Shown here piece after piece: positions 1 through 34,817 of a stretch of DNA of 34,817 bases. The notes under the pieces are model-generated. The model did not search any database. It was not told the origin of the DNA and was given only the letters and a program-made list of their open reading frames with translations. The position numbers were made by a program, and so were the translations under genes. Positions within the stretch are counted from its first letter, which is position 1. Each line of letters opens with the position of its first letter. The DNA is from Muribaculaceae bacterium (lineage in GTDB: Bacteria; Bacteroidota; Bacteroidia; Bacteroidales; Muribaculaceae): contig JAIEBK010000036.1 in NCBI GenBank assembly GCA_029070945.1, positions 9,571-44,387 of the forward strand. Reading direction: 5' to 3'.

Positions 1-51
1 ACGTATAGAGTCAAAGCCGAGTTTGGATTCAATATCTTGGGGATAGAGCAT
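1..51 (-). CDS. mutS2: Endonuclease MutS2, N-terminal fragment (runs off window)
   Basis: Reading the minus strand from the ATG at 51 gives 17 codons, MLYPQDIESKLGFDSIR, which continue past base 1. This resembles the usual Bacteroidales MutS2 opening (M-I/L-YP..-FE.K-(I/L)-GFD.IR). MutS2 family proteins are SMR-domain ATPases that suppress recombination or act in ribosome rescue. None of the diagnostic ATPase or Smr regions is inside the window, so the call rests on the N-terminal signature alone. A competing plus-strand reading (frame 1, open to a stop at 70-72) has no recognisable content. The gene lies downstream of the small HTH gene on the same strand, separated by a gap that holds heptamer repeats and a stem-loop. 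Confidence 0.72.
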   Translation of the reverse strand, partial: MLYPQDIESKLGFDSIR

Positions 52-60
52 TATATAAGA

Positions 61-129
61 GTTAAGGGTTAAGGGTTGAGAGTTGAGGGTTAAGAGTTAA
101 GAGTTTAGGGTTGAGGATGAGGGTTAAAC
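61..129. repeat. Degenerate 7-bp tandem repeat, (GTTRAGR)n
   Basis: Eight consecutive heptamers start with GTT at 61, 68, 75, 82, 89, 96, 103 and 110 (GTTAAGG, GTTGAGA, GTTTAGG and similar). A 6-bp unit and one more GTT heptamer at 123 follow. The tract begins 10 bp upstream of the mutS2 start. It is the longest member of a family of period-7 tracts seen upstream of other genes in this window. Confidence 0.85.
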
Positions 130-158
130 TGTAAGGAAGTATCAGGAGCATACGTTAA

Positions 159-200
159 GGGCGATTTCAATCCGCGCAAGCGGTATGAAATCACCCTTTT
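159..200. other. Strong stem-loop, terminator- or attenuator-like
   Basis: The outer arms GGGCGATTTCA and TGAAATCACCC pair with one C/A mismatch. An inner stem CCGC/GCGG closes a GCAA tetraloop, and four T follow on the plus strand. The tetraloop and U-tract favour function as plus-strand RNA, but no plus-strand gene feeds into it. Read as minus RNA, the hairpin sits between the HTH gene and mutS2 with only a short U-tract. It could be an attenuator or a processing site there. Confidence 0.5.
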
Positions 201-252
201 ATCCACAAATTACCTATCACAAAAGAGGTATCTGCAAGTCAGCAAAAGATCC

Positions 253-516
253 TTATGCCTTCTTGTTGTTCTCTTCTTCGAGGATCTTGACGGCCATATC
301 GTAGATTGTAGTGTCGTCAAGCACCACGATTCCCCCATCAGGACCGGGCTCGATGTGCATACCGATGTTCTTGCCGAACTCATAGTTAACACCTCCGAAG
401 TAGTTACGGACGGTCTGTACGGTAAGGTTAAGTTCGTCGGCAATACGACGAGTCGCTCCGTCTGGCAGACTGTCTTTGAGTCTGCGAAGTTCGTTGAATG
501 TGATGGTTTTGCTCAT
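253..516 (-). CDS. Small helix-turn-helix DNA-binding protein (87 aa)
   Basis: An 87-residue acidic/basic mixed protein. Residues about 19-42 (GATRRIADELNLTVQTVRNYF) look like a helix-turn-helix in which a recognition helix follows 'LNLTVQTVRNYF'. Small single-HTH proteins of this size, annotated only as DNA-binding protein, are common in Bacteroidales; no target or ligand is known to me. The C-terminal half (residues about 50-85) is not recognised and could mediate dimerisation. The ATG at 514-516 is the only sensible start, and a CAAATTTA sequence at 557-564 (TAAATTTG on the coding strand) is a plausible -7 box giving a leader of roughly 35-40 nt. It is transcribed toward mutS2. An overlapping minus ORF in another frame (210..443) is a shadow. 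Confidence 0.75.
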   Translation of the reverse strand: MSKTITFNELRRLKDSLPDGATRRIADELNLTVQTVRNYFGGVNYEFGKNIGMHIEPGPDGGIVVLDDTTIYDMAVKILEEENNKKA

Positions 517-556
517 ACTATTAGTATTTGAGGTTGTTTATTTTCTTTTTGACTTT

Positions 557-564
557 CAAATTTA
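557..564 (-). promoter_or_regulatory. -7 promoter box (TAAATTTG) for the HTH gene
   Basis: The coding-strand octamer TAAATTTG fits the Bacteroidetes -7 consensus TAnnTTTG. It lies about 40 bp upstream of the HTH gene start. No clear -33 TTTG is seen at the usual spacing, so this is a partial match. Confidence 0.4.
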
Positions 565-609
565 CACATAATTTTTGAGAAAACATAATTTTTTACAAGC
601 AAAAAAATG

Positions 610-621
610 TGTTATATAACA
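610..621. other. AT-rich palindrome in the batE/HTH gap
   Basis: TGTTATATAACA is a perfect 12-bp palindrome. On the minus strand it is followed by ACATTTTTTT, so it could be a weak terminator for the bat operon. The all-AT stem makes this doubtful, and an operator is equally possible. Nothing else is recognised in the 171-bp gap 517-687. Confidence 0.25.
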
Positions 622-687
622 TAAAAACAAGACCATCAATGATAATACACTATAGTATAATATGTTAAAGAGGTGTGCAAGATACGG

Positions 688-1539
688 TCAGATGACTGCG
701 ATGTCGGAAGCACGGAGCCATCCTTCAATATCCGAGTTAAGACGGACCTTATACCATGTAGGCCGTCCCTCCACATCGGTTTCCTCCGCAATGATGTCGA
801 ATCGAGTGCCCTGGCAAAGAAGATTGCTTGCCGGTTTTGCATCAGAAGAGGGCTCTATAAGCAACTCAGTCTTATAAGTCATGAGCACAGCTTTGTCATG
901 AGCATCATAATAAGAAGCACTCATGAAAGCGAACACCACACAAAAGACAGATATAAAGAAAGAGCAGATACCTCCGAAGAAACCGAATTTTCTAAGTCGA
1001 ACATCGCTGCAGAACAGATATAAAGCGATCTGCCCGAGAAGAACTATAAATGCAATCACAGACACGTATGCCCACATGTTGCGGGAAAAACCTGCACATA
1101 TAAATTTATTGGCCGACTGAAAAAAAGTAAGATGATCGGGAGCCACACTCGTCTTCTTGCCGCGCAGTTCCGCGCGGTTTGAATCCTCTACTTTTGAAGC
1201 AAAATAGTTTAGGTTGTTATTTATTTCCTTATTAGTCGGATCAAGACGCTGAGCCCGTGAATAATACAGGATAGCGCTTCCCAGATCACCCGCATGGGCA
1301 TAAGAGTTGGCAAGATTAAACAGGAGTCCGGGGGATTCACCGTCAACCTTTGCAATCGCAAGATATGCATCAGCGGCTTTAGAATATTCACCATTAACAT
1401 ATAAAGTATCAGCCATAGCGGTCGATGACTCGGCAAAAGCAGAAACCGTGCAAGACAACGTCAGGACCACATACACACCGCAAACAGCGAGTACTCTAAC
1501 TAAGATACGTGATATTTGAGTCATTTTCATAACATTCAT
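688..1539 (-). CDS. batE: BatE: TPR and SH3-like membrane protein
   Basis: Last gene of the bat operon, 283 aa. An N-terminal hydrophobic signal/anchor (residues about 10-35) is followed by TPR-like helices (about 40-115, including FNLANSYAHAGDLGSAILYY). Two membrane segments follow (about 155-178 and 188-208), then a C-terminal SH3-like domain (about 218-283, ending GWLRASDIAVI). This matches BatE of Bacteroides, where the bat genes were linked to aerotolerance; the molecular role is unknown. TPRs suggest protein-protein contacts in the periplasm. Two bases separate it from the batD stop, so the two are certainly co-transcribed and probably translationally coupled. Methionines at codons 4 and 6 are alternative starts. 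Confidence 0.9.
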   Translation of the reverse strand: MNVMKMTQISRILVRVLAVCGVYVVLTLSCTVSAFAESSTAMADTLYVNGEYSKAADAYLAIAKVDGESPGLLFNLANSYAHAGDLGSAILYYSRAQRLDPTNKEINNNLNYFASKVEDSNRAELRGKKTSVAPDHLTFFQSANKFICAGFSRNMWAYVSVIAFIVLLGQIALYLFCSDVRLRKFGFFGGICSFFISVFCVVFAFMSASYYDAHDKAVLMTYKTELLIEPSSDAKPASNLLCQGTRFDIIAEETDVEGRPTWYKVRLNSDIEGWLRASDIAVI

Positions 1540-1541
1540 CT

Positions 1542-3395
1542 TTAATGAGATCCCGTGAGTTTAGCATCTTCGAGCGCGTTGATAACCTCTGTCCCACGCT
1601 GATAGACAGTCTTAAGTTCATCTGCACCTGAACCTGGAGCATACTTGGCGAACTCACAGTCATCAAGGACAGAGACAAAACTATCCACCACCTCCGAGGC
1701 AGCACCGGCCTCGGAAAGACGCTGAGCCACATTCTGACGGTTAAGCTCAGATGTCGGTATATTCAGTTTAGCTCCAACATAACCCCATAAAGCAACCAGC
1801 ATCTCATCATAGAACTTCTCTCTATCTCCCGACTTCATGCAGGCCGCTGCCTTCCGGAGTCTACGGGCCGCCACCTTGCCGGCCTTACGCATGCGCGTGC
1901 CGACAATATCCGCGGCACTCTTCAGATGACGTCTATATACGAAGACTACCACTATGAGAGCAATCGCCGGAATAAGGAACCAAAGCCAATATGCGAAAGT
2001 ATAAACCAGAGGGACACGCTCTTTAGCGAGTTTTCCTACAGGCATCAGTTCATCACTGAATCTGAGTCTGTTCTTAGTCTGTGATTTTTCAGAAAGAACA
2101 CCCTTGTCAACCTCGACAGTATATCCTTTAGCAACTGATCTTTCATATCTGCCGGTAGACGGATCAAAATAGACGAGGGAGACCTCAGGGATCTTATATT
2201 GCCCCATCTCCAGCGGAGTGAAAGAATAGTCAAACTTCACACTTCCAGTTACAGTCGCCCCTTTGGACACAGCATCAACCTGAGTAGTAGGAGAAAAGAC
2301 TTCCAGCTGCTTCGGATACAGATTATTTAGATCGGGAAGTTTTACGTACTTGATATTGCCGCTGCCTTTCACTTCATAAATAACAGAAGCCGGCTGGTTG
2401 GTCTTCAAAGAAGAAGACGGAAGTGAGGAAGAAATAGAGAATTGTCCGACACCACCTGAAAAATCAGCCGGCTGAGGAGTCGGAAGAGGCTTCACATCTA
2501 TAACAAGATCATTAGGAGTGACATTAAGCTGAATCGGACGTCGTACAGTCAACATTCTGAAATAGGGGTCATCATAATACTCCTGTTCGTCAGTGCTGAC
2601 TGTGTACGTATTACCCTTGACAGTAAGTTTCCCGGTCATCTGAGGGAAGATAATATATCTGGCTATAACAGCTGTGGCATATTCCTGACCGTTGTATGTC
2701 TCATACTGAAGCGACTTAGATGTCTCATCCGACTCCTCAACCACAAAGCCATCGAATTTAGGAGCCTCGGTCGCGCCTATAAACTTAATCGGAGCATAAG
2801 AGGAATAAAGCTTCACGGTATACACCAACGCTTCCTGCTCATATGCGGTGGTTTTTGACACAGAGGCCTTAAGGAAAAGTTTCTCATTGCCTTTACCGAT
2901 AAATTTAGGACCTTCATTCTGATCATCCTGACGTTGTGTCATAGCTCCCTGCTGAGCAGCCTGCTGTTGCTGCTGACGCTGCTGAAGTTTAGACAATGAC
3001 CCCGACCCTGACTTTACAATTGTATAGTTAGCCTTGTTACTACGGACATCTCCTACAGAAAAAGGGCCTAATGAATATGAACCTTCCTTTGCAGCGGAAC
3101 ATGTAGCTACATATGTACGGGAACTACTACGCGTCATCTTGCCATTGATGGCGGTGATCGAAGATGACTGACTGCTGAGAGTAAAATACTTCACCACAGC
3201 ACCCGGGACATCGGGAGCGGACGGCTCTCCGTCAACATTATCAAGCTTCATGTAAACGTAGAACTGCTCCCCTACCTCGATATCGTCAGCACCGGTCTGT
3301 GTAGCCACTGATATCTGAAACTTTGCCGCAGCTCCGCCCACAAGAGAGCCAAGCGAAATAAGCAAAGCCAATATGTAAAGTCTAAAACGGGTCAT
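1542..3395 (-). CDS. batD: BatD: oxygen tolerance family protein
   Basis: 617 aa, matching the BatD (oxygen tolerance) family in length and layout. A signal peptide (about 1-24) precedes a long periplasmic part made of beta-rich immunoglobulin-like segments. One transmembrane helix lies at about 465-488 (WFLIPAIALIVVVFVY), followed by a basic cytoplasmic tail of about 130 residues. A glutamine-rich linker (QQRQQQQQAAQQ, near residues 138-150) interrupts the first third, a common low-complexity feature of the family. It presumably works with the vWA proteins BatA and BatB. The 29-bp gap to batC contains two copies of ATTGAGA, a minimal example of the window's heptamer repeat. Confidence 0.93.
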   Translation of the reverse strand: MTRFRLYILALLISLGSLVGGAAAKFQISVATQTGADDIEVGEQFYVYMKLDNVDGEPSAPDVPGAVVKYFTLSSQSSSITAINGKMTRSSSRTYVATCSAAKEGSYSLGPFSVGDVRSNKANYTIVKSGSGSLSKLQQRQQQQQAAQQGAMTQRQDDQNEGPKFIGKGNEKLFLKASVSKTTAYEQEALVYTVKLYSSYAPIKFIGATEAPKFDGFVVEESDETSKSLQYETYNGQEYATAVIARYIIFPQMTGKLTVKGNTYTVSTDEQEYYDDPYFRMLTVRRPIQLNVTPNDLVIDVKPLPTPQPADFSGGVGQFSISSSLPSSSLKTNQPASVIYEVKGSGNIKYVKLPDLNNLYPKQLEVFSPTTQVDAVSKGATVTGSVKFDYSFTPLEMGQYKIPEVSLVYFDPSTGRYERSVAKGYTVEVDKGVLSEKSQTKNRLRFSDELMPVGKLAKERVPLVYTFAYWLWFLIPAIALIVVVFVYRRHLKSAADIVGTRMRKAGKVAARRLRKAAACMKSGDREKFYDEMLVALWGYVGAKLNIPTSELNRQNVAQRLSEAGAASEVVDSFVSVLDDCEFAKYAPGSGADELKTVYQRGTEVINALEDAKLTGSH

Positions 3396-3405
3396 AATTC
3401 ATATA

Positions 3406-3419
3406 ATTGAGAATTGAGA
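3406..3419. repeat. Two-copy 7-bp repeat (ATTGAGA) upstream of batD
   Basis: Two exact ATTGAGA copies lie in tandem between the batC stop and the batD start. This is the shortest tract of the period-7 family and would not be called on its own. Confidence 0.4.
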
Positions 3420-3424
3420 GAGAA

Positions 3425-4204
3425 TCACCATCGCTTGTTGTTGCGTCCCCGACCGGCCGCCTCCTGGCCATTGTTCGACTTATTGACGCGCGCACGGGTC
3501 TGATTCTCCTTATTTTCAAGGGCCTGCAGTATTTGCTCGGCAGCCTGCGGATTAATCTCAGGCTGCTGTTGTTCCTGATTCTGATTCTGCTGCTGATCCT
3601 GATTCCGGTCTTGATTCTGCTGCTGTTCCTGATCCTGATTTTGCTGCTGATCCTGATTCTTATCCTTATCTTTATCCTGATCCTGGTTCTGATCCTGATT
3701 CTGCTGCAGTTTCTTCTGCGCAATGCGAAGATTGCGACGTGTCTTCTCATCTTCAGGACGTATACGCAGAGACTGCTTATACATATCTACGGCCTGAGCA
3801 TAATCTTCTGAATTGAATGCTATATTGCCGAGATTGAATATAGCATCAGCTGCAAGGTCAGGCTTCTCCTTAACCGCCTGGGCAACTGCCTGCATAGCCT
3901 CAGCACCGGCTTTTGCCAGCTGCACGCGCAATGAATCGGACTGGGCAGCGGACGCACGTCTGACATATGTCAGACCTAAATTATACAATGCCTCCTTGGA
4001 ACCGGGTTCCAGCTTAAGCGCCTGCTGATAGAACTCACCGGCCTCAAGATAATGGCCGCCCCGAAAGAGCTCATTTCCTTTATTTACCAGACGACGTTCC
4101 TGCCGGTTGGTGGTAGCCGAAAGATCAAAAGCATTCAACAACACAACCGTCAAGGACAGGAGCAGCATCAGAGCCTTTATATTTCTAAAAAACAATTTCT
4201 TCAT
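3425..4204 (-). CDS. batC: BatC: TPR protein with Q/N/D-rich tail
   Basis: TPR protein of the bat operon. I start it at the ATG at 4204 (MKKLFF..., 259 aa); the track's 4210 start is a TTG two codons upstream. A signal peptide or anchor (about 1-30) is followed by TPR helices (about 35-155; YNLGLTYVRRA, FNLGNIAFNSEDYAQAVDMY). Next comes an extreme low-complexity stretch of about 50 residues made almost only of Q, N, D, E and K. The tail contains AAEQILQALENKENQTRARV, the conserved BatC C-terminal motif, and ends in basic GRNNKRW. The Q/N region is encoded by near-tandem DNA repeats that can slip. Fifteen bases separate it from batB. Confidence 0.9.
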   Translation of the reverse strand: MKKLFFRNIKALMLLLSLTVVLLNAFDLSATTNRQERRLVNKGNELFRGGHYLEAGEFYQQALKLEPGSKEALYNLGLTYVRRASAAQSDSLRVQLAKAGAEAMQAVAQAVKEKPDLAADAIFNLGNIAFNSEDYAQAVDMYKQSLRIRPEDEKTRRNLRIAQKKLQQNQDQNQDQDKDKDKNQDQQQNQDQEQQQNQDRNQDQQQNQNQEQQQPEINPQAAEQILQALENKENQTRARVNKSNNGQEAAGRGRNNKRW

Positions 4205-4219
4205 AACCAAACTTTATTA

Positions 4220-5260
4220 TCAGGACTCCTTCTTAAAGAAAGTAATCCTGTCAAGCCATCTTATCTTACGGTCAAGAATAAACACATCTATCAACAGCAG
4301 AGCCAATGCGATCCAGCTGAAAATAGTAAACAATTCGTCGTGAACGGCGTAAGCATTAGTCTCGAGTGCCGATTTCTTAACAGTATCCATCTGCTTCTCA
4401 AGTTCGTTGAGAGCATCCGGATTGGATGCGTTGACATAAATTCCGTCACCGGCTCCTGCGATCTTGGCGGCAAGATTCTCATCAAGAGCAGTCTCAACAG
4501 GCATTCCGGTCTCAGGATTGATCATCGGGCCCGACTTTGTAGGAATCTGTACAGGAGTCGGAGAGCCAACTCCGACCACGTTCAGCTGAATATGATTTTT
4601 CTTAGCCCTCTTGGCAGCCTCCAGAGCACCGGCTTCATCCTCAAGTTCTTCAGCATCCGTGATGAGCACAATAGACTTCCCGATATTATCATCGGCACTG
4701 AACGATTTAACCGCGCGGTCAATCGCCGCACCTATATTAGTACCCTGGTTATCATATTGCGTAGGATCGATCGAATTAAGAAAAAGCTTTGCCGAAACAT
4801 AGTCGCTCGTCACAGGAATCAGTGTATACGCGTCATTCGCATACACAATTAGACCGACACGATCGTTATCAAGACGGTTGATCAGCTTCTCGAGCACAAG
4901 TTTCGAGGCACGCATCCTGGACGTTCCGGAATTATCGGAAGTAGAGGATGCAAGCATGGAGTTAGACACATCGACCGCTATGACAACCTCGATACCTTCC
5001 TTATCAGTCTTTGAAGAATGCACGCCACCCCAGGGCCGACAAAGAGCAATGACAAGGAATGCCAATGCAGAAGCCTCAAGAGCTATCTTCAAAGGGGGCT
5101 TATATTTCGAAACCTCCGGCATCAGATCCTTGAGGGATTCCCAATGTCCGAACCTCGCAAGTCTTTTCTTCCTCGCCAGACGCGCGAGAAGATACAGCGC
5201 CACAACCACAGGCACTGCAAGAAGGAGAACGAGTAAAGCTGGATATGCAAACGTAAACAT
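4220..5260 (-). CDS. batB: BatB: von Willebrand A-domain membrane protein
   Basis: 346 aa. Two N-terminal membrane helices (about 5-27 and 57-75) precede a vWA domain whose metal-binding MIDAS motif is intact (DVSNS, D97-S101; later a conserved T in the TNIG loop and D in VLITDAEE). A C-terminal membrane helix (about 315-333) anchors the end. vWA domains bind ligands through a divalent metal, and BatA and BatB are paired paralogues in the Bacteroides aerotolerance operon. The start codon overlaps the batA stop by one base (TAATG), implying translational coupling. The ORF track's small overlapping minus ORF at 4291 is a shadow. Confidence 0.92.
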   Translation of the reverse strand: MFTFAYPALLVLLLAVPVVVALYLLARLARKKRLARFGHWESLKDLMPEVSKYKPPLKIALEASALAFLVIALCRPWGGVHSSKTDKEGIEVVIAVDVSNSMLASSTSDNSGTSRMRASKLVLEKLINRLDNDRVGLIVYANDAYTLIPVTSDYVSAKLFLNSIDPTQYDNQGTNIGAAIDRAVKSFSADDNIGKSIVLITDAEELEDEAGALEAAKRAKKNHIQLNVVGVGSPTPVQIPTKSGPMINPETGMPVETALDENLAAKIAGAGDGIYVNASNPDALNELEKQMDTVKKSALETNAYAVHDELFTIFSWIALALLLIDVFILDRKIRWLDRITFFKKES

Positions 5261-6237
5261 TACGGTATTCTTCTAATTATTGTATAACGTAACAGAAGCG
5301 AGAGAGCCAGAGCCGAGAAGGCAAGCCACAGCCACGGCATAAACTCCTCCTGAGTGAGAGTAACTGAATTGACGTCGATGCTTGATTTCTCAAGAGAATC
5401 GATTTCTTCGAACACCTGCTTCAGTACGCGCTCGTCTTTCGCCCGAAAATATTTTCCTCCTGTGAGCTTGGCCATATTCTTAAGGAGAGGCTCATCTATC
5501 TTGGTCTCAAGCGTTGTGGTAGAAAAACCATAAGGATCGGCAATCTGCATCTTTCCGTTTGTTCCGACTCCGATCGTATAGATCTTTATGCCCTTCTGCT
5601 TGGCAATCTGAGCCGCCGTCACCGGAGGCACATCGCCGGCATTATTACTACCGTCGGTAAGTAATATGATACTCTTCGACTTAGCCTTTCCCTGAGATAT
5701 ACGGTTGATCGCACTTGTAAGGCCGTCGCCGATGGCAGTACCGTCATTGAGATCGCCCATATCAACGTTTGCGATCGCATTGATCAATGCGGCCCTGTCA
5801 TTGGTAAGAGGCATCAGGGAAAGAGATTCTCCAGCGAATACTACAAGCCCCATATTATCGTTCGGACGGGAATTTACAAAAGAGGTAGCCACATCCTTAG
5901 CAGCGATAAAACGATTCGGCTTGAAGTCAGTAGCAGACATCGATCCCGAAATATCCATAGCCAGAATAATGTCGGTGCCGAGCACACGTGAATTCTTAAG
6001 GCTGTCATGGCTCTGAGGACGGGCAAGTGCGACGATGATGGCCGCGATACAGAGCAATCTGAGACCAAAACACAAGTGCATCACCCACACCTTCCATGAA
6101 TTTCCAAACCTTAGAAAAGGCTGAAGTGTCGATACCCCAATGGATGGATTGGCATTACGATGCTTCATCACATACCATACGATCAAGGGGACAAGCACAA
6201 GCAGAAGCCAGAGCATCGCAGGATGAAGGAATTTCAT
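5260..6237 (-). CDS. batA: BatA: von Willebrand A-domain membrane protein
   Basis: 325 aa, the usual BatA size. Membrane helices at about 5-23 and 51-73 precede a vWA domain with a canonical MIDAS (DISGS, D95-S99) followed by SATDFKPNRF, a typical BatA continuation. The TAIGDGL loop and ILLTDG strand complete the site. A C-terminal helix (about 302-320) closes the protein. The metal-binding face should lie in the same compartment as that of BatB. Its start overlaps the stop of the upstream gene (ATGA), and its stop overlaps the batB start. Confidence 0.93.
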   Translation of the reverse strand: MKFLHPAMLWLLLVLVPLIVWYVMKHRNANPSIGVSTLQPFLRFGNSWKVWVMHLCFGLRLLCIAAIIVALARPQSHDSLKNSRVLGTDIILAMDISGSMSATDFKPNRFIAAKDVATSFVNSRPNDNMGLVVFAGESLSLMPLTNDRAALINAIANVDMGDLNDGTAIGDGLTSAINRISQGKAKSKSIILLTDGSNNAGDVPPVTAAQIAKQKGIKIYTIGVGTNGKMQIADPYGFSTTTLETKIDEPLLKNMAKLTGGKYFRAKDERVLKQVFEEIDSLEKSSIDVNSVTLTQEEFMPWLWLAFSALALSLLLRYTIIRRIP

Positions 6238-7265
6238 CGCTCACCTCCTTTCTTAACTTCCGATGCTGTCACGGAGGAATCGGAATTCCTGTCGTCAGCT
6301 ATAGGGTCAGGATCTTTTTCTATAGTTTCCTTAACAAAATTGACGGCGTTGTCATATGCCTCCACATTATCGGCCGGAAGAGGACGTACCTTAGCAAACT
6401 TCACGAAGTCGGCTACATCAAGAATCTTACGGACGTAACCACGATGCTCTCTGACATCCGCCTGATCGGCAAGTGTCTGCATGATCTGACGAGAAGTCAT
6501 CTCCATTGCGTTTATTCCGAAACGAGCATACAGATAATCGCGCAGAATATCCGTAAGCTGAGTGAAATATTCCTTTTCCATGCCGTTTTCCCAAAGGTTC
6601 TTGGCCTTCAGTTCCTCCAATCGCGTGAGTGCGACAGTCCACGGTTTAGGCTGAGGCCTGTCAGGTAGAGTTATGAACTTACCGGTCTTCCTGTACTTAC
6701 GGCCAAAATATACGGCAGCTACTACAGCTGCTATAAGAAGTATCCACAGCCACCATAAATCATAAAGCCAGTCAGGCATCCAATCCCAAAACGATCTGTC
6801 AGAAGGATCAGAAATATCCCGGTAATCAGAGATTGCGTCATTCTCACCTACTTTCACGGGAACCACGGTAAGCTCAACTTCGTTTGATCCTACAGAATCC
6901 GCAGCGGTAAGATAGACAAAAGGAGGCAACCGATAGAATCCTGAATCAAAGACCTGTACAGGAACGCGAAGACGCTCTATGATTCGGCCACCTTCACGCC
7001 TTACAGTATCGACCACCGGGCTTCCAAGCTCAACAGTATCATTGAAAAGTGTCACATAACCTCCCGGCATCACTTTATTGAAAAGAGGAAACACTCCCTG
7101 AGTAGATTCATCGCGATCCACAATGAGCCGGAGAGTATCCACACGCCCCATCATGATCGAAGCAGAATCAAGCGACGCTGTTACCTTCACCGCGGAAGAT
7201 ACAGGCATCGACAGCGCCAGGGCCATTAAGATTAAAGCCAAATATTTTCGAAATGACTGGATCAT
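6234..7265 (-). CDS. Bat-operon membrane protein of unknown function (343 aa)
   Basis: A protein conserved at this position between DUF58 and batA in Bacteroidetes; it resembles DUF4381/BatD-type proteins but I cannot name it securely. It has a signal peptide (about 1-25) and a beta-rich periplasmic domain (about 28-138). One tryptophan-rich transmembrane helix follows (about 169-187, preceded by WMPDWLYDLWWLWI), then a cytoplasmic helical domain of about 140 residues (KAKNLWENGMEKEYFTQLTD, YARFGINAMEMTSRQIM). The C-terminal domain resembles the cytoplasmic tail of BatD in composition, suggesting a shared partner such as the MoxR ATPase (inference). It overlaps batA by four bases. Confidence 0.8.
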   Translation of the reverse strand: MIQSFRKYLALILMALALSMPVSSAVKVTASLDSASIMMGRVDTLRLIVDRDESTQGVFPLFNKVMPGGYVTLFNDTVELGSPVVDTVRREGGRIIERLRVPVQVFDSGFYRLPPFVYLTAADSVGSNEVELTVVPVKVGENDAISDYRDISDPSDRSFWDWMPDWLYDLWWLWILLIAAVVAAVYFGRKYRKTGKFITLPDRPQPKPWTVALTRLEELKAKNLWENGMEKEYFTQLTDILRDYLYARFGINAMEMTSRQIMQTLADQADVREHRGYVRKILDVADFVKFAKVRPLPADNVEAYDNAVNFVKETIEKDPDPIADDRNSDSSVTASEVKKGGER

Positions 7266-7282
7266 ATTTTAAAATTCTAAAT

Positions 7283-8152
7283 TCAACCGCGACGTCGGAA
7301 AAGAGCTATAAGAGCTTTAACGTAGTCTTCGTCGGTGGCCACAGACACAGAATCCACTCCACACCGAGCAGTGGTCGAGGAGAAATACTGCTGGCGGTCA
7401 TACCAGGCCTTATCGTAAGCCTGCCTTACACGTCTGGAAGATGTATCGAGCCAGATGTCGCTTCCTGTCTCCAGATCGCGAAGACGAACAAGACCGACAT
7501 CAGGCATTTTCGCATCACGCTTGTCATAGACCTGAATCGCAGCCACATCATGCTTATGGTTTGCGATCGAAAGCGATTTGAAATAATCATGAGAGTCTAT
7601 GAAATCGCTGAGAAGAAAGGCCGAACAACGTTTTTTCAACGCATTGGTCATAAATACAAGCGGTGCGTTCAGATCCGTGGCCCTATGTTCCGGCTTAAAG
7701 TCAATTATCTCACGGATAATGAAAAGAATATGCTTACGCCCCTTTTGAGGAGGAATGAATTTCTCTACCTTGTCGCTAAAAAAAATCACTCCGACCTTGT
7801 CATTATTCTGAATAGACGAAAATGCAAGAGTGGCGGCAATCTCAGCTATAAACTCGCGCTTCACATCGCCTACGGCACCAAAATCGCGACTTCCGCTGAC
7901 ATCGACAAGAAGCATCACAGTAAGCTCACGCTCCTCCTCATACACCTTGATATACGGTTTATTATGTCTGGCCGTGACGTTCCAATCTATATCGCGCACG
8001 TCATCGCCAGGCTGATATTCCCTGACTTCGGAAAACATCATGCCCCTACCCTTGAAAGCGGTGTGGTACTCTCCCGCAAAAATATTGTTGGAGAGTCCAC
8101 GCGACTTTATTTCAATTTTCCTAACTTTCTTGAGAAGTTCCTTGGCATCCAT
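7283..8152 (-). CDS. DUF58 family protein
   Basis: 289 aa, soluble. The DUF58 signature SEVREYQPGDDVRDIDWNVTAR is at about 41-62, followed by a vWA-like core with DVSGS at 84-88. DUF58 proteins are almost always encoded next to MoxR ATPases, as here, and are thought to be partners or substrates of the ATPase, acting in assembly of complexes with metal-binding vWA proteins. The 17-bp gap to the next gene and the 50-bp gap to moxR place it second in the operon. A period-7 repeat fills most of that 50-bp gap, starting only a few bases upstream of the ATG. Confidence 0.92.
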   Translation of the reverse strand: MDAKELLKKVRKIEIKSRGLSNNIFAGEYHTAFKGRGMMFSEVREYQPGDDVRDIDWNVTARHNKPYIKVYEEERELTVMLLVDVSGSRDFGAVGDVKREFIAEIAATLAFSSIQNNDKVGVIFFSDKVEKFIPPQKGRKHILFIIREIIDFKPEHRATDLNAPLVFMTNALKKRCSAFLLSDFIDSHDYFKSLSIANHKHDVAAIQVYDKRDAKMPDVGLVRLRDLETGSDIWLDTSSRRVRQAYDKAWYDRQQYFSSTTARCGVDSVSVATDEDYVKALIALFRRRG

Positions 8153-8156
8153 TATG

Positions 8157-8191
8157 CGTTTTGCGTTATGCGTTGAACGTTATCCGTCGGT
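8157..8191. repeat. 7-bp tandem repeat upstream of the DUF58 gene
   Basis: CGT recurs at 8157, 8164, 8171, 8178 and 8185, exactly 7 bp apart (CGTTTTG, CGTTATG, CGTTGAA, CGTTATC, CGTCGGT). The tract ends 4 bp from the DUF58 start codon. Confidence 0.75.
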
Positions 8192-8202
8192 GTCAGATCA
8201 GA

Positions 8203-9198
8203 TCAAGGCACCTGAACCTTGTCAAGAATACTTGAAATAATCTCATCGGCAGAAATATTGTTGGCCTCTGCTTCGTATGTGAGTCCGATACGATGGCGCA
8301 TCACATCATGGCAGACGGCACGGACATCTTCCGGAATGACGTATCCACGACCCTGAAGGAATGCATAAGCCCTCGAAGCGACTGCAAGAGATATAGACGC
8401 ACGCGGCGAAGCTCCATACGCTATAATTCCTTCAAGATCCTTCAGTCCGGCAGCCTCGGGATTACGTGTCGCGAAAACTATGTCGACGATATAATTCTCG
8501 ATCTTCTCATCAATATAGATCTCACGAACGAGTTTCTGAATCTCAAGCACATCCTGTGTAGAGACAACAGCCCTCACATCATCAAGGACACCACGGATGT
8601 TCTGGCGAATGATCATTTTCTCCTCCTGCTTGTTGGGATAACCGATTATCACCTTAAGAAGGAAACGGTCTGTCTGCGCCTCGGGAAGAGGATATGTACC
8701 TTCCTGTTCGATAGGGTTCTGTGTAGCCATGACAAGGAAAGGCCGGTCAAGAGGGAAAGTCTGCTCTCCGATTGTCACCTGACGCTCCTGCATAGCCTCG
8801 AGCAATGCGCTCTGCACTTTAGCGGGAGCTCGGTTGATCTCGTCGGCAAGAACAAAGTTGGCGAAAATAGGACCTTTCTTTACTTCGAACTGCTCTTTCT
8901 TAACGCTGTAGATGAGAGTACCGATCACATCGGCAGGAAGAAGATCCGGAGTGAACTGGATACGTGAATACTTAGCATCCACAAGATTCGAGAGGGTCTT
9001 GATAGCAAGTGTCTTAGCCAGACCGGGCACACCCTCAAGAAGAACGTGACCATTGCAGAGAAGAGCGATAAGAAGCGAATCGACAAGGTGCTTCTGTCCG
9101 ACTATACGCTGATCCATACCGTTGCGGATCATACTCAGGAAATTGCTCTTCGCAGCAATGCGATCATTGAGTTCACGAATATTAACTGTCTGTTCCAT
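8203..9198 (-). CDS. moxR: MoxR-family AAA+ ATPase
   Basis: 331 aa, the standard MoxR length. The Walker A motif GVPGLAKT is at 56-63 and Walker B VLADEINR at about 116-123. The sensor region MATQNPIEQEGTYPLPEAQTDRF is the hallmark of the MoxR family. It hydrolyses ATP and is thought to act as a chaperone for vWA-domain proteins, three of which (DUF58, BatA, BatB) follow in the same operon. It is the first gene of the bat unit; a well-matched promoter lies about 90-120 bp upstream. Confidence 0.96.
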   Translation of the reverse strand: MEQTVNIRELNDRIAAKSNFLSMIRNGMDQRIVGQKHLVDSLLIALLCNGHVLLEGVPGLAKTLAIKTLSNLVDAKYSRIQFTPDLLPADVIGTLIYSVKKEQFEVKKGPIFANFVLADEINRAPAKVQSALLEAMQERQVTIGEQTFPLDRPFLVMATQNPIEQEGTYPLPEAQTDRFLLKVIIGYPNKQEEKMIIRQNIRGVLDDVRAVVSTQDVLEIQKLVREIYIDEKIENYIVDIVFATRNPEAAGLKDLEGIIAYGASPRASISLAVASRAYAFLQGRGYVIPEDVRAVCHDVMRHRIGLTYEAEANNISADEIISSILDKVQVP

Positions 9199-9287
9199 AT
9201 GGGCTTCAGTTGTTTTCTGTAAAGATTTTAATGAGTTTGTTCACAACTCCCGAATCATTTCATGAGTCATGATACATAATTAATATG

Positions 9288-9320
9288 CAAAATTAACACT
9301 TTAGTTTTGCATTGAGCAAA
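9288..9320 (-). promoter_or_regulatory. bat operon promoter (TTTG-N21-TAATTTTG)
   Basis: On the coding strand a -33 TTTG (9317-9320) is followed after 21 bp by TAATTTTG (9288-9295), matching the Bacteroides TTTG/TAnnTTTG consensus. A start near 9282 would give a leader of about 85 nt before moxR. It is the best promoter match in the window. Confidence 0.65.
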
Positions 9321-9359
9321 AAACTTCTGTTAAATAATACAAATACAAGTTGCAATGCG

Positions 9360-10391
9360 TTAAACCTTTCCGGTAAAGGCATTCCAACCCTGAGCCTTAA
9401 GGGGAAATTCCTGACCGTCGCGGGTGATCATCGCGCAACCGAGCTGGGGCTCCGTAATATATCCGATCATCTTCACTCCCTTGATGTTTTCAATGCGGTC
9501 ATGCTCGGTCAGAGGGACGGTAAACAGCAGCTCGTAGTCCTCTCCTCCGTTCATTGCTGCAGTAATAAGGTTCATATTCAGTTCCTCCGCCATCAAGGCA
9601 GTCTGGTAGTCGATGGGAATACGGTCTTCGTATACACGGCAACCGGTATGGGAGTTCCTGCATATATGCAGAAGTTCGGACGACAGGCCATCGCTGACAT
9701 CCATCATAGAGGTAGGACGAATGCCCTCCGCACGCAGCGCTTCGATAATGTCCTTTCTTGCCTCAGGCTTCAGCTGACGCTCCAGAATGTACTCCTTGCC
9801 TGAGAAATCAGGAGTGAAATCCTTACCGGCGTCCGCACTCACACGGTTTTCACGCTCAAGCAACTGAAGCCCCATAAAAGCCGCGCCAAGATCTCCCGAG
9901 ACGCAAATAAGATCGGTAGGTTTAGCGCCGTCACGTCTTATCTCCTCACCCTTCACGCAGTCACCAATACATGTGATACTGATTACAAGCCCGGTCACAG
10001 AAGCGGAGGTGTCACCACCTACCAGATCAACGCCATAAAATTCACAAGCGGTCCGTATTCCTTCATAGAGGGCATCGATGTGTTCGACTGTGAAACGGCT
10101 TGAAACACCAAGAGAGACGGTAATCTGCCGTGGAGTTCCACCCATAGCGTAAATATCACTGAAATTCACAACAGCTGATTTATAACCGAGATGCTTGAGA
10201 GGCACATATCGGAGATCGAAATGTATTCCTTCCAGAAGAAGGTCGGTCGTGACAAGCACATCCTTCTCTCCAAAGTTCATTATCGCCGCATCGTCACCCA
10301 CACCTAAGATGGATGACTCGTTTTTCAATGGAAAACCGGCAGTGATCCGATCAATAAGACCGAACTCACCTAAATCAGATATTTCTGCCAT
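9360..10391 (-). CDS. thiL: Thiamine-monophosphate kinase
   Basis: 343 aa. It phosphorylates thiamine monophosphate to the active cofactor thiamine diphosphate using ATP. Family signatures are visible: ILGVGDDAAIM (28-38), TTDLLLEGIHFDL (48-60), AVVNFSDIYAMGG, LVGGDTSAS and SMMDVSDGLSSELLHIC. The last three form the metal/nucleotide-binding core of the PurM/ThiL superfamily. No thiamine biosynthesis genes or TPP riboswitch were seen nearby, so the gene is probably expressed as the last member of the sppA-lpxK-PNP-thiL unit. A period-7 repeat fills the 66-bp gap to the upstream phosphorylase gene. Confidence 0.95.
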   Translation of the reverse strand: MAEISDLGEFGLIDRITAGFPLKNESSILGVGDDAAIMNFGEKDVLVTTDLLLEGIHFDLRYVPLKHLGYKSAVVNFSDIYAMGGTPRQITVSLGVSSRFTVEHIDALYEGIRTACEFYGVDLVGGDTSASVTGLVISITCIGDCVKGEEIRRDGAKPTDLICVSGDLGAAFMGLQLLERENRVSADAGKDFTPDFSGKEYILERQLKPEARKDIIEALRAEGIRPTSMMDVSDGLSSELLHICRNSHTGCRVYEDRIPIDYQTALMAEELNMNLITAAMNGGEDYELLFTVPLTEHDRIENIKGVKMIGYITEPQLGCAMITRDGQEFPLKAQGWNAFTGKV

Positions 10392-10403
10392 AGGATTATA
10401 TAC

Positions 10404-10440
10404 GTTGTGCGTTGTACGTTGTGTGTTATACGTTTGTGTT
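10404..10440. repeat. 7-bp tandem repeat upstream of thiL
   Basis: GTT recurs at 10404, 10411, 10418, 10425 and 10432 (GTTGTGC, GTTGTAC, GTTGTGT, GTTATAC, GTTTGTG), in exact 7-bp register. It begins about 12 bp upstream of the thiL start. Confidence 0.8.
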
Positions 10441-10457
10441 TCTGAAACGGATGCCGT

Positions 10458-11282
10458 TTATATCTTGCGGAGCATTTCAGTGATGAGTTTAACCATGACC
10501 GGAGAGGCTGTCTCGGCAGCCTGCTGCACTTCCTCGTGAGTAGGAACATAATCCACATCCTTGCCTCCGAGATCTGTAATCACCGAAAGGCCGAAAACAT
10601 CCATCCCGGCATGATTCGCAACAATAACTTCAGGAACCGTAGACATGCCCACTGCATCACCACCTATAATGCGGAAATACTCGTATTCCGCCGGAGTCTC
10701 AAAAGTAGGTCCGGGAGTGCCTACATATACTCCATGCATGAGTCTAAGGCCTTCGGCATCCGCTATCTCATCAGCATACCTGACGAGATATTTCTTATAA
10801 GCCTCCGTCATGGCAGGGAACCGAGTGCCAAGCTGCTCATAGTTCTTGCCGCGCAAGGGATTTTCGGGAAAGAGATTGATATGATCTGTGATGACCATGA
10901 CGTCACCGACACGGAATTCCTTATTCATACCGCCTGCGGCATTGCTAACGAAAAGGGTCTTTACACCAAGATCCCTCATTACACGCACAGGGAAAGTCAC
11001 CTGCTTCATATCGTAGCCCTCATAATAATGAAAGCGACCTTTCATGGCCATTATATATTTACCTCCGAGAGTACCGAAAATAAGCTTGCCTGCATGTCCG
11101 GCAACTGTGGAAACGGGGAAATTTGGTATCTCATGATAGTCTATTTCACACGTTATATCCATTTTGTCTGCAAGATTGCCAAGACCGGAACCGAGAATAA
11201 CTGCGACATCAGGCATTTCCGCTACTTTCGAGCGAATGAAAGAGGATGTCTCCTTGATTTTATCGAGCATAGTTTTTTCCAT
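10458..11282 (-). CDS. punA: Purine nucleoside phosphorylase, trimeric (class I) family
   Basis: 274 aa. It cleaves purine nucleosides with phosphate to free base and ribose 1-phosphate in salvage. Signatures: VILGSGLGNLAD (28-39), STVAGHAGKLIFG, KGRFHYYEGY, VSNAAGGMNKEFRVGD, GTPGPTFETPAEY with the base-binding Glu (E195), GDAVGMSTVPEVI, and H249 in PTHEE. The position equivalent to the human specificity residue N243 is Asp here (SVITD, D237), which may matter for base preference. Met5 is an alternative start. The gene sits between lpxK and thiL in a housekeeping cluster. The symbol follows the Gram-positive punA family and is used by analogy. Confidence 0.93.
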   Translation of the reverse strand: MEKTMLDKIKETSSFIRSKVAEMPDVAVILGSGLGNLADKMDITCEIDYHEIPNFPVSTVAGHAGKLIFGTLGGKYIMAMKGRFHYYEGYDMKQVTFPVRVMRDLGVKTLFVSNAAGGMNKEFRVGDVMVITDHINLFPENPLRGKNYEQLGTRFPAMTEAYKKYLVRYADEIADAEGLRLMHGVYVGTPGPTFETPAEYEYFRIIGGDAVGMSTVPEVIVANHAGMDVFGLSVITDLGGKDVDYVPTHEEVQQAAETASPVMVKLITEMLRKI

Positions 11283-11299
11283 CGTATTTAGTTTTTACA

Positions 11300-11331
11300 G
11301 TTGTGCGTTATACGTTGTGCGTTGTGTGCGT
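11300..11331. repeat. 7-bp tandem repeat upstream of the PNP gene
   Basis: GTT recurs at 11300, 11307, 11314 and 11321 (GTTGTGC, GTTATAC, GTTGTGC, GTTGTGT). Unit sequences are shared with the thiL tract, suggesting common origin. It lies 17 bp upstream of the PNP start. Confidence 0.78.
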
Positions 11332-11362
11332 AGAAAATAAACGCGGGAATCGTCATGATTGT

Positions 11363-12445
11363 TTATCTGTCGATCGCCTGAAGAAGATCCGGCACGAAAT
11401 CGTAGCCGAAGTTAGTCTCAAGCATCCGCACTCCGATAGGGATATAGAATATATAGGGGCGGAGCTCAACCGGGAAATATGGATTATGGCTTATCCTTAC
11501 GGCATCTTTTTCTGTAGTGATGATAAATTTACGCTTTCCCGGTAGCGCCTCAAACTTAGACTGGATTTCGTGTAGGTCTGCCTTCTTAAAGTCATGGTGA
11601 TCCGGGAAATGAAGTACTTTTTTCTTAAATGGGAACGATCTGAAATGATTTACGAAGGGACGCGGATTGGCCACCCCCGTGAGAAGCACAACAGAATCAT
11701 CTCCTGATATTTCCGATATGAGCACACGCTGTGCGCAATCATCAGGGAAAACGGGGATCAGACCTCCATAATCGAATGTGGAGAAATAAAGTTTCTGATA
11801 TGGAAGGAGTTCCAGACGCTTTGAGACTATACGCATATCAAGCGCTGATATATCCGACGGGCATTTAGTGGTGATCACCATATCGGCCCTGTAACGGGCG
11901 TCGCTGCTTTCACGCATCCTGCCTAAAGGAAGGATATCGTCAGAATAGACAGGACGTGTATAGTCCATCAGCATAATATTCAGCTTAGGCTTTATGTATC
12001 TATGCTGAAATGAGTCATCAAGCACGATAAGATCAAGCTTGGGATATTTTTTGATCAATTCCCTTACTCCCTTCACCCTGCTCTCACACACAGCAACCTT
12101 CACGGTGCCTCCGAATTTCTCATATATCTGTAGAGGTTCATCACCTATACTGTCAGGCGTACTTTTGGCAGACGCCACGATAAATCCACGCGTCTTGCGC
12201 TTATAGCCCCTGCTAAGCACAGCAATATTGCGCTTATAGCGGAGACATTCAAGTATGTACTCTACATGAGGAGTTTTTCCAGTGCCACCGACCGTTATGT
12301 TTCCGACTCCGACAACAGGAATGCCAAAGGATACTTCCTTCAGCACCCCCCAGTCGAACATTTTATTTCTGACGTATACTCCAAAGCCATAAAGCCATGA
12401 GAAAGGAGTCAATACGTATTTCAGGAATCCATCGATCTTAGCCAT
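11363..12445 (-). CDS. lpxK: Tetraacyldisaccharide 4'-kinase (lipid A synthesis)
   Basis: 360 aa. LpxK phosphorylates the 4' position of the lipid A disaccharide precursor at the inner membrane. Visible hallmarks are the P-loop GNITVGGTGKTP (48-59), LSRGYKRKTRGF (78-88) and the catalytic/family motif LDDSFQHR (142-149), followed by LLP-type ILPLGRMRES. An N-terminal amphipathic/hydrophobic segment (about 8-26) fits membrane association. It starts 15 bp after the sppA stop, so the two are co-transcribed. The family motif usually reads LDDGFQHR; the Ser at the fourth position is a small deviation that I consider tolerated. Confidence 0.95.
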   Translation of the reverse strand: MAKIDGFLKYVLTPFSWLYGFGVYVRNKMFDWGVLKEVSFGIPVVGVGNITVGGTGKTPHVEYILECLRYKRNIAVLSRGYKRKTRGFIVASAKSTPDSIGDEPLQIYEKFGGTVKVAVCESRVKGVRELIKKYPKLDLIVLDDSFQHRYIKPKLNIMLMDYTRPVYSDDILPLGRMRESSDARYRADMVITTKCPSDISALDMRIVSKRLELLPYQKLYFSTFDYGGLIPVFPDDCAQRVLISEISGDDSVVLLTGVANPRPFVNHFRSFPFKKKVLHFPDHHDFKKADLHEIQSKFEALPGKRKFIITTEKDAVRISHNPYFPVELRPYIFYIPIGVRMLETNFGYDFVPDLLQAIDR

Positions 12446-12460
12446 AGAAAAACGACAGAA

Positions 12461-14257
12461 TCAGTTAAACCTTAAATATAGCGGAGTCATTCTGGCCTGC
12501 CACGGCGATTGACGCAGCAGACGCGTTGTGGCTCGTATCATCGCTGACTCCGGATGCTCACCGGTTGCCTTCGCTATCTCACGCCCAAGCTGATCAAATC
12601 CCTGAGCCTTGAGTATATCAAGGAAATCGGGCTTGTATTTAGGATATACGGCCACGCCATACTTATTTTCCTTCAGTCCGGCCGCAGAAGCGGCATATGC
12701 AACCGCATCGTCGAGCGAACCCAATTTATCGACAAGCTTAAGCTTCATAGCCTGCTCAGCATCATAGACACGGCCTTCAGCAATCTGGCGTACGCGCTCC
12801 TCCTTCATTTTGCGACCTTTAGCCACACGCCTTACAAATCTGGAATATCCATCGTTGATATAGTCCTGGAGTACGTTAAGCTGTTCCGGAGTCGGATCTT
12901 CGAAAAACGAAATATTCTTTCCGGGATTCGTGCTGACCGTCTGAGGAGTGATCCCGAGTTTCTTCATCAATCCTTCTGCAGAAGGGAAAAGACCAAAAAT
13001 TCCGATTGAGCCGGTAATTGTCAGAGGGTCGGCAAAAATATGATCGGCAGTACACGAAATCCAATATCCTCCGGAAGCCGCATAGTCACCCATCGACACA
13101 ATAAAAGGCTTTCCTTTCGACTTGAAGTAATCAAGAGCCTCGCCTATCTGCTCGCTTCCGAATACAGATCCTCCCGGAGAGTTGACACGAAGCACCAAAC
13201 CCTTCACATCGTCATCGTCAGCAAGCTCGGTAATCTGAGGAACAAGTCTATAGCAGTCAATACCACTTTTGGAATATTCCTGAATCTCGCCCGTAGCATA
13301 AAGGACGGCAATCTTGTTCTTACTGCCATAAGCCTTACCCCAGTCAGAACTTTCGGATAATGTCTCGGGAGTGTAATACCTCACATCCTTACCCTCCTTA
13401 TCCACAAGTCTGCCGACGATATCGTCCATCTGACGCTCATAAGCCAGACGATCTACGAATCCTTGCTTAAGGACCGAAGCCGGAGACTTAAAAAGGATGA
13501 ACTCATTGGCGGCATTGTCAAGAGATTTGTCATTGAGAGATTTTCTTCCGTCAGCCACAGCCTTGCCGATATAGCTCCACATATTGCCATATAAGGTGTC
13601 AAGCTGTGCCCGGGCTGGAGCACTCATCTGATTAGAGATGTATGGCTCGGCCGCAGACTTGAATGTACCGACTTTAACAAGCGTCATCTTAACGCCTATT
13701 TTGTCAAGGAAATCCTTAAAGAAGAGCGTAGTTCCTCCGAGACCGGAAATTTCAATCATACCTCCGGGATTTAGGAACAGGCTGTCGGCCTGAGACGCGA
13801 CAAAATAGTCGCCCATTGTCATGGCATCAGCATATGCATATACCTTTTTTCCACTTTTCTTAAAGTCAGCAACGGCCTGACGCACGGCATTCAGAGTCGC
13901 GGGAGAAGCGGAAGGATGCCCGCATTTTATATACATAGCCTTTACCTTATCAGACTCCTTACCCTCGCGAATGCCATCAACAAGGACATTCAGGGCCATA
14001 GGAGACTCTACACCCTCACCCGTGGCAAGCGACATGAAATCAATCTGACCGGCTTCCGGTGTCTCTATAATCGTGCCGGAAAGGTCGAGAAGAAGCACTG
14101 AATCAGAACCAACCTTCGCAGTCCTGCCTTCTTCGTCACCTCCGAGACGGGCTGCGACTCCAACCACCACAAGCACCGCCACAACGCAGAAAAGCACCAT
14201 GGCTATCCATGCTCCTACAAAAGAAGACAGCAGATTGAGAAAGAATTTCTTTAACAT
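12461..14257 (-). CDS. sppA: Signal peptide peptidase SppA, 67K type
   Basis: 598 aa with two tandem SppA (ClpP-like fold) halves, the long form also found in E. coli. An N-terminal membrane anchor spans about 13-35. The catalytic dyad is split as expected: lysine K200 in TFKSAAEP of the first half and serine S395 in YAASGGYWIS of the second half, followed by TGSIGIFGLFP. The enzyme degrades residual signal peptides and membrane peptides at the inner membrane. A TAATTTTG box at 14342-14349 may drive it independently of glmM, whose stop lies 118 bp upstream. No truncation or missing motif is seen. Confidence 0.95.
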   Translation of the reverse strand: MLKKFFLNLLSSFVGAWIAMVLFCVVAVLVVVGVAARLGGDEEGRTAKVGSDSVLLLDLSGTIIETPEAGQIDFMSLATGEGVESPMALNVLVDGIREGKESDKVKAMYIKCGHPSASPATLNAVRQAVADFKKSGKKVYAYADAMTMGDYFVASQADSLFLNPGGMIEISGLGGTTLFFKDFLDKIGVKMTLVKVGTFKSAAEPYISNQMSAPARAQLDTLYGNMWSYIGKAVADGRKSLNDKSLDNAANEFILFKSPASVLKQGFVDRLAYERQMDDIVGRLVDKEGKDVRYYTPETLSESSDWGKAYGSKNKIAVLYATGEIQEYSKSGIDCYRLVPQITELADDDDVKGLVLRVNSPGGSVFGSEQIGEALDYFKSKGKPFIVSMGDYAASGGYWISCTADHIFADPLTITGSIGIFGLFPSAEGLMKKLGITPQTVSTNPGKNISFFEDPTPEQLNVLQDYINDGYSRFVRRVAKGRKMKEERVRQIAEGRVYDAEQAMKLKLVDKLGSLDDAVAYAASAAGLKENKYGVAVYPKYKPDFLDILKAQGFDQLGREIAKATGEHPESAMIRATTRLLRQSPWQARMTPLYLRFN

Positions 14258-14341
14258 AACTTATCCAATTAATAATGCATAGAGTTATTTAAACTTATTT
14301 ACGAATAAAAAAACAAGTCCAAAAACTTCAAAATCAAAATG

Positions 14342-14349
14342 CAAAATTA
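14342..14349 (-). promoter_or_regulatory. -7 promoter box (TAATTTTG) for sppA
   Basis: TAATTTTGCA on the coding strand lies about 85 bp upstream of the sppA ATG in the glmM-sppA gap. A TTTG at 14377-14380 is spaced 27 bp away, longer than usual, so the -33 part is weak. Confidence 0.4.
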
Positions 14350-14375
14350 TATAATAAAGTTGATCATCCGGAAAT

Positions 14376-15764
14376 TCAAATCTTTAAGGATGCGATCACC
14401 TGCTTGATCTCGTCAGCAAGTTTCTCAGCCTTTTCCATCGTCTCAGCCTCGCTGTATATACGTATGATTGGCTCAGTATTTGATTTACGAAGATGAACCC
14501 ATGACTCAGGAAAATCGATCTTTACTCCGTCAATGTCAGTTATGTCGCAACCCGCGAATTTATCCTTGACAGCAAGCAGGATAGCATCGACATCGATGTC
14601 GGGAGTAAGCTGAATCTTATTTTTTGCGATCTGATAAGGAGGATATGTCTTCTTAAGTTCAGTCACCTTTTTGCCTGACTTAGCAAGCAAAGTAAGAAAA
14701 ATAGCCACGCCGACAAGAGCGTCACGGCCATAGTGAAGTTCCGGATAGATAACTCCGCCATTGCCTTCACCTCCGATTACTGCGCCGGTCTCCTTCATCT
14801 TCGCCACCACATTGACCTCACCTACAGCAGCCGCATTATATTCGCATCCGTGACGACGGGTAACGTCGCGCAGCGCGCGTGAACTACTTAGATTGGAGAC
14901 TGTCGATCCGGGTGTATGCGAAAGAATATAGTCAGCAACAGCCACAAGCGTGTATTCCTCAACAAACATCTCTCCGTCTTCCATCACAATAGCGAGACGG
15001 TCTACGTCCGGATCCACCACAAAACCGACATCCGCCTTTCCGTTCTTCATTAAGTCGGCAATCTGCGTAAGATTCTCAGGAATAGGCTCAGGAGTATGCG
15101 CGAAGTGTCCGTTTGCCTCGCAATTAAGCTCGATGACCTCCTTCACACCGAGAGCACTCAAAAGACGCGGAATGACGATTCCTCCCACGGAATTAACCGC
15201 ATCGACAGCTACAGTGAAAGCAGCATCACGGATAGCCTCAACATCCACTAAAGGAAGAGCCTTGACCATCTCGATATGACGCTCTCCCCAGGTGTCATTG
15301 ACATATTCAGAGCCAAGATCCATCACGTCAGCAAACGTGAAATCTTCGGCCTCAGCGATTCTGATGACTTCCTTTCCCGCAGCATCATTAAGGAACTCAC
15401 CGTTGCGGTCGAGAAGCTTAAGGGCATTCCATTGAATCGGGTTATGACTGGCCGTAAGGATAAGACCTCCGTCGGCACCTTCACCGGTAACGGCAAGTTC
15501 CGTCGTAGGAGTGGTCGCAAGACCGATGTTTATCACATCGAATCCCATAGCCATCAGAGTGCCTACAACAAGATGAGACACCATCTTGCCTGAGATACGG
15601 GCATCACGACCCACCACAATTCGGCCGGTCTTTCCGCCGTTGACATTCTTTATATACTGGGCATATGCTGCCGTAAACCTGACAATATCCACTCCGCCAA
15701 GGCCCTCTCCGCTACGTCCGCCGATAGTGCCGCGAATTCCTGATATAGATTTAATTAGACTCAT
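14376..15764 (-). CDS. glmM: Phosphoglucosamine mutase (alpha-D-phosphohexomutase family)
   Basis: 462 aa. It interconverts glucosamine 6- and 1-phosphate for UDP-GlcNAc, peptidoglycan and LPS synthesis. The phosphoserine loop is TASHNP (S106), the Mg loop DPDVDR (251-256), the sugar-binding loop GGEGNGGVIYP, and the phosphate-binding loop RKSNTEPIIRIY near the C-terminus. The sugar loop GEGNGG resembles the Bacteroidetes/archaeal-type enzymes rather than the E. coli GlmM loop, so phosphomannomutase or phosphoglucomutase activity is an alternative. It follows the DUF4827 lipoprotein gene by 47 bp, a gap mostly filled by a period-7 repeat. Confidence 0.9.
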   Translation of the reverse strand: MSLIKSISGIRGTIGGRSGEGLGGVDIVRFTAAYAQYIKNVNGGKTGRIVVGRDARISGKMVSHLVVGTLMAMGFDVINIGLATTPTTELAVTGEGADGGLILTASHNPIQWNALKLLDRNGEFLNDAAGKEVIRIAEAEDFTFADVMDLGSEYVNDTWGERHIEMVKALPLVDVEAIRDAAFTVAVDAVNSVGGIVIPRLLSALGVKEVIELNCEANGHFAHTPEPIPENLTQIADLMKNGKADVGFVVDPDVDRLAIVMEDGEMFVEEYTLVAVADYILSHTPGSTVSNLSSSRALRDVTRRHGCEYNAAAVGEVNVVAKMKETGAVIGGEGNGGVIYPELHYGRDALVGVAIFLTLLAKSGKKVTELKKTYPPYQIAKNKIQLTPDIDVDAILLAVKDKFAGCDITDIDGVKIDFPESWVHLRKSNTEPIIRIYSEAETMEKAEKLADEIKQVIASLKI

Positions 15765-15765
15765 A

Positions 15766-15800
15766 GTTATATAGTTGTGAGTTGTTGGTTGTGCATTATG
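15766..15800. repeat. 7-bp tandem repeat upstream of glmM
   Basis: GTT occurs at 15766, 15774, 15781 and 15788 with ATT at 15795 (GTTGTGA, GTTGTTG, GTTGTGC). The last three intervals are exactly 7 bp. It begins one base upstream of the glmM ATG. Confidence 0.65.
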
Positions 15801-15811
15801 ATTCTAAAGAA

Positions 15812-16402
15812 TTAATATTCAGCTTTGAAATAGCGTACGTTGACTTTATACGGGATACACGTAGTGTTGTCTTCAGCAAATCCATAATATGACTTCAGCA
15901 GGATGTTGACCTCTGAATTATAGCCAAGATAGCTGAGAGGCAACTGTATTCCGGATCCGAATCTTGACGAGGCATTGACGCTGTAATTGTTGAATATAAA
16001 ATATGTTGCGGGATCAACACCTAAGAAATTTTCCTGATTTCCAGCACCGGCCACGTCAAGCGTATTGTTTTTGTACATTATCGCAATATTCCAGCGGGTA
16101 AAAGTGAAATACACCTTATCTCCCGTGTCGGGAATATCTCGGTCGTTCACATCCGGAGCTGTAATCACCTGCATATAGACGTAACCGTCATCGTCCATCT
16201 TATAGTAAGGAGCGTCTTTACCGGTAATGAACACACTGTCAGCCGGAATGTCATTGCACACCTTATGTTGTGCCAGAAACCAGTTGCTTGCCTTCTGCTC
16301 TTTCTTGAGGAGGTCGGTATAGCTCTCAGTCTTGCTGCATGATGCGAACAGCATGGACATAGCCAGAGCTACCGTCAATGAGTATATCAATCTAATATTC
16401 AT
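15812..16402 (-). CDS. DUF4827-type lipoprotein
   Basis: 196 aa with a clear lipoprotein signal: hydrophobic stretch, then the lipobox LFASC with the acylated Cys near residue 22. The mature part (TESYTDLLKKEQKASNWFLAQH...) and its position beside glmM fit the Bacteroidales DUF4827 family. Members are reported as peptidyl-prolyl isomerase-like (FKBP-fold) without proven activity; I recall this from family knowledge and cannot test it here. It is probably periplasmic or at the outer membrane. It sits 48 bp downstream of the nrnA-like gene and 47 bp upstream of glmM. Confidence is high for lipoprotein, moderate for the family name. Confidence 0.78.
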   Translation of the reverse strand: MNIRLIYSLTVALAMSMLFASCSKTESYTDLLKKEQKASNWFLAQHKVCNDIPADSVFITGKDAPYYKMDDDGYVYMQVITAPDVNDRDIPDTGDKVYFTFTRWNIAIMYKNNTLDVAGAGNQENFLGVDPATYFIFNNYSVNASSRFGSGIQLPLSYLGYNSEVNILLKSYYGFAEDNTTCIPYKVNVRYFKAEY

Positions 16403-16450
16403 ATTCTAATTATTACTGAAATTTCTAAACAAACGAAGTCATTCAACTTT

Positions 16451-17506
16451 CTATATATCAAAATAATCAAGTTTCTCAGTGCGTCCCTTAAGGAAATGGG
16501 CATATTTCGGGAATGACTCAACAAGAATCCTTCGGCATTCTTCAAGAGATCCGAAATATTCGGCTCCGGCCGCCATCACATGCCCTCCTCCTCCGAACAG
16601 CTCCTTGCACATCACATTTACAGGAAAGTCCATCACACTACGAGCCGAAACCTTTACGCAATCAGAATCCTCGCGCAGGAAGAAACTGAATGTAACGCCA
16701 CGGATCTCGGTAGGCCGGTTGACTATCCCTTCGGTATCGCCCTTCTCGTAATGGAATCTTTCGCATTCTTCCTTGTCAAGACAGATAACGCTTCCATGAA
16801 ATTCGGGGAAGACCTCAAGCTTCTCCGCAAGCGCATAGGCCTCGAGTTTCAAAGCGCCGAAGCTTTTCTCAAGCAAGGCAAGACGCACTATACGGTTCTT
16901 ATCGCATCCCTTCTCAAGCAGCCGCTGAAGTATCTCATATATATCCGGACTCTTGCAATTGACCGTAAAGTTCTTAGTGTCGGTCACCATACCGGCCAGA
17001 AGACAAGTGGCAGCCTCTAAATTCATCTCAGCATAAAGTCCAAGCTCCGCCATGATACGAAAAGACAACTCGCAGGTGCTTGACATATCAGGAAAAGAGA
17101 AAAGGATATCCGAGAATGGAGCCGGCTCCACATGATGATCTATGAGAACTTTCGGGCAAGAGCAGAGTTCAAGCAATCTCTCCATGCGGTCAAGCCGGGA
17201 AGGCTGGTTGAAATCGCAGCATATTACCAGCTCAGCCTCACGGAAAAGCTTCTCGCAATATTCCTCATGTCGGGTGAAAACAGCCATGCGGTCGAAACCG
17301 GGAAGAAACGACAGCGAGCGGGGAGCATTGTCCGGCACAACTACCACGACGGATTTTCCCAATGATTCAAGAACGTGCATCCAACCGAGTGTACTTCCGA
17401 CAGCATCGCCATCAGGACGCACATGGCAGGTAAGCACAATCTGTGTGACACCCTCCAGAAGCTTGTCGAATTTGTCGACTTTTCTTGTATCTAATATTTT
17501 ATCCAT
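16451..17506 (-). CDS. nrnA: DHH/DHHA1 phosphoesterase, NrnA-like
   Basis: 351 aa. N-terminal DHH domain with CHVRPDGDAVGS (28-38), CDFNQ (about 98) and the namesake DHH at 123-125 (LIDHHVEP), all predicted metal ligands. The C-terminal DHHA1 domain shows GGGGHVMAAGAEY near residue 310. NrnA-type enzymes degrade very short RNA (nanoRNA) and many also hydrolyse 3'-phosphoadenosine 5'-phosphate; c-di-AMP or pApA hydrolysis is another activity in this superfamily. Without neighbours in those pathways I cannot choose. It is divergent from mazG, and a TATCTTTG sequence at 17605-17612 is a possible -7 box. Confidence 0.88.
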   Translation of the reverse strand: MDKILDTRKVDKFDKLLEGVTQIVLTCHVRPDGDAVGSTLGWMHVLESLGKSVVVVVPDNAPRSLSFLPGFDRMAVFTRHEEYCEKLFREAELVICCDFNQPSRLDRMERLLELCSCPKVLIDHHVEPAPFSDILFSFPDMSSTCELSFRIMAELGLYAEMNLEAATCLLAGMVTDTKNFTVNCKSPDIYEILQRLLEKGCDKNRIVRLALLEKSFGALKLEAYALAEKLEVFPEFHGSVICLDKEECERFHYEKGDTEGIVNRPTEIRGVTFSFFLREDSDCVKVSARSVMDFPVNVMCKELFGGGGHVMAAGAEYFGSLEECRRILVESFPKYAHFLKGRTEKLDYFDI

Positions 17507-17604
17507 TAAATATCAAATATATAACATCATCAGGTCCCTATAATAAGAGACATGACGAAGACGATGATTCTCAAAAATCGCATCCTTAGAATCATTTCAA
17601 AAGG

Positions 17605-17642
17605 CAAAGATAGCAATTTTTACCGAATTTTTAGTAATTTTG
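17605..17642. promoter_or_regulatory. Divergent promoter region, nrnA-like / mazG
   Basis: The 188-bp divergent gap holds two -7 octamers. CAAAGATA at 17605-17612 reads TATCTTTG toward the nrnA-like gene. TAATTTTGCA at 17635-17644 reads toward mazG, giving a leader near 45 nt. Neither has a convincing -33 TTTG. Confidence 0.45.
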
Positions 17643-17694
17643 CACTATAATTCTTTATCAATACTTAGGATTTTTTTAATCTACAGAATACACC

Positions 17695-18477
17695 ATGCAT
17701 TCTCGACAGGAAAAATTAGAGGCATTCGGCAGGCTGCTCGACGTGCTTGACACACTTAGGGAAAAATGTCCGTGGGATAGGAAACAGACCAATGAATCGC
17801 TTCGCCCGAACACGATAGAAGAAGTGTTTGAGTTATGCGACGCCCTCATGGCCGATGACGTGTCTAATATCAGGAAAGAGCTTGGAGACGTGCTGCTTCA
17901 CGTAGCCTTCTACAGCAAGATAGCCGACGAAACCGGGCGCTTCGATATTGCGGATGTCTGCAACAGTCTTACGGACAAACTTATATTCAGACATCCGCAC
18001 ATCTACGGAAACGTCCAGGCCGAAACGCCTGATGCTGTCGCCGACAACTGGGAACAGATCAAGCTAAAGGAGAAAGATGGTAATAAAACCGTACTGTCCG
18101 GTGTTCCGAACGCTCTACCCGCCCTTATTAAAGCCTATCGTATACAGGAAAAGGCCGCCCATGTAGGTTTCGACTGGGATAACGCTGAGCAGGTTTGGGA
18201 CAAGGTGAAGGAAGAGACAGCCGAAGTAGAGGCAGAAATCAAATCAGGCAATGATAAAAGACTCGAAGAGGAATTCGGCGATCTTTTCTTTTCTGTGGTC
18301 AATGCCGCGAGACTTTATGGTGTAGTACCCGAAAACGCGCTTGAACTTACCAACCGAAAATTCATCCGGAGATTCAATTATCTTGAGTCAAAGGCCAAGG
18401 AAATGGGGCGCAACCTCAAAGATATGACTCTCAGAGAGATGGACGAGATCTGGGATGAGGCGAAGAGATTAGAATGA
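17695..18477 (+). CDS. mazG: Nucleoside triphosphate pyrophosphohydrolase MazG
   Basis: 260 aa, the two-domain MazG length. The enzyme hydrolyses (d)NTPs to monophosphates and pyrophosphate as a house-cleaning step. First domain: CPWDRKQTNESLRPNTIEEVFEL, then KELGDVLLHVAFYSKIA, with the EExxE...ExxD metal-binding pattern. The second domain repeats it (EEETAEVEAEI-like segment, LEEEFGDLFFSVVNAARL, RKFIRRFNYLE). The ATG at 17695 gives MHSRQEKLEAF, a normal MazG start. It begins the plus-strand mazG-topB unit; a 64-bp gap separates it from topB. Confidence 0.95.
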   Translation: MHSRQEKLEAFGRLLDVLDTLREKCPWDRKQTNESLRPNTIEEVFELCDALMADDVSNIRKELGDVLLHVAFYSKIADETGRFDIADVCNSLTDKLIFRHPHIYGNVQAETPDAVADNWEQIKLKEKDGNKTVLSGVPNALPALIKAYRIQEKAAHVGFDWDNAEQVWDKVKEETAEVEAEIKSGNDKRLEEEFGDLFFSVVNAARLYGVVPENALELTNRKFIRRFNYLESKAKEMGRNLKDMTLREMDEIWDEAKRLE

Positions 18478-18482
18478 TGTAA

Positions 18483-18515
18483 CGCGTTTTGAGTGGTACG
18501 TTTTACGTTTTGCGG
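18483..18515. repeat. 7-bp repeat tract upstream of topB
   Basis: CGT occurs at 18485, 18499 and 18506 and CGG at 18513, in a 7-bp register with one degenerate unit (ACGTTTT twice in tandem). It ends 26 bp upstream of topB. Unlike the other tracts, its GTT strand is the coding strand of the downstream gene. Confidence 0.5.
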
Positions 18516-18541
18516 AAATAAATTAGATATAAGGAGCGAGG

Positions 18542-20431
18542 ATGATACTTTGCATCACGGAGAAACCGAGCGTAGGCGCTGACATAGCCAAAATACTTGG
18601 AGCTGAAGTCAGAAGAGACGGATACTTCGAGGGTGGGGACTATTGTGTCACCTGGACATTCGGCCACCTATGTGAGCTTAAGGATCCGGCCGACTATACA
18701 CCCGACTGGAAAAGATGGTCATTGTCGGCATTGCCGATGATCCCGGAGCGATTCGGCATTAAACTTAAAGATGACAAAGGGATCCAGCATCAGTTTGAAG
18801 TGATCGAGCGCCTTATACGTCGCTGCGACAAGGTGATAAACTGCGGTGATGCCGGCCAGGAGGGTGAGCTTATCCAGCGCTGGGTGATGCAGAAAGCAGG
18901 ATGCGACAAACCGGTGGAGAGGCTATGGATATCATCGCTTACGGATGAATCCATCCGTGAAGGATTCGAGCATCTGCGTCCGCAGAAGGATCTTGAGAGC
19001 CTTTATGTGGCCGGACTCTGCCGTGCTATAGGCGACTGGATACTGGGCATAAACGCTACGCGGCTGTATACGCTGAAATACGCGGAGAAACGTGACGGAT
19101 ACGGCAATGCCAATGTGCTTTCAGTAGGCCGTGTGCAGACTCCAACCCTCGCCCTTGTGGTCAACCGCCAGAAAGAGATAGAGAATTTCGTCCCTACCAC
19201 GACATTTGAGCTTCGCACGGACTATCGCGGAGTAATATTCACATCAAATGTCAAACCTTTTAAAACCGAGGAGGAGGGACAGGCAAAACTTCAGGAAGCG
19301 GCAGAAAGTGAGTTTGAAGTGCTTGATGTGACTAAGAAAAAGGTGAAGGAAGCACCCCCGAGACTTTTCGACCTCACCAGTCTTCAGGTAGAGGCAAACA
19401 AGAAATACGGACTTAGCGCTGACGAGACACTGAAGACCATTCAGGCCCTCTACGAAAAGAAACTTACTACATATCCGCGTGTAGACACTACATATCTGAC
19501 AGACGACGTCTATCTTAAGTGCGGACCGATACTCAATGGTCTTGGATATTATCAGGAGATACTAAAACCCTTACGCGGTAAAAAGCTAAAGAAGAGCAAT
19601 AAGGTGTTTGACAACTCGAAAGTGACTGACCACCACGCTATCATACCTACGGGAATGCCGGCCCAGATGCTTTCGAAACCGGAATGGCAGGTCTATGATC
19701 TCGTAGCCCGTCGCTTCATATCAGTTTTCTTCCCCGACTGCGTCTTTGATCAGACACAAATCAAGGGCAAATCCGGCAAAATTGAGTTCAAGGCATCAGG
19801 AAAAAGAATTGCGGAGCCGGGATGGAAAAGCGTGTATGAATGGAATAACGGTAAAGACAATAACGTCGCCGATGTTCAGACTCAAGGTGATACTTCAGAT
19901 GATCCTAAAGAGCAGAATAATGCCCTTCCGGAATTCAGCAAGGGTGAGAAAGGACCTCATAAGCCGTTCTTAGGTAAGAAGACCACCTCTCCCCCGAGCT
20001 ATTACACAGAGGGCACACTGCTTAAAGCCATGGAGACAGCGGGAGCCTCAGTTGATGACGAGGAACTGCGTGAAGCGCTAAAGGCAAATGGCATCGGGCG
20101 CCCGTCGACCCGCGCCGCCATTATAGAGATACTTTACAAGCGGGCCTATATAAGAAAACAAGGTAAGTCGCTGCGTGCTACAGATGCAGGTATCGAACTT
20201 ATCGGACTCATTAAAGAGGAACTCCTGAAGAGCGCCAAACTGACAGGAATTTGGGAAGGTCGTCTGCGCGCCATTGAGCGAGGCGACTATGACGCATCGG
20301 AATTCATCGCTCAGCAGAAAGGGATGATCAATGAGATAACGCTGTCAGTGCTCCGGGATCCTTCAAACCGCCGTATAGCCCAGGTAGTGGAAGCTGAGAA
20401 ACCTAAGAAAAAGAAAAAGTCTGATAAATGA
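18542..20431 (+). CDS. topB: DNA topoisomerase III (type IA)
   Basis: 629 aa. It relaxes and decatenates DNA by transient single-strand cleavage. The TOPRIM domain shows ITEKPS (E7) and GDAGQEGEL (D103, E107). The active-site tyrosine lies in TTYPRVDTTYL (Y311), and GIGRPSTRAAII is the conserved C-terminal core motif. There is no zinc-ribbon tail; the protein ends in a lysine-rich stretch (KPKKKKKSDK). A Shine-Dalgarno-like AGGAG at 18532-18536, five bases before the ATG, supports this start, notable because SD sequences are rare in Bacteroidetes. The stop overlaps the start of a tiny downstream gene. It is a chromosomal housekeeping copy by context, not part of a conjugative element. Confidence 0.95.
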   Translation: MILCITEKPSVGADIAKILGAEVRRDGYFEGGDYCVTWTFGHLCELKDPADYTPDWKRWSLSALPMIPERFGIKLKDDKGIQHQFEVIERLIRRCDKVINCGDAGQEGELIQRWVMQKAGCDKPVERLWISSLTDESIREGFEHLRPQKDLESLYVAGLCRAIGDWILGINATRLYTLKYAEKRDGYGNANVLSVGRVQTPTLALVVNRQKEIENFVPTTTFELRTDYRGVIFTSNVKPFKTEEEGQAKLQEAAESEFEVLDVTKKKVKEAPPRLFDLTSLQVEANKKYGLSADETLKTIQALYEKKLTTYPRVDTTYLTDDVYLKCGPILNGLGYYQEILKPLRGKKLKKSNKVFDNSKVTDHHAIIPTGMPAQMLSKPEWQVYDLVARRFISVFFPDCVFDQTQIKGKSGKIEFKASGKRIAEPGWKSVYEWNNGKDNNVADVQTQGDTSDDPKEQNNALPEFSKGEKGPHKPFLGKKTTSPPSYYTEGTLLKAMETAGASVDDEELREALKANGIGRPSTRAAIIEILYKRAYIRKQGKSLRATDAGIELIGLIKEELLKSAKLTGIWEGRLRAIERGDYDASEFIAQQKGMINEITLSVLRDPSNRRIAQVVEAEKPKKKKKSDK

Positions 20432-20598
20432 GTGTCACGCTGCAATATGTCATAATAGGCATCATTCTTATGTCGTCAGCCATATGGATTGCCGTCAGGA
20501 TTAAGAGAAAGAAGCAAGGAAAAGACTCCGTATGCTGCGGATGCAGCCTCCATGACTCATGCAGACAAAAGAAAAAAATTAAAGTCGGCGGTCATTGA
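20428..20598 (+). CDS. 56-aa Cys-rich single-pass membrane protein (FeoB-associated-like)
   Basis: This gene is too short for the ORF track. It starts at 20428 and shares ATGA with the topB stop. The product is one transmembrane helix (about 7-23, YVIIGIILMSSAIWIAV), a basic stretch (RIKRKKQGK), then a cysteine cluster (CCGCSLHDSC) and a basic tail. Layout and motif resemble the FeoB-associated Cys-rich membrane proteins, small partners of the ferrous iron transporter. No feoA or feoB is near, so an iron role is inference only. The stop codon lies in the loop of the terminator hairpin. Coupling to topB suggests it is truly translated. Confidence 0.72.
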   Translation: MSVTLQYVIIGIILMSSAIWIAVRIKRKKQGKDSVCCGCSLHDSCRQKKKIKVGGH

Positions 20599-20610
20599 AT
20601 CGCCGACTTT
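20581..20610. terminator. Bidirectional intrinsic terminator between convergent operons
   Basis: The arms AAAGTCGGCG and CGCCGACTTT are perfect 10-bp inverted repeats around a 10-nt loop. U-rich sequence follows on both strands: TTTTCATCTTTATT on plus, and TTTAATTTTTTTC on minus. It ends both the mazG-topB unit and the five-gene export operon. Confidence 0.9.
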
Positions 20611-20625
20611 TCATCTTTATTCAAG

Positions 20626-22512
20626 TCACTGGAACATGGAATTACTGTAGATTCCGAAATCTCGGTTACTTTTCGGAAGCATAGGAGTTAGATCGGGATT
20701 GCGTTCCGGTTGCCATGTCCGGATCTTTATGACTGGCTTGTCAGCATCGTTGAGGTCAACAAAGAGGAAGAGATAACCCTGGTCTCCGTAATGCTCGGAA
20801 TAATAATCCTGCCTGATCTGTATGCCAAACGTATCTCCGCCATAGGCTGCCTTTTGCACGTCGTTGTCTGAAAAGTTTATGTTCACATATTCATTACTCT
20901 CGAAACATCGTTTCAACTGATCTATGTAATCAGATTTACTTTTCCGAGCATACTCATATTTAGGAACGATACTAATACCAAATCCATCTCCGGGCATTTT
21001 CTTCACCTGCTCGAGCTTATGGCCTACTATGATGTACGCGTTCTCGTCGAAGATGCTGTTAATATAGTCAAGTCGTTTGAGTGCAAATGCTGTCTTGTAG
21101 TTTTCAAGAAAAGTAACGATTACCATCTTTACGGAGTCACTCCATGCACCGACACCCTGTTCGAAGATATCCTTCCTTGCAGACTCACCAAGCCCGAACG
21201 CAACGCTCTCTATCTTCTTTTCGGGTGAGAAAGTGAAGGTCACATCTTCTATGAAAGTGCGCTTGTTGTTCTTGAAGTCGAAACGCATTGGAATACATCT
21301 TGCCACTACTCTTTCACCGAACGGATAGAATCCGACTTCAGGACTGCCGAGTACGTAAGCTTGTCCGTAACCGAGAAGTTTATCGAACATGTCAAGTCCA
21401 TCTTCCGTGAAATAAGACGGATCAGGCTTATAGCTCTTGTCAATAACTGATTTCAGCACTTTGTCAATTACCGCCTGATATTCTTTTGCGTCTTTTTTGT
21501 CAAGCTTAGTCATTTTCTCACGTTTACCTATGGATGCTAAAGAATTGAATTCCTTTTTCGCCTCTCTATCAGGCTTTAAAGCCTTGCCCTCAACACCTAT
21601 GATCTTTCTTGCTTCCGGAAATTCTTGGGGTTTGAAATCTCCGATTATCATCTCCAGCTCCTTATCACTCCTACTGGCTTCCTTGTAACTTGTCTCTATC
21701 ACAAGCATTACGTCTTCAACCGTCATATCTTCCGGGAAAGAAAGTTGTCCAAGCCCTCCCTTGGCACTATTGATAGAGGAAGTAGTCTTTCCATTCCAAT
21801 AGGTGAAGTCAATACCGGCCGCAGGCTTATCCTTATACTTGAAGAGCACGTCTACCGTATTATCATCGCCTTTCTTAGCCACAGACACCTCGACATCCTT
21901 AAGGATCTCCGTCATACGGCTGGGAATCCAGTTGATAAGTAACCGGTCATCTCCGTCAATTTTCATTTTGACTCCACCGGGATACTGAAGTGAATGAAGA
22001 AGCACATAGGCCCAATTAAGAAAACGGAGCGCATTGTCTACTCTTCCCTTCTGTTCGGCACGCAGTGATTCTCGGACATAATCTTCCACTCGGTCCTGAC
22101 GGTGAGCAAATATCTTGTCGAGTTCAGATCGGAGCATGTATTTTAGCTGGTAATACCTACCGTTCTTGTCTCGCCAGTTTAATGTCTGGGTATTGTTTAC
22201 CGTGACTTGAGAATAGGAGTTCATGATCATGCTCACGTCAGACTTCAATTCCAGCTTACCGTTGTTGTTAATTTCATGTTCCAGTATATTGAATGAGGAA
22301 TTGACAGTCGTACCGATTTTGCCAAGGAGGCTTTGCAAGGCATTCCGGTCGGCGTCGGCGGGGGTAGCACCCTCGCCTTCGCCGTAAATGAAATCCGTCA
22401 TTCCTTTTATCACCTCAACTTTTTGCAACACCTCTTTTTTCTGGGCTGACAGAGAGACCTGACAGAGCAATCCTGCCATGAGAAATAAAATCAGTCTAAA
22501 TGAACTTTTCAT
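20626..22512 (-). CDS. Secreted LPP20-like protein of unknown function (628 aa)
   Basis: Not securely recognised. A signal peptide (about 1-23, ending SLSAQ) precedes an N-terminal domain with GEGEGATPADADRNALQSL (44-62), the pattern of LPP20/FlgP-like domains in which A..DA...AL helices follow a Gly-rich strand. It continues with QVTVNNT and a helical segment around LRAEQKGRVDNALRFLNWAYVL. No lipobox Cys is seen, so it is probably a periplasmic or secreted soluble protein. The C-terminal half (ARCIPMRFDFKNNKRTFIEDVTF..., FLFVDLNDADKPVIKIRTWQPE) is unfamiliar. Its ATG overlaps the stop of the giant repeat protein (ATGA), so the two are translationally coupled and probably act together. Confidence 0.7.
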   Translation of the reverse strand: MKSSFRLILFLMAGLLCQVSLSAQKKEVLQKVEVIKGMTDFIYGEGEGATPADADRNALQSLLGKIGTTVNSSFNILEHEINNNGKLELKSDVSMIMNSYSQVTVNNTQTLNWRDKNGRYYQLKYMLRSELDKIFAHRQDRVEDYVRESLRAEQKGRVDNALRFLNWAYVLLHSLQYPGGVKMKIDGDDRLLINWIPSRMTEILKDVEVSVAKKGDDNTVDVLFKYKDKPAAGIDFTYWNGKTTSSINSAKGGLGQLSFPEDMTVEDVMLVIETSYKEASRSDKELEMIIGDFKPQEFPEARKIIGVEGKALKPDREAKKEFNSLASIGKREKMTKLDKKDAKEYQAVIDKVLKSVIDKSYKPDPSYFTEDGLDMFDKLLGYGQAYVLGSPEVGFYPFGERVVARCIPMRFDFKNNKRTFIEDVTFTFSPEKKIESVAFGLGESARKDIFEQGVGAWSDSVKMVIVTFLENYKTAFALKRLDYINSIFDENAYIIVGHKLEQVKKMPGDGFGISIVPKYEYARKSKSDYIDQLKRCFESNEYVNINFSDNDVQKAAYGGDTFGIQIRQDYYSEHYGDQGYLFLFVDLNDADKPVIKIRTWQPERNPDLTPMLPKSNRDFGIYSNSMFQ

Positions 22513-25500
22513 CCTTTTACCAATATTTTTGTGGTTCCTACGAAATAAATACCCGGAGTGATATCATAGACTCTTTCAGTCTCTCCTGCATTTACATCTA
22601 CTATACGGATCAGCTGTCCTACCATGTCATATATCCTAAGCTTCATTGCGATCGAACTCCGTATGCATATTGAATATTTTTCACTCCAGATACAGGTGCC
22701 GTAATTATCAATTAGGCCCTCAACCGAAGACTGATCGAATACCGGTATGGCTCTCACACCCTGACTTTCAACATAGCATTCAAAAGGTTCGATATCCCTT
22801 TCATTGGATATAAAGATACCGCCGGGTTGATATTCCTGATTCATATAAGTAGTTGGAGCCTCATTGATAGTCAGTTTTCCCTCCTCCTTGCAGATCCAAC
22901 TATAGTTGCCGGATACAGAACGTCCAACTCCGAAAGAATACTGCATATCTATTTCAGAAGGAGTCATCGGAACCGTAACAACCTTAGAACTAAACACTAC
23001 ATCACTATTAACTACGAATTCACTTGCATAGTAAGGATGATTAGGCATAGCTATCAGATATGGAGTATTAGCGAATATTGAAGTCTCCGCCTTCCATTCC
23101 GTATCATTCGCACCGAACAACCAGAAGGGGCATTCTCCCTTATTAGTGTCGACATCATCTCCGAACGGCTTAAGCACTCTTCCCGCACTTTCTATTTTCT
23201 GGATATTGAAAGGAACGACCATTGTCTCCCATCCGGATCCGAATCCGCCGATCTGGGTTTGCTTGGTAAAGGCTCGGGTAAATGAAATATTCTCAGCAGT
23301 AAACTCTTTATGTGCATGAAAAGGCAATCCATGACGGAGAGTTATGCTTTCCGCACGCCCGGTCCCGGTGATAACTACATTCTTAACCACTCCATTTGAA
23401 TTCGCCACAGCAGCTGATGCGTTGTTGGCGTTTCTAACGTAAAGTAGAAGGTTGGAGTTTTCAAGTCCGCTTAGTAGGGTTGCAGGAACAAGATCATCGC
23501 TCGTTATCTCCAAAGCACATAAAGAAGAGTTTGCAGATCCGAAGATATTGCTACCGATTCGGCTCATCTGCTTTGGTAGAACAATGGATCTAAAATTACC
23601 CGCATCTAATGCACCGGTAGGGATATAAGAATCAGTAACATTCATAAGATCAAGATGCCTGAGATTCGTGAATGTTCTCAGGAACTCATAGTCTCCCGAG
23701 TCTTCCGTAGATAATCCAATCAACGGACCATGCAGGGTCAAGGAAGGAATGTTCGACTTGTCGGGACACCATCCGAATGCATCTTTCAAGGCACCGGGTC
23801 GCGATGTATAAGCATCTGTCTCGTCAGCATAATACTCGGGTGTAAATTCCATTACTTCTGAGTCAGCTGCATCAGTACGCAAAGCTATTGCTCTGATCTG
23901 AGTGAGCCCTTCCATATCTATCTTACCTGTGTACATGCTTCCCTCGCGGATATCCGTGGTTGATTGACCTAAGACATAGCGTATCATAGAACCTTCTTCA
24001 GCTTTCAGAGTAAGATAGCGACCGTCAAATACATCCTTCTCAGGACGCTGGCATCTTACATATCCAATCGGACATGATTCGGCCTCAGCCGGAATAAGTT
24101 CACCTTCAAAGGCTACAGCTCTGACCGTACAGCTTTCTGACACTGTAAACGGATTCTCATAAACCATTGATGTAGCGTCCGGTCGTGAACCGTCAGTAGT
24201 ATATCTTACAGTCTGGGATGATTTCTTTTTTATGGTGACAGTGAATAGTTCCGCGGATATCTGAGGAATATCAGTATGACCGAGACGAACTTTATCCGAA
24301 GGTATATAACCTTTTTTGTATGTATAAGCATTAACTATACTGTTATATGCAACCTTTACGCGTCTTGGATTATTATCCTCCGGTTTTAGTTCAGTATTAT
24401 TTTCATCAGTAAACCTTATTTCAACATTACTATCATCATGTTCTGCTATGACATACCCATCTGAATATCTAATTGTCGGCTCTTTTAAAACATAGTCGCT
24501 TTTGAAGAAGTCAAAGGATTCCGATCTTCTGTAGCCTTCCGCCTCAGCATATGTATAGATAGTCCGTGCTTCCCTGATGTCAATACCATCTGGCATTGAG
24601 TTTACATCATATACTTGCCTATTGTAATCAGTAATACCTTGATTAAGGCTATAATATATGACAGCATTTGGTGTTTTTGAGATCAGTACCAGATACTCTT
24701 TACTTATATCGACGATTTCCGGTTTCTCTACTTGATCCATCACCTTAACCGCATCTGCTTCAGCCGGAATCATACCTTCCTTAAAAGCAGTAGCACGCAA
24801 TATGCATGCTGAAGTCTCGAATTTTTTATCGTTATACTTAGAGCACCTTTTAGTAGGTAAACTGCCGTCCGTAGTATAGTAGACCTCCCCATCTGCATGT
24901 TCTATCTCCACAGTATAGCCATCGACTTTGATAACCGGCTTTGATACAGGAATCATAATTGCTAAATTCGAATCGTTATATCCTCTCTTTCTGGCATATG
25001 CCTTAACTGTTGAATTGTATGCAGGGATAAAACGTAGATGGTTAGAAGCAATCGTATCAAACGTTAACTCCTGAACAGGCTGAACATCTATGACAATTTC
25101 GACATCTTCCATATTGTGGGTCACATGGAGATAATCATCAGCCTCATACCTCATTATAGGACTGACAAGATCATATTCGTTTTTGTTAACAATAACCCTA
25201 TCGGAATCGGTATAACCATCTGCCTGAACCCATGTAGTGATGATGTTCTCTCCATTAAAATCTATTCCTTCCGGATGCTCCTCTGTCTTGTATTCCAATG
25301 CTGATGCAGGGTCGAAGTTACCTAAATTATATTTTATAACACCTCCCGGCATTTCCGATGAAATAACCAAGCGCGAGTTGTCATAGTGCGTCTTTGGCTT
25401 CAAAGCCTTCACCCAATCGGTATAGTGCGACACCACTACAGAACGTACTTTACCATCGGTCTCCGCGTATGCCTGAAGAGTCTGATTTCCACTTAAAGGT

Positions 25501-27347
25501 CCACCGGGAAGTTCGATCCAACTTTCGCCACAATCCTTCCATTCATCTGCAACAACCTCCTCGCCATAAGTACTTGTTTTCTTTCCATTAACAATACGAT
25601 ATTTAGCATTGCCTTCCGGCACAGAAAGCTGCACATAGTTTTTGATAGCACTTACATCACCCATATTTTCACCTTCCGTCTTGGTGCCTGACAGTATGGG
25701 GGCTTGAGTGACATAGTCATTATGGCGTATAGTAACAGACAGAATTTCAGAATCAGCAAGCAGATTCTTTGTGCTAAAGGCCTTCAATGAAGTACCGTCT
25801 TCAATCACTATAGGATTTCCGTCATAAGTTACTCTCTGCCCGGCATCGTAAAGAAGTTTATCGCTAATTTCGCCCTTACCTAAGACATAGTATGTAGTGA
25901 CACCCTCAACGCTATTGGTAAATATGAACTCATTCAATTCTTTACCTCCGTAGAATTCGAGTTGAGGCTTGGGAAGACGCATGTTTTGATCACTGATGGT
26001 CATATCCGCTACTTCAGATGGTTTTAAATCATCGTATTCAGCGATTGCCATTACCCGTGTAAACTTCTCGAGCTTGATCGGACCATTATATTCAAGTCTC
26101 TTGTCATTCCCGCTGATAGGCTGATTTCCATCAAGAGTATAATAGATTTTCGCTCTCTGATCTGCACATGAAATGGTAACCTCCCACGTGGCACTGTTGA
26201 ATGAAATTACCGGCTTTGGAAGTTTGTTGTCTTCATACATTATCCTCAGAAAGACATCGTCATCACGATTATACGCATCTTTCTTTGTATCATATAAGAT
26301 AGCAACAAACTGTCGATTACTAAGGCTGGAATCCGTTAACTTTGTAGTTTCCCCTTTTTTAAGCAAGAACGTCTTGACCAAAGCGAGATTTGAGTCCTTA
26401 GACGTATCGACTCTGTATAATCCCATACTGCAATCCTGCGATGCCTTCAGATAAAATGTCGATATTTCGCCGCATGTAAACCTATATGCCTTGAAGTTAT
26501 TGTTGTCAGTCTTTTTGAAGGAATAATCGCAAGGAACTGCAACTGAATCCGTAAGAAGTTTAGTTGTCACAGAATGCTCATATTCCGAGAGAATTGGCAT
26601 ACCCCATTCATTATTCTCGGAAAGCATCTGAAAAGAAGTGACGAACTTACCGGCAGCAGACATAGTTATAGATTTCTCTCCTGTACGATAGGTGAATTCA
26701 CGTGAATTTACTGTTCCCAACTCAGGATTATCCGGCATTTCTGTTGTTAAAGTAAAGTCTGAGTTATTAGGAACGATTCCGCTTGTCAATATATTATTGT
26801 TTATCAGAACACGATAAGACACAGCAATACTCGAAGACTTATCGGGAGCTGAAGGTATAGAGAAATACCTCATCATCATGCTACCCCATTGATTATATTT
26901 ATTGGCCATACGGTATTGCAGTGCGTGGCCCCCTTCAGAAAGTTCGTTTACATTGACTTCCAGGGAATTTGATTGACCGCTGTATGGTAGGGTATTCTTC
27001 ACCCTTGATGGTTCGTCGTTATCAAACCAATACTGAATCAAAACCGGTTCTGTCGCTTCCTTTGGATCTATATGAGGTGTTGTAGATGGCACAACGAAAT
27101 AGCTCGTCATGATACTACCCCATTTCTTATCCTTATCGGCCATACGGAAGTTTACAGCGTGCCCACCCTCGGAAAGACCACCTGCGTCTATAATCAATTG
27201 GTTTGACTGCGCACTATAGAGATGGGTATTTATTAATCTATATGTCTCGTCGTTGTCAAACCAATATTGATAAAAAGCGGGGGCCGGCGAGGATGCAAGA
27301 GCACTTAATGATACCAGCAAGACACCTGTCTTTAGAAATGTCTTCAT
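22509..27347 (-). CDS. Giant surface repeat protein (1612 aa), CHB_HEX_C/Fn3-associated type
   Basis: I start at the internal ATG at 27347 (MKTFLKTGVLLVSLSALASS, a signal peptide); the track's 27386 start adds 13 residues before the signal and overlaps the upstream gene. Residues about 28-86 and 106-166 form a duplicated unit (YWFDNDE ... LSEGGHA ... WGS). From about 400 to 1130 there are roughly nine divergent chitobiase C-terminal/Fn3-associated-like repeats (IYYTLDGNQP, VYYTTDGSLP, VRYTTDGSRP, followed by AxAFxxGxxPAEA). A leucine-rich/BspA-like stretch follows (LTNLRHLDLMNVTDSYIP). The last about 70 residues (LRIYDMVGQLIRIVDV, ITPGIYFVGTTK) look like a type IX-type A sorting domain. It is likely a surface adhesin or binding protein; no catalytic motif is seen. 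Confidence 0.8.
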   Translation of the reverse strand: MKTFLKTGVLLVSLSALASSPAPAFYQYWFDNDETYRLINTHLYSAQSNQLIIDAGGLSEGGHAVNFRMADKDKKWGSIMTSYFVVPSTTPHIDPKEATEPVLIQYWFDNDEPSRVKNTLPYSGQSNSLEVNVNELSEGGHALQYRMANKYNQWGSMMMRYFSIPSAPDKSSSIAVSYRVLINNNILTSGIVPNNSDFTLTTEMPDNPELGTVNSREFTYRTGEKSITMSAAGKFVTSFQMLSENNEWGMPILSEYEHSVTTKLLTDSVAVPCDYSFKKTDNNNFKAYRFTCGEISTFYLKASQDCSMGLYRVDTSKDSNLALVKTFLLKKGETTKLTDSSLSNRQFVAILYDTKKDAYNRDDDVFLRIMYEDNKLPKPVISFNSATWEVTISCADQRAKIYYTLDGNQPISGNDKRLEYNGPIKLEKFTRVMAIAEYDDLKPSEVADMTISDQNMRLPKPQLEFYGGKELNEFIFTNSVEGVTTYYVLGKGEISDKLLYDAGQRVTYDGNPIVIEDGTSLKAFSTKNLLADSEILSVTIRHNDYVTQAPILSGTKTEGENMGDVSAIKNYVQLSVPEGNAKYRIVNGKKTSTYGEEVVADEWKDCGESWIELPGGPLSGNQTLQAYAETDGKVRSVVVSHYTDWVKALKPKTHYDNSRLVISSEMPGGVIKYNLGNFDPASALEYKTEEHPEGIDFNGENIITTWVQADGYTDSDRVIVNKNEYDLVSPIMRYEADDYLHVTHNMEDVEIVIDVQPVQELTFDTIASNHLRFIPAYNSTVKAYARKRGYNDSNLAIMIPVSKPVIKVDGYTVEIEHADGEVYYTTDGSLPTKRCSKYNDKKFETSACILRATAFKEGMIPAEADAVKVMDQVEKPEIVDISKEYLVLISKTPNAVIYYSLNQGITDYNRQVYDVNSMPDGIDIREARTIYTYAEAEGYRRSESFDFFKSDYVLKEPTIRYSDGYVIAEHDDSNVEIRFTDENNTELKPEDNNPRRVKVAYNSIVNAYTYKKGYIPSDKVRLGHTDIPQISAELFTVTIKKKSSQTVRYTTDGSRPDATSMVYENPFTVSESCTVRAVAFEGELIPAEAESCPIGYVRCQRPEKDVFDGRYLTLKAEEGSMIRYVLGQSTTDIREGSMYTGKIDMEGLTQIRAIALRTDAADSEVMEFTPEYYADETDAYTSRPGALKDAFGWCPDKSNIPSLTLHGPLIGLSTEDSGDYEFLRTFTNLRHLDLMNVTDSYIPTGALDAGNFRSIVLPKQMSRIGSNIFGSANSSLCALEITSDDLVPATLLSGLENSNLLLYVRNANNASAAVANSNGVVKNVVITGTGRAESITLRHGLPFHAHKEFTAENISFTRAFTKQTQIGGFGSGWETMVVPFNIQKIESAGRVLKPFGDDVDTNKGECPFWLFGANDTEWKAETSIFANTPYLIAMPNHPYYASEFVVNSDVVFSSKVVTVPMTPSEIDMQYSFGVGRSVSGNYSWICKEEGKLTINEAPTTYMNQEYQPGGIFISNERDIEPFECYVESQGVRAIPVFDQSSVEGLIDNYGTCIWSEKYSICIRSSIAMKLRIYDMVGQLIRIVDVNAGETERVYDITPGIYFVGTTKILVKG

Positions 27348-27382
27348 TCTAATAAAATTAAATAAGTAAAAACATTCACTCC

Positions 27383-28342
27383 TCATTCGCCTATCCGCTT
27401 CACCGTAATGGTCAGCTTTTTATTTAATGAGTCATATTCAACATAGCTTTTTGGTTTGCCGGTATTGGAATCAATCGAAGTATCAGGAGTCGGATACTGG
27501 GGAAATAGAGTATAAGGAGTTTGACCACCCAATGTTCCATACACAGTTCCGTCATCACATTTTCCAAGAGATGATGGATTATCATCTACTCTGTCGAGAT
27601 CAGAATTTATACGAAAGCAATTTTCAAGTACACATTGGGTGCCAGAAAAGTCAGTTTCATACAGAGAATATTTAATCAATCCAATAACATCTGAACTAAT
27701 TCGGCTAATCGAACAATGTTCTAAAGTTGCAACCCCAGAACTGTCACACCCTCCCTCCAATACAGCAATCTTAGTATTGTTAATAGTTGCTTTTTTAGTA
27801 GAAAAGTTTTTAAGAGACAATTGATAGAAACTACATCTATCAATAATCAAATTATCCACTACAAATGTCTTCTCTTGACTATTTCCTTTGTCAATATACC
27901 CACTTTTAACATTTACAAACTTTAAATCTCTGAGATCGGAAGAAGGCATTATACGACGATCTGATGGAAATTCGATGCCTTCAAAACTAAAGACTTTCTT
28001 CATGTGATCTAATGAGGGATCAATATTAAGAAAGATATACTTATTTCCACTTAGTTTGGTTCCTCCTTCTTGAGCTCCAGCACCAATGAATGTTAATGGC
28101 TTATTTATCTGACACCATTGATAATTATTATTATATGTTGGAAGAACACTAATATCAATAGTTCCAGAACCGAAATAAACAGTATCATTGACTTCAGCAT
28201 CTTCAATTACTTTGTGAAGTTGATCATATGAATAGAACTTCAGTTCGCTTCCCTTATTATAGGATAGTACTATGCCGGCATTCTGTGCCATAGCTGTCAT
28301 GACCATTATGATAGTCGCAAAGAGAGTAAGAAAATGTTTCAT
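27383..28342 (-). CDS. Secreted right-handed beta-helix-like protein (319 aa)
   Basis: A signal peptide (about 1-20, ending MTAMAQ) is followed by a pectate-lyase-like opening: DQLHKVIEDAEVNDTVYFGSGTIDIS and KPLTFIGAG, the usual first rungs of parallel beta-helix proteins. Short strand-turn repeats follow (DNLIIDRCSFYQLSL, KKATINNTKIAVLEGG, VATLEHCSISRISS, QCVLENCFRIN). No lyase active-site motif is recognised, so a structural or carbohydrate-binding role is as likely as catalysis. The C-terminal tail (NKKLTITVKRIGE) is short and carries no sorting domain. It is third in the export operon, 39 bp after the BACON lipoprotein and 35 bp before the giant protein. Its DNA looks more AT-rich than the flanking housekeeping genes. 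Confidence 0.75.
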   Translation of the reverse strand: MKHFLTLFATIIMVMTAMAQNAGIVLSYNKGSELKFYSYDQLHKVIEDAEVNDTVYFGSGTIDISVLPTYNNNYQWCQINKPLTFIGAGAQEGGTKLSGNKYIFLNIDPSLDHMKKVFSFEGIEFPSDRRIMPSSDLRDLKFVNVKSGYIDKGNSQEKTFVVDNLIIDRCSFYQLSLKNFSTKKATINNTKIAVLEGGCDSSGVATLEHCSISRISSDVIGLIKYSLYETDFSGTQCVLENCFRINSDLDRVDDNPSSLGKCDDGTVYGTLGGQTPYTLFPQYPTPDTSIDSNTGKPKSYVEYDSLNKKLTITVKRIGE

Positions 28343-28381
28343 ATTCTTTTTTTTGTTATGATTGTTATTTTTATTTGTTTC

Positions 28382-29800
28382 TTATGCACCAACATTGGGT
28401 ATATTATTATCTATGTTTCCGGGAGTCATACCTTTCGTCTTGAACTTACCCGTGTAAGTAGTAATGTTATTTTCAACCTTTCCATACTCCGGTGGAAGGG
28501 TCATGCCTTTCACCATGATTTCATATTCGTATTCATGATTGGGATCCAGACCATCAACCTTTAGAGCATATTTCCAATTACCAGCATCCGAGTATTCAGG
28601 AATTCCGTTGATCGTTTTGCCGTTGACGCTCATTGTAACAGTTGCGATACGGTCAGATCCGAGAGGCTCTACATCAGACATGACGGTGAATGAAATAGTA
28701 GCGGAATTAAGATCGGTAACGACGGAAACTCCGTTATTTTCTGCATCCACTATAAAAACTCCTTGATAAATCATATTCTCAGGTTTCAATCCCGTTAAGA
28801 ACTCACGGAATTCTCCTACGTAGACTCCAACCTCATTCTCCACAAAGGGAACTATTTTGAAGTACGAATTTTCATCCAAATTCCTAAGTGAAAACTTATA
28901 GTTGCCGTTCTTCAAATACTCATTATTATCCGGACGGAGTGTAGAGATCAATATCTCTGATCCTGCTTGAACTTTGTAAATTTTTATACCGCAATCCTTT
29001 ACCGGAGATCTGGAACTGTATTCCAAAGTCAGGTCAGCGTCCACAACTCCAATCGGATCAATCCGGCAGGCCAAATTCTGCGGAAGCGTTCCAGCGTCCT
29101 GAGTCAAAATAAAAGGAAGGGGGAGATTCGACAAAGTCATCTCAGTAGAAGGTTTCATTTGAAGACGAATGATACGCTCTTTATCGGTATAGTTCGGAGA
29201 CCATGAAAAGCGATACTCTATCGGGGTGTTACCATCATTACCTTCGCCCGACAGGCCAGGAGTGACGGAAAGCCAGGAGATGTCACCGATATTACCGTCG
29301 GCATCATGAGGCAAAACCGCTATCTCCCAGTTTAGGGAACTGTAAGCCGTCATTATAACCGATCCACCTTCTTCCGGTACCGGCTCCAACGAGGGAGTCC
29401 TTTCAACGAAAAAAGTAGCATTTGACTGCGTAAGGGATACCTTGACAGGTTCCATCTCGAAATTAACAGGTGAGACTATCAGATCCGCAGTGTAACTGTT
29501 CTGAGTGGAATTAGGTCTACAAGTCACTGTAACTGTTCCGGTTCCCTTGCCAAATAAGGGAGAAACAGAAAACTGCCCGGCATTGTTATTGGTCATTGAA
29601 ACCTCCCATTTAGCTATGGAACATATCTGAATGTCAAAGCTCTCTCCTTCAGGCTTAAAGGAAAGCTGGCTCAGGCTGAGGTTTAATATCTCGTTTTCCT
29701 TTGGCTTGTCACCGACGGTAAACTCATCCTCAGCCGTATCACATCCCGTGAAAGCCAAAAGAGCATAAAAACAGATAGTGATGTTTGTCAGTTTGTTCAT
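28382..29800 (-). CDS. BACON-domain surface lipoprotein (472 aa)
   Basis: Lipobox LAFTGC with Cys20, followed by DTAEDE; an acidic cluster just after the Cys resembles the export signal of Bacteroidetes surface lipoproteins, so outer-leaflet display is likely (inference). Two BACON-like immunoglobulin domains follow (about 42-125, with SFKPEGESFDIQICSIAKWEV, and about 130-235, with VPEEGGSVIMTAYSSLNWEIAV). Then come two FN3-like modules (about 245-335 and 345-455, the latter ending YTGKFKTKGM). BACON domains often bind glycans or mucin. It lies 24 bp after the PEGA gene and is second in the operon. Confidence 0.82.
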   Translation of the reverse strand: MNKLTNITICFYALLAFTGCDTAEDEFTVGDKPKENEILNLSLSQLSFKPEGESFDIQICSIAKWEVSMTNNNAGQFSVSPLFGKGTGTVTVTCRPNSTQNSYTADLIVSPVNFEMEPVKVSLTQSNATFFVERTPSLEPVPEEGGSVIMTAYSSLNWEIAVLPHDADGNIGDISWLSVTPGLSGEGNDGNTPIEYRFSWSPNYTDKERIIRLQMKPSTEMTLSNLPLPFILTQDAGTLPQNLACRIDPIGVVDADLTLEYSSRSPVKDCGIKIYKVQAGSEILISTLRPDNNEYLKNGNYKFSLRNLDENSYFKIVPFVENEVGVYVGEFREFLTGLKPENMIYQGVFIVDAENNGVSVVTDLNSATISFTVMSDVEPLGSDRIATVTMSVNGKTINGIPEYSDAGNWKYALKVDGLDPNHEYEYEIMVKGMTLPPEYGKVENNITTYTGKFKTKGMTPGNIDNNIPNVGA

Positions 29801-29824
29801 AATATGTTATGGAAAATTAATCGT

Positions 29825-31375
29825 TTAGAGACTGAAGCTGAAAGAAAGTCCCGCGCTAATATAAAAACCACCCTTTGAAAATCCACCGTGCGAGGAAATG
29901 TCGGAAAAGAGTTGGTTGACTACTACCGGAACAGCATATTCAGGCTCAATAAAGATACCGAAAAAAGGTATTGGCTTGAATATCAGACGGGCTCCTACCG
30001 TAATATCATGACACATCGCTCCGTTACCGTGGCTGCCACCACGAAGGCGCTGCATCATGTATCCTACGCGCGGTGTCAGGCCAAGACGGTTTAGGAAGCT
30101 GAACTGATATCCGGCTTTTGCCGTTAGCTCATCCATAGTATATGTGCAGCTGTCCTCATAAGATCCCGAAGCATCGTTATCATACCAATATACCTCACCG
30201 CTACGACCGAATCCAAGTGTATACCCAAATTCAAGGTTGATATTGCTACAGAATCCTCCAATCCTTGCAGTGCCCCCATAAGCCGGACCATACGTGATAG
30301 TAAGGTCACCGTAGACGGAATTAGGTCTGATATACTGAATTCTCTGTAGAATGACGGTATCAACCGTCTCAGTATTAGCCACCACACGGAATGTCCGTCT
30401 GATGGGTTCATAACCTTTCTTTTGGAAAACATAGGTGCGTGTACCTATAGGAAGGAGTTTACTCAGACGGTTCTCTGCCACTATCGTGTCTCCTTCAGAT
30501 ATCTTGGTTCCGGAAGCCGGATTAACTTCGATTGAAAGATATCCACGGTAAGGAACCGGTGCCGGACATTCCACAAACGTCGGCTTCCCGGCTGTAGCAA
30601 TGAAGCTAACTATCTGAGGTTCGCAGTTCTCCTTCTTTATTTCAATGGAATAAGTTCCTCCAAGCAGTCGGCGCGACCATTCTCCTACTCCGACCTTATT
30701 ACCATCGAAATAGATGTCGGCATTACCTGGAACTGTGACAGTCACATCTGAATATTTCCTGCTCTCATCCTCCATCGGGAGTTCGAAACGTGATGGGCCA
30801 GACTGTGTAACGTTTATTATATCCCTATAGAGCATCATTCCCTGCTGAGCACGCACTTCATGCTCTCCATATCCTAAGTAAATCTCGTGGGGACTGACAC
30901 CGACTGAGTCCCCATCTACATATATGGAAGCATAACGAACACTTGCAACAAGATTGACTACCTTTCCTTCAGTCGTGAGTTGCATGGAATAAGTCTTGCC
31001 AGCTTGGATCTCTTCTCCAAACGCATATCTCAATGGTGAGTAGTTGCGATTGGTGATCTGTATTGATTGGGAACGTGCGGGAATATAGAGCCATATCTGG
31101 CCCGGTTTATTTTCCCTTGCCACTATTCCCATTACTCCATTGTCGAAATATGTCTGATTCTCATTAAGGTTTGTATAGATTTTGATGAGAGCAGCAGTAT
31201 TTCCGTTCTGATCTTTCTTCATCGTCGTGCTGTTGATAGCGGTCTGGTCGGTCGGAAGCAACTTGAAATCACGGACAAGCATGTCAGCACTATAGGCCGA
31301 CAATGTAGTAGCGAGCGATATAAAAAATATTATTATGGCGTATGAGAATAGCCGTCTGAAAAAAACTCCGGTCAT
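29825..31375 (-). CDS. PEGA-domain outer-membrane beta-barrel protein (516 aa)
   Basis: First gene of the export operon. A signal peptide (about 1-30) precedes an N-terminal beta domain (about 31-140). Three PEGA-like modules follow: ASIYVDGDSVGVSPHEIYL, ADIYFDGNKVGVGEWSRRLLGG, and LSIEVNPASGTKI...IGTRTYVFQKKGYEPIRR. The C-terminal about 165 residues alternate polar and aromatic residues like an outer-membrane barrel (LTITYGPAYGG, INLEFGYTLGFG, FFGIFIEPEYAVPV) and end in FYISAGLSFSFSL. PEGA modules are thought to contact surface layers or cell wall. A role as outer-membrane anchor or scaffold for the other exported proteins is inference. No promoter octamer is seen in the 150 bp directly upstream. 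Confidence 0.8.
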   Translation of the reverse strand: MTGVFFRRLFSYAIIIFFISLATTLSAYSADMLVRDFKLLPTDQTAINSTTMKKDQNGNTAALIKIYTNLNENQTYFDNGVMGIVARENKPGQIWLYIPARSQSIQITNRNYSPLRYAFGEEIQAGKTYSMQLTTEGKVVNLVASVRYASIYVDGDSVGVSPHEIYLGYGEHEVRAQQGMMLYRDIINVTQSGPSRFELPMEDESRKYSDVTVTVPGNADIYFDGNKVGVGEWSRRLLGGTYSIEIKKENCEPQIVSFIATAGKPTFVECPAPVPYRGYLSIEVNPASGTKISEGDTIVAENRLSKLLPIGTRTYVFQKKGYEPIRRTFRVVANTETVDTVILQRIQYIRPNSVYGDLTITYGPAYGGTARIGGFCSNINLEFGYTLGFGRSGEVYWYDNDASGSYEDSCTYTMDELTAKAGYQFSFLNRLGLTPRVGYMMQRLRGGSHGNGAMCHDITVGARLIFKPIPFFGIFIEPEYAVPVVVNQLFSDISSHGGFSKGGFYISAGLSFSFSL

Positions 31376-31527
31376 ATGATGATTCTGATGTGGATTTCGT
31401 TTTATGGTTTGAAATTAACATATTGCTCCAACAAAGGGAGTTATGGCATCAAGTATTAGTTTATTAAAAGGAATAATATTTCATTCAAAATTCAAAGGCC
31501 TCCCGGCTCGCATGGTTGGCATTGGGT
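31376..31527. other. Leader region of the export operon, no gene seen
   Basis: AT-rich sequence between the candidate RNA's U-tract and the PEGA gene start. I found no ORF, no TAnnTTTG octamer on the minus strand and no strong hairpin, apart from a short GCC-GGGA-GGC loop near 31499-31508. The operon's promoter may therefore lie at 31881 with readthrough of the RNA element. Confidence 0.4.
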
Positions 31528-31629
31528 AAAAAATAAAAGCGTGAGAGCCAATACTCTGTTGTCTGTCCCACACTACGAGGCTCTGGTACTGCCCATCTCA
31601 GTAGAACAGACAACGCAGAAGCCTCACGC
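31528..31629 (-). terminator. Long terminal hairpin with U-tract (end of candidate RNA)
   Basis: The outer stem pairs 31539-31545 with 31623-31629 (7 bp) and the inner stem pairs 31558-31566 with 31606-31614 (9 bp). A further CTAC-GAG/CTC-GTAG helix lies inside. On the minus strand it is followed at once by TTTTATTTTTT, as in an intrinsic terminator. If it terminates fully, the PEGA operon needs its own promoter. Confidence 0.6.
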
Positions 31630-31875
31630 AGGATTATGTATAGCAACGCCACAGTGCGACGCTCTCGCGCCGCCGCAACGGAATGTATACATCCCTTACA
31701 GGCATCTACCGTTGTCTCATTCTTGACTGAGATAGAAATTTACCAGATTTCGTAGTGTCAAGAAAGAGCGTCAAGTAAACGCTTCCATATGTCATTTGCA
31801 GAGGATTGCGACAATTTTCAGCAATCCATCATCCCTCCCGCGTGGCCCAGACCGGGCTTCCGCAGTGCGGTCTGC
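31528..31875 (-). ncRNA. Candidate structured RNA of about 350 nt (unknown class)
   Basis: Read on the minus strand, this stretch contains several perfect helices in order. They are CAGACCG/CGGTCTG (31868-31874 with 31848-31854), GGATTGC/GCAATCC (31821-31827 with 31803-31809), and CAACGG/CCGTTG (31709-31714 with 31676-31681). A 7-bp GC-rich stem on a GAGA tetraloop follows (31656-31662/31667-31673). It ends with a long hairpin of GCGTGAG/CTCACGC and GTTGTCTGT/ACAGACAAC stems, followed by TTTTATTTTTT. A -7 octamer (TAATTTTG) sits just upstream. The hallmarks of RNase P, tmRNA and SRP RNA are absent. A multicopy non-coding mobile element is the main alternative. Confidence 0.55.
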
Positions 31876-31880
31876 AAATG

Positions 31881-31888
31881 CAAAATTA
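31881..31888 (-). promoter_or_regulatory. -7 box (TAATTTTG) for the candidate RNA
   Basis: The coding-strand sequence is TAATTTTGCATTTGCAGACC, placing a start near 31873-31876, exactly where the first helix begins. No -33 TTTG is seen at 19-21 bp, so this is a half match supported by the RNA geometry. Confidence 0.45.
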
Positions 31889-32000
31889 ATAAAAAGAATC
31901 GATTATTCCTATTTTTTCTATATATTTTATTTTTCTATTTACTTTTCAACAGATGTAATAATGATCAGACAGTACTGGCAACTATGCTTAAGTCGTTACC

Positions 32001-32921
32001 TTAGTGTCTTTTGGCTTTGGCGTAATTGACGAGGATGACGCCGGCTACTATTATGACGAAAGAGACGGGCTGATACCAATGGAACGAGTCCATCTTTGCA
32101 GCGATGGCAACTACCGTCGTTATCACCGGGACGAGATACTGATAGAAAGCAAGTACCTCACTCCCCACCATCTTGATGGCCGGAGGAGTTACAAGATAAC
32201 AGTAGACCGTAGGGAATAGAACTATAAAACCGAGTATTAACCATGGCATTGCTTTGGCATGAGTGAATATCGGCATGTCGGTGTGCATCGTGAAAATAAG
32301 CGGAGAGGCGAGTATCGCTGTGAAAAGGAACACCCACTTCATGAGGCTTATAGTGCCATATCGTTTTGACGGGCCTTCGAGTATCACGAGATAGATGGCA
32401 TATGTGACGGCACATACCACTGCGTAAACGTCACCGATCAAACGTCCGGAATCGACTTTTCCTCCACTCAGGATCACCATGATCGCACCGCCAAGAGCGA
32501 CCACCATACCGACAATCTCAAGCATAGAGACATGCTCATGCTTGAATATGGCATTGATCACTACTACAAGTATCGGCTGGAATGTAAGGATAATGGCTAT
32601 ATCAATAGGCGACGCTGTATTGAAGGCGAGAGAAAATACATAGACGAATCCGAGCATCATGAGTGCCGAGGCCCACAAAAGCTTCCAGTCGCCGTGCTGT
32701 ATCTTTTCCTTCTTTACGAATAGTGACAGAATCCATATAATGACCGTGGCTCCGAATATTCGGGCAAGAGCCACTCCTGAAGCGGAAATCCAGTCAGGAA
32801 TAAGGGCTTTGTTGGCCGGATCGTTAAGGCCCCAGCATATGGCGGCGGACAATGCAAGAATATTGCCCCAGATCATAGCGGAAACGCGGCTCTTCTTAGC
32901 CGCAGGAAGTGTGTTGTTCAT
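32001..32921 (-). CDS. EamA-family (DMT superfamily) transporter
   Basis: 306 aa, ten predicted membrane helices in two EamA repeats. The first half opens WGNILALSAAICWGLNDPANKAL and contains PIDIAIILTFQPILVVVINAIF...EIVGMVVALGGAIMVILSGG. The second opens GRLIGDVYAVVCAVTYAIYLVILEG and ends VPVITTVVAIAAKMDSFHWYQPVSFVIIVAGVILVNYAKAKRH. EamA proteins export or exchange amino acids, nucleobases and other metabolites; the substrate cannot be read from sequence. It is 46 bp downstream of the BASS transporter gene and probably shares its transcript with the nucleosidase. Confidence 0.9.
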   Translation of the reverse strand: MNNTLPAAKKSRVSAMIWGNILALSAAICWGLNDPANKALIPDWISASGVALARIFGATVIIWILSLFVKKEKIQHGDWKLLWASALMMLGFVYVFSLAFNTASPIDIAIILTFQPILVVVINAIFKHEHVSMLEIVGMVVALGGAIMVILSGGKVDSGRLIGDVYAVVCAVTYAIYLVILEGPSKRYGTISLMKWVFLFTAILASPLIFTMHTDMPIFTHAKAMPWLILGFIVLFPTVYCYLVTPPAIKMVGSEVLAFYQYLVPVITTVVAIAAKMDSFHWYQPVSFVIIVAGVILVNYAKAKRH

Positions 32922-32967
32922 AGTTCAAATGGGTTAATCGTTTGCAATTGAAACAATCACCACATTA

Positions 32968-33882
32968 TTAAGGTTTAAAGTCAGCTGAGGATTTATGGCG
33001 CATGATCTGCCAGGAATTGATGATGTTCTGCCAGGCTATGTAGGAAGCTGGAGCTATGGATGCTACTGGATTCATGTATGCGAGAGCTATCCAGACCGCA
33101 AGCACAGTGTTCTTCTGCCCCATACCCTGACCTCCCGACACAGGATCACCAAAGCGACGTCCTACCATTCGCCCGATCTTGAACTGAATCAGACACACTG
33201 CAAGAGCACCGACAGCAAGCCAGATCATGGTCCACAGATCTTCCTGACGGTAATGACTGATTATGAAGCTCACGCATCCTCCTACTATTATGAAAAGCGA
33301 CACAGCCCACAGATAGAAGGATATGGACTGATGAGACTTGACATTCTCATGAAACTTTGGGAGGCCCTTTCTGATCAGCAACGAGGCTAATATCGGACCT
33401 AAAAGAAGAGGCATCACCATTCGGAGGATCATCAGAAACGATTCAAGAAATCCATATTCCGTATCTCCCACCAGGGCAAGCACGAATGGACCGACAATCG
33501 CCACGAAAACATTACACAGCAAGGAATAGGTAGCCAGTTTCGGCAGACTGCCTCCGAGCATGGCGCAGATCACCGGAGCTGCGGTAGCCGTAGGAATGAA
33601 TACACATATGAATACTCCCTCCGCAACAGTATGATTTGCCCATGCGAGCAAGAAATATGAGATCGCCGCAATCAGCATCTGAACTCCGAGGAGCACCCAC
33701 TGAAACCGTCCGAGCGATATATGGCGAAAATCAAGACGGCAATAGGTGATGAAGAGCATCGTAAAAATCAGATATGGAGAAAGGAACTGTACGTATCCCA
33801 TCCAGGGATAGAACAGGATTCCACCGAGCATTGCGATCGGAAGCATGAACGGCTTCAGCCGATTCAATCTCTCAGAACTCAT
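32968..33882 (-). CDS. Bile acid:sodium symporter (BASS) family transporter
   Basis: 304 aa with about nine to ten hydrophobic helices, the BASS/SBF size. Motifs include FICVFIPTATAAPVICAMLGGSLP (about 93-116), the family's broken-helix region, and GGQGMGQKNTVLAVWIALAYMNP (about 247-270). The latter is close to the conserved GxQNxxLA region of BASS transporters. Family members move organic anions, pantoate, pyruvate or bile acids with Na+; the substrate here is unknown. The start codon overlaps the stop of the nucleosidase gene by one base (TGATG), so the two are translationally coupled. This makes a functional link plausible but unproven. Confidence 0.85.
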   Translation of the reverse strand: MSSERLNRLKPFMLPIAMLGGILFYPWMGYVQFLSPYLIFTMLFITYCRLDFRHISLGRFQWVLLGVQMLIAAISYFLLAWANHTVAEGVFICVFIPTATAAPVICAMLGGSLPKLATYSLLCNVFVAIVGPFVLALVGDTEYGFLESFLMILRMVMPLLLGPILASLLIRKGLPKFHENVKSHQSISFYLWAVSLFIIVGGCVSFIISHYRQEDLWTMIWLAVGALAVCLIQFKIGRMVGRRFGDPVSGGQGMGQKNTVLAVWIALAYMNPVASIAPASYIAWQNIINSWQIMRHKSSADFKP

Positions 33883-34565
33883 CAGTCTAATGATTCTATT
33901 ATCGATCTTACTTCATTAAACGTCTTTTCAGGAGCCTCGCTCCAGAAATTCTTATATTGCGATATATTATCAGCCTGACCCGGAGTGTCACTCACAACCC
34001 TTACCACAGCAAAGGGCACTCCGCAATCATGACAAGCATGCGCGATAGAGGCCGACTCCATATCGCAAGCTAAAGCATCGGGATACACGTCCTTGATGAA
34101 ATCCACCTCCTCTACCTTGCTTATGAACCGGTCGCCGGAACAGATCAGTCCGAAACGTACGTCGGGAGAGGCTGTCTTACGGCATGTCGCGATTACATTC
34201 TCATCCATAGCGAAACGGGCAGGAAGACCGTCCATATGCCCCCATTCAGTACCCGGACCACACCATACATCATGATATGCCGCTTCTGTAGCCACAAGAA
34301 CCGAACCCACCTTCATCGTAGCATCAGCTCCACCGGCAACGCCGGAATTGATGACAATGTCAGGATGGAAATACTCGATCATCCTATAGGCGTTCAATGC
34401 TGAACTGACTTTTCCGATACCGCACTTCATCACACACACATCATGCTTTCCAATCTTCCCGATATAAGCCTTGCGGGAATCCATAGCAACCTCTTCCATA
34501 TTCTTAAGAAGAGGAATCAGAAGCGCCACTTCCTTATCCATGGCAGCCAATATGCCAATTTTCAT
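33882..34565 (-). CDS. mtnN: 5'-methylthioadenosine/S-adenosylhomocysteine nucleosidase
   Basis: The real start is the ATG at 34565 (MKIGILAAMDKEV); the track's 34814 start adds 83 residues that overlap the divergent gene and look non-coding. The 227-residue product matches the family length. Catalytic residues are present: E12 (AAMDKEV), E170 (DMESASIA) and D193 (VVSDTPG), with NSGVAGGADATMKVGSVLVA and GDRFIS. It cleaves adenine from MTA and SAH, recycling methylation and polyamine by-products. It leads a probable three-gene unit with two transporters. The 115-bp divergent gap to the TsaC-like gene holds both promoters; on this side only a one-mismatch -7 box (TAATTCTG) is seen. Confidence 0.94.
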   Translation of the reverse strand: MKIGILAAMDKEVALLIPLLKNMEEVAMDSRKAYIGKIGKHDVCVMKCGIGKVSSALNAYRMIEYFHPDIVINSGVAGGADATMKVGSVLVATEAAYHDVWCGPGTEWGHMDGLPARFAMDENVIATCRKTASPDVRFGLICSGDRFISKVEEVDFIKDVYPDALACDMESASIAHACHDCGVPFAVVRVVSDTPGQADNISQYKNFWSEAPEKTFNEVRSIIESLD

Positions 34566-34652
34566 TTTATTCGAATTGAGAATTTTTTCAGAATTAATTG
34601 TGAACTCTAAGAAAAAACGCTTGGAATCCTTAGATATTATCAAAAATTTGAG

Positions 34653-34660
34653 TAAATTTG
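34653..34660 (+). promoter_or_regulatory. -7 box (TAAATTTG) for the TsaC-like gene
   Basis: TAAATTTGCA lies 20 bp before the ATG at 34681, giving a very short leader of about 13-15 nt. No clear -33 TTTG at standard spacing. Confidence 0.45.
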
Positions 34661-34680
34661 CATTTAAAACCATCAATACC

Positions 34681-34817
34681 ATGAAATCAATCAAGATATG
34701 GAACGACTCTCCTTCGGATAAACAGGCGGAACAGATTGCTGAGCGCCTCAAGGCAGGAGAAATATGGATAATCCCCACCGACAGCCTGTATGGAATAATG
34801 TGCGATGCACTCAATCA
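34681..34817 (+). CDS. TsaC/Sua5/YciO-family protein, N-terminal fragment
   Basis: 45 codons are readable from the ATG at 34681 before the window ends. The segment LKAGEIWIIPTDSLYGIMCDALN is the conserved N-terminal core of YrdC-domain proteins (usually xxGGxxxxPTDTxYGLxCDAxN). TsaC/Sua5 makes threonylcarbamoyl-AMP for the t6A37 modification of ANN-decoding tRNAs; YciO is a closely related group with less certain activity. The fragment cannot tell these apart, so no symbol is given. It is divergent from mtnN. Confidence 0.85.
   Translation, partial: MKSIKIWNDSPSDKQAEQIAERLKAGEIWIIPTDSLYGIMCDALN

Follow-up and report, generated by a model that had tools for sequence, protein, structure and literature searches.

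A conserved five-gene operon of exported proteins in Muribaculaceae and the structured, multi-copy leader RNA that precedes it

Little is known of the surface biology of Muribaculaceae and their relatives, which are major bacteria of the gut. Several kinds of described systems lie close to the locus analyzed here: OmpA/OmpX-type outer-membrane proteins, PEGA-domain proteins (PF08308), the LPP20 family (PF02169), cargo of the type IX secretion system (T9SS) with a type A sorting domain (TIGR04183), polysaccharide utilization loci (PULs), transcription attenuators and riboswitches, and multi-copy small RNAs. In barrels of the OmpA type, the termini are periplasmic. The FopS small RNAs of Bacteroides are ~65-70 nt long and have a single-stranded seed (PMC11697453). 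A literature search, outside of which most subscription papers fell, returned no description of the leader RNA sequence or of the PEGA/LPP20 operons treated below.

The window (i.e. the whole stretch of 34,817 nucleotides that was analyzed) belongs to a MAG of Muribaculaceae type, which has 189 contigs and totals 2.6 Mb. A first-pass annotation had described five consecutive minus-strand genes in it, all encoding exported proteins, as an outer-membrane anchor plus displayed binding proteins. The genes are called A to E here.

The operon and its proteins

All five ORFs were confirmed (Table 1), and inspection located an export signal (signal peptide or lipobox) in each of the five products, in agreement with the annotation. 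The annotated spacing of 24, 39 and 35 bp with one 4-bp overlap holds if D starts at Met14, a start that is supported by the homologue at locus L003; the longest D ORF overlaps C by 4 bp. The operon is bounded by a promoter and leader on its 5' side and by a terminator on its 3' side. The promoter box and a leader RNA, the latter missed in the first-pass annotation, lie in the 625-bp gap 5' of gene A. On one side, the neighboring genes encode EamA, an unknown protein and PNP_UDP_1; on the other, topoisomerase III and MazG.

Table 1. Positions of the operon, leader and terminator features in the window
Feature	Position	Strand	Basis and remarks
Bacteroidota -7 promoter-like box TAATTTTG	31881-31888	minus	sequence; -33 TTG not clear in this copy
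Leader 5' portion, promoter to core	31783-31880	minus	alignment; conserved between copies (GAAGCC..GG.. box)
Leader RNA core, 249 nt	31534-31782	minus	MFE, covariation, CM match
A	29825-31375	minus	ORF, 516 aa; signal peptide, N-terminal beta domain (~30-135), three PEGA-like domains, predicted C-terminal 8-strand barrel (~353-515)
B	28382-29800	minus	ORF, 472 aa
C	27383-28342	minus	ORF, 319 aa
D	22509-27386	minus	ORF, 1625 aa; true start probably ~27347
E	20626-22512	minus	ORF, 628 aa; exported; LPP20-like N-terminal domain, helical middle, NTF2-like C-terminal domain
Bidirectional terminator hairpin, separating E from the convergent topoisomerase III gene	20581-20610	.	12-bp stem and T-run

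The PEGA/beta-barrel identity assigned to the first gene was upheld. A scored 39.1 bits against PEGA (PF08308; cut-off 20.8), which is above the Pfam gathering score. The AF2 model had a pLDDT of 86.4 and a pTM of only 0.43, so the arrangement of the domains in it is unreliable. When this predicted model was searched with Foldseek, the barrels of OmpA, OprF, Ail and OmpX were matched (for OmpA, 1bxw, 2.5e-5 and a TM of 0.68 of the target), and A is predicted to carry an eight-stranded outer-membrane barrel of the OmpA/OmpX type, with strands at residues 353-515. Given the OmpA-type topology, A should hold its N-terminal and PEGA domains in the periplasm; it is thus more fittingly taken for an anchor that has a periplasmic arm than for a displayed protein.

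The label "LPP20-like" for the last gene is backed by profile comparison, in which E found the solved LPP20 protein 4kzs at 3.8e-7; in Pfam, E scored 14.7 bits, below the gathering score of 25.9 (PF02169), and the relative at L089 scored 24.8. In the model of E (pLDDT 81), the C-terminal domain is NTF2-like. Its matches include the NTF2 domains of the periplasmic wall enzymes Bd1075 and Pgp2, and E weakly matches Cds6_C in Pfam.

B is a lipoprotein with the lipobox LLAFTGC and acidic residues after the Cys; acidic residues at this position resemble Bacteroidota surface-lipoprotein signals. It had been annotated as a BACON lipoprotein. The lipobox bears out the second word, and the match to BACON (PF13004; 20 bits, E 7e-4) is below the Pfam cut-off of 25; B is also Fn3-like. 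At the C-termini of otherwise divergent B homologues (L003-L080), a ...G..P...DN..P pattern is conserved, encoded in the window at 28382-28440 (minus strand). C is exported and probably a parallel beta-helix protein. A weak profile match (2.7e-5) links it to the beta-helix of PL6 alginate lyases; it shares only part of the PL6 fold, and it matched no Pfam entry and no lyase family. D is a giant repeat protein with WFDND repeats and strong Pfam matches to Fn3_assoc/CHB_HEX_C_1 repeats. The sorting-type tail noted earlier was recovered: against TIGR04183 (cut-off 23), it scored 24.7 bits in the genome scan and, below the cut-off, 21.1 bits in the protein scan. SprA is encoded in the same genome (2602.7 bits), and D is a candidate for type IX secretion.

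No SusC, SusD, glycoside-hydrolase catalytic domain or regulator was found in domain scans of A-E, as the annotation had stated. The search for a SusC/SusD pair also covered the five flanking genes that were scanned, without a match, and no regulator or catalytic domain was present in the adjacent genes scanned. Pfam returned no Mfa_like (fimbrillin) domain in A-E, which sets the operon apart from Mfa/Fim fimbriae; a fimbrillin-like domain is confined to a smaller paralogous E'-A' cassette.

Conservation and the A-E pair

The five-gene operon is real and conserved in other Muribaculaceae. Among eight loci from public genomes (L003-L010) and additional ones, the order A-B-C-D-E was observed in L003, L006/L071 and L070, and as far as the contig end in L004 and L005 (in L005 to D). 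The order A-B-D-E was observed in L007, L008 and L010; in L009, A-B is followed by the start of D, where the contig stops. Rearranged orders are D-A-B-E (L074, L076, L077, L079) and C-D-A-B-E (L075). The expectation that the five genes would co-occur was borne out in so far as A-B-C-D-E or A-B-D-E recurs in Muribaculaceae. The set is not a fixed five-gene machine, because C is missing at several loci, the order is rearranged, and other proteins take the place of B, C and D outside of Muribaculaceae, where A and E persist.

In 197 complete Muribaculaceae genomes, 12 full-length A genes were identified, 11 of them with E downstream on the same strand; the twelfth adjoins a contig end, so all 11 evaluable A genes are near E. 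Profiles of A and E were also applied across many Bacteroidales families, and an A-type gene was found on the same strand within ~7.4 kb in 45 of the 50 evaluable E loci. Among homologues, identity is 58-82% for A and E, and 24-71% for B, C and D; the length of D varies from ~780 to >2480 aa. Judged by these comparisons, A and E are an ancient pair and B, C and D lineage-specific, so that the five genes represent one local form of an older A-E chassis whose partners can be exchanged.

Two other settings of the pair were noted. Outside the type of operon present in the window, A and E usually come with a 210-aa LPP20-like lipoprotein and with a protein that is transglutaminase-like and ~500-885 aa long, often adjoining E (L088-L100 and L142-L153). 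A smaller E' (NTF2-like)-A' pair lies between genes for fimbrillin-like, M64-peptidase and LRR lipoproteins in L101-L105 and L109 (L102 being the copy in the window's own genome), and in L103 a Ser/Thr kinase-like gene is located 3' of this cassette.

A structured leader RNA

The leader stretch 5' of A is strongly conserved in L003 and L004, occurs in several copies in its own genome, and is present in most genomes of the same genus. Its core comprises, in order, P1, a left arm (helices a, b and c), a variable hairpin, a 3' terminator-like hairpin formed by T1/T2 and Y/Z, and a U-run. For the window copy, the MFE was -109.5 kcal/mol (z -7.1) and the match to the covariance model (CM) reached 102.5 bits. 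No family in Rfam 15 matches this RNA, the sole match being a 14-nt chance one (E = 4).

The structure was derived from 36 aligned full cores of 239-265 nt and consists of two crossing sets of helices. In the deriving set, 96.7% of cells were paired, and double changes occurred in 33 of 57 pairs; the double-change cells numbered 302, compared to 88.6 +/- 8.6 in shuffled alignments and 23-43 with slid partners. The same structure was then applied to a second set, i.e. the window plus 30 copies from other Muribaculaceae loci that lay outside the derivation. There, 97.6% were paired, with 243 double-change cells (74.4 +/- 8.3 shuffled; 20-37 slid). Covariation is very strong in both sets, and by computation there is firm support for this being a structured RNA. 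For the outer stem T, which hardly varies and leads into U residues, the pairing is supported more by complementarity than by covariation.

The segment Y (GUUGUC/GUUUGCUC) is complementary to two others, X (in the left arm) and Z (in the right flank). It covaries with both (X:Y, 5.97 compared to 5.09 +/- 0.15 shuffled; Y:Z, 9.53 compared to 7.12 +/- 0.32), which points to mutually exclusive folds. The leader has mutually exclusive pairings backed by covariation, as is looked for in attenuators and riboswitches. Where copies of other families and genera were compared, the 3' hairpin loop found a better pairing partner in the sequence upstream of it in the same copy than in the corresponding sequence of the others, usually in the same 9+7 bp pattern. 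The alternative pairings of Y, together with a 3' hairpin that ends in a U-run, suggest a transcription attenuator, and from this anatomy we infer that the leader works as one.

A CM built on the 3' domain of the RNA was used for the genome counts. Of 197 Muribaculaceae genomes, 179 were matched, representing 25 of the 26 genera. Among 295 Bacteroidales genomes, 51 were matched, including more than 20 other families; outside of Bacteroidales, there were two marginal cases only. The RNA is a multi-copy structured RNA of Bacteroidales, undescribed as far as was found. With 21 candidates scored per genome, copy numbers are lower bounds, and they are underestimates because the repeated sequence breaks assemblies and leaves copies at contig ends. 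Copies at or near contig ends were seen in L196, L197, L199, L201, L214 and L216.

In 40 further regions fetched for leader matches, nearly all copies stand directly 5' of a same-strand gene. Among copies with enough sequence, 93 of 97 have a same-strand ATG ORF within 400 nt on the 3' side, starting at a median distance of 58 nt with a peak at 43-64 nt. A -33/-7 promoter pair was located upstream of the RNA in 34 of 38, 23 of 29 and 7 of 25 copies in three groups, compared to ~0.3-0.5 in shuffles. When 1.0 Mb of A/E loci were scanned, strong matches occurred only at the 5' ends of operons, nine in all: before A in the window, L003, L004, L083 and L084, before C in L075 and L082, and before an LPP20-like first gene in L093 and L095. 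In L156, there is a weaker match, before the gene upstream of E. A recognizable copy is present in only about a quarter of the A/E operons that were examined, and the RNA is not intrinsic to them, since L005, L006 and L070 are without one.

The proteins encoded 3' of the RNA are varied. They include LRR adhesins (8 of 71), BACON and DUF4595 proteins and, as single cases, an UpxY antiterminator, an ECF sigma factor and a type III methyltransferase. Exported proteins make up 47 of 93 (50%), compared to 38% of other ORFs at the same loci; the enrichment is only weak, and a surface regulon is not claimed as shown. A defense theme was dropped, as it would rest on the single type III methyltransferase. 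An invertible promoter 5' of A was also rejected, the inverted repeats there being short or explained by the RNA hairpins, as was a mobile-element or phage origin of the leader, phage and plasmid records being without a match. One exact-pattern copy is present in an IMG/VR contig (L294:5897-5926) that has phage-like (terminase-like) genes next to genes resembling those for bacterial surface proteins, with a T9SS-type LRR protein following; this contig is probably a prophage edge. In L206, an IS110-type transposase gene (3229-4287) is convergent with an RNA copy at a distance of 32 nt.

Interpretation and comparison with known systems

Gene order, A-E linkage, domain content, and the structure and placement of the RNA were established by computation. 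The reading that we prefer, and to which we give an even chance, is that of a switchable leader RNA followed by genes for a surface assembly, whose exchangeable surface parts are carried by an A-E chassis. A would be anchored in the outer membrane by its eight-stranded barrel, with the N-terminal and PEGA domains reaching into the periplasm, and E would be its soluble periplasmic partner (LPP20-like plus NTF2-like), in physical contact with it. The lipoprotein B and the putative type IX cargo D would be presented outside together with the beta-helix C, these three being lineage-specific parts that probably serve in binding. Transcription would start ~500 nt before A and run through the leader. 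In one fold, a long rod, the left arm and X would pair with the right arm and Y; in the other, T1/T2 and Y/Z would form the terminator-like hairpin before the U-run. The choice between the two, possibly triggered by a ligand or protein, would decide whether the operon is expressed. The annotated anchor-plus-display idea is supported in part and remains plausible: the predicted barrel of A, the candidacy of D for type IX secretion and the lack of PUL markers speak for it, but the real unit is an A-E pair with variable cargo.

The pair could instead be primarily a periplasmic module for envelope maintenance or peptidoglycan linking, to which surface proteins were added later; A would tie the outer membrane to the wall, and E, with transglutaminase-like or LPP20-like partners, would act on or sense the wall. 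This we regard as somewhat unlikely. The company of A and E outside of the Muribaculaceae group (a small LPP20-like lipoprotein and a transglutaminase-like protein, with no T9SS protein), the resemblance of the C-terminal domain of E to those of Bd1075 and Pgp2 and, weakly, to Cds6_C, and the expected periplasmic location of the PEGA arm are all consistent with it. In Muribaculaceae, however, A and E are consistently intermixed with genes for BACON lipoproteins and for T9SS proteins, and the smaller paralogue of the pair adjoins fimbrillin-like and LRR lipoproteins. A carbohydrate-binding or nutrient locus lacking SusC/SusD, whose BACON and chitobiase-C-type domains bind glycans, seems improbable. 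The BACON-like B, the CHB_HEX_C_1 repeats in D and the PL6-like profile of C would fit such a locus, but neither the operon nor the adjacent genes supply SusC/SusD, a catalytic domain or a regulator, and C has only part of the PL6 fold and no lyase family match.

For the RNA, it is an evenly balanced proposition that the operon belongs to the regulon of an undescribed, multi-copy, cis-acting Bacteroidales RNA that switches accessory and surface genes on or off by attenuation. Each unit would consist of a promoter and an RNA of ~250-340 nt, whose right arm is either paired over ~24 bp with a left arm upstream of it or located in the terminator hairpin loop. The genes switched would be those for LRR adhesins, BACON lipoproteins and PEGA/LPP20 assemblies and, singly, for an UpxY-type antiterminator and a type III methyltransferase. 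It is unlikely that the leader is a free-standing small RNA gene with mere neighbors downstream, even though a promoter and a terminator-like 3' end of its own are present and multi-copy small RNA families exist in Bacteroides (FopS; PMC11697453): such a gene would not need the closely spaced same-strand ORFs that follow nearly all copies, and the dual covariation of Y fits a switch. If the leader is a switch, one RNA class would control many accessory and surface genes in most Muribaculaceae, a role that is directly testable by simple termination and reporter assays. The conserved A-E chassis with its exchangeable surface parts is likewise a defined target for knock-out and proteomics.

Compared to described proteins, A has the barrel topology and size of OmpA/OmpX-type proteins and a PEGA match above the cut-off, but its soluble arm precedes the barrel and, besides an unnamed N-terminal beta domain, contains three PEGA-like domains, and A is linked to an LPP20/NTF2 partner. 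E resembles the LPP20 family in its N-terminal domain by profile, but has no lipobox, is 628 aa long and ends in an NTF2-like domain. D shares with type A cargo a tail above the TIGR04183 cut-off in the genome scan, in a genome with SprA, and differs from usual cargo in its place inside an A/E operon. With PULs, the operon has in common co-transcribed exported proteins and a BACON-like lipoprotein, but not SusC/SusD, enzymes or a regulator. The leader is like transcription attenuators and riboswitches in the alternative pairings of one segment and in a hairpin with a U-run just 5' of the start codon; it differs from them in being without a known ligand or Rfam match, in preceding functionally unrelated accessory genes, and in the ~24 bp that its left arm forms with the large 3' hairpin loop. 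The FopS/GibS RNAs (PMC11697453) are also multi-copy in Bacteroidales, with a canonical promoter and a terminal terminator hairpin. Length and structure rule out that the leader is FopS: it is ~250-340 nt long, has a crossing (pseudoknot or switch) architecture, and is placed directly before genes.

Follow-up and report, generated by a model that had tools for sequence, protein, structure and literature searches.

The giant gene and its operon

What is encoded by the 1612-residue reading frame of this locus, and how might a chain of such a composition have been assembled? We considered these questions within a 34,817-nucleotide stretch of DNA from a Muribaculaceae bacterium (hereafter the window), comparing it with related loci (L numbers) and genomes (G numbers). 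The host genome assembly comprises 2.6 Mb in 189 contigs, with an estimated completeness of 82.8%. The reading frame noted earlier on sequence grounds is a real one and lies on the minus strand, running from 27347 to 22509. An in-frame ATG at 27386, which overlaps the stop of the preceding gene, is a possible alternative start; we favour 27347 because the closest relative of the giant, at locus L092, begins at the equivalent residue. The two proteins are 68% identical over 1521 aa, and from a dN/dS of about 0.10 (with dS saturated or near saturation) we deduced that the giant gene is under purifying selection, as judged from this pairwise comparison. General scans with Pfam and NCBIfam models revealed in the giant neither a catalytic domain nor a match to the TANFOR domain. 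A match to the anti-phage DUF499 model NF042962 (36 bits against a cut-off of 1200 bits) was rejected as a cross-match of the repeats.

The giant is the fourth of five genes on the same strand, separated by short gaps or overlaps, in the order PEGA protein, BACON-type lipoprotein, 319-aa protein, giant and LPP20-like protein (Table 1). The BACON assignment of the lipoprotein in the window falls below the cut-off, and its counterpart at L067 matches BACON at an E-value of 8e-45. Elsewhere in the window, at 688-9198, inspection of the translations indicated a BatA/BatB/BatD-like cluster, an ordinary Bacteroidota locus containing two von Willebrand-type proteins, TPR proteins, a DUF58-like protein and a MoxR-like ATPase.

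Table 1. Positions of the operon genes, the parts of the giant protein and a neighbouring hairpin in the window
Feature	Position	Strand	Remarks
PEGA protein, 516 aa	29825..31375	minus	Pfam; barrel-like C-terminal end by inspection
BACON-type lipoprotein, 472 aa	28382..29800	minus	BACON 20 bits, cut-off 25; lipobox by inspection
Secreted protein, 319 aa	27383..28342	minus	beta-helix-like by eye; no Pfam match
Giant reading frame	22509..27347	minus	1612 aa; signal-peptide-like N-terminus at about residues 1-19, by inspection
YWFDND head unit 1	27069..27281	minus	residues 23-93; self-alignment and head profile
YWFDND head unit 2	26832..27047	minus	residues 101-172; self-alignment and head profile
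Linker region	26223..26831	minus	residues 173-375; no Pfam match; second half PPC-like only by eye
Module A1, clear CHB_HEX_C	25977..26222	minus	residues 376-457; 57 bits
Module B1, degenerate	25710..25976	minus	residues 458-546; 12.9 bits
Module C1, doubtful member	25407..25709	minus	residues 547-647; 4.1 bits, under shuffle maximum; weakest part of model
Module B2, degenerate	25170..25406	minus	residues 648-726; 12.3 bits
Module C2, degenerate	24948..25169	minus	residues 727-800; 8.7 bits, partial
Module A2, clear (YYTTDGSLP)	24732..24947	minus	residues 801-872; 33.9 bits
Module B3, degenerate	24489..24731	minus	residues 873-953; 24.2 bits; pairs with B2
Module C3, degenerate	24273..24488	minus	residues 954-1025; 12.9 bits; pairs with C2
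Module A3, clear (RYTTDGSRP)	24054..24272	minus	residues 1026-1098; 44.4 bits; pairs with A2
Module E, last repeat	23835..24053	minus	residues 1099-1171; 33.6 bits; 8ayr match
BspA-type LRR region	23358..23834	minus	residues 1172-1330; profile and Foldseek
Conserved domain of about 200 aa, GWET..LPF...PYLI.MPN (WET-LPF)	22752..23357	minus	residues 1331-1532
T9SS type A-like C-terminal domain	22512..22751	minus	residues 1533-1612; seven strands in model
LPP20-like / NTF2-like partner, 628 aa	20626..22512	minus	4kzs E 1.5e-4; 4-bp overlap with stop of giant
Terminator-like hairpin, 12-bp stem	20581..20610		between topB and operon end; such sites in the scan not above shuffles

A super-repeat of three modules

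How is the long middle part of the giant organised? Pfam recognised CHB_HEX_C and Fn3_assoc (PF13290/PF13287) in four stretches at E-values of 2e-39 and 7e-41, and the PF13290 profile scored 133.7 bits over the giant against a cut-off of 22. Because a profile trained on the giant's own modules would find them by construction, we built the module profile only from loci L094, L119, L113, L104 and L100 and compared its scores with those of 200 shuffles of the region, the best of which reached 5.8 bits. Where the earlier note had estimated about nine CHB_HEX_C-like repeats, we counted ten Ig/FnIII-like modules between residues 376 and 1171, nine of which exceed the best shuffle, with C1 as the exception. 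The proposed division into clear and degenerate repeats stands: six of the seven degenerate modules lie above the shuffle maximum, C1 again falling below it, and by their sequence scores the degenerate modules, C1 apart, are related by ancestry to the clear ones. Relatives that have only one repeat still retain module E, the last of the series.

The order of the modules, A1 B1 C1 B2 C2 A2 B3 C3 A3 E, contradicts the earlier suggestion that clear and degenerate repeats alternate in a two-domain super-repeat. Self-comparison did reveal the periodicity that had been expected, with a period of three modules rather than two, in that the mean similarity between modules was 54 at an offset of three, compared with 31.5 at an offset of two and 29.8 at an offset of one. 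From the non-alternating order and this peak we therefore deduced that, on the similarity of its modules, the super-repeat is one of three modules (B-C-A, about 225 aa). Residues 660-866 and 886-1091 align accordingly (z of about 34), and the giant of the window holds only two full B-C-A copies. The peak at an offset of three is found in the window and in its close relatives L094, L093 and L100; in the more distant relatives L119, L113 and L104 the peak lies at an offset of two, and a two-domain super-repeat exists there.

Might the degenerate segments have a different fold? An AlphaFold model of residues 373-1175, calculated from eight aligned sequences, was all-beta throughout at a mean pLDDT of 85.5, the degenerate segments included (mostly 82-94 by block, with C1 as the weak spot); its pTM of 0.37 means that it informs on the fold of the modules and not on their arrangement or the overall shape. 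A Foldseek search of this model against the PDB returned strings of Ig/FnIII domains, with GhpA of Aureispira first, and we take these matches to speak for the type of fold that is predicted, making no claim on descent. We also considered a recent tandem expansion at the DNA level and rejected it. Tandem Repeats Finder, with a longest period of 500 bp, detected no such repeats in the giants of the window, L093 and L094, and the copies of the modules have diverged, so that the repeats look old by these measures.

Heads, base and tail

The reported duplication at the N-terminus was borne out by the alignment of residues 23-88 with residues 101-166 over 66 aa, at a score of 201 (shuffle mean 24, z of about 43), and the DNA of the two copies shows 69% identity over 192 bp (E 1e-12). 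By this alignment the YWFDND heads are homologous. Head units vary in number among the giants: the head profile found two in the window, one each in L092 and L093, five each in L094 and L103, three in L100 and two weaker ones in G131. Of the 295 genomes searched in the order, 50 carry the unit, which matched no Pfam family; on these profile searches the module is widespread and has yet to receive a Pfam name.

At the other end of the chain, the leucine-rich stretch proved to match BspA-type LRR structures (best profile E-value 6e-23, to 4gt6). Foldseek placed it with the LRR protein BT_1240 (3sb4, probability 1.00), and Pfam LRR_5 did not match the single giant sequence. Between this region and the tail lies a conserved domain, here called WET-LPF, which, like the operon, did not figure in the earlier note. 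An alignment of 16 sequences showed 19 of its positions to be invariant, and searches of Pfam and the PDB found no relative of it. A model of the C-terminal core (residues 1097-1612, covering module E, the LRR, WET-LPF and the tail) reached a pLDDT of 91.3 and a pTM of 0.85, and the fold predicted for WET-LPF is a confident one. A domain with such a prediction and with no relative in Pfam or the PDB presents a defined target for structural study.

We noted that the tail bears several features of a type A T9SS signal. First, type A cargo is marked by a TIGR04183/PF18962 domain at the very C-terminus, and the sorting-type tail named at the outset was recovered by TIGR04183 in a six-frame search at a borderline 24.7 bits (cut-off 23); the whole-protein scan gave 21.1 bits, under that cut-off, and the giants of two relatives scored 28.4 and 27.0 bits, above it. 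Second, according to PMC10202324 type A domains have an Ig-like fold of seven strands and close with a motif that contains lysine; the giant ends in KILVKG, and the C-terminal core model has seven strands at its residues 455-514 (mean pLDDT 91, blocks 85-91), an observation that concerns the number of strands and not their topology. Third, the tail aligns with those of further T9SS-type proteins that this genome encodes, and it has in common with them SSVEGL before the tail and the lysine-bearing end. The genome encodes a complete SprA (2603 bits) and a PorU (876 bits). As modelled, the tail fits a T9SS signal of type A. In the distant cassette giants the tail is shorter.

An accessory cassette with variable giants

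How might the operon have come to this site? In two genus-mates, G152 and G157 (L192 and L193), the 11.4-kb cassette that occupies 20564-32007 of the window is absent from the topB-EamA junction, topB (94% identical to that of the window) and the EamA gene being adjacent at about 210-220 bp. The GC content is 0.365-0.445 across the cassette and 0.46-0.49 around it. Absence at the same site in two genus-mates, together with the lower GC content, fits an accessory unit that has probably moved horizontally.

A first scan of genomes with the giant itself as the query found no relative. An alignment of the LPP20-like protein was scanned against one genome per species for 84,980 species and yielded 313 relatives, 80 of which were kept; these occur mainly in Muribaculaceae and in rumen Prevotella/Bacteroidaceae, the closest being mostly labelled Muribaculaceae. 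At 29 of the 63 loci that could be evaluated, the gene that immediately precedes the LPP20-like gene on the same strand encodes a giant with the conserved C-terminal part; the neighbours at other LPP loci are of other kinds, and some contain domains of the FGE-sulfatase-like or FISUMP type. The giants of the relatives have 484-3329 aa, 0-34 repeats and 0-5 heads; several of the long ones run off contig ends, and for these the sizes are lower bounds. At L104, L105, L119, L121 and L124 they have about 3300 aa or more (incomplete at the end), and that of L119 contains 34 repeats or more, arranged with a period of two modules. The five genes recur in unchanged order in G131, where the giant, of 782 aa, carries heads and no repeats. 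In G003 (L066 10517-16001) the cassette follows immediately after gldL-gldM-gldN, which encode the motor and ring of the T9SS; it lacks the 319-aa gene, and its giant, of 1007 aa, has one repeat and a head of another type.

Is the conserved C-terminal part specific to this cassette? We rejected this possibility for WET-LPF: of the 12 loci reached through WET-LPF or the C-terminal core alone, without recourse to the LPP gene, a single one has a neighbour of the LPP20 type. From this distribution we conclude that the giants of the cassette come from a family of proteins with a wider occurrence. Two further arrangements were seen among the relatives. A block of Ser/Thr kinase, PP2C, FHA and caspase-like (C14) genes adjoins the cassette in G131 (L067 10351-15806) and at L126 (7061-12867). 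We discarded this block as a part of the system, PP2C homologues occurring in 64 of 149 genomes of the family, mostly elsewhere, and none of them being found in this genome. Loci L075 (G000:C129, 2444-13109), L076 and L077 hold a shorter cassette, in which fimbrillin-like (Mfa_like_1) genes lie beside LPP and PEGA genes of half length and genes for an LRR protein and a Ser/Thr kinase; one fimbrillin-like gene of L076 contains an M64 peptidase domain. Nothing on the cassette was found in the open-access papers searched, and within these it appears to be undescribed.

A putative surface fibre

What might such a protein do? We consider it most probable, at roughly 60%, that the giant is a T9SS-exported, surface-attached fibre of evolvable length, an adhesin or ligand-binding arm; its export, for which there is good support, and its anchoring, heads-outward orientation and binding role are what we infer from the parts described above. 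The signal-like N-terminus suggests export through Sec. The type A-like C-terminal domain would then be recognised for passage through SprA, both domain and translocon being encoded in the genome, and PorU, the sortase found there, would cut off the tail and join the chain to surface polysaccharide. The LRR and WET-LPF block would then be at the end near the cell, followed by a stalk made of the Ig/FnIII-like modules and by the YWFDND heads as the far tip; we propose this orientation because the tail is at the C-terminus. Stalk length and tip would evolve by gain and loss of modules while base and tail are kept; the variable length of the giants (484-3329 aa) with a conserved base argues for this reading. 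So do the lack of a catalytic domain in the Pfam and NCBIfam scans, the purifying selection and the place of the G003 cassette behind gld genes, whereas the sub-threshold tail score of the whole-protein scan, the shorter tails of distant cassette giants and the occurrence of WET-LPF outside the cassette weigh against it. The tip would presumably bind a ligand, with host mucus, glycans and other bacteria as candidate targets, and we regard the proteins that the LPP20-like, PEGA and lipoprotein genes of the operon encode as putative surface partners of the fibre. We speculate, and only tentatively, that the LPP20-like, PEGA-barrel and lipoprotein genes constitute a dedicated and undescribed apparatus for surface assembly or anchoring, which would act with the T9SS and accept interchangeable giant cargoes. 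If so, one type of locus would give many gut and rumen Bacteroidales fibres of differing length and tip.

CHB_HEX_C domains are known from glycoside hydrolases, the modules match 8ayr and 6q63, and a neighbouring gene carries BACON, a putative binding domain; the giant might accordingly be a glycan-capture protein for nutrition, the modules of which would bind polysaccharide and feed uptake systems rather than anchor the cell. However, inspection of the operon and the window revealed no SusC/SusD or hydrolase gene, and a repeat count that ranges from 0 to 34 is more like that of a spacer than of a fixed binding site, so that we regard this explanation as rather unlikely. Still less probable is a structural, S-layer-like coat without a specific ligand. 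An array of Ig-like modules would suit scaffolding, and S-layer proteins of Tannerella are exported by the T9SS (PMC4175972); nevertheless, the gene is accessory, being missing from two genus-mates at the same site, and a regular lattice could hardly tolerate the several-fold differences in size among relatives. That the T9SS delivers the giant as a polymorphic toxin or contact weapon is very improbable. Large proteins of such a kind exist in Bacteroidetes (PMC7073777), but the C-terminus of the giant is conserved and its N-terminus variable, the reverse of the swapping of toxin tips, no toxin domain was matched in Pfam or NCBIfam, and there is no obvious immunity gene.

Comparison with known systems

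Most of what is known of giant T9SS proteins comes from gliding bacteria and from pathogens of the mouth. The cassette recurs in Bacteroidales of gut and rumen, and its giants, in which stalk and tip vary freely while base and tail stay fixed, would provide a natural series for asking how the length and tip of a fibre decide what such commensals attach to.

How does the giant compare with proteins that have already been described? BspA of Tannerella forsythia has a reported role in adherence (PMC11169705), and the BspA-type LRR in a surface protein, here a predicted one, is a feature in common with BspA and BspA-like proteins. In the giant, however, the LRR is short and near the base, and the chain consists mostly of YWFDND heads and CHB_HEX_C-like modules, together with an unannotated conserved domain. 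RemA, with a type A tail, and SprB, with a type B tail, are gliding adhesins carried to the surface by the T9SS (PMC10202324), and the giant would resemble them in its putative export and adhesion. Unlike that of SprB, its tail is type A-like, and gliding is not implied; the operon contains no PorP/SprF gene of the kind expected for an SprB-type gliding adhesin. With GhpA of Aureispira the giant has in common a string of Ig/FnIII-like beta-domains in a giant Bacteroidota protein (Foldseek E-values of 5e-16 for 9fly and 4e-15 for 9flp), but these matches are generic multi-domain ones, with 10% identity and an rmsd of about 40 over the whole, from which we claim no common descent. Finally, the clear modules are members of PF13290/PF13287 (CHB_HEX_C_1, Fn3_assoc), whereas the degenerate modules lack the YYTxDGSxP motif and sit in a three-module super-repeat. 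As a protein, the giant represents a new architecture among the large T9SS surface proteins, a kind already known.
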